NCBI GenBank assembly: GCA_008360955.1
Contig: LUCM01005536.1
Coordinates: 1 to 64,000, forward strand
Direction: 5' to 3'
DNA length: 64,000 nucleotides
Origin: Fasciolopsis buskii
Lineage: Eukaryota; Platyhelminthes; Trematoda; Plagiorchiida; Fasciolidae
Positions 1 to 64,000 of the stretch are shown one piece after another (within the stretch, counting starts at the first letter, position 1; each line of letters opens with the position of its first letter). The translations under genes and the position numbers were made by a program. A model generated the notes under the pieces. It was not told the origin of the DNA, made no database searches, and saw only the letters and a program-made list of their open reading frames with translations.

Positions 1-315
1 GCTTGAGAACATGTGAGCTAACAAACTGAAAACCACCTACTACGCTACTTGACAATAAACCTTCGAGAGTATCGGGCGTGTTATCAATGGAGATACTTTG
101 GGTAGGCAGAAGGGGCAAACAGATTGGTTTGGAGACAGAAGAGAAAGGTTGTATAAAAGAGAGGGAACTCTGAGCGGTAGCATACTTATCACTACCCATC
201 CCACTCGATGCAATGGGCAGCGCGATCCTGATTATCCTGCGCGACGACCGATGCAGTATGGAATTATTTGTAGGCGTTTACCTAATGAGGAATAATGGAC
301 GGGTATCGCTAGGGA
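1..315. other. Unassigned left edge
   Basis: No recognisable gene or repeat family. One 65-codon open frame (98-295, +) has no recognisable domain and is of a length expected by chance. Confidence 0.4.
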
Positions 316-437
316 GTCCAGCCGCTGGGCAGAAGAACGATTATGGTTCTCAACCAAAGCCTTTGGTTCTAACAAGAACCTGACTGCAAGGCAGCGGGGC
401 ACAGCTGAGTGGAAGCCTGTCTACTTGGATCAACTAG
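316..437 (+). repeat. Dispersed repeat fragment, probable LINE 5' region
   Basis: This segment aligns by eye with the reverse complement of 48359-48479: both begin GTCCAGCCGC, share AGAACGATTA and TCAACCAAAG, and then diverge with small indels. It lies just before reverse transcriptase debris on the same strand (about 640-1500), so a LINE 5' region is the simplest reading. The similarity is seen directly; the LINE assignment is inferred. Confidence 0.45.
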
Positions 438-639
438 TCTTCCACTCGTTTTTACGACTGAGCTGCTAACCCAGATCAACCCCCAGCTTGGAGGACCAAG
501 AGACTACTTTGTCAGGCCTCTACCCATTGACCTTTCAGGCATGATTGGATTTTTGGCTTGAGATAAGCCATCTTGTATAGCTCGTTGGATCATGGAGGCA
601 CGCAAGCCGTCACACCATGTCAAGGTGTAGTCTCGTTGT

Positions 640-1330
640 GACAACCGAGGTCACATCAGGAACTGGCAACTTTGGCAGGTTCTTTCAACTCATCTTTCGT
701 TTCGAAAGGGCGCTACAAACAGGAGTTCGCTCTACGTGACACAACAGGCCAACTAATCTCTGAACAGGACGAGAAAGTCGAGAGCTGGGTAGAACACTTT
801 GGTCTACTTCTTAACTCACTGTTCACCAAACCGCAAACCCACTATCTTCAGTTCGGCCCTAGCTACATATTAAATGCCCGCCCCCAAGTGTCACTGAGAC
901 TACGCAAGTCGTTGATCAACTGAAGAACAGGAAGGCCAACGGAGAGGATAGTATTCCCCTGGAAGTCAACAAAAAGTATTTAACGCATGTGATTAATAGG
1001 CTTAATGAAGTACTGGGTTCGATTTGGGAACGCGAAATATTTCCAAGCGACTGGATTACGCCCATCCCACAGCCCATTTCCAAGAAGGGGGCAGAACGGT
1101 CTACGATAGCTAAACAGACATCAGTCTGATTGACATTATCGTGAAGATTTTCTGTGAACACGGCCGCTGCAAGTTGACGATACAATGAGGCTGGAATAAT
1201 TCGACTACTAGTACTTGCGACGAATCCGCCGGACAAACTGAGAAAAACGAACTTCTAACAATGAAATAAGAATGCGACGCTGAGATGCTCAAAAGCTGCC
1301 CACCTTCCTCCAACGTCGCCGATTGCAATA
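640..1330 (+). pseudogene. Decayed LINE reverse transcriptase, N-terminal half
   Basis: Translating the plus strand in shifting frames gives the usual order of a flatworm LINE between endonuclease and palm. At about 780-830 there is a linker with WVEHFGLLLNSLF. At about 915-1000 follows LKNRKANGEDSIPLEV, the 'K..G.D.iP.E' block before the palm. Then comes WEREIFPSDWITPIPQP, and near 1110-1160 DISLIDIIVKIFCEH, equivalent to the family's 'isLi.i..KiF' block. Several frameshifts and stops separate these blocks and no YxDD box is found, so the copy is dead. With the tail at 1355-1495 it may be one internally deleted element. Confidence 0.75.
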
Positions 1331-1354
1331 GTTAAGTCATGTTCGCCGGGGTCT

Positions 1355-1495
1355 CACATCTTCGTGGTTGGAGTCTAGAAGACCCGTCAACCAGCTGGTT
1401 GGAAACACTGAAGGATATGGCGGCGGGCCGTGAACAGTGGCAATTGTGCTGTCATTTGCCATCGATTCAGAATAATTTAAAAAGTGCGTCTGTGC
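1355..1495 (+). pseudogene. LINE C-terminal tail fragment
   Basis: The frame reads RGWSLEDPSTSWLETLKDMA followed by GREQWQLCCHL, the conserved C-terminal tail of one flatworm LINE family. The same tail occurs on the minus strand at 3506-3733, read as GPKDLSTCWLGTLKDMAVNR. The family's finger, palm and thumb region is absent between 1330 and this tail, which suggests an internal deletion. Confidence 0.7.
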
Positions 1496-2109
1496 AGTAA
1501 GACCACAATTCGTATGTTGGCTAATGCGGTATTCCCTTCTTTTCTCTCTCCGACCGACTTTTAGTGGCAAATTATCCGCTGAAGCTTAAAAAATGTCAAT
1601 CTCTATCACCAAGAAGGAATGTTCATTCAGAAGACAATCCAATGCTCCGGAGAGTTATACTGAGCCCAGATGATATGCAAGAGTTGGAGATGAACTATTG
1701 GTTATGCTGAAAACCCATCCGTTCAAGAAAATAAGGTCATATATCCGACAAAAATGTTTTGCCACAAAGACACACTGAAGATGGAGCTAATTTTTTTTGA
1801 CTTCAGACTTGTTTGCATTCATGAGAATGCTTTCAGAAGAGCCACTTTAAAAAACCACTACACACAAGCACATCTCTAACCAAGAAGAGAGCCCAAAAGT
1901 AAACAGGATATTTTTTGTTTCCCCTGGTCCAAGAGTTGAATTACCTTTGGCTTCTCGAAGACTGATAAAATAACCCGCCGATTTCAAAACACCCCTGATA
2001 AACAGTTATTCTAAGGCGTTTAAGGACTACATTAAAAATACAAATCAGTAGGCTGCAAAAACGTGAAACAGTGCACTCTGAAATCCTAAAGCCAATTTGT
2101 TAGCCTCAC
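1496..2109. other. Unassigned; possible further RRP5-like exon at 1945-1994
   Basis: Mostly AT-rich sequence without a clear repeat. On the minus strand 1994-1945 lies between an acceptor-like TTTATCAG and a donor-like AAAG/GTAATT and can encode GVLKSAGYFISLREAK. That resembles the 'vSLReS' end of an S1 repeat and would be expected next in the RRP5-like gene. A stop just upstream in frame and an unexplained phase make this weak. Confidence 0.25.
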
Positions 2110-2331
2110 CTTGATTATGCCTTGAACAGCGTCCTCAGAATCCAGCTGCACATGAACAGTGCGCTTATCTACACGTTTCACGACTGCACATGAAAATTTC
2201 GATCCAATAGATATCGTGTTGCAAGAGAGACTTGACTCATAATCCGGACAACTTGGTGGTAGCAAATGGGGCAGAAGCGAGCCTGTCAATTGTTTGGTTC
2301 CTGGATCAACAACTAACAAGCACACCACGAC
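2110..2331 (-). CDS. PDCD11: RRP5-like exon e (S1 repeat end and next repeat start)
   Basis: 222 nt, 74 codons, phase 0 at both ends, between acceptor ACATTTTGTAG and donor ATCAAG/GTGAGG. It begins VVVCLLVVDPGTKQLTGSLL, matching the '..cIL.v.P.tr.v.LSLRP' strand of RRP5, and continues into CAVVKRVDKRTVHVQLD, the start of another repeat. Confidence 0.78.
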
Positions 2332-5300
2332 CTACAAAATGTAGAACAGAAATGATGAGCATCGGAAGCAAGCAAATGCACATCGAGTTGTTCAACGGCC
2401 ACAGACAACGCTTCATATCAGAATACGGATAATCATTCTCAAACCAGTTCAATCCAAGTTCTCATCTGCATTCATTTACACTAACCCGCAGTGACGTGAT
2501 CAAGAAAGAGGAATTCTCAAGCTTATATATCGCAAACAGTGTTGTACAGAGCATAAGTACTCTGCTGCGGCATATCCAATGACCTTAAGGGGTCGGTGCA
2601 CCGAAAGACTTGACAATTTTGAAAGTGGAACTTGAAGCAGCAAGTAACAGCATAACGGCTAAATGTAGTCTACTAAGCATGGCTGACTGCAATTCACTTC
2701 TCCAGAAATGCTTGCATCACGATCGTGCAGCGTTAAAAAGATAGAGAGAGAAAATGGTCGATGCAACCCTGACCTGGATGAAATCCGGCCAACTGTTCGC
2801 GGATGTCACGTTTGCCAACTGGTGTCGAATGGCACAGGATTATGGAATCTAAGGTCTTAGTAACTCTCAGAATTAAACCAATCCCACTAAGATTGCTACA
2901 GTCGCTCCGTACCCTTCTTGGCCCATCCCATGATAACAGGATGCGTTCTTCGATCCAAATATCATGGAGCAAAGCAGGAAGTGTATTTATCAGGGTTCCT
3001 CCATTTCAGTTAAAAAGAACTGGTGAAAGTCGACCCAGACTGGCCACTTTTTCCTACAGAAATCGAATATTCCACTGCATTTTCAATTCCGTTAGGGGGA
3101 TCAATGGACACTTCCCAAATATTCGCCACAGCGGATGTCGGACAAACATCAGCGTGCGGCCAGCTAAACCGATTCTTGAAGTGCTGAGACCAACACTCCA
3201 GCCCTTTGTTGTCCACCATGACTGAGCTTTCCATTCTTATCGCACACAACTTCACTAACCGAAGTTCACAGTCCATCGGTGTTACGCATAAGATTAAACA
3301 ATCTTTCATCATCCTTATCATCATCGTTCAGCGTTAAACAGCAAGGCAAGCCTCACTGACCGCTGCCTTTTCCCCAGAGTTAAACGTTTCCATAAAAAAG
3401 TGAATATCCAAGGGGAACAGGGAGTGGACCTACACAGGCGGCAAAAGATAAGATGCTGCTGTGGCCAACCTACGGAACGCAGTCTAACTGTACAAACGCA
3501 CTCGTTCAATCATTCTGAATCGATAGAAAATGACAACACAATCGCCACTGTTCACGGTTCACTGCCATATCCTTCAGTGTCCCCAGCCAGCAAGTCGACA
3601 AGTCTTTCGGACCCCAACCACGAAGGCGTAGGACACCTACTTTACCTAACTTCGCTGTACATTTTCTCATCCCACGTTGCCACGTCATCTGTTGGCTTCT
3701 TCCATTCCTTAGGAGGAACACAAAATAAGGCACGATATGGTAGACGAGTGTTCGTCATACGCAACACGTGACCCAACCAGCGTAGTCTACTAAGTTTCAT
3801 ACGCATGGTCCGAATCGACGTACGTGGTCCGGTATGATCTACAGTTCTGGACAGGACCTCGCCAACGGTAGCTTACTGCAATATGGTCGTCATTGTACAG
3901 ACAATCTGTCGAGTTAGAACGCCATGTATCGAAAACTCGTACTAGATAAGAATAGGTTATTGTCTGCACAGAACTGGAGAAGTCGTTCCTTGTTTTATGT
4001 TTACTGGGCAAGCAAGGCGCACAGTCCACCTAAACAGGATCCCGATGCAATAAGTTTTCCAACTAGCGCATTAAAATAGCATGCCACCACTACAACGTCA
4101 GAGCTTTTGCTCTTTTGAACAGGGGGGACGTTAATGCATCAAGTGTCGCAGTTGGGTAGGCGCACTTAGGATAGGCAAGTAATATCAATCCCGTAGTCGC
4201 TTATTGACCCTGGTTTTAAAGATCGAAAGATTGTAAATGAGAAGAGGAAGTGGGAAAATGCTCAGGTTTTAAAACTCCGAAGGGGAGAAATTAGGTAGAA
4301 ATACGACACCTGGTAACAGAAACTTGGTAACGGCCACTAGCTGCCTATGCACGAGATAGGGGGAAGGTTGCAAGATGAGCTTCTAATGCAAGCTCTGAAG
4401 AACAAAACCAAAATTAGTCTCGGTAGAAAAGGGGTAGAAAACAACTGCTCGACGATACGCTAATGACTGCAAAGATATCACTCACTTTTACTTTTATGAA
4501 ACTAGCTCATGCGAGAGGATAAGTTGGGTTCTTAGCTGTCTTTAGCTCCAGCTCTCCATGCGTTGCGATCTGCATCAAGGTCTGCACACCGCAAAATCCA
4601 GTTTTCGTGCCAATATCATACCCCGAAATCTGATTGAAGATCTAAGTGGCCCACATCCGCCTTAGTGGTGCTAACCAACATCCTAAATTGACCACCAAGG
4701 CGATATTGCCAGTCTGGTGATAATAGGTTCTTTTTTGTTAATTCAGCCTCCGGTGCGCGGAGAACCATTGTAGGCGACCTCTTTGGAGAAACGACGAAAG
4801 CCGTTGGAAGTCTATACAGTGCTGGTACACAGCGACATTTCGGACAGTCATACCACTTCATTTTTGCCATCGATCTAAGGCACCTATGGCCAAAACTATC
4901 TACCCGATTTGTACCGTTTACTCTTAGCGGCTGACTTTCGTATGCAAAAGTAAGGACTGGACAGACGAGAGCACTGTAAATGTGGGGCTTCATACGGGGC
5001 CTCATTTCGTTGCGAAAACACAGCGCTTTGTGAAGTGATAGGAAAGCTCTCCTGGCACAAACTACGCGGAGTTTGACCTCGTCCCTGACTTGGCCGTTTG
5101 GTTAGATAGCAGGGCCTATGTAATCGAAATGAACCATCTACTCCAAAGTGTTCCCAGTGATGTGGATACAAGGAGATGGGTCTTGTAAAGTTGTGAAAAA
5201 CTTCATTTTTGATGAGTTTATCTCCAAACTAACAGTTATGGCTTCGCAGACAATCCGGTTTATGGCCGGCTTCACAGTTTCAAATTCCTCTCCCAGGAGA

Positions 5301-6809
5301 ACAACGCCGGCGGCGAACTCGAGGTCAGTGGCGTGGAGATGCATTGTCCACCTGTATCCAGAAGAGTTCTCACGTTACAAAAGGCTATATACATGCAAGA
5401 CCTTGTGTTTAGGTTTACATTACCAGTTAGTGTCTGGTTCATCTTAGCCATTGCGGAAGTCAAAGGCAAGTCGCTTACCTGGGACACCGAGTCATGATGA
5501 GAGCAAACTGCAGAGACAAAACCCATGAGGATACTTGGGAACAGTGTAAGAAGTGACACCCTTAACCCCACCCAGAGGTGACACCTCTAGCCAGTGCATG
5601 ACTAAGTTTAAATGTTGGGAGCTGGTGACCAACTTAGCCGTCCATACGCCTTTCGGTGGTAGTCTACCGATCCAGGAGGCCTAACGCGTCCGAGGTGACC
5701 TTGGTGCATGACTGCCGGTGGCTCACTAGGAGCTCATCTGCCATTCGGGAGCACTGCATGCTTTCGTTACAGCAAACGGGGAGTGAATACACTGCAGGAG
5801 CAATGACCTTGTGGTAACAACAAACGAGTCAAGAGTTTCCCCGTAAAATGGAGCATATAAGACCAGCATTTAACGAGAAATATCTCTGAAGTCATTATTA
5901 TTGACGCCTAGCAACCAGGAATAAGTAATCATGTGCACCACTCAAAAAATGAAGATGGACTCACCTCTTGGTTTTGAACATAATCTTTTATGTTTCCCTT
6001 GTAGTGCGCGCGATTTACACGTACAAGGTAATCGCGAAATTTCACCACCAGCGTAGTTCTGACTTTACTATGTACTGTACCCTTCAACCAAACTCCTGGA
6101 AGAAGAAGGCCAAAATGAATAGACGAGAGCGGACTCAACTAGAACCATCAAACGTCATCTAATTATCTTACCACTGATTCAGTTTCTTCCTGCAGAGAGG
6201 AAACGGTGAGCACACGGGCGTTCTTTAATGCCTCGAAGTTCAGGGAATCAGAAGCAATGGGCGAGACAGAAATCAGTTGGCCTATGTAAATTTTCCCTGG
6301 AACATCATTGAACGAAATAGCAGAAAACTACCTTTAGTATGGGATCTTGGAAGAAAACACTCTAAATCTGAGACTCCAATATCAATGGTGAATCCGTGGT
6401 CTTCTTCGGTGATCACAGCGCCCACGAAGGAGCAACTCAGTGACACATATTTTCGCAGCAAGCCCTTGTTAACTTCCCTCGGATTAAGAGAAACCTCGAC
6501 AGGTTTAAACGACTCCTTCATGTCATCATTGGAAGTACTGCCTTTCAGGCAACCCCGTACGAGTTGACCAACTTTGAACAGCTGAGCCAGACTGACAACA
6601 TCATTCTACTCTTTTATGTAACGAAAATGTGTTCAAATTACATTTCCACCTCCCGACGATATAACATCTTTGAGGATTTCAGTGTATTTGTCGTTGATAT
6701 CATATATATTTACGCGGCCAGTTCTCCCCAAAGGCAAACATAAATCCAAATGAAATTTTGCGACAGATTTGACCCGACCGAGTACTAAAGATTCAGCCTC
6801 CATAGCTTC
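2110..6809 (-). CDS. PDCD11: RRP5/PDCD11-like rRNA processing protein, N-terminal S1 repeats (partial gene)
   Basis: The product family is a nucleolar scaffold of tandem S1 RNA-binding repeats needed to cut pre-rRNA for both ribosomal subunits. Five minus-strand exons join in phase: 6809-6642, 6605-6332, 6296-6172, 6138-5965 and 2331-2110 (321 codons, no stop). Diagnostic blocks are VSLNPREVNKG and EDHGFTIDIGV (exon 2), FGLLLPGVWLKGTV (exon 4) and VVDPGTKQLTGSLLPHLLPP (exon 5), matching in order the N-terminal S1 repeats of animal RRP5. Introns are 36, 35, 33 and 3633 bp; the last holds LINE debris. No upstream exon for the usual charged N-terminus was found, although an ATG at 6803 could serve as a start. 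Animal RRP5 is about 1,800 residues with C-terminal HAT repeats, so most of the gene must lie beyond the left edge, or the locus is truncated. Homology is recalled, not searched. Confidence 0.82.
2740..3325 (-). pseudogene. LINE reverse transcriptase fragment in the RRP5-like intron
   Basis: Minus-strand translation gives, in order, WSQHFKNRFSWPHAD and WEVSIDPPNG (linker, about 3240-3100), KSGQSGS (the 'KsgGPD' block, about 3030), then EQLAGFHPGQGCIDHFLSL at about 2810-2745, the 'QaGFRpGRgCiDqIf' block of flatworm RTs. Frames change between blocks, and nothing after that point (motif A onward) is found. Confidence 0.8.
3506..3735 (-). pseudogene. LINE C-terminal tail fragment
   Basis: An open frame reads MTWQRGMRKCTAKLGKVGV, then RGWGPKDLSTCWLGTLKDMA and REQWRLCCHFLS. 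This is the C-terminal tail of the same family as 1355-1495 and 39600-39930. It sits between an endonuclease piece (3790-4029) and linker/RT pieces (2740-3325) on the same strand, so the cluster cannot be one collinear element. Confidence 0.78.
3790..4029 (-). pseudogene. LINE endonuclease C-terminal fragment
   Basis: The minus-strand frame ends in DDHIAVSYRWRGPVQNCRSY then VDSDHAYET, equivalent to the 'qIDHvAis.rwr.s..D.r...g.d..SDH.Lv' end of an APE-type LINE endonuclease. The final SDH catalytic motif is visible. The rest of the endonuclease is not recognisable next to it. Confidence 0.75.
4610..5571 (-). pseudogene. Internally deleted LINE: endonuclease start joined to RT palm/thumb
   Basis: At about 5415-5360 the minus strand reads FCNVRTLLDTGGQC, the N-terminus of an APE-type endonuclease. 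Directly after it, one frame over, comes HATDLEFAAGVVLLGEEFET, the RT motif C region in which the catalytic YADD has become FAAG. The RT thumb follows: AINRIVCEAI, CARRAFLSLHKALCFRNEMR (about 5060-4990) and HIYSALVCPVLTFAYESQPL with DHRCLRS-like residues (4985-4850). The rest of the endonuclease and the first RT motifs are missing between the two blocks. The element lies in the 3.6-kb intron of the RRP5-like gene, in that gene's orientation. Confidence 0.82.
5572..5964. other. Intronic stretch, possible LINE 5' leader
   Basis: No coding signal is recognised. It lies immediately upstream, in minus orientation, of the endonuclease start at about 5415, so it may contain that LINE's leader. Confidence 0.3.
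5965..6138 (-). CDS. PDCD11: RRP5-like exon d (next S1 repeat)
   Basis: 174 nt, 58 codons, phase 0 at both ends. The acceptor is GGTTCTAG and the donor CAAGAG/GTGAGT. It encodes FGLLLPGVWLKGTVHSKV and then LVRVNRAHYKGNIKDYVQNQ, equivalent to the 'LLPG..vk..V' start of the third N-terminal S1 repeat. A 3633-bp intron follows. Confidence 0.8.
6172..6296 (-). CDS. PDCD11: RRP5-like exon c (linker between S1 repeats)
   Basis: 125 nt: two bases complete the split glycine, then 41 codons to the donor CAGTG/GTAAGA. It reads GKIYIGQLISVSP and later ARVLTVSSLQEETESV, fitting the 'l.vGQ.l...V......v.vS' linker of RRP5. The downstream 33-bp intron cannot be read through because it contains an in-frame TAA. 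Confidence 0.7.
6332..6605 (-). CDS. PDCD11: RRP5-like exon b (S1 repeat core)
   Basis: 274 nt, starting in phase 0 and ending with one base of a split glycine codon. It encodes LAQLFKVGQLVRG, then VSLNPREVNKG, then EEDHGFTIDIGVSDLECFLP. This is the clearest match to RRP5: the family has the same order of 'LF.pG.lVR', 'SLnP..VN' and 'EDHG...DIGV...FLP'. Flanking introns are 36 bp upstream and 35 bp downstream. Confidence 0.88.
6642..6809 (-). CDS. PDCD11: RRP5-like exon a (S1 repeat start)
   Basis: 168 nt, 56 codons, phase 0 at both ends. The acceptor is GGGTCTAG and the donor GGAAAT/GTAATT. It reads SLVLGRVKSVAKFHLDLCLP then GRTGRVNIYDINDKYTEILK, the first half of an S1 fold as in the first repeat of RRP5. 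An in-frame ATG at 6803 may be the true start if no upstream coding exon exists. Confidence 0.75.
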
Positions 6810-7100
6810 CTAGACCCAAATCAGAAAATTTTGCTCGTTCCGGATAAACACCTTTGATTACAGGCGTTCCGACTGCACCCTCTGCGAAAGCCGAGAAAGT
6901 TTCAAGCAGGGCAACCCAGCCACAGAGAGCCTGCAGCAACGGGACAAAACAGCCGTCACGCCGCCGCGTAACGCAGTCTGCAGTCGAGTCGTGTTTCAGG
7001 TTAATACAGTTCAGTGCAGTTCAGTAGGCACTGGACAGAAGTGGCCCCAAGGGTCAGACAAGCGTCCACAATTCTTCCGACAGTCTGCACCTAAAAAGAC
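6810..7100 (-). other. 5' flank of the RRP5-like exons, CpG-containing
   Basis: Around 6930-6990 several CpG dinucleotides cluster (for example CACGCCGCCGCG), unlike the AT-rich surroundings. This could be the promoter or first exon of the RRP5-like gene. No acceptable coding exon joins in phase to 6809: the candidate ending GTAATCAAAG/GTGTTT gives stops in all joined frames. Confidence 0.3.
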
Positions 7101-9183
7101 ATCTTTATGCGTTATTCTTGACTTCCCAAGCAGCACGTTGCTCACAGTAAGCCACAACCTAATTTTTCATGAAATGAATAAGATGCCTGTCAATCACTTC
7201 TTAAGGCTAACAAATGCATTACGGCAAAGCCTGGAAAAACCTTTTTGCTGGATTTGTCCGTTTTTTTTAGTTGAACCAGTGCCAGTTATTGACTCTACTA
7301 ATTGTAACCGTCCGGTGCCCTTTCCAGCAAATCCTTCGCCTACATGCTTTGCATTTCTCATTAGGAAGGTCGACTAACGCACAATGCTCAAGTTTTCAGG
7401 ATTATTTAATCCAACAAAATGCGGCTTGAGATGCGCGGTTAAATGCTGCAGTAGATGGTCAAAAATTTTATATGCGCATATATATAAGGGTAAAATGCAT
7501 GTGTATGGCAATAGCCATGTCTAACCGTGTTTACTCCCAGCATAATAGGACTGCTGATATACGTATCATATTCAAACAGTTTTGCTGAAGCATTGAAGAA
7601 GTTCAAAGAAGTTTACCATTTTGGACGACGAAGTTGCCCTTTTTCCTAAAGGAAACATAACATATTATCTCTCTCCGAAACGTCCGGAGCACAGGTTTTG
7701 ACGTCCGTCTAGGGTTGTTATAACATTATTTTTATTGGGCGTGTCCTACACGCGTTTCATTTGCAGTGCAAACGCCACAGTGAATACCAGAGGTTCAGGT
7801 CGTATGGTAATGGCCCCCAGTTGATTAGGCGCATAATTGTGCTTGCAGCTAAGCGCTTTCCTCAGCAAGGAGAAAATGAGTTGGTTTGCACTGGGTGTAC
7901 TGTACATTGTACTACTTGGAAATATTTTGCTGACGTGTCTTTAATGACTTTTGTAGCGCGTTACTGATATGATCGCTTTCGGAACGCGGCAAAGCTATCG
8001 CCGTCGGGGGCAGACTTTGTTCACCCTGCTTTGAGCAGAGTGTGATGAAGCGCCAGTGTGGACTCATCAGCATCGTCATCTAAGGGTTCCGTTAACAGGT
8101 ATACAAAAGTAATTTCTGTTACTTATATTGTTGTTTATTCAGTAGAGGTTCCTGGTGAAGTCCCCCATAGACATAAGGTATTGTAGTAACAAGATTCCCT
8201 GGAATTTGGCTAGTACAGTTTAATGAGCACGCCATCGTCTTCATCTTTTGCTGCCGTAGATGTCGGTAGGCGCAGCACTAATGTAATTTAATTCTTGATG
8301 CTTCCAACAAACGGAATTATTTGGCTTGGAAAAACGTGTCCGTGAAAGAAGGCATGTATTCATTATTTGATGAGTTATCAGAGATGTTCCCAAACTCCAG
8401 ATTTGTGATAAAACAGCGTGCGTACTGTTCTAGGACATTGTGTCCCGAAGTGTCGAAAGATCCCAAGACTTCGGCACACATTCCCAAAAATTGCAAAGAA
8501 ATGAGGCTTTTAGACAGCTTGTATATTCACAATGGGCTTGTGGACGGCCTGCTGCAATCGACCGGTAGACTGATGGCTTTCCCAAAATCCAGTGGCATGC
8601 AGCTAGATGTCGATAGTCTGTCTTTATTCCTCTGTTTGCCGCAGTTTTCGCTTTGTTTTGGGGGCGTAACTTTCGTCTGAGGTGTCTGTTGGTGGTCCCC
8701 ATTAGCACTTACTGCGGCATAAATATGCCTTGCCCGTCAACGAATGCCTGGAACAAACCAACATTGAATCTTGCGGCGTCACCGCTGATAACGTGACTTA
8801 ATTCAGGACCATATTACAGTTTGCTGCGACGGCAAGCATATATGACATATCCACTTGGGCCTACTTCCGACAAGTTAAAACCCCTCATGGATATTTTGGC
8901 TATGACAAATGTATGCAACGTGACCTATGTATCAACGGAAAAATTACTTTTCAGGCATTGGAGACCCAGACAATTACTGATGCTGACATGCGACAATCAA
9001 GACACAAAAGCAATCACAGGAAAACGTCTTTTAATTTACAGCCTCCACTGAATTACAAGCGTCCGGTTTGTCTGTGGATCTCTGAGAAAATTTCAAATGC
9101 ATGGGCAAACCGTCACAGGACTTCCACCTCTGTCTCGCACAGGCGGATGAGATCGTCTTCCTTGCTGTGCAACACCATCAGTC
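7101..9183. other. Unassigned intergenic DNA
   Basis: Open frames here (for example 8321-8680 on plus and its antisense partner 8430-8708) show no recognised domain. A 6-bp hairpin GCGTGT-CCT-ACACGC occurs at 7739-7753. No clear LINE motif is seen, although old repeats too decayed to recognise are likely. Confidence 0.35.
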
Positions 9184-11117
9184 TCATTGAGACCTGAGAC
9201 CACCCTGGTGAAGCCGTGGGTGACATTTTAAGGTCATCCCTTCCCGAAGAAATGTGAGGTCCCAAGAGTTCACTGAAAACTGCGGGTCAGTGCGTACTCT
9301 TGTTTTGCACATGGAGGTGACTGCTGTTCTTCCCTGCAATGTACTACTCGTCAGAGGATTTGAGACATCCAATGTACCATGCCAGCCAGTGCCACAAACT
9401 GGGTTGACGGCCTGAAGTACTCATGGTTTACCATCCTTCTTTTCACGTACCCCGGAGGTCTCCCGAATGGCTACAAGTTTGTACAGTTTAATGGTTAAGA
9501 CCAACTGCGTGGTCGGACTCTTGTAATTTTCGATCCTCAGTGGCATCCCCACCTGGACCACCAGGCCCTTAGAGCGTCGGTATCATTCTGTACTAGGCTG
9601 TCCCAGGGACAGTCAGCAATTAAACGACTGGAAGAACTGACTTCCCCCTTTAGGGCATCGATGAACGGTTATTCATTCTCTGCACAATCCATACCCTTTC
9701 GGCAATATCCGTTCCAAACCTACACCCAAATTCCTAGCATGAAAACACAAGAGGAAGCGCTGCGCTATTTTTATTCTGTTGTCACACGAAGTGTGATCAG
9801 TACTGCCATGGCTTCGATGACTGCCACCAGATGCTGCCTACGAGGCTGAAAGTCGTGCTTGATGATGATCCCTAAATCCTTAACTTCAAAATGGGAGCCC
9901 AGCCGTCTGCTGAAGACTCCGTCTGCTTTTGTTGCCAGAAACTGAGAACATGTAAGATGTTATTAGATCCAATCCAAGCGATCATCGTTCAGCCGCCTCC
10001 TAACCTCGAGGTACATCATCGCCTGCTAACTTGACACCATCAGCGTTAGCCAGTTTCCAAATAACGTCGTTCATAAGCAGGAAGACCAGGCGAGGTCCTA
10101 ACGCAAGGCCTTGAGCTGCTGCGCTCCTGACACTTTCTGATCTGAATTCGTAGCAGCCTATTCGTGCCGTGAAATTACGCTTGCCAAAAAATACGTCACA
10201 CATTGCCAAGCTGAACGATTCAAATCCTAGGGCGGCGGTTCAATGTCCAGCAGAAGGCGGCCCATGTAGTCGAAGGCTTTACTAAAGTCCGGGTAACAGA
10301 CCTCGATTGCTCTGCTTTCATCCATTCAGCGAGATTTTTGTGGAAACATCAAGAGGTTGATTAGGCATGACATTTTCTTGACAAACCCGTGCTGCGCCGA
10401 ATTCAACGGCTTATTGCTTACTAGGTGCAAGCACAATCGGTTTCCATTTGTCCCATGTGGGAAACTGCACGAGGCCGATGCCAGACTTGCCGGCCTGTAG
10501 TAGTCAACCTTTGGATAGAACCCGATTTGTTTCATTCCATCACTGTGGCCAATCTCTGGTCCGTCGGAAGTTCCCCCGGCCTAAGCGATAAATTGCAGAG
10601 TTCCATTAAAGATATGTAGAAAACGTTCGCAATGGGCTCGCCAACTGAGTGAACGCCATCCGGTCATGCCGATTTGTGGTCCTTCAGGGCCCCTAGCTTT
10701 AGCGGCGATTCGCCTTTATTTGCCCTCAGTATATCTTGTTTAATCACCTTCCCGGCCCATTGGAAGTCCCCGGGAATTTTCGGTTGCCGCTGGCGTTGTA
10801 AATTGTTAAGGAATATAAGAGAAGCTTCTGCTAAATCTCTCTCCGTAACAGCTATTATACTACCATCTAACTCCAAGTTTGCCACGTATTTAAGTATGGC
10901 CTCTTAAACCACGTATGCGTATAAAACATTGCCGGTTGTGTTTTCTCATCCCGGAATACTTTCTTTCCATAACCAAACTCAGTGGCCTTTTGTTCCGCTC
11001 GGGCCTTTTTAAAACTCTTGCATATGTAGCATATGTGCCATGGAAGGCATAATCCTTGCATTGAGCCCTCAATCGCCTTCGGGATTCAGTCGCCATTTCT
11101 GCCCCGGGCTTTGTCAT
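9184..11117 (-). pseudogene. Decayed CR1/jockey-like LINE reverse transcriptase
   Basis: Blocks run in order on the minus strand. A pre-RT block lies at 11061-10900 (GYGKKVFRDEKTQPAMFYTH). LGALKDHKSA is at about 10700-10664. YYRPASLASASC and LVSNKPLNSAQHGFVKKMSC lie at 10510-10360, equivalent to 'NYRPvSLtS' and 'S.QHGFrkgrSC'. Motif A is VCYPDFSKAFDYM at about 10320-10260. Motif B is SAAAQGLALGPRLVFLLMND at about 10125-10060. A degenerate motif C, KLAGDDV, is at about 10030-10005, and SYFEVKDLGIIIKHDFQP follows at about 9900-9840. Frames shift and stops intervene, so the copy is inactive. A fragment out of the usual order (DTDALRAWWSRWG) lies at about 9600-9550, showing rearrangement. Confidence 0.8.
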
Positions 11118-11410
11118 GGACAGTGAATTAAAAGGGATTTAGGTTCCTGTTGGAGCTCAGTATTATCGGATGTAAAAACTTGAATGTGGTCGAAGCAACT
11201 ACTGTAATTTTTGTTTCATACATTTGGATTTGATAAACAATTATACCTATAAGCGCGGACGTGATACCACTTCGAAAATTGTACCTCTCAAAAAACAGAA
11301 AAGTTTAATTCCCGCGCAGTGTTTGAAGCCTAGGATACCCGCGGAGAACACATCGATCTAGATTCTTGTTTGATTGTTGCCGTCACTACTTTTCTGCACA
11401 CATTCAACTG
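11118..11410. other. Unassigned
   Basis: AT-rich stretch between two LINE pieces, with no feature recognised. Confidence 0.3.
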
Positions 11411-11600
11411 AATTACTGTTCACCGATGCCCTGACGAGGGAAGTTAGTTCTTCCAGTCATTTACTAGCTGGCAATAAAAACCTATAGCCTATCCCAGGGA
11501 CAGCCTGGTACAGATGGATCCTGACGCTCTAAGAGCCTGGTCGTCTAGATGAGGAATAACATTTGGCGTCGAATACTTTAAGATTCTAGCGACCTATCCG
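11411..11600 (+). repeat. LINE fragment, inverted partner of 9535-9670
   Basis: Plus-strand GATGCCCTGACGAGGGAAGT, AGTTCTTCCAGTC, CCCAGGGACAGCCT and GACGCTCTAAGAGCCTGGT match, with scattered substitutions, the reverse complement of 9535-9670. The two are diverged copies of one LINE segment about 1.8 kb apart in opposite orientation. Confidence 0.65.
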
Positions 11601-12310
11601 GATGCAGTCATGGGACGAAATTCTCGATCACATAGCCGGTTCACTTGCCCTCTCTTTTTTTCTGGTCCCCACATGATAAGTTTGACCAGATCGTTTTCGT
11701 ACGAAAGACCACATATTTTCTAATCCAGTGCCATGCGCAAAACATATGGCATTTGGCGATCGGCGACTCTATTCTCCATGACCCAGTGTGTCTCCGTCAA
11801 GTGCCAGCCAAAGAACAAGTCAATCATTTTACTTTCTCCACTGGGAACGCTCACCTCTAACAAGTACGGTTGCCTAGACAGCGGAATTTGAGGCCCGCAT
11901 CAGCAAGTCGGCCGGTGCAAAGGAATAATTTTGTCCGACCGGTAGCCACGACCTAGGATCCGCCGGCCGAGCTTACTGCCACTGACTTCGGGTTCTTTAA
12001 AACGTGGTATCTTTGCGATGATTATTCACCCATCAAATTCGTAAAAAACCCTTGTGAAGATGTCAAACGCCTTTGCCTGCCCTGTAAGGATGGCCAATCC
12101 CAAAGCAACTTCTTCCTAAAGACTTGCTTTTTGGTTGCATTGGGAAATCCAGTAAACCACAATAGTCTTTGAAGTATCGCACTGTGCACCGTCTTTGCCT
12201 GATATAGTAGGATGTATGCTAGTCTAAATAGACCACCCCAACGCCGTTAGCTTTTATCTAACAAGTTCTTGCACGGGGCCAATATGGCAGGCCCCTGCCT
12301 TTTTGCCATT
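11601..12310. other. Unassigned repeat-like DNA
   Basis: Continues the 11411-11600 plus-strand fragment and runs into a minus-strand endonuclease piece. One 71-codon frame (11645-11860, +) has no recognised motif. Confidence 0.3.
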
Positions 12311-12700
12311 CTACAGCACTTTTCCAAGGGGCATATAGAGCTTCGGACGGCCGGAAATTATTCGGTCAAGAGGAAGAAATTTGCACTCAGAAGGGGCCAC
12401 GCCGTCAAGCAAAACGCCGTGTACTTGCCCATTGGTGCACCCAGCCGTGGCCCTTCGCAGCATGATGCAATCAGCTGGTAGACAGCTGTGTCGGAATCTG
12501 ATGTCAACTAAGTTTGTAGTAATTAGTGAAACCTTCGACGTTCGCCTCGCGATGAAGACGGAGTAGAGCTCCCGCTTCTTCCGCCCACGGTTCTGAAACT
12601 GTAACGGCAGATAACTGAGGATATCTAGCAACATGTACATTGTGTCCAGGTCCATCTCAAGTCCAGGTAACTTTGGGCTGTAGCGCAGTTGTGCTTCCAT
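12311..12700 (-). pseudogene. LINE APE-type endonuclease N-terminal fragment
   Basis: An open 129-codon frame contains NRGRKKRELYSVFIARRTSK, VSLITTNL and then ADCIMLRRATAGCTNG followed by GVLLDGV. This follows the pattern of a LINE endonuclease N-terminus: 'NaRSl..K..eL......', 'i..vTET.L', '..y...R.dR....GGGvll'. The catalytic Glu of TET has become Asn. It is probably the 5' part of the minus-strand element at 9184-11117, now split by about 1.2 kb. Confidence 0.65.
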
Positions 12701-14581
12701 ATTTTCAGTTAAGCCATGGTGTAAATGTCTTTGGTACCCCTTGCCTCGAGCATTTAGCCGTTAGTCAACTTTCGGGCAGCTGTAAAAGGCTGCCCGAACA
12801 AATATCTTGTATTTTTCTTTGCCCTGCGCAGTCTCCAACCTTGAACTACCAGCAATAGCCTCCTTCGCTCAATTTTGACAATAGCATGAAAGATACAGTA
12901 TTCTCTGCCTTGGCCAATATCTCTGATCCAATAAAACTATGGAACTAATTCGTTAACTTGTAATTAAACCCGAGGCACCTACCCAATATCAGCATTTATG
13001 CGCTGAGTAGGCTGCCCGGCGATTGAGCTGGATGAATTAGGCGCTTAAAAACCTTCATTGTCTATTCCACATATGTCCCCAGTCTGACTTTCAAGAGGAA
13101 GCCGCTTCGCCTTCTGCGTCCCGACTTTCTCTGATCTCTCGGCCTTCCGTTTGTCCTTGGCCAACTGCATCTCCAATCTGGCAATCCCATGCTTACAAAC
13201 ACCTCTGTCCTTAAAGCCAGCATCTTTAAAGTGTTAGGAGGCAGAAGAAATGCTAGTAAATCGAAAAGATTTGAGTGACTCAAAAGTAATCACAATGATT
13301 ACTGCTGAACCATGTTGCATTTCCGCATATTTTTCAGTCATGTATTGTTTTGTTTCTTTCGCAACTTACTACTCTGGGGATGGTAAGCAGCGCGCTTCCA
13401 AAGTAGAATACAAATCCAATAAACAGCAGACTCGCAATTTCCGCGAAACTGGATTATAAAATTAATCAATATGAAATCTGAAACGAATCCGAAATATGCG
13501 AATTAAAGACGAGAACGGGTGTCAAGGTACATGAAAGTGCACATAGTTTACCCCGGTCCCAAAAGATGGATCATCAAGGTCGTTAGGTGACAAACTTTGG
13601 AACAAACGGAAACATATCCAGGTAAGGCACCAAAGGCATTTATGCGGCAGCCATTTCAATAATTCTGATAAAATGTCGCATTTTTAATCTGTTGCCCTTG
13701 ACCTTAAAATACACTGGACTAAATGAGGGGCCGCAACTTATTCTTGGCTCACTTAAAGTTGATTTAGAAGCCACGAATGATCCTGGAACGTCTGTGGTGG
13801 CACAAAGTCGGTACATTGTTGCACGGAAATTAAATCGTTATTCAAATTATCGGTTTTATGATTTCCGACTGACCGAAATCGACCATTTTAGATTGTGGGC
13901 ACCGCTATGTGGGATGTTAGCTTTCTCAGAAACAGTGAAAGAGGAAAAACAGCACGGGTGTTATTGATTGAGCGTTCGACTATGGTATTATGCAAATAAG
14001 TTAATTTGGCTAAACTATCTTGGAGAATGATGTTCTAGGTGAGCCATTTAGATGAGGCGACAACAGGGATATGAACAGCCAACTAAGTGGATGCACGTGA
14101 CCAGCTTTTCAGCCGCACGTACCAAATCATTCAACATTTCTGGAGCTCCGCATAATGCGGTAAAAAGTGCAAGTATATTTGTGAATAAGGTGAGGGTCCT
14201 CCTACTACTTCGGAGGCATCGAGTAAAATTCGAGCGGTGACCACGAGAAGATTAGTATGAATCTGATCTACCAGCTTCTGGCAGAATTTAATTCCAATCG
14301 ATCATTTCAATAGGCGTTAACATATTTGGATTCTTTGGACTAGACAGAAAACAATTTTATTGGTTTGGAGTGAAATGAAAAGGCACATCCTTGCTGTTGT
14401 TCACGGAAAGGCTGCAAAAATAATGCTTTATCATGATGGACATTTTCACAGCACCGAAAATAAGATTGTTAGTACCACGGCGTTGGAAAACCTTGCCTCT
14501 GGTTGCATGAAAGCGTTAACATTTTGTCATTAGATTTGAGAACATGTATGCACGCTGGTCAGACAAAGTGAGGAGGTAGGC
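12701..14581. other. Unassigned intergenic DNA
   Basis: Several frames of 60-90 codons (13062-13283 on minus, 13692-13967 on plus) carry no recognised domain. No tandem repeat or clear LINE motif is seen. Confidence 0.35.
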
Positions 14582-14948
14582 AGAAGTGGAGTAGGTTTGT
14601 GTGGGTATAATGAAGTGGTGGTGGTGTTTCAGAAGGAGGAGAGGAGGAGGAGATTTCTGGCTGGGTAAATACGGACGAAAAGGAGACATTAGTTGTATGG
14701 GGTAAGTCTTTGTGCTTGGGCCGAGGCTTTGGTAAGCGGAGGTTGATGGTAGTGCCGATATGACGGCGGAGGTACGCTTAATGGGGCCATAGACGTCTGC
14801 CTGGAAAATCTTGCGCAACAGCAAAGGCTTCTGGCAGGGAACAGCTGGTGCACTGCTAGGTCTTTTAAATTTGCGATGCGAGTCTGTGGAATTCTTTCGG
14901 CTTGGAAATTCTCTCGGCAGTGTAATTTCGGTCCCCGTGAAACGAAAG
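14582..14948 (-). repeat. 367-bp inverted duplicate (left copy)
   Basis: The reverse complement of this segment matches 19867-20233 without indels (paired coordinates sum to 34815); one substitution was seen by eye. It ends sharply on both sides. Read on minus it encodes TEITLPREFPSRKNSTDSH and, later, SPPPLLLLKHHHHF, with a polypurine tract near 14625-14655 on plus. The right copy lies upstream of a LINE endonuclease, so the segment may come from a LINE ORF1 or leader region. Confidence 0.85.
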
Positions 14949-17900
14949 GTCAGTTTAAAGCAAGCCGGGTTATCCAACAGAGACGAGAATCGGCGCAGGC
15001 TCTGGGGTTATAATTTCCAAAATGTTAACAAGGCCCGTTGAATTCGACAAGTTGCTCTCTAATATCTGCGCCCTCTCTTGGTCTTCGATGACAATTCATT
15101 AGATGAAAAGGGTAATGGGCTCATTACCCACAGCTGAGAGGCAACCTTAGAGCATTCTCTAGAGTTATTTGGGGGAGAATATTATTGGCTGGCCTAATTC
15201 GTTGTATCATGCAGTAAGACTTTATATCTTTGGTTGGAATTCTGCGGTCTGAGAGAAAAACACGGGCCAACTCATGCATCGTGATCCTATAGGTGCTATC
15301 GCCTTAACAACAGCCGGATCAAACATCCGATTGGTTAAACGCATCTCTAAAAAATACTTTCTAAGGAATAGTATAAAAAGTAAGTAATTTATACTTGATT
15401 GAAAGAATGCTTTCGAGAGGTTTCGGAAAGTTTACATGAAAACATGCCTAGGTGTACCAACTGGTTTGCCCACTCATAAAATCAAGCAATCTTAGCAATC
15501 GACGTAATGCAATATAGTGCAAAAACGTTTAAATAATGATCGGATCATATTTGGAAATGTGGCAGCCTAACTTGAGCAAATGTTAAAGAAATGAGTAGTG
15601 ATCAAATAAAAGTTTTATGCTTGAGTGAACTTAGTGAATATTTGGATTAAGAGAACCGTCCTGACTCTGCTAAAAATACCAGAGCAGCACCTTATTTTAC
15701 AAGAAAGAGGCAACAGAGACAACTCATAAAGAGAACCGGTGTAGCACAGACGTCACTGATAATACGTGATTATTCCGAAGGTCTCAAGACTGCAGATGTC
15801 TGGCTGCATGTCGGCTTGGATTTGGTTTTCACGGAGAGCTTTCTTCCTGTCTACAAATTTGGATTCCGGATGGACCAGGCAGGTCAAGTTGAAGCTAAAA
15901 TGGAGGTTTACAGTTACGGTTAGCGTGTAAGCGTTCTGCAGTTTCAGAGCCCGCCTTTCATACTTACTGAATTTACCTATACACATTGTCTGTGGTTTGA
16001 GTTCCATAAAGATTGGGGATCTTAGTGGTTAAATTTAATTTTGCGGAAAAAATATCGGCAACGTATATCGGCCAAATGAGGAAAGGAAATTACTTTATTG
16101 TACAAAAATGCATCAAACCCATTCAAGTTCCGTTTTTGGATGAAAACGAGGGAGGTTGGAAGTGGTAATGAAATGCCAATTTTGTGTCAACCCGCGATGC
16201 CGGTGATATTGCAACAGAGACTCAACTTTTATCCAGTCTAGCCATAGAGACGCACTTCTGTAAAGACTGCTCCAGAATACTAATATGCCAACAGATGACG
16301 ATGAACTCCCAGAAGCATTTTGCTGTCTTGTTAGGTGTTTCAGGTTTGCGCTCGTAAATGATTGATCCATCATCCTCGAGGAGAAATAAATGAAGTTCAG
16401 AAACTGTTCCTCTCCGGCTACGCCCTCCTGAGAGAAGGTGATGGTGGTGGAGTAAATAGCTCTCTCGGTAAATCTATAATCTCCAAGCAACGTGACATTT
16501 TGTCGGCCTTCGACTGGTCCTGTTCAATCAAATCACAGAATTTAGCACACTAAGTGTTTACTTTGTGGCTAACCTACCCTTACCCGGAGTGTTCGAAGGA
16601 TCCATATGCAAGATGAAATTCCGTTTTTTAAATTTCATTTTAGCCCCAGAAATTATGGCATATGCAGATATTTTGCTTTCGCCTGACGGGGCTAAAATTA
16701 CACATTTTAAAGGGTCAGAATTCAGAAAAATTGTGGTCTTAGGAATTTTTATGACTTGAAAATGGAATCTATGACGTTCGATACGGTATAGTGAAAAACG
16801 GCAATCTTAGGCACTCGCAGTCTCTCAGGGGCAAAGTCCGGCCGGTAGACTAAAATTTAGCCAGGTCAACTGCTGGTTGCTTCTAGAGTCCTCACTTAAA
16901 TTGGGACGCAAAGGTCTATAGTTGTTCCAACTGTATATTTGACTAGAACGAGGGTTGGGGAAAGGATAAACGGGGCGCAAATGTGATGATCCGCAATGGT
17001 TTCAGCAACCCGCATGGGAGCTCCTGGAAAATTTTCTGTAAGTTTCGGAACCACTGCCAATTGCGTGGCTTTTTTGCTGTGGCCCAGGTGCTTAGTAGAC
17101 CGATGCCTACTGACTCAAATTAGAATACCCTTCTTATGCCTTCGGAAGTGATCTCAAATTTTTTACACAGATTTTTTGAAACCCTTAAATTTACCTCGGC
17201 TCTTCGACAGGGACATAAGCCAAACCTACACAAGCAACCATCTAGGTTCGCCCTGGGGAGTACAACGAAATTTGCAGGCACGTGTTTGCCGTTTGTCCTC
17301 TGGTGGCGCGTGAGTAGGAGGTGCGAGTCAGCCGTGAGGATCGCATCCTGGGGATTTGTTCTATGTCCGTGTTGGGATACGAGCCTGGTAGTGCATCCAA
17401 GTCCCTACACTGATTCATCAAAACTCCATTAGCCAGGGCCCACCGACTTATGAGGTCAAAAGAGTTCGCAACGTGACCACTCATAATCATTGGTGAAAAG
17501 TATGGCCACATTCATGGAATATTTGTAGTTAGTGATTAGTATGTCTAAAGGTAAGACTGGTTTGGCTTCAAATGAGCCAGTTGGGCAGAACAAATGTTGA
17601 TTCCAAGACATTTCTGCCTTCGGGCTAACAGGGGAGCTGCTAAAATGTTTCCGATACTTGAAAAATCTCCGTTCAAAAGTCACAAAGCAAGTCAACAGAC
17701 AACCTTGATTTTAGTGTTTCACAACTGACTACATACGGCATGCTTTTTAGGCACTGGGATAGGCTGAAGAAACATAGTAGGAACAGTAACTAAGAGGGAT
17801 TCGGAACAATACGTCTGTATTGATACTGTGTAATGGGCGTCATGACGGTCAATTAATGTTGATAATTGCGTCGATGGTCGGTTCAGTAGGCCAGACCTCG

Positions 17901-18700
17901 AGAAGATTTTCTGAAAGGGTACAATGAAATTGCCATAGATGGTCAAACAAATAGTAATAAAGCATAGACGAACGACAGTTACAATAGACCTGATGGAATT
18001 GGATCACAAATCAACATGCATGAAGTTTTCATCCCTTCTACATAGTTGATGTCATGGCTTTCTGGCTTTCCTTACATTGCCCATCGCAGCGAATTGCCTT
18101 CCCAGTCTTTAGTCATCTGAAGTGATTTGAGGTAGCCATAACAGCTTCTTCTTTCGTCATGAAAATTTGCCAGTTTTCTCGACCCTTTACATGGACCTGA
18201 TCCCCTAATAACAATTCTGCTAATTTTTACCCGAGATTTAAATGTGATGCTGATAGTTTCGACAGAGCTTTCTACTGAACGCCATCCTATTGTACATCGT
18301 CAGCACAATCGACTTATTTATCTCTTTCAACCATTGTCTGCACCTAGTGGGCTTTCTACTCCTTTTCTTGTTCACCAGTATCCTCACGTATCGACACCGC
18401 CCGAAATCAAAGTGACCCTTGGACTGATCGATAGTTTTGCCGTGTTTTCGCATTTCCGCAATAGCCGACGATTCTTTCTAGCAGCCATCGAAATTAGCTT
18501 GACTTAGTCTTTATTAAGTGGTTATGGCATAAAACCGTTTCTGAGTAGGTAGAACTCATCTCCAAATAAGTTATTGGAGTGTTTTTTCTGTTGTACTCTA
18601 TTTCGACTAACCTTTGACTGCCACTATACTGGTATTGGTACACGCTCATTTCAGACACCGTCTCATTAGATCGACCAAGGAATCCTCACTCATTTTCCCC
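14949..18700. other. Unassigned DNA between the 367-bp inverted copies
   Basis: No gene recognised. Frames such as 16113-16490 (-) and 17136-17432 (+) have no identifiable motifs. The sequence is AT-rich, with no tandem repeat seen. Confidence 0.35.
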
Positions 18701-19866
18701 TCTACGATTTGGCACAACCACCGGCACCCTCAGGTATATCGTTTAACATACAACTATACAACTATACACTTTATCTCGCTATGTTGAATTGGCAGTCTCT
18801 GAGCCTAAAAGTACCAAAGCCACATTTGTTAGACGCGCCGAGTCCACAGCCTCACAACCCATTGGCTGGCCCACAGCGTGCATTGTTAGTGTCGCAGACG
18901 TGTTCGTGGCGACTCATAATACATTACGAAAATTAGAGCGAACGATTCACGAGATAAACGGCAAATTTCTACTGATTAAATCAGTGATCACAAACCTACT
19001 TCCTATCACCTATCTAACTTGGACGCCCGGAAACCCACCACGCGAACATCTTGCCACATTCTGTCGGGCCATCAACTCAATATCCCCAGCAATTTAGCAG
19101 CGACACTTAAGGTCGTCTGATGCTATGGTTAATAATGTTCCTGACCGCATTGGACTAGACTTTTAAAAGCACTGTCTTCTCTACTTGCAATATGACAGGG
19201 CACCCCTGCCACTGTTTGAGACTAAGTAAACTAGATTTGAGCAGATCATGTCCTGTATTGTAGCAGTTTCTTAGCCCCGCTGATGCAGAGCAGTCTTTGA
19301 GGAGTAAGGCTATGATGGCCTCAACTACCCCGTTAAAATCCATCAAAATTCTCCCCGGAAAAAGCACCTATTGAAAGGGGGGCGCTCGGACGGCAGGCAA
19401 ATGAGAAACCGAAAACAGTTCCACCAAAAATAAATTCCCCCAAGCTATCCGGCATTGCTCAGAGCTTGTATGCAGACTGGTACTTGTGACCCTACCACGG
19501 CCATGGACAATTGTTGGCTTAGGCAGCCCATTACTATCTCCATTGCTAGGACCCTTCGAAAATCATCCGCATATAAAATTCTCTCCCATGGCCACAATAG
19601 TGTTTCCCCTCCTCACGAAGCGAAAACGTCTGTCACCAATGAAAACTCGCCCTGCTCCATCCAGAAACTTAAAACACTAGTAATCGAAGATTAACTTGCG
19701 CTCATACCCTCAACAAGCAACACGCTACTACGGGGTGAAACAAAGCTGGCGTTATTAGCCCAGCGATTAAACTACGGCGACCCATCCGTAATGAAGTTTT
19801 TTGTAAGCCACAACACACGGAGCCTCAACTTCCTGACTGCAACCGCGCATACATTCCACTGCTGGA

Positions 19867-20233
19867 CTTTCGTTTCACGGGGACCGAAATTACACTGCCG
19901 AGAGAATTTCCAAGCCGAAAGAATTCCACAGACTCGCATCGCAAATTTAAAAGACCTAGCAGTGCACCAGCTGTTCCCTGCCAGAAGCCTTTGCTGTTGC
20001 GCAAGATTTTCCAGGCAGACGTCTATGGCCCCATTAAGCGTACCTCCGCCGTCATATCGGCACTACCATCAACCTCCGCTTACCAAAGCCTCGGCCCAAG
20101 CACAAAGACTTACCCCATACAACTAATGTCTCCTTTTCGTCCGTATTTACCCAGCCAGAAATCTCCTCCTCCTCTCCTCCTTCTGAAACACCACCACCAC
20201 TTCATTTTACCCACACAAACCTACTCCACTTCT
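19867..20233 (+). repeat. 367-bp inverted duplicate (right copy)
   Basis: Inverted, nearly identical partner of 14582-14948; the single difference noticed is T here against A in the reverse-complemented left copy, in CATTTTACCC. Flanks of the two copies do not align. The copies are separated by 4918 bp. Confidence 0.85.
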
Positions 20234-21712
20234 ACCTCCCTCCACATGTACTCCCAACACCTCGGGTTACCCACTTACTGGCATAATGAAAAACTTCGTA
20301 GGCCCTCGTGTTTCCTCGTTTCCAGTATCTTCCGCTGTATTTTATTCAAAATCCACTAAAGTGGACCTAATACCATCTGCTTACCCGTTTATTCTCATTT
20401 TTAGTTACTCCTTTCACACCCTTTCTCTCTGATTTTGCAACACCACTCACTACGCTTCGACGGCAAAATAGCCCTCTCTTTTGCGCTAATTAACTGTCGT
20501 TCTGTTCGAAAAATATTCAGCCACTTAAAATGCTTTGCTGTGTTTTCCAAATCAGTTATGATCTTTAACACTGAGTCCTGAATTTGCGAAGATACACCTA
20601 ATAGTGTGACTTCTGTTTCGTTATATCAATCTTTTGGATATACTAGAAAGGACCGCCGCGGAAGCGGTTGCGTTTTGTGTGTATGGCGTGGTCTATCACC
20701 CTGCGTTCTAACGCGTCCTACACTCGAACTGATCCAAGAATCGGCATGGCTTACTTCAGGGGTTCGTCCCGTGTTATGCATAATTCCTGTATCTATCGCT
20801 CTCCATCTCACTGTAATTAGGCTCCCCCTCCTAACGGACGCATTTGAGCCACTTGATTCCGTCCCTTCAAAATCCAAAATCATGCCCGCAGGCTTCAATC
20901 TCCCTGGCGTAACCTTGTCCACGATCACGGCCCCATCAAACCTAATGTCATTCGTCTCCCGCCTGTCTCGCGGGGTTATGTATGGCACGTAACTGCACCC
21001 ACTATAAATAATATACTAGATCTCATCTTTACACATACTGATCATCACACCTTGGTTTACGTTGGGAGTAAGCCTCCAGGGTGTAGCCACCGGGTCGTTC
21101 ACGGTAGAATCCATGGGGATGCCTCTCTCCCTAATCGTCTTATCGACACAACTCACCCACCTTACCTTAAATTGCAGCACCTACCCTCTCTAGTACGCCA
21201 ACTTTACTGAGGAAGCTTTTTCTAGCGACTGACAAACAGAGAGTTGTGAAAGAATGTTTTCGCAACATGGCCAGCTGCATCTCGAAACTGACCATTATGG
21301 AACGAATGATTAAAGACAAGACTTCACCACTTAAGTCCCTAAAAGTCGAATAGGCTAAGTTGCAACAGCTCTATGCACAGCTAAGTGTTTTTTTCAAGTT
21401 TATTCATTTGTACCATCTGTCTGACACTATCTCTCGCCTAAGTGAATCTTTCCTTCGGAAAGAAGAATCTAGGTCGCTGAGTCATTATAATCACCCCATA
21501 AAACTTTCAATGCTATATAAATCAAGATCCCATGAATGTAAGACATCAGTTAACTTCCTAATTTTTCCTGATGGCGAGTCTGCGACAACCACAAAGGACA
21601 TAGTCGGGACGTTCAATCAATATTTTATCCCCTCCATGGCCCCAGTTACAGCCAGTGACCCACCCAGCCACAGAACAGGATTAACCTTATCTTATCTACT
21701 GTTTCCTTTGAC

Positions 21713-22441
21713 GTTAAGACTATTGCACGACACTTAGCGAATTTCAAACCAGGGGATCTCCAAGGCCCTGACGGCATCCCTCCAACAGCTGTCCTTAACC
21801 GTGGCCCCAACTTACCCTCGCTACTGCTCAACCTCTTTACGCTTTCATTTAACTCTGGGGAATTTCCGGTCATCTGGAAGCACTCTGTAATAACCCCTAT
21901 CCATAAGAGGGGGTCTCCGCATGATACGTCCAATTACCGTCCCATCAACCACACGCCTGTTATCTCCATGGTTATGGAGAAGGTGGTAAAACGATCCATC
22001 GAGGACAAACTTCTAGCCTCCAACCTCCTCAGCCCCAAACAGCACGGACTTCCCCGATCTCGTTCTTGCTCCATCTGTCAATTTGACTTCCTGAACCTTC
22101 TAACTAATCTAGCGAACAAGGGTATGGCATTCGCAGCCATCCACCTCGACATGGCAAAGACATTTGACCGTGCCCCTCATCTGCACCTTTTATCCAAAGT
22201 ACGCTCCTTTGGCATCACCGATCCTCTTCTATCCTGGCTCGCGTCTTACCTAATCCAAAGATCACAGGTGGTCTCCCTTGAAGGCATTATCTCCAATCCC
22301 AGACCTGTTACTAGTGGCGTCGTACAGGGCAGCATACTTGGTCCCCTGCTGTTCCTTTTGTACATTATTGGTGCACTAGATTCAATATCTCGCGGCGTCC
22401 TTTTCCTGTTTGCCGATGACAAAAATGGTTTACCCTCTTAA
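21713..22441 (+). pseudogene. LINE reverse transcriptase core, motif C intact, frameshifted after it
   Basis: About 243 codons are open in one frame. Blocks in order are NFKPGDLQGPDGIPPTAV, FPVIWKHSVITPIHKRG, SNYRPINHTPVISMVMEKVV, SPKQHGLPRSRSC, HLDMAKTFDRAPHLHLLSKV (motif A, Asp present), RPVTSGVVQGSILGPLLFLL (motif B) and LFLFADDKNG (motif C, FADD intact). The frame stops seven residues after FADD. Just downstream another frame resumes as VYPLKSNEVSTAVRDIFADL, so a single small indel likely explains the stop. Confidence 0.88.
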
Positions 22442-23260
22442 ATCAAATGAAGTTAGTACTGCGGTTAGAGATATTTTTGCTGATTTGTCTGCCTTACACG
22501 ACTGGTGTACCTCCTGAATGATGAGCTTCTCTGCCAACATGGGCGAAATACTCACATATATATGTACGCTATCTGAAGATTCAATTTCAACACGCTGATC
22601 TCCACAATTCGTGACATTGGTCCCAACCACTCAGACTTTCTAAATTTCAGTCGGCTAAAGCTAGGAGAAATGTAAGTCGGATTTTTCGCACAATGAAACT
22701 ATCCGACAGCATCCTCGGCAGTTATAAAACACACGTTCGACCAATCCTTGAGTATGGCACTATGATATACTTCAGCATGTCAAAGTGAGACAGGATTTTC
22801 ATTGAAATTATTCGGAGACACTTCACCAAGCAAGTGACAGGTTGGTTGACACCTCTAAATTACAACCGACACTGCTCGGCCCTCAAACTCGAGACACTGG
22901 CTGCGGCGACTGAAAATTAACCTGGATTTTCTACGTAACCTGGTGAATAGGCGTCCCTCCTCCGCCTAACCCCTATATTCCCCTCTGCAAGCAACTACAA
23001 ACTCAGTCACGTGTTTCTAGCCATCCATACAGAAATTGCCAAATTCTCTTTAAGGTAACTTTTTTCTCTTTGTTTATGCCAAGCTTTGGAACAAGATACC
23101 CATTAGCACTCTCTGCGTGCAGAACCAATCCAGTTATAAGGCTGCCCTAAATACTTATCCTAGTGTCACCCAAGTCCTTCAGTTGACCAACAGCCATATC
23201 TTGGAAGAGGTTGCTTTTGGGTCAGCCATGAATTTCCAAAAACCTACGCTGGCGCTTTTT

Positions 23261-24186
23261 TCTACCCGATAATCTGTATATTGAAGGCTGAATCCGGTAT
23301 CAGCAAATGCGGAAACAACATGACGTTGGACATAGGACGGAGACAGCCACCTCATGTAAGTTACCGCCCGGTTCCATTTATTTCCTTCCTACCGACCACA
23401 GCCACTCATATTTACCTCTTTAAAAGAAGCAGTGCAATTTTCTTGCCCTAAGAACTTCCAATAATTTGGTAATGGCCTTCTTCCTTTTACTGCGTTCCAC
23501 CTCATGACATTCGCCCTGTCCCGGCTGCTTTACACTTCCCATTCATTCGACCATATAATAATAAATCGTCACGTTTTCTTTACCTGATCCTTCTAAATGG
23601 CACTGAGTAAGTCACAAAATGCGATTAGGCTTCGTAATGGCTTGATCCATGCGCTCAGAATGCGCCGCAAAACAGCAGTTGTGCTCCTCCGTGTGTTTGC
23701 TCATCCGTACTTTCCCCTTTCACAGCATTATGCGGTTAAACTCATGTGGCAAACTGCAACTAGGCCATTGCTCGCGAACGTGGGGAAAACAGACCAGCAG
23801 TTGAGAAAAATTTGCATTACGCGAAAAACTATGATCGGGCATGAGAGCTATGGAAATTTCCTATACGGGCTTAATCACTCACCTGTTGGAGAAAAATAAA
23901 TACCGAAATTGGAACCGGGTTGTGAAGGAAATCGGACATCTTCAGCACAGGTTTGGTTTCCCGCTATCCCAGACCCGATCGAGAGAAACGTGAAACCTCA
24001 AGTTGTCGCGTTCGCCTGGTAAGCCCCTGGTTCTTATGCTTAAGACTTATTGGGGTAGCAGCGCACTAGGCTTTTCACATGTATGGTCCCACCCATCTAC
24101 GACTCCATCCCACCCTCCTGTATTCCATATGCATTCCGGGCGCGTATGCTCAGGACCTCTACAAGAAAACAAATTTCCTTCATTTA
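23261..24186. other. Unassigned DNA left of the inverted repeat
   Basis: A 100-codon open frame at 23597-23899 (+) has no recognised domain. Nothing else is recognised. Confidence 0.35.
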
Positions 24187-24971
24187 CAGGTGGACAGTTA
24201 CCATTCCACCGCTAAAATTGAAGGTGCCAGTGTTCTATCAATATTATTAATTCTAAGATTAGCCGATAGCAAACCCTCCAGCCTTACCATGCAATCAAGC
24301 ATGTCTCTTAAAGTTTTCGAGAAACACACCATATTATCATTAATAATTTTCTTCTGTCAATACGTGAATAATGACGAAAGCCTTTCAGTACTTTCTGCTT
24401 CTCGGTGCAAGATGGGGTCGGGTAAACACTGAGCCGCTGAAATCGAAACACCAAACATCAAAAAACTGTCCATCACAACACTAGTTATACTTTATCCAAG
24501 TAGGTGCATAAATTCGAATTTCATTTATTTGCTTTTGCTATCAGTGTTTGATAATTCTTCCTAAAACGTGTAAAACCTGCTGTTTATAGCCAATAAAGAA
24601 TGTTTTCTCGTGTGTTGCTGTGTCTGATCCACTCGCAAAAATGTGAAAATTCTCATGAAGAGTGGGTAAGAAGAGTTATCCCGATCAATAAGCTGACTGA
24701 GGCCAATAGAGGTCTTGGACAACGTACATCACTTCAGATCATGCGCCAGTTTCGATGCAAATTTTGAGTCAACCCAACTGCCGTGGACGCAGGGAGTAAG
24801 CCTGACTGTTCGTCGAACTCCCGTTTGATTCGGATTATCGTGACAGATTTAAACAGATACTATCCGAAGAAACAAGAATTTTGATAGTCAAATATGCAGG
24901 CATGCGCTGCAACTAAATCAGTCCGGTGCATTTGCGTCCGGTTTTGCCCGTGGTCCTAGTTTTGGGGTATA

Positions 24972-24972
24972 N
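24972..24972. other. Ambiguous base N in the left arm
   Basis: The only N noticed in the window. The opposite arm has T at 34824, which predicts A here. Confidence 0.95.
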
Positions 24973-25615
24973 TAAAGACTTGTGTTCGCCAGGGAGCTGG
25001 GCCAAACAAGGAAAGAATGGAAACTACGCAACTTCTAAGAGATGAAAGGATGCGTCGGCAGTGACAAAATCAGTTGATGATGAGCCATGAGAAAGAAGGT
25101 GAAAGCTGATTGGATAGGACAGCCGAAGGGATGAACGCCGCGTAAGGTAAAAATAAAGTCTGTTAATGGTTGCAAGCGACAACGTCGGCGGCAAAATTCG
25201 GTATTGAAGCTGAGCGCGATGAAAATGTTGAGCTCATCGACAGTGGAAAGAAAGGTTGGAACGCTGGGCAGAAAAAATCAAGAACCAGTTGAGCCGGATA
25301 TAGGTTAACGTATTTTAGCCGTCATTTGAAACTGAAAACATCGAAATTATATGTTGACGTCCCAAAAGAAATAGAATTGTAGTCGAATATTCGAATTCTG
25401 TAGACGTAAAAAGCAGTCCGTCACGACCAACTTCATCCATGTCTTTTTCAAAAAGGAGTGAATTCGTGGCGAAATCACTTATCTCATTGAACTCTGATAA
25501 TTGAAAAGGCGAACGTAGTCCTTAATCGCGGGATGAGCCGCTGATTGTAATCATGCTAAAGAAGAGCACATGTAGGGAGTGCAGTAATATTAATCATAGT
25601 GAATAATTCAAGCTT

Positions 25616-26038
25616 TTAGGGGTATGTGCAGGGGAAGATCACATGTGTACTAGCATAACGCAGTAGAAGCACGGAAAACAAAACCCGGACATGACACTTA
25701 GATGCGTGTGTACGATCAGAATCCGCAATGTGATACGCTAGGCATGAGTTTATCTGTTTTGAATCGAAGCTGGACAACTGTTTCCCAGGATTAAACGAGA
25801 CATTTTGGGAATTACTATCCGTCGTGGATTGCGAGTCATTTCCTGCTTGAATGCCCCGTAGGCTCGCGTAGTATGCGCTAAATGCAGCCAGCAAACGATG
25901 GCGGACATCACGATGGGTCTGAATTCCTCGAAAATCGCGAGGGTTATATGACTGACAAACTAGTTGAACTGAGAAGGTGAGGACCAATATGGATGTGATG
26001 ACGGGACGGAGATGAGTGAAAACCAGACTGAACGTCAT
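25616..26038 (-). CDS. Hypothetical 140-residue protein with N-terminal hydrophobic segment (left-arm copy)
   Basis: ATG-started frame of 140 codons, identical in translation to 33758-34180. Residues about 13-29 (VITSILVLTFSVQLVCQ) form a hydrophobic stretch that could be a signal peptide. The middle is polar and Arg/Ser/Asn-rich (RDVRHRLLAAFSAYY), and a second hydrophobic stretch near the C-terminus contains VRVLFSVLLLRYAS. No family is recognised. It may be a chance frame or one exon of a gene; persistence in two copies is uninformative because the arms are nearly identical. Confidence 0.3.
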   Translation of the reverse strand: MTFSLVFTHLRPVITSILVLTFSVQLVCQSYNPRDFRGIQTHRDVRHRLLAAFSAYYASLRGIQAGNDSQSTTDSNSQNVSFNPGKQLSSFDSKQINSCLAYHIADSDRTHASKCHVRVLFSVLLLRYASTHVIFPCTYP

Positions 26039-26635
26039 ATACGATGAATAAGAGAGCGGAAATTAATAGCGACACCGATCAAATATATAATGTCGAAGAT
26101 GAGGCAGAGTGAAACAGTGAAGGCTGCACCAGGCTACCTAGGAGATGAAATTTCATAAAGAATTGTGGAAGGGGAGGCAATGGAACGCAAAAGAATGTTC
26201 ACTGAACACATGTGGCTGCGAGCGGACTGGACTGGAAGGCGTGACGGGAAAAAAGGAGTTCAGTAAGAATGCGTGATTAGTTAGGGAAGAATGGATAACG
26301 ACGGCAGCTGTTCAAAACGTCAGCATACTTGTCAGCTATGCGTTTGGAAGACAGGAGCAGGCTGAAAACTAGAAGGGTGGGTGGTGAATTGTGTATGGAC
26401 AGTCCGATGAGCTACTTCCCCAGATTGCCCCACAACGCAGCCAGATACTCATCTACTTAAAAAGGGCGGTGTGGGGTCTTCCATTTCGCAGGGTCAGTTC
26501 TGAGTTGATGGCATACATATCCATCCTTCGGAGCCCGAGTTTGCTTTTGTTGCTGATTTCAAACTGATCCCGACAGAATCGTTTGTCATGAAGTAACTCA
26601 CCATGTGATATGATGGCTGAAATTACCATCACAAA

Positions 26636-26770
26636 ACTATGGAAGCACTGTAGAGCTGTTTTATCATTGTTAGAAATCATCAGCAATGCGTAAAAGCCGC
26701 TCCCGAACTGGGATGCGAACCCTGGATGAATGGTTCTGAGTCAAACGCCTTAGCCATTGCGCTACAAGGC
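26636..26770 (-). mobile_element. tRNA-like head with hammerhead relic, Sm-alpha-like SINE (left-arm copy)
   Basis: Mirror copy of 33026-33160, identical as far as compared; see the right-arm entry for its boxes and fold. Confidence 0.55.
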
Positions 26771-27382
26771 AAGCTCTGGGCAGCTTTTTCAGCTTCACTA
26801 CATGATGTTGTAATTTTCCGTCACCGATTTGCACGGCCACAGGCCGCTACCTCACAGGAATCGGCCACAACTGATAGAGGACTTCCCATGCAGGCAGCCT
26901 AAATACGACGATACCGTCATCCGTGCGATGTAGACAGATTCAACTAGGCTGGGTACTCTGAGGACAAAGAGGTCACCAGAATCGAGAAAACTGGAGAGTG
27001 CGGATCAAGATGGCCAGGTGGAAGGAGTAAAGGAAATCCCGAACCTGTCCTTAGATGAGTTGTTCGCGAAGGGAGAAGCTAGCTTTGCTAGTACCAGACG
27101 GAGAGTAATGATCCACAGTGTGTTCAGAGTAAGCAAACGGTAGAGGAATCTATGAGAAAGGACCCTGTGATGAGGAGACCAACATAAATGGAGATTTATC
27201 GCGGTAATACCCGCCATAAAGCCCAGCGTTTTCCCGTTATCACGGACCATAATATCATGTGGTGCTGTCGGCTGGGATCTCAGTTTTGGAGCTCCTACTG
27301 TAATAATCACTAAAATTCTAAACCAACTTTGTACAACTGAATCTTTGAGGGGTAGGGTTCCTACATACGAGTTTGGGCTGGT

Positions 27383-29640
27383 ACGGTCAGCATTCTCCGG
27401 TCTTTCGGACCATATCGTTCTGTACGATGCTTTTCGAATACCTGCCGACTTTTGGATGACTGGTGGATTCTCCCTTGATCTGGATGTAATTCTGCCTGCC
27501 ATTCGAGGATGTTACTGTCGAGAAATACTATCAGACAACGCAGAACGTTCGAAGATTAACCATCAGCATTTAGCAGAATAAGACTTATGCCACTATCGTG
27601 TGCTAGCCGACTATTCGATTAGGTCTATCCGGCAGCCTCTTTATTCAATGTCACCTACTATCCTGAACGCCTAGTGTCAAAATTCCTTTAATTCGGAGAA
27701 TGACCATTTTCAGCTCTTTATCCCCGTGAACTTCGAGCCAACCTCTCCTACCCAAACCAAGTTTGCTTCTGCACCTCCCCCTTTCGCAAAATACCATAAT
27801 ACTTCTCTCTCAAGGCCAAAACCGGGCTGTTGCCCAAATGATCATAATGACCTTGATGGGTACTCTAATTCTCTATGAACTACCCAGTATTTACTCTCCG
27901 AGAATGTATTCACTACCCACTTTCGTAAACCCGCTCCTAATTCAAAGATGGCTAGAGCCCACCGACCAAATGCTTCGTTAGCCAATGTTCTTGAATTCCT
28001 ATCATAACACTAAGTAACAATGTATAGTCAAAACTTACCGACATCAAGATCCATCTTTGGAAGCCAACCGCAATTTATTTCCCAGCTGTTCAACCCAAAT
28101 TACATCGTTGATTTCCTTGAATACCCCTACTCCCATGGATCTCTACCATCGGGCAAAATCTTGGTTCCTGTTGCCGCTTGAACGGCTCGTGCACCCCCTC
28201 AAATTCCTCACCCAATCTGCTGACGAAAATCACAACTTGCAACAACAAGGATGACAGGATACAGCATATAATAATGATAAAACCTTACTTCTTCGACGTT
28301 GCTAAGGACATCCTAAGATAGTGTATTCGAGAAAAGTTATAGCACAACATTTCTGTTCACCAACAGCCTCTCATTCCAGGTTACCGCCAGGTGCATATGA
28401 ATGCAATCAGCAGTGTTGGGGATTCCATATTCTCTGTGCGAACTGTTTCATAAAATATCCTCCAGAGGGTTTGGAGTAATCATGACAGCATTCCCCCACC
28501 TTCTTTGGCATTTTATCGGTATTTGTTAGATGAGGCTATCTTTCGCACTTTGCATGGCGTTTCCCTTGGTTTTCACTAATTCCCACCAGTTATGACATTC
28601 TCACCAACCTTCTTTCCTTTATTTCAACTATTCTGCCCCTTACGTGACGCTCTAGTCTTATGGGGATCACGGACATATCTCGACATCCACCATTGGGCTA
28701 CGGTCATGTTTTGCACCATCGATGCACATATTTAGGTTACTTAAATTCGAAATGACTGGCAGTCCGCTGCTGCCGAACATTCCTATCAATCCCTGTGCAA
28801 TACTGCAGAACGAGTTTTCCAGTTTTGTTTTCTGCGTGTTGCTCTGCATCGCCTGATTATACTTTATATTATACTTCCCGAATGACCCAAGGTTGCACTC
28901 ATTCCCTCATCCCTTTTGATTTCTGTTATTCTTGTTTCCTCTGCATCATCCCAGGACAGTTTTGATCTTGCCTTGCGAATGCCACCCGCAAATCGGGAAA
29001 TATACTTTATCATCATTAGTATTATTATCGAATACCCTCACAAATGTCTACCACCGGTATACAATACTTGCACTGCATACGCGGACCAGGCAACTCCATT
29101 CACTAACCAAAAAAGGGTAAGTGAACCGGAGCAAATTATTCCTTCGTGAGGGTGCTCTTACCCAATACCTGCAGCCATCATGCCCCCACTCCTCATGGGC
29201 ATCTAGCCACCTACGGCTCATCACCCATTCCCCAACCCCCACTGCCCACACAAATCTCATCCCTACACATTACCGTTCGCTCTCACACCTAGCAAGCCTC
29301 TCACAGGCTGCTTCGCTCCCAAAAACAGCGACCTTCCCCATACCAACCACTTGTCTTGGTAACTACCGTCCCCCACAAGTGGTTTAATCTCATGCCCTCA
29401 TCGAAATTTCCTATCACACCCACAGCAACCGCCAAGTTGCACAAATTTAATCACTGCCGCGTTTTACTTCATATTCATGACAGCCGGTCAGAGTGATGTT
29501 ACTGCTACTTTTGTTGATGACGGAAACTTTCGCTGAGGCAAAATGTCATTACGATAGATTACACTACCCTAGTCCATTATTTACCGGTGCACCACCATTC
29601 CGCCCCAAGGCAACACCCCATCACTCAAACGATGCGACGC
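27383..29640. other. Inverted-repeat spacer, 5' part
   Basis: Non-repeated relative to the arms. Plus-strand frames rich in Pro, Thr and Ser (29121-29387, with SPTPTAHTNLIPTHYRS) may be a LINE ORF1 or leader region, because an endonuclease follows near 29720. No gene recognised. Confidence 0.35.
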
Positions 29641-32340
29641 CCTCTCAAATAAAGGTCGCTTATTGGAAGCACAAAAAAACAGGAAAAATTGGCTGAAAGT
29701 CAAAATGGTCCCCTTATTGTCGCCGTTAATTCCATATGATCGTTATGTGTTAGAAAATCTGCCATCTCTTCTTTCACTAGCACTCTTCACAAATTACGAC
29801 TTTATACTAATCACCGAGACTTGGCCAAATGGTGACACTCTAGGCGATGCAATTGCTATTCCTGGATAACAGTTACCCGGGAAAGGTGGCTAATCTCAGC
29901 GGGGGTTTGGCTGCCTCGTGTAGGTCTGCAATTCAATACCAGCCTTATTGTGCCAAGACCTTCATTTAAGTCCTATCTAAGGTGCCATGTGGCATAGGGC
30001 TGACATTAATATAGACAAACCTTCCAAAGCGATGCGTGTGCCACCTCCCAGGCAACTGTGGGAACGACTTCCTTCCCTAAACTAAAGCATTTAAATACCC
30101 TTTCACCTTACCAGGTCCCAATGTCGTGACGGAGACGCCAAAGCTCCAGGCACTGGCTGATCACCCTTTATCACTTCTAACTTTTTATTCTCTCTTTCGC
30201 TAGAATTCAGCAAGGTGTATGGACACAGCAAGCAGCCGATCCGACAAGTGAGCGAAATACCCTGGAGCAATTTTTACGATTGGATTAAACGCATGTTCGC
30301 ACATCCGTTGAAATCGGTTTCAAGGAATGTGAATACCTGCCGGTGAGCCGCATTTTCATGCTACCTTTCCAAAGTAACATCATCTCCAAACTATAAGCCC
30401 TAAATTTGAGCAAACTCAGATCGTCTTACAAATCTGCTCTGCAGTCGTAATTAGGAATCTTTCCTATCAAGTGATGTGCTAATGGCAAGTGACAAGCTTT
30501 ACTCAGTCCTGCACGGATGCCTTGGTAGTATCAAGCCAGCCACCGTTCACTCGAGGTCCTCCAAAAACAACGGCCATTACCGAATAAGCTGCAAAATCAC
30601 CAAACTTTAAAAACGCTTTCTAAGAATCAGGGACTTTTCTTTATTTCACGAGTCAATTGCCTGTCAGAACAACGAAAAACGATATCACCCTTATACTAAA
30701 AAGCAAGAGCTATGTGCTCTGAACTAGCTCAATCCACAAGCAGTTCCGGCGCAATGGATTAAACCAAGAGTCGATCACACCAAGCTATCGGATGCGCGCA
30801 TCCGCCACCTCAACTATAACAGTACTTAACTCGACAACCCACGAGAGATCGCTCTGGCATCTGGCATAACCTCACCCTTGTTTCTTACAACCGACAGTAA
30901 CCTTACAATCCCTTATCCTCCACGCCTGACCTCGGAAACATTCTAAGCGGTTTCTTTCTTACTAGTTCCATTTCCGTTAAAAACAAAAGTCAGATATCAC
31001 CCTGGACCAGACTAGTCACCTAAAGCTATATTCACACTAAGGGGGGGGAGATATTTCAATACCGCTGGGAAACACACTGAACCACTGTGTCCAATGCGGT
31101 ACTTTTCCTTGCCGGCGGGAAACGTCTATCACAATTTCCATATATAATAAAGGCGCAGTGCGTCCACCAGCCAATTTTAAATTCCTAAACCGTACCCCTG
31201 TTTTCTTCAGAATCATGGACAGCTTGATTAAAAAGCAGCTCATGGTATGTTATAGGCCAATAACTTGTCAAAGCTGGTCAGTATGGTTTTCTCTAAAATA
31301 AATCCTGTGCTTCGTGCATGACTGGTCACCTAGATACAAAAGCAAAGGCTGCTATTATCGGAAAGTCGATGATAGTAATCTATTTGGATGCGACGAAAGA
31401 ATTTGATAGATCATCCCACCATAGGCCGATAAAAATGTCAAATCCTATGAGATCATCGGTCCTGTACTCCCATGTTTCACGCCATATTATTCACCCAGAA
31501 ATTATGTGGTGCGAGCAAATCGTTTTCACTTCCTCTCCCAGACCAGTAACTAGTGGCATAACCCAAAGCAGTGTACTGCTTCTTTTTCACGCAAATAATG
31601 TCTTCAAATTTGTCGGAAACGGTGCTCCGTTCCTATTCGTCGATAACCCCAAAATCGTTTACACTTTTCAGCCGGATGCTATAGGCCTCACAGTCGCCGA
31701 TGTAATCCAAGAAGCAATCTTCGCCTACACTTCGGACAGCGAATGGGCGATGAAGTTCACAGCCGGGGAAAGCCGCATTCTGTGCTAAAATAGCAACCGA
31801 TCCAGAGGAAGGCTTAAAATGGAAGTCAAATCATCCCCACTTGAAACAAGCTTCGAGACATAGGTCTAAACCGCTTCTGCAAATTTGACTTTTTGGAAGA
31901 AGCAACTACGGAGACCCGTAAAAGGGTTGGATTGCTACACATGACCTCAAAGCTGTACCCCAGCAACTGAAAGTCTTCAAAACACGCCAGACTCACTCTA
32001 GAGTATTATTCCTAAGTCTGCTCTACTATGAGACTGCAACAAAATCGCCATCGATAACGTTCAGCGGCATTTGCAAAGCGGCTAGTAAGCATTTAGTCAG
32101 AGCTAGGTAACAAGAAATGATTCACAATTTGAGTCTTTAACCTATGCAGGCTCATCTTGTGAATGACAGCCCGATTTTCTTCAGTAGTCTGACAAGCGGT
32201 TAAGTTGCATTCAAACACTGCAGTTCAGAGTTCAAAATCATTACTCCATTGGAATCGACATACCAAACGTCAAACCTGACAAAAAGCATAGGCATTAGAG
32301 CAATCATTTTATTGTTAAATGTTCTTCCTTCTGCAACGCA
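29641..32340 (+). mobile_element. Decayed LINE in the spacer (element B)
   Basis: An endonuclease piece at about 29780-29869 reads NYDFILITETWPNGDTLGDA, with the catalytic TET motif intact. A pre-palm block at about 31060-31260 is broken by stops. RT then runs 31318-31788 with VIYLDATKEFDRSSH (motif A), SPRPVTSGITQSSVLLLF (motif B) and FLFVDNPKIV, where motif C FADD has become FVDN. Next comes YTSDSEWAMKFTAGESRIL, the 'DL..W....gM.Fsa.KS.iL' block. The motif B region resembles element A (RPVTSGVVQGSILGP), so the two are probably related families. Confidence 0.75.
31318..31788 (+). pseudogene. RT palm of element B with inactivated motif C
   Basis: A 156-codon open frame holding motif A (YLDATKEFD), motif B and a mutated motif C (FVDN in place of F/YADD). 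Loss of the second catalytic Asp makes activity unlikely even where the frame is open. Confidence 0.75.
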
Positions 32341-33025
32341 TTGCCACAGCGTTAGGCCTCCTATCATCATTTATCATCGCGGTTAAAAACAAAGTCTGGA
32401 GACAGTTGACTGCACCAGCCCAAACTCGTATGTAGGAACCCTACCCCTCAAAGATTCAGTTGTACAAAGTTGGTTTAGAATTTTAGTGATTATTACAGTA
32501 GGAGCTCCAAAACTGAGATCCCAGCCGACAGCACCACATGATATTATGGTCCGTGATAACGGGAAAACGCTGGGCTTTATGGCGGGTATTACCGCGATAA
32601 ATCTCCATTTATGTTGGTCTCCTCATCACAGGGTCCTTTCTCATAGATTCCTCTACCGTTTGCTTACTCTGAACACACTGTGGATCATTACTCTCCGTCT
32701 GGTACTAGCAAAGCTAGCTTCTCCCTTCGCGAACAACTCATCTAAGGACAGGTTCGGGATTTCCTTTACTCCTTCCACCTGGCCATCTTGATCCGCACTC
32801 TCCAGTTTTCTCGATTCTGGTGACCTCTTTGTCCTCAGAGTACCCAGCCTAGTTGAATCTGTCTACATCGCACGGATGACGGTATCGTCGTATTTAGGCT
32901 GCCTGCATGGGAAGTCCTCTATCAGTTGTGGCCGATTCCTGTGAGGTAGCGGCCTGTGGCCGTGCAAATCGGTGACGGAAAATTACAACATCATGTAGTG
33001 AAGCTGAAAAAGCTGCCCAGAGCTT

Positions 33026-33160
33026 GCCTTGTAGCGCAATGGCTAAGGCGTTTGACTCAGAACCATTCATCCAGGGTTCGCATCCCAGTTCGGGAGCGGC
33101 TTTTACGCATTGCTGATGATTTCTAACAATGATAAAACAGCTCTACAGTGCTTCCATAGT
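33026..33160 (+). mobile_element. tRNA-like head with hammerhead relic, Sm-alpha-like SINE (right-arm copy)
   Basis: TAGCGCAATGG (33032-33042) fits a Pol III A box and GGTTCGCATCC (33075-33085) fits a B box with one change, at tRNA-like spacing. No convincing anticodon stem is found, so it is not a functional tRNA. About 20 bp further on is a degenerate hammerhead (33107-33151). A tRNA-like Pol III head followed by a hammerhead is the known plan of Sm-alpha SINEs in schistosomes. The 3' limit is not defined. Confidence 0.55.
33107..33151 (+). ncRNA. Degenerate hammerhead ribozyme motif
   Basis: GCATTG (33107-33112) can pair with CAGTGC (33146-33151) as helix I, with one G-T pair. CTGATGA, the conserved core, follows at 33113-33119. 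Stem II is weakened, and the GAAAC core strand reads AAAAC. The expected cleavage triplet GTC before CAGTGC reads CTA. With core and cleavage site both mutated it should be inactive. The mirror copy is 26645-26689 on minus. Confidence 0.5.
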
Positions 33161-33757
33161 TTTGTGATGGTAATTTCAGCCATCATATCACATGGTGAGT
33201 TACTTCATGACAAACGATTCTGTCGGGATCAGTTTGAAATCAGCAACAAAAGCAAACTCGGGCTCCGAAGGATGGATATGTATGCCATCAACTCAGAACT
33301 GACCCTGCGAAATGGAAGACCCCACACCGCCCTTTTTAAGTAGATGAGTATCTGGCTGCGTTGTGGGGCAATCTGGGGAAGTAGCTCATCGGACTGTCCA
33401 TACACAATTCACCACCCACCCTTCTAGTTTTCAGCCTGCTCCTGTCTTCCAAACGCATAGCTGACAAGTATGCTGACGTTTTGAACAGCTGCCGTCGTTA
33501 TCCATTCTTCCCTAACTAATCACGCATTCTTACTGAACTCCTTTTTTCCCGTCACGCCTTCCAGTCCAGTCCGCTCGCAGCCACATGTGTTCAGTGAACA
33601 TTCTTTTGCGTTCCATTGCCTCCCCTTCCACAATTCTTTATGAAATTTCATCTCCTAGGTAGCCTGGTGCAGCCTTCACTGTTTCACTCTGCCTCATCTT
33701 CGACATTATATATTTGATCGGTGTCGCTATTAATTTCCGCTCTCTTATTCATCGTAT

Positions 33758-34180
33758 ATGACGTTCAGTCTGGTTTTCACTCATCTCCGTCCCGTCATCA
33801 CATCCATATTGGTCCTCACCTTCTCAGTTCAACTAGTTTGTCAGTCATATAACCCTCGCGATTTTCGAGGAATTCAGACCCATCGTGATGTCCGCCATCG
33901 TTTGCTGGCTGCATTTAGCGCATACTACGCGAGCCTACGGGGCATTCAAGCAGGAAATGACTCGCAATCCACGACGGATAGTAATTCCCAAAATGTCTCG
34001 TTTAATCCTGGGAAACAGTTGTCCAGCTTCGATTCAAAACAGATAAACTCATGCCTAGCGTATCACATTGCGGATTCTGATCGTACACACGCATCTAAGT
34101 GTCATGTCCGGGTTTTGTTTTCCGTGCTTCTACTGCGTTATGCTAGTACACATGTGATCTTCCCCTGCACATACCCCTAA
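33758..34180 (+). CDS. Hypothetical 140-residue protein with N-terminal hydrophobic segment (right-arm copy)
   Basis: Same predicted protein as the left-arm frame. The ATG lies after TCATCGTAT; no splice acceptor or poly-A signal was specifically identified. A putative signal peptide, a basic Arg/His stretch after it and a Ser/Asn-rich middle would suit a small secreted protein, but no KR/RR-bounded amidated peptide is present, so a neuropeptide precursor is not supported. Confidence 0.3.
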   Translation: MTFSLVFTHLRPVITSILVLTFSVQLVCQSYNPRDFRGIQTHRDVRHRLLAAFSAYYASLRGIQAGNDSQSTTDSNSQNVSFNPGKQLSSFDSKQINSCLAYHIADSDRTHASKCHVRVLFSVLLLRYASTHVIFPCTYP

Positions 34181-35609
34181 AAGCTTGAATTATTCACTAT
34201 GATTAATATTACTGCACTCCCTACATGTGCTCTTCTTTAGCATGATTACAATCAGCGGCTCATCCCGCGATTAAGGACTACGTTCGCCTTTTCAATTATC
34301 AGAGTTCAATGAGATAAGTGATTTCGCCACGAATTCACTCCTTTTTGAAAAAGACATGGATGAAGTTGGTCGTGACGGACTGCTTTTTACGTCTACAGAA
34401 TTCGAATATTCGACTACAATTCTATTTCTTTTGGGACGTCAACATATAATTTCGATGTTTTCAGTTTCAAATGACGGCTAAAATACGTTAACCTATATCC
34501 GGCTCAACTGGTTCTTGATTTTTTCTGCCCAGCGTTCCAACCTTTCTTTCCACTGTCGATGAGCTCAACATTTTCATCGCGCTCAGCTTCAATACCGAAT
34601 TTTGCCGCCGACGTTGTCGCTTGCAACCATTAACAGACTTTATTTTTACCTTACGCGGCGTTCATCCCTTCGGCTGTCCTATCCAATCAGCTTTCACCTT
34701 CTTTCTCATGGCTCATCATCAACTGATTTTGTCACTGCCGACGCATCCTTTCATCTCTTAGAAGTTGCGTAGTTTCCATTCTTTCCTTGTTTGGCCCAGC
34801 TCCCTGGCGAACACAAGTCTTTATTATACCCCAAAACTAGGACCACGGGCAAAACCGGACGCAAATGCACCGGACTGATTTAGTTGCAGCGCATGCCTGC
34901 ATATTTGACTATCAAAATTCTTGTTTCTTCGGATAGTATCTGTTTAAATCTGTCACGATAATCCGAATCAAACGGGAGTTCGACGAACAGTCAGGCTTAC
35001 TCCCTGCGTCCACGGCAGTTGGGTTGACTCAAAATTTGCATCGAAACTGGCGCATGATCTGAAGTGATGTACGTTGTCCAAGACCTCTATTGGCCTCAGT
35101 CAGCTTATTGATCGGGATAACTCTTCTTACCCACTCTTCATGAGAATTTTCACATTTTTGCGAGTGGATCAGACACAGCAACACACGAGAAAACATTCTT
35201 TATTGGCTATAAACAGCAGGTTTTACACGTTTTAGGAAGAATTATCAAACACTGATAGCAAAAGCAAATAAATGAAATTCGAATTTATGCACCTACTTGG
35301 ATAAAGTATAACTAGTGTTGTGATGGACAGTTTTTTGATGTTTGGTGTTTCGATTTCAGCGGCTCAGTGTTTACCCGACCCCATCTTGCACCGAGAAGCA
35401 GAAAGTACTGAAAGGCTTTCGTCATTATTCACGTATTGACAGAAGAAAATTATTGATGATAATATGGTGTGTTTCTCGAAAACTTTAAGAGACATGCTTG
35501 ATTGCATGGTAAGGCTGGAGGGTTTGCTATCGGCTAATCTTAGAATTAATAATATTGATAGAACACTGGCACCTTCAATTTTAGCGGTGGAATGGTAACT
35601 GTCCACCTG

Positions 35610-37976
35610 GGATGCTTATCCTCGGTCACCTAGAATTAGCCTCGACTGATCGGAGAATCCGTTATGTAGCAGCGCTCTCATCTGACAGCACTGTGAGCGT
35701 CTATATTAACAAATTGAACTTTTCGACTAGGGGAAACGGCCGAGCAGGTATTTTAATTTTGACTTTATTCTTAAGTTGTGCAATGATTTTTAATATATTG
35801 CGATTTAGTGAATGCTTTACTTCTGCAAATGCAATCCAGTTTTGCAACACCACATAGTTGCCATTCTATCGCTGTTCTTTGGGATCGAATTCTCTTTCCC
35901 TACGACTTAATTGCGGCGGGAACGAGCTTGCTGGGATCCCAAGAAGCATCTCCCACATGGCTCTGATTGAAGCAATCTGTAGCTAGTCCCAGCCGTGCAA
36001 ATGAGGTTTGGGCAGCTCTGCTAATGCTTCTCCTGTGTACTAGCACGAAATTTCCCCCCAAGTCTGGAGTAGATTTGGCCAATGAAACCCCAAAGATCCC
36101 AGCGTTTTCCAAGCGTAACCAATTTTCTCACTAGCGTCCAATACCCAGGAAATTTCCTTATTCTAGTGTATGCAGCAGCAGGGAACAGGAGAAAATTTTA
36201 AGTACTCTTATTTTCAAAGCCAAACCAATTTTCGATAAATTATATTTATTCGTAAAAATGAAACTAAGTTACGTAAAAGCTTAATCTGTTTTTATTTGGA
36301 TTTTGGCTGAAGAACGCCAGTTCGAAGGAGTTAGTATATGTGAAAAGTGTACTTGGGTGCGACGTAGGTCAAATAGCAATCCTTAAACATTTTTCCTTTA
36401 GAAGCACCCTATACAGGTTTTTGGCTCGTCACCAGCTTAGTAACATGGCTTAAATCGCGCATTTACAGATAAGTAGACAAACACCATTCACGGGTTTTCC
36501 GGTTCGAGGGAAATAGTACCGCTACACACGTGGCACTGTGCACGTGGTTCGCGGCGCACCCGTAAACCCATTAACGGTGCACCTCAGGGCAACAACAGTC
36601 TACCTGCACACGTGGCTGCTATCTCTGCTCACCAAGCCGCCGCCGCGGGCTTCACGGAACCAAATACGCACGAGCCTGTAATTGTCCCTTCAAGTTAGCA
36701 CAGACGCATGTGGTAACTTTAAGGGCGGTTAAGTGCAAATACTCAGCCAGTTGTAGATCCAGGCAAAATGTACAATGGCCTTTGTGGGCCCATCAATCTT
36801 TTCTTGGGATCACGCGGACTAGTACTGTCGCCCCATGTCAAGACATTTTTAATCAGTCCCGAACTTGGATTAGGCCAAAAGAGATAAATTAATCACAGCA
36901 CTGTGGGGTCTGAGGAACGTCTTTTAGGAAGAACAGCAAAAAGGTCTTTGATAACGCTCGTGAATGAAATATTTGTCGCTTAATAGCCGAAGGCATGATT
37001 TGCTGGCTTCCTCTCATCGACCTGAATGGGAAAGGACGCAGGGTTGCTGGAATCGTACAATTTTCTTGGAGAGCCGTGCTTCGGACTGAATGGTGTCCCT
37101 TGGCCTGAGAATGGTGATCCAGCCCAATCTTCGAGGATCATCGACAGGAGTTCGCTTTCATTTATGAATTGGCCCCAGCTCTTGTTCAATCCATATTTTG
37201 ACCTCGTTTTAGGACAAGTGAACTCACTATCCGTAGATGCGCAAAAGCTTTGCGCATTCAGATGGTTCCAGGGCTGTCAATTAAGGGACAACTTTTAGCG
37301 ATAATTCCGCTACTTCTTGCCCTGCTAAGGAAATTTAAAAGCACTCGTTTAGGGGCATTCATCGAAACGACGAAGAATTCACAAGGTTATATTCCCGTAT
37401 CTGACACTACTAACTTATTGTTGATAAGCGCCTGTAGACAGTAGCCGTGCTGGAGATTAGACACAATTTCATGATCACCAAGTTTGTTTAGGATTGCAGA
37501 TTTAGTGATACCGTGAAAGACCTTGAGTTTTGACAGGAGGAATTGGAGGAAAAGTTATTCCAACCTTTTGGATATGTACCTGAGGGCAAACGTTTACCAG
37601 TGAGATACTTAAGAAACAGTTAGCACATAAGTGGCTTCTTTGAAAATGAAGAAGATGAGGGAAGCAAAGCAATTTTTATTGAATATGATTTTGTTTCTTT
37701 CGCGATCTGTGGAGTTTACCCCGCTGGTGGTTACGGAAGAATAGCCAAATAAGCGACTTACGAGATCTTTCAACATATCTTAGACTGTTTAGGCCGTGAA
37801 TTGATTATATGATTGGTTACAGCTATTCAGAGCGCCACTTGGTGTTTAGACCAATCACTCGGAAGTTTCTATGGCCTGAATAACGCGTAACATATTTAAA
37901 ACTGAAGCGCACATGATGGATTCTCGCGCGAAGTTCATGTTTACAGCTCCTTTGAGGTGACATTTCCATCCTACCG
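35610..37976. other. Unassigned DNA and presumed AGBL5 upstream region
   Basis: No exon or repeat recognised. At about 36520-36660 there is a GC-richer stretch with CACGTGG and CCGCCGCCGCGG, the most promoter-like part upstream of AGBL5, about 1.3 kb from its start codon. No TATA box or initiator could be assigned. Confidence 0.3.
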
Positions 37977-38389
37977 ATGGAAGTCAAAATTGGAAATCTG
38001 ATATTCTCCTCCAATTTCGATTCTGGAAACTTGGCTCGAGTGGAGCGCGTCTCTCCGGAATCACTGGAGGAGCAATCTACCTCATTGTCTAACTCATCGT
38101 TTAAAACCGGCCAGGTTCATAAGTTTTCAATAAATGGCAATGCTTCGGGAAACATTAGCATTTTTGATTTGAGAGTCGATCATGAGTTCAAAATTTGGAC
38201 TCGCCCGGATTGTTCTGGCACAATTTTTGAGAACGGCAACCGTACATGGTTCCATTTCTCTATAAGGGGTTATTCCCCAGGAAGGCTTCTGAGGGTAACA
38301 ATAATGAACCTCAACAAACAGGCAAAAATATACAGTCAAGGCTACTCTCCAATGTACCGAGTCTGTCACGCTACTCAGCCATTTCCAAG
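37977..38389 (+). CDS. AGBL5: AGBL5 exon 1 (start codon and N-terminal beta domain)
   Basis: 413 nt. The ATG is chosen because [20 protein letters not shown] aligns from residue 1 with animal CCP5. It continues through [20 protein letters not shown] and [15 protein letters not shown]. The donor is TTCCAAG/GTTAGT, leaving AG to be completed by exon 2. An in-frame reading past the donor stops after four residues. Confidence 0.95.
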
Positions 38390-41300
38390 GTTAGTAGCAA
38401 TTTAGTTGGTTCCTTCGTTATTTACCGCTTTTTTTACGACTGTTTTAAAAGCGAGAAGGAATTCTTGAAAGTGCACTCATTTGATTGGCTAATGTTCCTG
38501 AGGACATACGCCTTTAGCGCCTCGATGGTCTGTTGCCAGTAGACACGAATGAACGATCTAAAAATGGACACATTGTTTTGTTAATGAAATCGCGTTTTTG
38601 TAATTGACTAGCCTGACATTATGAAAGGTTTTATGTGCTGAATCGTAAACATATATTTATATATATGGGCGGATTCAAAGAAAGTTTTGCTCAATTCTGT
38701 TCGGTAAGATTTCACTTACATGGTGGCATATAATCAGGGATGCTCAAGCAATTTACCTTTCGTTAAAAAACCGTCCTAATAAAGCCTGCACATTTTTTAG
38801 CGTGGAACATTTTTTGCATGACGGCGTAAAGATTCTGAGGCATGAAATTTCACTAAGGCGTGTTAGATTTTGTTACTTCACCCGGAAATGTGTTAAACTA
38901 CAGTCACTTATCACAATCCGTCTTCATCAAAGTGGTGTTTGAACTGAAGCTCAAATTTGATGTATTATTTGCGAATTTGAGCTTGACCAGAAACATTATT
39001 TTTACCTTGAATCTTGCTCGTTTTAAATATGTTGATGGCAAAGCCATCATAATTTTTCAATGAAGACAATTTATCGTCTTTTTGACGATTACTGTGCAAA
39101 TGGGTGGGACAAATGCTGTACTATTTCGTTGCTTTCAGAGGAAAAAGTGGACACCCATGATCCGCACGATTTCAAGAGCACAAAAATGTTTACTTTAAGA
39201 GCTAGACATAAAGGTATCTGACATTTTGTTCATAGGTTTGATGAACAGAGTATTCCATTTGTAGTAAGTAACGAGTTTTAAGTGCAATATATCTAATTGT
39301 TAAGATTTCAGATTATGATCACTTGTACAGAAAACGCAAAACAAGCCTCCGAGGTAATTCAAAGTGTTTTGAGCCACAAATTTTGTCTTTGTTAATGCTG
39401 CGATTTGGATATGGTTTTCACAAAAACTAATTCGACTCAATGACTATAAGACACACCGGCGATCAACTAAACGCGGTGCAAAAACAAGAAAATAAAAATA
39501 AAGCTTAAAGAAGGTAGGGAAACAAGCACACACGTTTTTTGAGTTGTTTTTGCCATTTTTAAGGGCACAGAGTTTCACAAAAAAGCCTCAATCATTAGTG
39601 CTAATGACCTCGGTTTTGAACCATATCTTTCAGTGTCGCCGACCAAGCGCAACGCTGATCGCTTGAGCCTCAACCAGAAAGGCGGAAAGCAAAATCGGAT
39701 GAAAAAGCGAAACTCACTTCTTCATGTCTCTACGCCAAGTCATGGGCTGACCATCACAGTGCTTCTTCCAGCCTTCCAAATAAGGGGTAAGAGGCGAACA
39801 AAAAGTAAACGACGGGCAATCATACGAAATATATGACCAAGCCAACGTAGGTGACTTAGAGCCGTTATCTCTGTCAGAGGACGACTGTCTACACCCAACA
39901 CACGACGATGCACCTTGTCACTGCTCACTCGATGCTCCCAGCAGAAATGAGAAAAGTTTCAGAGATATCGGTGGTCGAGAACAAAAGGTCTCCGGGTGTT
40001 GTCAACAAAAGGAGCCCAGGTCTTGCAATCGTACAGAAGACCCTTGCAAACTTTGGCACTGTACACCATTTGCTTGAGGGAAAGCCGAATGTTACAGTGA
40101 CGCCACAAATGTTGCAGGTTCGCAGAAGCCGGTCTGGCTTTTGCAGATTGTAACGTGATTTCCTCTCCAACATTTCCTTTAGTTGTGGTCAGGTTCCCGA
40201 GTTATTTAAAGTTATGGGCTGTTTTAATCGATCAACACGAAGGGAGGATTCGGACGCAGACTCCTGACAGTCGTGAAGAAGCATCTTGCGTTTTGAAGGC
40301 GCCAAGCACATACCGTACTTAGATGCCTCAATCGCCAAGCAGTCGAAAGTCTGCTGTGCATCGCCAATCAGCAAAGTAATATCATCGACATAACATAAGT
40401 CAAAATTCTCGTCTCCTGGAGGAGTTTAACTGTACCGTCTAAAAGACCAGATAAATGGTTCTGTTGAAAAAGGTCTGTGACAAATTCGAATAGAAATAGG
40501 GATATAGGACAACCATGTTGCGCTCCACTGGAAATAACAGTGGATGACAAAAAGGACCATAAGCTCTAACCCGACCAAAGATATGACGGTACAACTCTTA
40601 GAGAACCAAAACATGCTTCTTAGGTACTACGTTTCCCAACAAAACTGCCATACTGCGGACCTGTCGACGGAGTCGACGGTTACACGAATGTCCAAGAACA
40701 CGATGATCGTTGGCCTGCAGAAAGTATGACGGTATCCCAACAGCTGTGGAAAGTTGAAGAGTTTAACGACGACGAGAGCGAAATCCAGCCTGTTCCTTAC
40801 AAGTTTGCTTTCTACGCGCGCTGTACACTTTGCGAATAACGACGAATGAATCAGTTTTTTCAATATTAGAAATAAGCTAATGGCTCTTGGCTGGCACACT
40901 TATAATGCAGTCTTTTTTGAAGCTGAGGCCAGAAATCGTCTCCCTCATGAGCACAAAACCTTCCTAGAGTATTAGATAGTCGAGGACAAGACTTAACTTA
41001 ATGTGACCATTTCCATTCCCTTATTTTTAAATAGAACTAGGGGATATCCATCGGAAACCAGGGCTTTATAACGTCCTAGGGCTTGAATTTCCTTGAATGT
41101 CTTTACCTTAGCTGGTGGATCTCTCTCAGGCCACCGGACCTTTGTTGGGATAGCTAAGGAAGCTGCTGATGCTGAGAGCTAGCTAAATTATGCTTGAAAA
41201 CGCTCCACCCAGCGTACAAGACGTCGGTGCAAGTGGCATGTGGGCAAACCATCAGCCTTACAGGTCATTTTGCTCACATCTAATTCTTCCTTATCGGTAA

Positions 41301-44300
41301 CTTGGCTGAGGTGAAACAGCTTACGGGAATTATCCGTTGCAACAGCATGTTCCATCTCCAAAGCTCTTGGGGGCCACCAGATCTTGCGATCTATCCTTAA
41401 GCTTGCATTAAGCTTACGTATCGCTGTGAGCCGTGCTTCATTATACTCGTCACCAGCCGTGATGGACTGGGATGCGTCAGGGAGGCCCAGAGTATCAGCA
41501 GGAATCCAGGGCGTTACAACGCCACGGTTCAGGCCGCAACTAACTAAACCAGCAGAATGCTGAGCATTTTTGGTAAAAGGCCGGTGCCCAATGAAGTTTT
41601 GAGGTGAAAGGTATCCTAGCTTTTCAGCCAGAATGCACTAAAAGATAGACAGTCGAGTTCTATCAGGTAGCTTGTCACAATCTAACCGGCGCTGCACCAC
41701 ACGTCTCGATCACCCACCAAAGAACATGGACAGTGTGGTGCATACTAAAGCATGATGAGAGCAGTGATGTCCTCTCCAGTACGACCGACAGTTTGGTTAG
41801 TAGTCTTGCCATATGTTGCTAATGGCAATTTGCCCGATTTGGGTTCACTGGTTTACTGGGCGTAAGCCAGATGGCGTACAGGCGATTTAAATGTCTGAAG
41901 CTCGGACTAGCAATAAACAATTAATGCTCTGAGTCCAAATCCAACGGCCGCCCCCGCAGTCATATCAACAGGATTCAAGACCAAAGGGGCTTCTCAGATG
42001 CAGCTAACTCGATTACAACCGACTTGCTTGAGCATTCATTTTCTCTGTCAAAATCACGATATCACTCTATCTTGTTGTACGAAAGAATTTGCGAATCTCT
42101 TTATATAAACTGTCCCTCACTGCATCTAGGCTGCAATTTGTTGAGGTGTACGCTGAGACGAGAAACAAGTTTTATCTGTCAGCGCTACGAATGTATAATT
42201 TATGCAAACCTTTAAATTTCACTGTGTATGGCCAACTATCGACTGGGATCCAGTCAATTAGAGCAACTCCAGCCCTCTCGTTGAGAATCACACCAACACC
42301 AGCAAACTTAGAAGCTTCAGCCTAAAGGTTGCCATTAAGAAGATGAAACTTCAAGGAGGTACCATATGTGAATGTCAGTTGGATATTACAGCTGGATTTT
42401 TGAATGCGAGTATCATGGATACAGCACACATCGATGGCTAGGGTCTCCAGTAGAAAGCAGTTCTGCCCTGGGTTAGTCGATGACTGCGGATCATTGTGTT
42501 TCACATTGGTGGACTCAGAGCAAGCTTTCGTCTGTGCTCGCATTTTTCGCTCCTTGTCTGTGGTCACACCAGAAGAAAAGCTGCTCTTCTTCTAAAGCTT
42601 ACTCTAAAAGGTACTCACTGATTTCAGTCACATTCAAAAATTTCAAAACAACGGTTGCCTCATTAAAATGCTCAGAATCCAAGAGAACACTGAAAGCAGA
42701 CCAAGAACCTCCCGTAAGCCAATAAAAGTTTGGACTTAAGGTACTGAGTTCCACAGTCCAGTCATTAGAACAAACGCTGAATCAGAATGGTCTAGGTTAT
42801 CGGGAATTACTTTATATATGTACATAGAAATACTGCGTTTTTTAATATTTCGTGAGACATTAAATAATTGGAAGATGGTTTGTAAGCCTGGCTCTTGTAG
42901 ATACAGTAAGGCAATCAAGTTAGGGTTCACGTGATCCCCGAGGTGATGGTTGAAGACAACAGGTGATAGAGTTATGTCGTAGCAAGTAAAGTTCTTGCAC
43001 ATAGAGCCTTTCTTTTGTATAATTCTTGAAATTACTGCTTTTTTAGTTATCAATATGGTGTTTTAGTTTTTCTGTTTAAGCAGATGGTGCTGCCGAGTGG
43101 CGGCCAAAACCGGTGCAAGATGGCGCAAGTTTACCAGCTGTGCTAATTTAATTGATTTGAAATTTGCTATAACAAAGCTAAGAATGATCAGAGTAACTAA
43201 CTATTTATAGGTACTTCAGGAGGACAGTCACTGAAAATTTTGCTTGTTTTTTTCCATCTGTGAATCGTGTAACGTGCTTTGGTTTGGGACGCTGCTCTGA
43301 TGTATCTCCTAGTAAAAGCCAAAATAAACGGAGGATATTGGAAAGCACATCAAGTTATAAATAAAATAACCCTGCGGAAAAAGAAAGCTGTCTAATGGAA
43401 TGACGTTAAAAACCGCATGGCTTATCTTCAGTTAAAACTCTCGGTAACCTTTTTGGGGTCCATTTAGCCGAGGGCCGAGCATTTAACTAAAATTAGTCGA
43501 TCCAATTTCGTTCAGGCGCTGGCTATCTATAATTTTGTCCCAACTACTGGATGCCTTGGAAAAACATCATACTAGAACAAATACTCGCAATCGTGCTTAA
43601 GACTAGTCTGTGGACCTCTGTGACATTAAAAACGGCAAAACAAACTCAAACAAATCAAAAAATGTGTACGGTGAATACATGAAGAAATTCTTCGGCGTTT
43701 TATGGTCCCTCCTATTTTTGCCTCTCGGTCGGTGTAGTTTCGTTGGCATGTGTTTTGCGCTGCACCGAGTTTGTTTTCAAGCCAGTGGTTTATATATACA
43801 TATATATGTCTTAACAGAATCGAATCTGTAGCATATATATGGCGATTAGCGTCACTGACCTGCAATAATCATCACAGACTGCGCAAGTGACTGAATTAAA
43901 TTAGCTTTGGGTATTTCCAAAGAACGTTTCAGGGAGTTCAGCTTATTTTTGGCGGAAGAATTTACGATGAAGTTTTTCATCATCACTGAAAGGTGCGTGA
44001 CATTTGCGCATGTATCTCAGCTCAAATCACACCTAAGACGCATTATTGTGGACCATAGATCTCATATCGTCCGATGAAATAAAGCTAGTCACAACAACTC
44101 TGCCCTTATGAGCAGATGATTTTGTCCGTAAAGCCTAAAAGCGGCTGCTTTTGTCCGCATTGTCCATGTGTGGCCAACAAAATGGCTTTGGTTTTTTACA
44201 ATTGTGCAAAACAGCAGATTGACCAGGTAAAAAATCCAAATGGTAAAAACAAAATGCAGCCAGCGGTTGTTGGTACGCACATGTAAGTGACAAGATGTTG

Positions 44301-45623
44301 AGGAGTAGAAAATCTACACTGTGCACAATGCACCCTCAATTGATTGTTATACACACAGAAAAATTGCCTCATTTTGTGCAAAACAGATGAACCGAATGGG
44401 GTTTATGACATTTTACCGGGTATTTTTAAGAATTTCCAGGAATTTATTGAACGCTTTGTCATTCCTTCAGAAGCTCGGATACTACAATTACTAGCAGAAA
44501 AAAGGCAAACGTGTACCATATGTGGTGAAATTAATGCAATTAACATTTCAAAGGTAGAATGGGCGATACGGTAAAATTTCAGTGCCCAGCCGTGAGAGTG
44601 CTAACTGATTAACAAAATCTGTTTTATGCAAAGTATCATGTGCGGAAAATTCCAGTGGGCTTATTCCAAATAAAACTCAAAGATATAGAAAGGATTTATT
44701 TATTTTTAGTTTGTAAAGAACGAAAAAATTTCAAAACGTTTTGAGAAGCTACAGGACTTTATTTCAATTCGATCTTTAGATGGCAACGAATTCGAGACAA
44801 ACCAGCATGGAACATGACGGAAGGACAATTTATGCTCACTTTTATTCATCGATTTTCCGATTTGAAGGGCAGCACAACTTTCTTCGCCTTTTGTTATCCT
44901 TGGACCTATTCGGACACACAGGCACAACTTTCTTTCCTGGAAACATTCTTTCATAGTAAGACAGCATCACTTCAATTGTCCTTTAACCATTTACGCCAAT
45001 CGACGGATCCTGGTGATATTTCTGAGTCCGTCCTACTGGGCTCAGACGAAATATCACTGTCCGATCGCCTGCTCGACAAAGTTTATTTTCATCGAGAATT
45101 GCTTTGCTACAGCCTAGAAGGTCGCCGAGTTGATCTTATAACACTGACAGACTGGTCTGGTCGTTTGGAAATTCGTGAGGAGTATTTTGATCCACTTCTC
45201 TTTCCAAACCGAAATCAAAAGAGACCATGGAAGTTCATTGGAAAAAAGGTGAGCACAGTTATTATTCCAGGGCATTTAATCTGGTTGTGAATTTTTATCC
45301 AATGAACATAAACAGGTGGGAATGCTACTGAATGCGAGGAGAAAACATAAGTGCGAAATTTGTGGAATTACTTTTTACACCTGCATTTGTTTGTGCAGCG
45401 GCATAACTTTGATTCCGATTGATAATTAGGTAGATAGATAGATAGACGATAGGCATATAAATGGATAGATTGATAGAAAGATAGGTAGAAAATACATAAG
45501 TGTGTAAAGGGATAGATAGATAGGGATGAAGACTAATAAATGGATGTAAAATTTGATCGATAGATAGATAGATAGACAAACAGACAGATAGATAGATAGA
45601 CAGACAGATGGATGGAGAGATAA

Positions 45624-45701
<78 letters not shown>

Positions 45702-48700
45702 GGATAATTGTACGGATTGTTCTATAAACAGATAGGTAGATTATTAGAGGGAAGACGAAATTGTGAATTTCTCTTTTAGGTACATAAGTTAAAAGACTTC
45801 CGAAATAACACAATCAGTTTTTCCGGTGATAACTGTTTATCAAGAATACGTACCCCGTTATTCTCTGTAAATCGACCTACTCCTTTATGCGTTACGATTA
45901 TAGGCTTCCATCTGAATCCATTTTGTATTACCGGAACGTGAATAGATGGCGGTTGTTCGATGGGTTAGCAGTGCCTAATCCACAAAGAATAACGAGCATA
46001 TACATTCGTGATCCCGAAAATGCGTTCTCCGTCTATTCCCATTTGTGTCGTACAGCCAAAACTTGATACCGATGTCATATGCATCAGTTACATATGCATA
46101 AACCAGTTGCCATCAGAATTTTGCAGAAAGGAAACCTAGTTTAAATGTAGAAGCTCGTACAGCATGCTACACGAATCGGTGCAATAGTGACATAGCTTTG
46201 GAAGAATCCAAATCCGTATAAAATTTGACTGATAGATGGATGTATGCATCCATCAAGAGCATTAAATGTCTTGCATTTTGTTGCAGTGCTCGCTCGGCTT
46301 CGAAAGATCCAAAGAATGGTTTTTCCAACTTGACGGAATATGTCCTATTGTTCCGAATTTTGTTCGCATAGCCAACGTCATTAACCTGATGACTGTCTCA
46401 GAAACATCTGTATCGCCTCACAGGTCAGCTAGCAAGGCATATTTGACTTTGCATCTTCGGGAGCGTTGATTTGTCGTGTGCCTTAGTTTGAAGCAATCGT
46501 CATTCTTGATTTACCAAAATAAAGAAGCAACATCTTGCAATATACTGAAAATTAAATTTTTCTTGCTCAGTAGAGTGTAAATTACTATCCCTCTTAAAAT
46601 TTGCGTGATGCGACTCATGGTGAGAAAGCCAGCGGTCCATAAAGTTCGTGTCGCTGTTCACCGCTGTAAACGTTAATGATAATAGTGATTCCGATGATAA
46701 TAATGATTCCGGCTATTTGCATGAAGCAGCCGATGGCGACAATGTTGATGATGATGACGAGAACGACCACGACAGAGGCAATAAGGACAGCGAGGCAGAT
46801 GTTTATGATGATGGTGGTAACGAGAATTTGTTGCGTCCATATTTTTTATGGCATAACGGCGTTCAATTCATTTTTTCCGCACATAATAACTCAGTGTATT
46901 GTAACTTAACTAATGACCGGACGCAATCAGAACACGTTTCAAAGTTGATTAACTTTTCACACTGAAAATTGCGAATGCACCTTGATGTTATTCTCCAAAA
47001 TTAGCCAGTAGATGCCTTTTGAATTCTTCAGGGAAATTTGAACGAGGCAGTTCTAAAATCAATCATTTCATGTACTCAATGAGTGTACAAAAACCTTGCC
47101 GCTCTGCCTACCCAAATACAGTAAGAAATTAGTAAACCGTAGAATAAGGATATAATCCAACACAAGAGGCCAAGTGCTATTACGTTAGTTAGTGTCTCGC
47201 AAATGTCGTAACCAGAGCCCGGTATAAGTGAAGATGTGTACTCAGACACGTAAAATGACCAACTTACATGAATACAGGGGGAGTGAAGACGTATCGGCCA
47301 GCCCAAAGTCAACGGTCACTGTAAAGAATCGTTCGGCTGGACACCCCATTGTATCCCTGCCGACCGACCATTCACAAACTGGAAAATAGTCAGTAATTTA
47401 CTACATTTCCTGTTATATTGAGTGCGTTTTCAAATAAACGTTTTAAAACGATAATATTAGAAAATATCTTAAAGAAGCGGTATTGAAAGACGGTATACCC
47501 GATGATTCAGTACTCACAACGTCTATCCAGTAGTTGAGTTGTCACTAAAGCGGATCCAGGAACGCGAGCTAGGATTTTGATTACGAAGCGCATAAATGAT
47601 TTGCTAAGTTACCTGAGACATTGTTCCAGCTGTGAAACTTAAGATCTTTGAGTTTCACCAGTGTCATTTATCTAACGATGAAAATCACAAGCAGAGCGAG
47701 TTTTTGAAAAGCTTCGTGGTGCTGTTCAGCAGCCGCAACCAAATTTTTCGAAATAAAATTTTTACATATGTAGCTGATTATTCGTAAGTAATCGACTGCA
47801 AAGCCTTAGTAACAAGTTAATTTGGGTTTTCACAAGAACTGGATAATTCACACACAGCATAGGAAGACAAATCGACTTCTTCTAGATGGTCGCCCGATTC
47901 AAGCTTACTAGACTTTTGCCAGATGTGCATTTGGTCCCGGTAACACATACCAATGTGAAAAGTACCCACATTGCCACCTTTTCTGCCCTTCGTGATTAAG
48001 CGCAGGAAAAACAAATTTGCTATGGGAATAAAGCTTTCTTAAACGGATCCTATGTATACGGAAACAGGAAAGATTGGTGACTAGGCACATGATATAATTG
48101 AGAATAAAAAACTGTGTCTGACCCTTAGCTTATTTTGAAGGCTTCCAATGGTCTATGGTCCAACCAGCTAAAAGAGGGTGGCTCATCTTAAGCCAAATAT
48201 TCAGTCATGCCTTGAAGGTTAACGGGTAGTGGCCTTGGAGAAGTAGTCTCCTGGTTCTCTAGGTTTGGGCTTGATTTGGATTGGCAACCCAATATGAAGA
48301 GTTAACGGCAGAATAAATGAACCAAGAATAACAGCTATGAAAACTGAAACGAAATGAACTGACCTGGTCCAAACAACTGGATTCCTACTCTGTTACTCCC
48401 GCCTCTCTTACGGATAGGTTCTTTTCCAAACCAGTCTTTGGTTGATAACCCTAATCGTTCTTTTGCTCGGCGGCTGGACCCCACAACAACACCTGTGCAC
48501 CAGGTTCCATGAATCACATTAGTGAAAAGAACTTCATAAACTGCATCGATATTGGTACAGGGTTAGAAAATAAATCGGGCCCATAAGTGTGGCCTAAGTG
48601 TTTCTCTAACCTAGTTACATTTAGTGTCCCCACACGTCACCAGATAAAATAAAAAGCTGGCTTAGACTAAGCTCTCCGCAAGGATCGTGGAAGCCACTAT

Positions 48701-51700
48701 TTCCGTTATCAACATTAGGAGCAATGAAGAAATTACTGCTATTCATTCAGTGGTCGAGATACAAATGATCCACAAAATGAGTGCATGTGATAATATTTGC
48801 GCTGTCGTCTCTATGAGTACACGATTCCAGGGCGCATCGTAATACTTGATTCCGGTCAATAACTACTTTTATACCACTTTGCTGGACAGTTCCATACGCG
48901 GCAGCAGCACTCGGTTAAAGCGTCGTTGCTGGTTCACGGCATATGTTTACGTGCCCACTGACCGCAGTCCCCCTGGGGGTCAAACATGAATTCCGCACAG
49001 ACTTAGCCCCGTCACTTTGTTGCGTGCATTCAACTGCCCTTGTGGCCGTTGGTGATGAGTCCAGCGCAAAACTTGGCTACTCAGTGGTGACAAAACGATA
49101 CATTGGAGGCCCGTTTGTGCCCTGGCCAATCGAAATGCTGACAATGGTCGACTCATCCAAGTCTGCTCCGAACACAGACAGTTGCCATAAATGGAAACTT
49201 CGGATCACCTGGCGTCCTCATTCGCCTTCATAGTGTTAGGTCCAGGTTTATCAAACTGGCAGTAGTAACAAAAGGAATGCATCAATCGAAGATTACCGAT
49301 CATCCTGATTGATATCCGTGGACTCAGATCAGGCTTTAGTTAGAACTCGCCATTGTTTGTCTCATATCCTATATCGCTAATTCTGTAAGATAATCACAGA
49401 CTTCAATTCCAGTCGGAGCTTTCAACGAGATCATCGTTACAGCCAAATGCCCAGGACTCGTGCGTAGACTTGGAGCAGATCAAAGAAGTCTTGGACTTGG
49501 TGACAGGTGCCACGCATGCCCCCAGGTTATATGAACCTCAGAAGCGGTGGATATCGTGAACATCAGTTGTTCTGTTGGTTGCTCACAAATCCATCCCTCG
49601 GATGCAACATGCGATGAGGCGTGTAAACCCGTGAAACATCAGCTGATCAGGAGCCGGAGAAATGACGGCGAATAGTGGTGAACTGGTGGATGCAGAGCAA
49701 TGGAGAAAGCAGAGATTACCGGCAATAACCGCCACTTTTATCGACTGAATAGGGGTGTCTGTCCGTAGAAGCCAACTGTAAGCGTAGCGATCAGGAATCT
49801 GACGGCCACCCGATTCGCTCTCAACGCGGCCGACTAGAACATTGGACATGGCACTTTAGCAAACACATTAGTTGGTCCACTGGAACAGACTGTCTTCTGT
49901 TAACGCCTCCAAATAGAACAATGCAGAGGAGCACAAGTCCTTTGTCAGAAATGAAGGTACTCGAGGAGGTGGGATTTTAAAGTGGCAAAAGACAGTTGAA
50001 CTGGATGGATCGTCCCCACCCTTCTTCGGGGACGGCGGCGAAGTGCTATTGTTTAAATTACGAAATCTGACGAACGATAAGTGGAGCAGTAGTAGCTAGT
50101 ACTAAGTGGTTCAACTGTCAGCATGGGACCAAGATGACAACTCAACGTGAATGCTTGAACTGCTCGAGTTTAACTTGAGGAGCAGCCGAATCTATGGCAT
50201 ATTTCAACAGCTTTGCGTTTGATGTGCAGAATATAATCCTAAGCGGGTTAGTTCAAGTTAGGCTGCGCCTCAGTCGCTCGAATGTTGCTAAAACTACGAA
50301 CAGACCGTTTTTGGTTGGGACGATGCCATTGTTTATCACTTTTTTAACAACAGCAAAATTTATGTCTACTTAACGACGACAGCACCTCTTTATTTTGTCT
50401 TTGGGGAAAGCTGAGGGTCCATATGTGAATTGATAAGCGGTTCAGTTTGGCACAGAAGAACTGTTGTTCTTTCTCCAATGTTTGTGGTGTCCGCATGATT
50501 ATAAACGCACGATGCTTAAGACAGCTCGAGATTTAAAATTGGAAGTATGCAGTTGAGTGTCATCCAGGAAGAAAATTACAAACAAAGAACACTAAATAAG
50601 CGCGGAACCCTCATAGAAAGTATCATGCCCAGGATACACAGAACCATGGACCGAAGTACAGTCATTAGGGATTGTCTACAGAGTAAACTAGAGTACGTTG
50701 CATATGTTCTGAGTCACTGGTTGTATAAACGAACTTCGACTGCAATCTACCTGTCAGCCGGTCCTCTTGGATCCTTGTGATACGAGAAGTAGACGTGGAG
50801 TTAATTGAGACTAGATATTCACTGTGAATGCGATGAATAAATCAATCGTATGTTAATTTTACTTAGTGGCTGGGTGCAAGCACTTGCCAATTTATTGATT
50901 TGTGTGTTCATTATTGGTATGCGATTGTGAAATTGCTTTTAGTTTCTGCACAAAGTATGATCCTTGTTGATAAGATTTTTATGAGTTGCATTTCAGGATG
51001 AGCTTGATGTGGTATCACTAAGTATCACAATTAGCATTTTCTTGCTCATCATTCAATGTGCATTTTATGTAAACTGTTAAAGTGTGTTTGAACAAGGCCG
51101 ATTCAGAGTATATCGTTCGTAGACAGAAAATTCTAAACTGGCGACAGCCTAGGCCGTTCAGCTGCATGATGACCGGATTAATTATATATGGATCCTCTTT
51201 TGTTTTGCTCATTACGAGGCATTTTACTTTCATCCCTCTGTTTCTTAACTCTAACCCGATTAAGGTCGTAATGATTACAGCTCGAGTGCATCCGGGAGAA
51301 ACACCTTCAAGCCACGTGTTCAACGGTGTGCTCGAAATGCTTTTACGACCAAACGATGCTCGATCATGCCAGTTACGTCGTCAGTATGTGTTCAAATTAA
51401 TCCCACTGCTCAATCCGGATGGAGTATTTCTAGGCCATTACCGAACGGATACACGCGGGGTCAATTTAAATCGTGTATACTTGACTCCAGATTTTCTCTA
51501 TTATCCATCGATTTACGCATGCAAAGCACTGGTAGTCTATCATCACACGAATTATGCCACGAAACTTCCCTATGCTGCTTTCTTGGACAATGTATTGCAC
51601 ACAATTTCTACGCTGTCCGGTAAGGAAACAACTAGCAATTATCCCGGTAGCCCGGTCACAACACAGTCCATTACCATGACTCTGACCGATGCCAGTCAGT

Positions 51701-54700
51701 CTACAATGGTTGAAAAACGGACAACTGAGGCAGATGGAATCATGCCCAAGGGAGAAACAGTAAGCGAAAATAAATAATACTTGTTCCTACTTTTATCAAG
51801 ATGATTGTTTGAGGTTCCATTTTTTACTTGGATTTCTTATTTTTGTCCTCTTTTGCTCAATTTTATACCCATTGAATTATTTTTAATAGCATAAATTAAT
51901 GCAATGTTCGGTAAGTCATAAGAAGCTGCACTTCGATGTTCGAAGAGAAAATAATGTCCCTTTTCCATTAACTTAGATATTCAAATATATTGTCTATAAG
52001 AACATCCGTCGAATAGGAATTGAACGTCCCGGGTACGAAGTTTTAGTGGTTTCTCAGGACTCATCACTGTGACATTCGTTTGCATAAGAGACAATTTCGT
52101 GAACTCACAAGCGAAGTCATCGGTTTCCGTAAGCAGTGCGTTTGTAAGCGGTAAAAGGACTTCCGAAGAGAAAATGCTCTTACTCTGTCTGCCTATATAT
52201 GTCCCTATAGCAAGCCTGAACCTGTCGTGAAGGCTCTACGTGGTTGCATATGAACCATCGGGTTCTTATGTTTTCATTGAGTGTTGAGTGGTCACGTGAT
52301 ATGTTAAGTTCGTCATAGCAACAAAAGGTCCATTAGGAGTTTTCTTTGTGGGTTTTTGGAAGGCCCTAATCGTGTGGAATACTCTACTTATTCGTGCCCT
52401 CGAATGTTTTTCTGTTTGGCCAGTTAGCTCTCAAGTGTCTTAATATTTTTGTTTTTTATGTTAGACTGAGAAGAATTTACTTGGAACTTGAATTACTATA
52501 GATACTTTTCTCATACCATATTACCCACCCACAAGAGTTTTTCCCGGCCTATTAGTGTTTTTGGACCTACTACTTTCTCCTTCCTAATCCTCTTGGTTTT
52601 TTCAGATAATTTCGAATGAATGGACTGCGGTATCTATAGCAGTCTGAGAAACAAAAGATTTTCCATTTTTCCGAGATAATGTGTGATACTAATGAGACAT
52701 TCTTGGTTCAACTCACTTAGGTTCCCAAGCAGTACTACCAGTAAGAGATGATAATCAGGTACCATGAAACAAAAGGTCTGTCCAAGTCAAAATAATTATT
52801 TGAATTGAAAATCACATTACCCAGCATCTTACAAGTTCCGCAACTATAGGTAAAGCGAAACTAACTTAACTGTGGCCTTCCCGTGCACTGTCATTTGATG
52901 AAACGAGATTTGTGGCGACTTGCAGTTCCATTCACTGATCGAATCGTCTACGCATCTGCTGATATGTCTACCGATTTGTTTTGAAATTCTCTCGGTCAGT
53001 ATAAAAGTTTATGAGTATCCGTTTTTGGAATAGGGACCTCAGAGTCACTGATAAAAAAATACTTTGTTTGGCTTAATGCTTCATTTCTAAGCTTTTCGGA
53101 CACATACGAATAATGCCGAAACCTCACTGCCCTGATGGGAAAATTGTCCACGTTTCATAAAACGACTGGAAAAATCTGGTTTCGGGAAGATCATATATGA
53201 TTCACGTATTTACTGTACTCGCTACTGTATTTGCCAGTTCGATATTTCACCACGAAACTCACTAGAGATATATTTCTCCAAAATTGCACTAATTTAGATG
53301 GGGAACATCATACATTACTCGGTGTTTATCACAGTAGAGTCGTACCGCTTGTGTGGATCCGATTTCGGCAACGTCCTTACACAAAACCTTTGGGAGATTT
53401 GTTGTTATTCACACACAATCAGTGACCAAGCAGAATTGCCTTATCCGCATGAATAATATAAAGGCTTCCCTTATCCCAATCTCCATACTTGTAGGCTGAC
53501 GTAAGCGATCTTAAACCTAGTTATTGATCAGTGTTTGCAACTATCAAATTCATGCATATGAACTGTAGAAATTCGTCTGCAATTCACTGAGAACCGCTGT
53601 ATGTTCTCCGGCCCCAATATGTCGGAAAAGAGGCAAGGACGGAAAAATTTAGTCCATTTTAATATTGTGGTCAGTCAATTGCCTAGATGAATGAAACAAT
53701 AATCCACTTATTTATCTTTCAACCCCAAACTTAATGCCATTCTAAGTTTGTTCCTTAAATCCCGTGAATAGTTGGGAATACCGAATTTGTGAAAAATCCA
53801 AGACTTTAAAAACGTCAGTTTCTTTTGCATGGCGGGCGCGACATTCTGGGGCTGTCCATTGGGTACAAAACAGTAGAGTTAGTCTAAAAACTTTTCATCC
53901 ATAGCAGGAGACTGTGAATGATCCCGATGGTTAACAGATTTGTATAAAATAATAGGATACTCCTCTGAAGAAAGAGAAATTCGCACAATATCTTGATGTT
54001 AAATGAAATCATCTGCCAAGCAAACACTTCTGAACACTCAAATATTGAATCTGCTGTGTTTGGGGTTCAGCAACTTAGTTAACTTAACTTTTGCTTTAAT
54101 CTTTGTTGTTCCACTGCCACTTCTCGCATTTGCACCCATTGTTTCCGTCCAACGAGTTTATCCCGAAGTAGACTGCGCATGCAAACCTGGAGGTCGCACA
54201 GCATTCACGTCTAAAGAAATGTATCCCGATGGATCTAGACCCGATTTAGCACTTTATAAGCATCGTACTTGCTAAAGTAAATAAATCACAGTATTTCCGG
54301 ATGGTTACTAAAGGTCACACTTGCACATTCATCCCCACGCATTTCTGCCCTTATGAATATCGAAGCTGTCGGTGAGTCGTTTAGTGAGGAGTTTGGGATT
54401 CCGGCTTTTATTGCTGCTTCAGATAACTTTTCACAACTGCCTCCATTTCGTATCTCTACCTCATACGTTTACAACGAACTACTTGTGAATCCCAGAAAAT
54501 GCACTTCACTGGAAGGTCTCGAGGAATGGGCCACTGCTTTCAAGCATATTTTTCTGACTCCTTTGTCCAACGCTTTTAAGATAGGAAAAACCTGCAGGTT
54601 CGTGGTAGATAATAGTCATTATTATTTCTGTTCCCGAGAAAGGTTCTTCAAAGTTATCTCTTATTTCTTGCAGTTCAGTCACCTATAGGTTTTTTATTTC

Positions 54701-57700
54701 TAAAATCAAGTCTCCTTGAATGGTTCTGAATCCAGGTGGTTCGTTTCTATCCTTGTGGTCTAAGTATAAGGTCCGTGAGGCCTGAAAACACTAGATTCTG
54801 TCATCCCTACACAAACAAAAGGAATCAGTTAACATTTACGTTCTTTTTTACATCGAAATTAGTGAATTATTCTCCATTATCTTCCATTTAGGTGTACATT
54901 CTCTTCCTATTTCTCCCCAACCGTCAAAAGCTGACCCGTTACGATAAAATCGGCTTTTCTTTTATTTCTTCTATTTCTGGTACCCCTGGGTAATTTCTTA
55001 TCCTGGCTGTTTTTTCATTTTTAGTCAATGCTTCTTCCATTTTACACCATGACAATAACCTTCTTACTGGAAAAGCAAAATGACTTACTTTCCAGTTTTC
55101 CGTATTCTTCTGTCTTTTTCTACTATCCAAAAAGGCATCATAGACTCTTCAGAATATTCCGCTACATATAATTCTGCTGTTACTGTGATAGCTTTTAACT
55201 TCTTGTATAAAAGGCGCCTACCTATTTGATTTTGGTATTCATGCCGTTCAGCACCAGTTACTGGAGTAAGTTGAATGATCTGTATTCAACAAAGTACCTT
55301 ATTTGATCACGGCAGGAAAGTCGCATTTTTACAAAAATCCGATATATTTCTATGTATCGTGTCTCAAATTCCAATCCTTACTGAAGTACCGTACGTAGTG
55401 CTTTGCATTTCTGTGTTCTATTCTTCTGGTTTTATGGTTTCTTGACATTTTTAGAGTTTGTTTTCTAGAAACACCTCAGTAATCTTCGGATATTCGTAGT
55501 TTTGTAGTGATCACGCGGTATACTAGTTCACTCATTTCATCATTCCAAGCCAGGCAAACTTGGAAAAAACTATCCACGAAAACATTCACTGATTCTGCTT
55601 CCATTGTTACGAGCACCCAGAGGAATACTTTTTCTTCTTGAAAATAACCCCATTTAAGTTTATCCCACCTTTCCGTACACGAAATGAGTTTTGCACAACT
55701 TCGAATTTTCGGAACGTTAAGTTAAAGAGTAATTAAACTGAAAGTTCATCACTAACTAATATTTTTGCACCGATTACATCGTTTTCTTTGCGCCGATAAT
55801 GTGCCATCTTATTGTGTAAAGGCTAAATGCGTGATCTCAAGGGCTATATAGGCATTTGTAGAACTTATTATCAGAGGACCGGAGAGAAGAAAGAAGGATG
55901 TAAAAGCCATCACAGAGTACGAATCTTGCTATATAAATGATAGTCGCTATGTCTAATCCGTTATTGCTGATACGGACAAAATATGAATAGGCCAAAATCT
56001 AGTATTCATTGTGACGGAGAAAATCTCAACTCATTCACTAAGGTCTTCCATTTTTTACTGTCACTAAGTTCCACCACCACCAAATTAAGACCAAAAACGC
56101 AGGTTCATGACAATCGCGATTTCCGTTAAGTTAAGCCTGGAAACGGCAAATGAGTGATAGCCACGGACCGCTTCGTTGTCGCCGTTTCTCATATTTTATT
56201 ACACTTTTTGTATAGACATACTGCAACTGTGCACTCTTTTTATTCATGCTTCCACACCAACGAGATTTAGGAGGGTTTCAATTCATGGATGTTTTTTTCC
56301 TTGTGGTCTGTTTTACAACCTCTTAAACGAGGTGGTTATGGCGTTTGGTGATGACCAAATGGATAAGGTTATGGGGTTTGGACTAGAAGATCGAGGGTTC
56401 GAGTCCTCTAGCCGCCGGTCAACTGCCTCACTTGGCAACTCTTTGCTGGTCGCGGATCCCTTCCTGAAAAGTGATGTACATTGTTATTTCAATAATAAAG
56501 GAAGTAAAAGATAAAAGAAAAGCTACTGGAAGAAAACCAAGTGTTTGTGATTCTTGTGTCTAACGAGGATACTGATATCAGTTATTTTATCATTAATGGT
56601 GTAACAACTGGCTCGTGCTTTAGTAAACAGTGAACATTTCGTTCCAACTCACTCACAGTGGTGTTCCCTGATCTTTAACTTTATTTACAATAGTAAACAA
56701 ATTTGCATGAATTTTTGTATTTCTCAGTTTTATGCCTAAAGCTGAAAGCATTTCTATGTGTGCTCCACAACCATGCCGTCTTGCGAGTGAGAACAGAATT
56801 CATGTGATCCCCTCTTGAACCCTGTCGCACCACTCTGCTTTTCATGTTAATTTATCATGCTTACCTCACTGGACTCGTGTTTCCCGTGGCTGTTACCCTG
56901 GTTACAAACTCTCCATTCATTCAACTGAACTGAAACTTATAGGGTTTACTTTCTGCCCACACAAACCGATGAGTGCATTGTTTAGGGATTCTTTTTAGGA
57001 ATATAATTGTCATTGTGTTCATAAAATTAAGGCCTGAAATAATACCTAGGTTACTCCCAAGCGATTCTGATTAATGAAAGACCTCTATTGTTTTAGACCC
57101 TCCAGGTGACGAAGAGTAAGTATACGAATCAATATTTATTCAGCTTCTCTGTAATTCTGTTCAACTTCTATTCAAAGTCTCAGGAGAGCAACACATGCTG
57201 TCTAAAGGATCCAACGATCAATTGGAAACCAGCTGGATTGCCGAAACAGCTGATTGTTGGGTCAACTTTGGAGGAAGTGCGAAGCCTTTGGCAATATCCG
57301 CTCAATGCCAGCAAGTCTCAAGGGAGGCCGGAGGTGGGACCGGAACCGCTTGAGGAAAACAGCGAATTGATTCCAGTTCCAATCGATTCGGACGAATTAC
57401 CGTCTCCTTCCTTGCTGACAAGCAGTGCATTCTCATCTGGAGTTCAAATCACTCCAGTTGATGTTGTACCATCCGAAACGTCAAGTGAAAAGACCACGAA
57501 ATATCAGTCGATCAAAGAAAAGCATCAAGTTGACGACCCATCCACTTGCTCGGAGTTATCAATCAACCAATCATCTCAACCGGTTAAAAGTGCCGCCTCT
57601 GCTACACCGTATTTGAATGTCAGACCGAAGACGCATAACGCCACGTTTGCTAATCCGACTGCAAAAGCTAAGCGAAAAAATGGTGCCAAATGGATTAAAA

Positions 57701-60700
57701 CTCCTCGGTCAATAAGCGCAGTTGGCTACCGGTTGAGTGCAATTCGAAATTCATGTAAATCAAGCAGACTGGTAATCGCTCTGCGTAATAGAAAAAGCGT
57801 AAACGCAAAAATGTCCTATCCATCCGACACTTACACGTAGGTAATAGTTTTTGTAAAACATGCTTCATGACGTGACTTCCTTTGTCGGTTCTTGTTCGTA
57901 GTCTGATACAAAATAAATTGTTTATTCAGTGCATTTCACTCACAAAATACCAGCAGTTTGTGCTGATAGAAGGCAAAAACAAATTTTGCAGTACAGTTTT
58001 TCTGGTCATTAGGCATGAAACTTAGTTAAACGTAATTTCAAGAAGGAATGTCAATTTTATTTGACGAAGTTACTGAAAACACTAAAATTGGTTTTTGCGA
58101 ACTTATTTTATACCAAATGCAAATTGCATGCTTTTCTTTACGTATATGATGGTGTTAGCAACAGATGATAATTATAATTCGATCACTTAGTCAGGGTCCA
58201 CTTTACGTTTAGTGGTTATCAGTTTTATCACTAAAGTCAGCTTTAGTTGGTAAATCGTGGATGATTTTGAGCTTATTGGGGGGAAAAATCTTACAGAGCT
58301 AATTAACCATAGGTCCGCGACCGACATCATCATCATCACCATCTTTTACTAATCTCGATCCACTTGAAGTTGGCTGGAAGTTGGCTGGAAGTTGACCATC
58401 AAATAGGTCACTCATCTCAAATGACCAATAGTTGCTCTTATTTCCGTGTGTAAACATTTGTCAGTCCGTTTCGAGGCACCCGGCAATAATCCAGACGGTT
58501 ATGTGTAAAGTGATTTATATATTTCATAAAATAATTCGCTAAAATTATCAACCATCTTTTATGTAAATATATATCAGCAATTCCGACAACCTTCTAGTGA
58601 AATACATCCCTGAGAGATGGAATAAATGAAATGCACGGATATGAATTTAACTAAACTAATATCACACTTAATATCAACATCCCCGTAGCCAGTGCTGTCA
58701 AACATTTGGGCCCATCGAAGGCCGATATGCCAGCAAATATTTCCAGGAATCCAGCTGACATATTCACGCTTCTGAATGCTTTGATGAACAAACAAAGTCT
58801 AAAAATCAACTATGAAATTGGTATTTAATATGAAGTACTAGATCAGACATCACTGTACAGACCATGTTAGCAACAAGGAACAAGGGGGTTGCATCATCAA
58901 AATCGGCTTCAGGCTTATCGGTCGGTGATTTTCATTTCGGTAGCCCTTACCTTTTGGAGTAACGCTTGGGTGTCCAAAGTTGGTCAAATCAATTGCACTG
59001 CGACAAGATTTTTGCTCATCACGAAGGACATGCTGTCGTTACACCTACCGAATTAAGTACTCACTCTTTTGGATGGAGGCTAGGTGAATTTTGTGCTGAT
59101 TTAATCTGTTAGTGAAAATTTTATCATGCAGATTCAGCATTCGACCATAGAAGCACTTGTGTGATTGTTTTGCCCGTTATTTTCAATAGTGCTTTTCATT
59201 AAGATTTTTCATTAAGAATAATCATCTCACCTAGATCTTATTGCTTTGAAAACTTAAAGCGACTGTTCAGTTCAGTTCAGTTTTTGCGGAACCATTAATC
59301 TCGGACATGGGTGATTCGGTTTCCGTGACTAAATCTTAGCAACAGTGAATGTTGAAGAAAAACTCTACAGATCATAAAAGGGGATTAAAACAAAGCGGAA
59401 CTGCACGGAATGCAAGAATGGTGTTGACTGTCATTTAAACTTATAGCCTAGGATCTTCAGCAGTCACGTTCTGGATGTCTCGTGGATTTCAACACGCTAA
59501 TCTAACCCGATCCTCGTAGGACGTTCTAGAGCTCAAAACGAGCTGATTACCTATCTGAAAGATTTAAATCTTCACACCTAAAATACACCTGTTAACGGTA
59601 AGATTAACCTAAATGTTGCACAGACTGGAAAGTCTCTCTTTGCAGTATCCTACTTGAGTGACAATGACGAAAATAAAATCCAACAGTTCGGATGTCAAAA
59701 TCCAAACACCTGTTTCCTCAAATTTGATTCAAACCTTAAGAATTTGTATTTCGGAACCAAGTTCAGTCAGTATTTTACCGAAAAATCGAACGACCATTTG
59801 AAATGCTTTACGTAGGTATTCGGCACTTGATAAAACAGCGCAATCTCCAGCACCCTCAGAAGGAATACTAGTGGTAACCAAATCATTGGCAAATTGCCAA
59901 ATTTTCTGTCTAGATTGTGTTATTTAACGATAAAACTTTACTTATTTTCATTTTATTCAACGGTATAAATCTGCACTTGTTCGGCAAAAGAATTTTATTG
60001 GGTGTGTTTATGAACTACATAATTTTGATGCACAAATTAATCATCTACTGCTTGCATTAGTTTTGGTTAATTCTCAGAAAATCTACTAATAGAATGCGGT
60101 TTGATTTTTTAGTAGGCATTAAGGTAAATAAATCCCTTTATAAAAATGCTTGTATTAACGCAAAATCTTTGCAGGCAGAAAAATTATTCATGGCAGGAAC
60201 ATATTGCTGTTTTTGTAAGCATTAATGTCTCGCAACTTTTTGTTCTGTTTAAATCTATCAGTTTCAAACCAAATTTTTCCGTTTCAGAAAATGGAATGCC
60301 CCGCTACAACAAGTAGTCTACAATCATGCCCAGATCGACCTAGCTAAAAGTGAGCACAGTCCAAGTAAAACGGATATAGAATTGAAAGAGACCCCAAAAC
60401 TGTTACAACTCCCAACAACGGTCTTATTTCCGGAAAATCGAGCGAATGCATCCTCAATTGTCAGCGAGCACAGCGTGGGCAAATCTTTGGATCATTTAGA
60501 ATATCTCGTGGAAAATGAATCCGAATTTACACGACAGATGGAGCTGAGTCAAACGTACAGTAGAGAACTCCGGAGAATGAAGAAATCTGCTGTACGGTTT
60601 GAAACGGTTAATTATGAAGCTGTAGAAGTAGAAAATTTTGATAGTCAACTTCTGACGGAGGATTCGAGCAGAAAATACCTGGATGATGATCTGTGTAAAA

Positions 60701-62047
60701 CCAGTCCAATAGCTTGTGAACCCGGAAATGAGGGGTCAGATGACGACGAACCAGGTTGGTTGTGGAAAACAAACTCATACATTTCGCTATTTTGTGTTTT
60801 CAGTGTGCCGAATAGTCTATGGTGAAAAAGGATGCATGTGATAACTGTTTGTCATAATTAACCCATTGAGGTTCGTGTCAAGTAGATATACCTGAAAATA
60901 GATTGATCTGATTAGTTTTTAAATACAGATCACTATTTACTGGCATGTAATTCGAAGAACAGTCTGCGCAAATATTCCCTTCTTAATTTATCCGGTCTCG
61001 TCAGTGCACTTATCTGGATAATTACTCTACAAATATATGCGAAGTACGTTAAAAATAAGAATTTGGTTGATGCTTTCCTCGGTGGCAGAAAGTGAATGAT
61101 ATTCGCCAGAAACTTTATATTTCTCAGATCTGATTACTCAGCCGATTGAATGTCGAATTTGAATTGTGTTGAAGTTTGCCTAAATAATTCGGCTAATGCC
61201 CCATCTAAATCGGAACCCATTACTGATTTGTTTAGATTTTCCAGTTAGCCTATTCTTTCCACCATGAACGACAATGTGCTGCCCATTTTGATTAAATTAG
61301 TCGGCAACTTGGAAGTATATATTTTACAATTATGTGACAATTCATCTGCATTATATTCAGTTTTGAGAACATTACTAGCACGTAATATTTGGCCATTTAA
61401 GGAGGCGTAATATGTAGGTAAATGAAGGAATCGAGCAATCTGCCAATCGCGGGTACTGGTCACGAAAATTCATTGCAGTTTCGACTAGTATTTTGAAACT
61501 GATGGATATGCGTTTATGATAATTATTAAAAAGGATCATCCAGACAAAGATACTGCAGGATGAGTAAACTACAACTCGTGAACTGATAGTAGGATGAACT
61601 CTCGTCAGGTAATGGGAATGTGTGCAGTCAATAAGATCTTGGATTTAATGTTTTACTTCTAAAAAAATTTGAGGCGTTGTAAGTATTGACGTGAACTGCC
61701 ATTGACTTTTCCTAGATATTAATGAAGATCATCTCCCATCGGACCAGTGTGAAGTTGTTGATGATTTCAACATCAACCCCCAATTCCTAAGGCTAACGGA
61801 TTGGATCAGATATTTCTACGACAAAGAAAAGTCAGCTTTTTTTGATGAAGATATGAAACAGTTAAAAATACAATCAGTTTTGGACCAGTTAATCCGACTA
61901 AGACGTGGAGAACATCTAGCCGAGCCGGACTTACGTTCAATCAAGCCACATTCTAGCGGAATTGCTTTCTACATCGATCTGCACGGACACTGTTCAAAAA
62001 GAGGCTGTTTTTTGTATGGAAACTGGCTTGAATCGGAAGAAAATATG
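37977..62047 (+). CDS. AGBL5: Cytosolic carboxypeptidase 5-like tubulin deglutamylase (partial gene, six exons)
   Basis: M14-family zinc carboxypeptidase of the CCP5 type. In animals CCP5 removes glutamates, including the branch-point residue, from polyglutamylated tubulin and so tunes cilia and microtubules. Exons 37977-38389, 44780-45248, 51265-51759, 57184-57836, 60288-60754 and 61716-62047 join in phase (943 codons, no stop). The start matches CCP5: [19 protein letters not shown]. The N-terminal beta domain ([20 protein letters not shown]) is followed by the catalytic domain with RVHPGE (zinc ligands H303 and E306), [11 protein letters not shown] (substrate-binding N/R, 358-364) and [12 protein letters not shown] (third zinc ligand at 922 or 924). 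The catalytic Glu exon lies beyond the right edge. Between YHH (388) and [13 protein letters not shown] (912) lie about 520 residues of mainly polar sequence, far more than in human CCP5. Introns are 6390, 6016, 5424, 2451 and 961 bp. Confidence 0.94.
38390..39594. other. AGBL5 intron 1, 5' part
   Basis: AT-rich intron sequence with a short ATATATTTATATATA tract near 38650. No other feature recognised. Confidence 0.5.
39595..42570 (-). mobile_element. Near full-length LINE fossil, antisense in AGBL5 intron 1 (element C)
   Basis: Minus-strand blocks appear in the order of an intact element. The endonuclease N-terminus is [20 protein letters not shown] at about 42470-42400, then [20 protein letters not shown] at 42310-42240. 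The endonuclease C-terminal region lies about 42100-41700, and a linker with [20 protein letters not shown] at about 41320-41260. The pre-palm is [11 protein letters not shown] and DGYPLVLFK at about 41090-41020. Motif A is [20 protein letters not shown] at about 40710-40650. Motif B is [20 protein letters not shown] at about 40530-40470, and motif C is [14 protein letters not shown] at about 40400-40350. The thumb and tail are [13 protein letters not shown] and [14 protein letters not shown], down to about 39600. Frames shift often. Confidence 0.87.
42571..44779. other. AGBL5 intron 1, 3' part
   Basis: No exon fits CCP5. An open frame at 44344-44574 (+), containing [19 protein letters not shown], looks protein-like but has no recognised family and does not fit the exon 1/exon 2 junction. 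Short TATATA/CATATA tracts occur at 43790-43810. Confidence 0.4.
44780..45248 (+). CDS. AGBL5: AGBL5 exon 2
   Basis: 469 nt. The acceptor is GATCTTTAG; the first base completes Arg, giving [10 protein letters not shown] as in CCP5 ('PRWERIRDRP'). It encodes [48 protein letters not shown] and ends KFIGKK before the donor AAAG/GTGAGC, phase 0. Confidence 0.95.
45249..45420. other. AGBL5 intron 2, start
   Basis: Donor-proximal intron sequence with nothing recognised. Confidence 0.5.
45421..45740 (+). repeat. GATA tetranucleotide microsatellite
   Basis: An imperfect GATA/GACA array with interruptions (45430-45620) and a pure (TAGA)n core of about 19 units at 45624-45701. It accounts for the repetitive SIYLSIYL translation on the minus strand, which is not a gene. 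Confidence 0.97.
45741..48358. other. AGBL5 intron 2, middle
   Basis: At 46675-46830 there is cryptic GAT/GAC-rich simple sequence that translates as an Asp-rich frame. The remainder has no recognised feature. Confidence 0.45.
48359..48479 (-). repeat. Dispersed repeat fragment, partner of 316-437
   Basis: On minus it begins GTCCAGCCGCCGAGC and contains AGAACGATTAGG and TCAACCAAAGAC, matching 316-437 with substitutions and small indels. It is probably a LINE leader fragment inside AGBL5 intron 2. Confidence 0.45.
48480..51264. other. AGBL5 intron 2, 3' part, with probable LINE debris
   Basis: GTGGACTCAGATCAGGCTTTA near 49310-49340 resembles GTGGACTCAGAGCAAGCTTT at 42509-42528, the sequence just upstream of the element C endonuclease. 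A very decayed antisense copy of that LINE may therefore lie around 49250-49850. Its coding motifs could not be read with confidence. Confidence 0.35.
51265..51759 (+). CDS. AGBL5: AGBL5 exon 3 (zinc-binding H..E and NLNR motifs)
   Basis: 495 nt, phase 0 to phase 0. The acceptor is AACCCGATTAAG and the donor GAAACA/GTAAGC. It begins [20 protein letters not shown], runs through [20 protein letters not shown] and GVNLNRVYL to ALVVYHH, then turns into Ser/Thr-rich sequence that starts the lineage-specific insertion. Confidence 0.95.
51760..56344. other. AGBL5 intron 3, with two unassigned open frames
   Basis: Open frames at 54003-54275 (contains [20 protein letters not shown]) and 54353-54688 (contains [19 protein letters not shown]) lie close together on plus. 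Neither is recognised. An exon from 54314 (after ACTAAAG) to the donor-like TGCAG/GTTCGT would start in phase 0 but end in phase 2, breaking the frame of exon 4, so they are not accepted as AGBL5 exons. Confidence 0.4.
56345..56510 (+). mobile_element. tRNA-derived SINE, copy 1 (AGBL5 intron 3)
   Basis: A GGGTTCGAGTCCT B box (56395-56407) lies about 45 bp after an A-box-like segment (GACCAAATGGATAAGG). A tRNA-unrelated body follows, sharing GGTCGCGGATCCCTTCCTGA and TGATGTACATTGTTATTTC with the copy at 62390-62556. Both copies end in AAAGGAAGT(T)AAAG. Similarity extends well past the tRNA head, which supports one SINE family. Confidence 0.72.
56511..57183. other. AGBL5 intron 3, end
   Basis: Intron sequence ending in a pyrimidine-rich acceptor. 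An in-frame alternative acceptor (TTGTTTTAG) lies at 57096. Confidence 0.5.
57184..57836 (+). CDS. AGBL5: AGBL5 exon 4 (insertion in catalytic domain)
   Basis: 653 nt, starting in phase 0 after a polypyrimidine tract ending TATTCAAAGTCTCAG and ending TACAC/GTAGGT with two bases of a Thr codon. The frame is open upstream to 57097, so the exon could begin there, but that stretch translates as typical intron tract ([12 protein letters not shown]). The protein is polar and low in complexity ([20 protein letters not shown]), with a basic C-terminal part ([17 protein letters not shown]). No domain is recognised. Assignment rests on phase, splice sites and position. Confidence 0.8.
57837..60287. other. 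AGBL5 intron 4
   Basis: AT-rich. Contains a short CAT repeat at about 58329-58345, a direct duplication GTTGGCTGGAA at about 58369-58393 and a GTTCAGTTCAGTTT run at 59269-59282. No gene or LINE recognised. Confidence 0.5.
60288..60754 (+). CDS. AGBL5: AGBL5 exon 5 (insertion in catalytic domain)
   Basis: 467 nt. One base completes the Thr codon, then [20 protein letters not shown] follows. The acceptor is TTTTCCGTTTCAG; the donor GAACCAG/GTTGGT leaves one G. The sequence is charged and probably helical in part ([19 protein letters not shown]), ending in an acidic stretch (EGSDDDEP). No domain is recognised. Confidence 0.82.
60755..61715. other. AGBL5 intron 5
   Basis: 961 bp between donor CCAG/GTTGGT and acceptor TTTTCCTAG. 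Nothing else recognised. Confidence 0.6.
61716..62047 (+). CDS. AGBL5: AGBL5 exon 6 (DLHGH motif)
   Basis: 332 nt. Two bases complete Asp, and the exon ends GAAAATATG/GTGAGC in phase 0. It contains [20 protein letters not shown], then [12 protein letters not shown], the conserved strand with the third zinc ligand in CCP5. The next expected block ('YPKLI..N...FDF') was sought to 64000 and not found. Confidence 0.95.
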
Positions 62048-62389
62048 GTGAGCGCGCTTCTCGTTTCCTCTGAGTGCTCCATGCTTGTTAATTGCATTTA
62101 GTATTTCTCACACGAACTCGAGGGAAAAGTCGGACAGATAACACCTTTGGAGCATGCAAAACTTTGGCACACGGATTATTAAAAAGAAGACTGAAGGATC
62201 ATGCTCATATAAAACCCGTAGATCATAGTCTCTTTACGATGATTCGATCATTGCCAGGCATACGAAAAGTCTGCGACAGCAGTTTGAAAATGCATAGTTT
62301 CATGAATATTGTGCGGAGGGAAGCATATCCGGAAAATTGGATTACCAACTGCACTGAGCTAATTTTAAATAAATGTTTTCATCTTTCAA
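62048..62389. other. AGBL5 intron 6, start
   Basis: A plus frame at 62092-62481 has no CCP5 similarity. A splice-like TTTAG at 62101 followed by YFSHELEGKVGQITPL soon meets a stop and does not match the expected next block. Confidence 0.4.
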
Positions 62390-62556
62390 CTTTAACTTCC
62401 TTTATAAATGAAATAGCAATATACATCATTTTTCAGGAAGGGGGCCGCGGCCAACAGAGGGCTGCCGAGTGGGGAAGCTGAACGGCAATGGGAGAATTCG
62501 AAACCCCGGCCCTCACATCCAAAGTCCGCCATCTTATCCGCGTGACCACCACCGGA
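62390..62556 (-). mobile_element. tRNA-derived SINE, copy 2
   Basis: The reverse complement of this segment aligns with 56345-56510: GGATAAGATGGCGGACTTTGG in the head, a B-box-like GGTTTCGAATTCT, a middle TTGGCCGCGGCCCCCTTCCT and a TGATGTATATTGCTATTTC body, ending AAAGGAAGTTAAAG. Open frames on both copies show similar peptides ([11 protein letters not shown] and PFLKNDVYCYF) because of this homology, not because they are genes. Confidence 0.72.
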
Positions 62557-64000
62557 TTCTGGCTTTATTTTCCTTGGGTTAGTTTTTTTCATGTTCTGAC
62601 CTCGTAATGCGGTATACTAAGAAGACAAATGAACAAATAATTCCGAAATGAGGATTTTAAAGTAAACAGAAAAGTGAAACGTGCAGAAAAGTATTTTGAA
62701 TTGGAGAACAACAATGTCTGTCACGTGCAAGTTTATCGCAGACGCAAAAACAAAAGACTAATTATATCTATACGGGCCAATCAACTGGTTAAGGCTTTCA
62801 TACTTCACTCTGTAATGGACTGAACATCCCGAGCCATCGTCTAACCCAACTTAGGTAGCATAAGGGCATGCAGAGAAGCAAGTGTTTCGCTGTCATGTAC
62901 AATGAGAGATCACGTCAATTCGATATGTCCCATATAGGTGCTATTTCTGAAGATTGAACTCCATTAATGAATGCCGTATTCTGGAAAAACTACAAGGAAG
63001 TCAAGATTCAGTCATTTTACATCCTCATATCCACCGCACCTGAAATGGGACGCGACTTCCGGACGAACGATTTTGAGTGGTAACGTGAACTCAGAACTTG
63101 GTCATTGGATTGTACTGATAACGGTCTAGATAGCCCAGAATGAAATTCAAGCTGTCGATAACCATCTACTGGTAGTTATATAGGTCTAGTTGCTTTCACG
63201 TCCTCTTTATCACAGATTGTGCACGGATAACAGCCACCCGGTGCCACATCGTGATCTGAGTTCGCAGGCATGGACCAGAGGAAGTAATAATCTTTGAAGG
63301 ATCCAAGCAACTGACAACCAGGGATCATGAGCGCAACGCTATGAAGACAAAAGCTGCCGTCGAAAGAGCCAACGTTACTTTTTAATAAAAAATATTTTTG
63401 TCCAACAGAAATATTCTATGACCAAAAAATTGAATGAGGCAGTGGTAGCTTTTAGCTCCATCGGATGGGACAGCGAATGACCTTCGACTGCGCCCTTTCG
63501 TCCCACTTAAACAGTCAATGTGAAGATCCAAAGACCATGCAAAGATCACAGTCTTTACTGAACACGCTTTAACATAATCGGGAAAAAGTCTCCGTAGGAT
63601 TTTTGTTGAGCCTCAGGTAAGCTGTGATCATAGAAAGCAAACGCGAATGGTCGCTGTTGACTTGGATAGAATCGTCCAGCCGAATTGTACACAGCCGACT
63701 GATGACTGCAACCAAGCCTAAGAGTCCCCACTCGTTTCTCACTTTCAAAACGGTTCTAATGTCAGGTTCAATATGAAAAATCGAAATCAGATCATACGGG
63801 ACGCGGAAAGCTAGTTACGAGATAAAGGCTGTTTCTGGATCACAGAAAGAGACTATAGAGATGTTGTAATGCATGCGGGGCTTAAAAAAGGCACGAGTCA
63901 GCTCTATCTAAAAAGTTGTAGGAAATCTAGCTGGTGCACATTGGTCCTCTGACTGGCAAACGCCGAAGGTAGACAAGTGACAACAGCAGTCAGGCTTATT
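62557..64000. other. Right edge, presumed AGBL5 intron 6
   Basis: No CCP5 exon, LINE motif or simple repeat recognised. The higher GC content around 63200-63900 resembles other old repeat regions in the window. Confidence 0.35.

Follow-up and report, generated by a model that had tools for sequence, protein, structure and literature searches.

Two near-identical 3.2-kb inverted arms in a Fasciolopsis buskii contig and their possible origin in local copying

A stretch of 64,000 nucleotides of the trematode Fasciolopsis buskii (positions 1 to 64,000 of contig LUCM01005536.1, assembly GCA_008360955.1; hereafter the window) carries two inverted arms of 3196 bp that differ by one base plus one N. 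We consider it slightly better than an even bet, at roughly 55%, that the right arm served as template for the left one, through local copying that involved inverted stretches on a single chromosome. This reading is founded on the arms themselves, on their copy number among the scored candidates, on a right arm whose inner junction is native judging from one contig, and on the recurrence of near-identical inverted pairs.

Arms, fringe and spacer

Base-by-base pairing couples every position p of 24187-27382 with position 59796 - p in 32414-35609, the only exceptions being a single substitution, T versus C, at 24341/35455 and the N at 24972. Full pairing thereby confirms what the first-pass annotation had described, namely two 3.2-kb inverted arms with no net indel, coordinates summing to 59796, and these two differences. 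The longest exact inverted match in the window is 2410 bp, against at most 20 bp in shuffled windows (20 trials). At the outer ends homology stops dead, with none beyond; at the inner ends an imperfect 23-bp fringe continues. The wider bounds given by the repeat tool (24187-27405/32391-35609) take in this fringe, whose 23 bp add seven mismatches (16/23 match). The probability of such homology is 8e-5 ungapped and 0.005 gapped, the junction being one of four tested.

Among 40 scored of 6632 candidates in the assembly (703,196,239 bp), the full-length arm is found in two places only. From about 29035 onward the spacer has 46 other matches at 67-80%, and its stretch 31104-32079 is decayed and related to the RT-bearing 21863-22831. 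No open reading frame longer than 148 aa lies wholly within an arm. The contig measures 195,282 bp and the pair is interstitial, 24 kb from one contig end and about 160 kb from the opposite end, with no terminal deletion, translocation or ring beside it.

Table 1. Features of the window, with coordinates counted from its first nucleotide.
Feature	Position	Strand	Basis or remark
Left copy of the second inverted pair (complete old interspersed repeat, 380 bp)	14569-14948	+	Pairing, genome copies
Right copy of the second inverted pair	19867-20246	-	Pairing, genome copies
Old repeat piece D	23873-24167	+	Ends 19 bp before the left arm's outer edge
Left arm, putative derived inverted copy of the right arm	24187-27382	-	Pairing; polarity from old-repeat alignments
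Single N in the left arm	24972		Lines up with a single A of the right arm
Inner fringe, left side	27383-27405	+	Junction alignment; 16/23 bases match the right-side fringe
Spacer	27406-32390		One full-length copy among scored candidates
Old repeat piece M	27535-28280	+	Weak match, starting about 150 bp inward of the left arm's inner end
Old repeat piece A	28350-29038	+	D-M-A in the same order on contig C2963
Inner fringe, right side	32391-32413	-	Junction alignment
Right arm, mosaic of old repeats and putative native donor copy	32414-35609	+	Pairing, copy number, C3949 alignment
High-copy repeat in the right arm (mirror 26576-26911)	32885-33220		About 80% alike to its other copies; resembles a tRNA by eye
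Short repeat family	35517-35612		Several copies stop at 35612, 3 bp beyond the arm
AGBL5/CCP5-like carboxypeptidase, first coding exon match	37977-38375	+	
AGBL5/CCP5-like carboxypeptidase, further matches	44778-45272, 51262-51615, 57562-57795, 61853-62080		

Which arm may be the copy

The polarity of the pair can be read from old repeats elsewhere in the assembly. The segment C3949:39946-41421 aligns unbroken (69%, E 1e-145) to 31402-32854, and because this one old repeat copy runs without a break through the boundary between 32413 and 32414, the right arm is, on the evidence of a single contig, apparently native at its inner junction. At its outer junction, the short-repeat copies ending at 35612 provide no decisive evidence.

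The left arm appears to have been inserted into an older repeat copy, pieces of which flank it (Table 1). With the arm removed, the span from D to A is 987 bp, as compared with 1017 bp on C2963 by arithmetic from the alignment. M lies in order between D and A, weakly so (score 146 versus a best of 141 in 100 shuffles). Taken alone, this middle segment is a weak match, scoring 204 against a shuffle maximum of 254, with 2 of 200 random window segments reaching as high; same-strand segments scored up to 218 and 209. A match at the start of the spacer (27387-27452) supports an interruption from one side only and came fourth in a reciprocal scan. The left and right flanks of the left arm are not alike at this match (P 0.39), nor does the spacer-start piece match D as it occurs on C2963. 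Alignment of the joined flanks with lenient gaps was uninformative.

Recurrent near-identical inverted pairs

The earlier statement that all flanking repeats are heavily decayed proved wrong, since the same window holds a second near-identical inverted pair of 380 bp (98.9% identity, spacer 4918 bp). All 38 other copies of this repeat, taken from 40 scored of 399 candidates, are only 77-80% alike; 37 of the 38 start within query positions 1-11 and all end at 375-380. After low-complexity filtering, exact repeats of at least 18 bp in the window fall within the two inverted pairs, with the sole exception of an overlapping 18-bp direct match at 58366-58394. Older inverted pairs (1360/3464, 9546/11409 and 56361/62382; 73-80%) resemble ordinary dispersed repeat pieces and were left out of the count.

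Six inverted local pairs and one direct pair of at least 97% identity were found in 300.7 kb, a small sample that was partly chosen, C2963 and the present window having been picked for their inverted pairs. The lone direct pair, placed on either side of a single N, resembles a contig overlap left unmerged. The inverted pairs are 1.9-8.4 kb apart, with spacings that cluster near 5 kb (4918, 4985) and 8 kb (8025, 8360); similar distances, 8.1 and 8.3 kb, occur on C5125 and C3976. Of the 29 differences in five pairs, 20 fall no more than 30 bp from an arm end, where 2.6 would be expected, an excess that is inflated because local alignments run into chance matches at their ends; the count for the C2963 pair is 0 of 4. 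Outside the fringes, divergence is little above what alleles might show. No local inverted pair in the sample has an identity between 93.3% and 97.5%, an empty band that speaks against a steady in vivo process unless arms are either kept alike or lost.

Local copying and its alternatives

Under the local-copying model, a strand of the left locus would pair, through the imperfect homology of the two inner fringes, with the opposite strand about 5 kb away, copy 3.2 kb of that template and then, as we infer, return to its own locus. The product would be an interstitial inverted duplication around a single-copy spacer. The same copying, if it acted on repeat copies already inverted to each other, would homogenise them, as may have happened to the 380-bp pair. 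Template switching or gene conversion in a living cell would be the underlying process. It is conceivable, and we propose it tentatively, that nearby inverted sequences keep rewriting one another in this manner across the fluke genome. If so, old repeats in opposite orientation within about 10 kb would become near-identical, inverted insertions would occasionally arise and direct repeats would be spared, so that near-identical inverted repeats would build up as a large class. Should the pairs be real, they would serve as a natural test of the making and upkeep of inverted repeats in an animal genome, since old repeats of that genome reveal their polarity.

Near-identical copies in inverted orientation on either side of an unduplicated spacer, with short junction homology, are already known as a kind. 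Inverted duplications with disomic spacers, explained by a fold-back model (spacers of 766-70,466 bp, median 3428; PMC3907307), share with the present pair two inverted copies, an unduplicated spacer (here about 5 kb long) and, where the spacer ends, a short inverted homology. Those described there are large and usually lie beside terminal deletions, whereas the present duplication measures 3.2 kb, lies interstitially and would have returned to its own locus; 13 human junctions in that source have exact homologies of 2-8 bp, in contrast to the imperfect 16/23 found here. The local jumps and templated insertions of cancer genomes (PMC7025897) likewise copy and paste a nearby template, often inverted, and some classes return to the host locus, but these are somatic human events, whereas our recurrent cases come from a species assembly. 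Gene-converted palindromes of mammalian X chromosomes (PMC8981503) also have inverted arms more than 99% alike; they are conserved between species, whereas the present pair is known from one assembly. Literature searches by topic, not by locus name, returned no report that we recognised as this locus, and when trematodes were combined with inverted repeats and palindromes, none of the 10 papers listed out of 90 contained the word trematode.

The first-pass annotation had left open whether the arms are recent, gene-converted or made by the assembler. The 380-bp pair speaks for sequence copying from one inverted repeat to another rather than youth alone, while the assembler option stays, as a doubtful but serious competitor: in vitro amplification chimeras, or scaffolding and gap filling, could have made this and the other near-identical inverted pairs. 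All six pairs not explained by a contig join are inverted and closely spaced, and chimeras of multiple displacement amplification share this geometry (406 of 475 inverted, 337 of those less than 10 kb apart; PMC1855051), including short junction complementarity, of up to 21 nt. The left arm holds a single N, and both other single Ns in the examined sequence (C6344:569312 and C1583:430733) sit on contig faults; one arm of the C132 pair ends at a 2556-base gap, and the clustering of spacings around 5 and 8 kb may stem from the insert sizes of the libraries. However, the chimeras of PMC1855051 are single junctions, whereas the left arm is joined to other sequence at both ends without an N, and its flanks resemble, weakly in one test, adjoining pieces of a single old repeat copy, so that an artefact would need two jumps. 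Moreover, the N at 24972 stands for exactly one base according to the arm pairing, the C2963 and C6344 pairs have no N inside or beside them, and a simple confusion of short reads probably does not account for the 380-bp pair, given how far it has diverged from its relatives. Mate-pair orientation faults were set aside on reasoning, as they would yield direct copies. If the pairs are artefacts, the assembly may carry many false inverted duplications that mislead studies of gene copy number, small RNAs and structural variation.

Beyond the three options first listed, the analysis indicates a direction, with the right arm apparently native at its inner junction and the left derived, and shows the pair to be one of several. 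A single recent inverted duplication without any wider process, identity reflecting youth only, would suit the one substitution and the two copies among scored candidates; one difference in 3195 corresponds to about 90,000 years (2,300 to 504,000) at a rate borrowed from Fasciola gigantica (PMC8519440) and not measured in this species. We regard it as improbable given the other near-identical inverted pairs in the sample, one of which has the same limits as an old repeat. That a single transposon inserted twice, independently and in opposite orientations, is very improbable, although the short repeat family ending 3 bp past the outer arm end might point to it: no third full-length copy occurs among scored candidates, no convincing target-site duplication or terminal inverted repeats were found at the arms (the longest flanking match in the target-site search, 6 bp at the 14569 arm, is within the random range), several old repeats make up the arm as a mosaic, and in another genomic copy the sequence of the right arm runs on unbroken into that of the spacer. 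Least probable of all is a functional hairpin locus producing small RNAs or regulating the downstream AGBL5-like gene, as the arm consists of decayed repeat sequence in which Rfam and tRNA scans found nothing, and the nine open reading frames in or touching the left arm had no Pfam match; in favour of such a role, the first coding exon match of that gene begins 2.4 kb downstream of the point where the right arm ends.

Anatomy and setting of the inverted repeat

The inverted repeat described by the first-pass annotation was confirmed in the window (C3288:1-64000; C-numbers designate contigs of the same assembly, which comprises 703,196,239 bp in 6974 contigs), its two 3.2-kb arms being identical but for a substitution at 24341/35455 and an N at 24972. 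Across 20 trials with shuffled windows, the longest exact inverted match did not exceed 20 bp, which excludes a chance origin. The 23-bp fringe inward of each arm matches at 16 of 23 positions, and comparison of the arm flanks revealed no homology beyond the outer ends.

The arms are a mosaic of old repeats, the pieces of which match elsewhere in the assembly at 66-85% identity. Scoring of 40 out of 6632 candidates gave just two copies of the full-length arm, which points to a local duplication rather than to a young transposon family of the ordinary kind. No ORF longer than 148 aa lies wholly within the arm, none of the nine ORFs scanned from it matched Pfam, and the search for terminal repeats and a target-site duplication gave nothing convincing. 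Several copies of a short repeat family stop at 35612, 3 bp outside the outer end of the right arm, and a link between the arm breakpoint and the terminus of this family is possible.

The first coding exon match of an AGBL5/CCP5-like gene lies 2.4 kb downstream of the right arm's end. By score, the closest relatives of the gene are those of Paragonimus westermani (62%, covering 89% of the first query) and then Clonorchis sinensis (61%, covering 58% of the second query), and Schistosoma mansoni reaches 57%; the sequence is accordingly that of a trematode. A GATA microsatellite adjoins an AGBL5-like exon. The window also carries a reverse transcriptase fragment, whose best relatives include two proteins (59% and 57%) that are filed under Streptococcus dysgalactiae and look like eukaryotic contamination of bacterial entries.

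Coordinates of features in the window and in other contigs of the assembly
Feature	Contig	Positions	Orientation	Remark
Left arm	C3288	24187-27382	-	3.2-kb pair
Right arm	C3288	32414-35609	+	3.2-kb pair
380-bp pair	C3288	14569-14948/19867-20246	inverted	
Repeat piece D	C3288	23873-24167		
Repeat piece M	C3288	27535-28280		
Repeat piece A	C3288	from 28350		
Short repeat family	C3288	35517-35612		
AGBL5/CCP5-like gene	C3288	start 37977	+	
GATA microsatellite	C3288	45555-45706		38 copies
RVT_1 fragment	C3288	21659-22438		open 260 aa
Old repeat, 2 copies	C3288	56361-56518, 62382-62539	opposite	tRNA-like start by eye
Near-identical pair	C2963	47745-50314/58340-60910	inverted	
Near-identical pair	C6344	548230-549587/552271-553628	inverted	
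Two near-identical pairs	C132		inverted	
Near-identical pair	C6344	568370-570000	direct	single N at 569312, offset 943 bp
Junction-crossing match	C3949	39946-41421		
Surroundings of M	C2963	50071-51050		
Imperfect hairpin	C1583	430498-430733		235 bp
Spacer-repeat matches	C2742	10727-18542	opposite	
Spacer-repeat matches	C5743	74715-85095	opposite	

Polarity of the duplication

With window positions 31400-33400 as query (40 of 4724 candidates scored), a single contig, C3949, aligned unbroken over 31402-32854 (69%, E 1e-145), across the junction between the spacer and the right arm. It follows that this inner junction is old and that the right arm is native at it. Querying with the outer end of the right arm returned no copy deciding the junction there. 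On the left side, the order is D, left arm, M and A; the three pieces D, M and A belong to one old repeat and occur in this order on C2963. Without the left arm, the distance from D to A would be 987 bp, versus 1017 bp on C2963 (our arithmetic), the match of M being weak (score 146, where 100 shuffles reached 141 at most) and its global score unconvincing. Given this order and spacing and the C3949 junction, the left arm appears to be the derived copy, inserted with a small loss at the target site. The segment 27387-27452 matched the right arm next to D in one scan direction and ranked 4 in the reciprocal scan; the two flanks are not alike there, and C2963 gave no confirmation. On C2963, M is flanked on each side by about 20 bp that match window positions 33527-33546, an arrangement resembling an old insertion of M that duplicated its target.

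Recurrence of near-identical inverted pairs

The unexpected part of the 3.2-kb inverted repeat is its recurrence. The window holds a second near-identical inverted pair, of 380 bp, that was absent from the first-pass annotation. Self-comparison of 300,698 non-N bases from the window and further stretches of the assembly (matches of at least 120 bp) returned six inverted pairs and one direct pair of at least 97% identity within 20 kb. One of the C132 arms is cut by a tile edge and stops at a gap; the direct pair flanks a single N and looks like two overlapping contigs joined unmerged. Below 97% identity, our count was 9 inverted versus 13 direct pairs after exclusion of three self-palindromes; members of one repeat family recur among them, so that not all are independent. 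One-sided Fisher tests calculated by hand gave P of about 0.013 when the direct overlap was excluded and about 0.05 when it was counted. Selection matters here: C2963 was fetched for a pair already seen, and the window was itself supplied on account of its 3.2-kb pair; without these two pairs, four inverted versus zero direct pairs remain (P about 0.05). C6344, C1583, C1736 and C132 were chosen for carrying a high-copy repeat found in the arm.

By coordinates only, C5125, C3976 and C4810 carry same-contig inverted matches to the outer-end query, of equal scores and 8-13 kb apart, and direct matches lie 8.5 kb apart on C4810 and 48 kb apart on C3828. Spacer-repeat matches on C2742 and C5743, likewise known by coordinates and sharing one query end, may be further inverted pairs.

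Local copying or artefact

The ends of the 380-bp pair coincide with interspersed-repeat ends: among the 40 scored of 399 candidates, 37 of the 38 other copies begin within query positions 1-11 and all end at 375-380. Such ends fit the rewriting of an old copy by its inverted neighbor and would be unexpected in a fresh segmental copy. All 38 other copies are 77-80% alike, and the two neighbors 98.9%. In five pairs, 20 of 29 differences fall within 30 bp of arm ends (2.6 expected), a count inflated by local alignments that finish in chance matches. This clustering is clearest in C6344 (5/5), where matching runs of 17 and 22 bases beyond the mismatches are not chance, and absent in C2963 (0/4). 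For the 3.2-kb pair, either recent insertion or long-kept identity may apply.

That the inverted copy arose instead during amplification or assembly seems less likely, even though amplification chimeras share its geometry: in PMC1855051, 406 of 475 chimeras in amplified DNA were inverted, 337 of those less than 10 kb apart. Pair spacings concentrate around 5 and 8 kb, as library sizes might, and each of the other two single Ns in the fetched stretches lies at a contig join or a hairpin contig end, which makes the N at 24972 a warning. Nevertheless, this N takes the place of just one base in a copy that is otherwise collinear, and at neither end is the left arm separated by an N from its flanks, which appear contiguous in origin.

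The inverted repeat is probably real, and local copying between inverted sequences is the most likely means by which it was made and kept. The left arm would have been generated by such copying followed by a return to its own locus; the sequence itself shows the arms, the polarity at one junction and the recurrence within a sample, and from it we infer both steps and the time of copying. The structure is of a known kind, as fold-back or template-switch inverted duplications have the same anatomy, namely an inverted copy, a single-copy spacer of a few kb and short inverted homology at the inner junction. Human cases (PMC3907307) have spacers of 766-70,466 bp, and 13 of their junctions show exact inverted homology of 2-8 bp. 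The return to the same locus in templated insertions (PMC7025897) resembles that proposed for the left arm. Separately, the imperfect hairpin on C1583 stops immediately ahead of a single N, as a contig end folded back on itself would.
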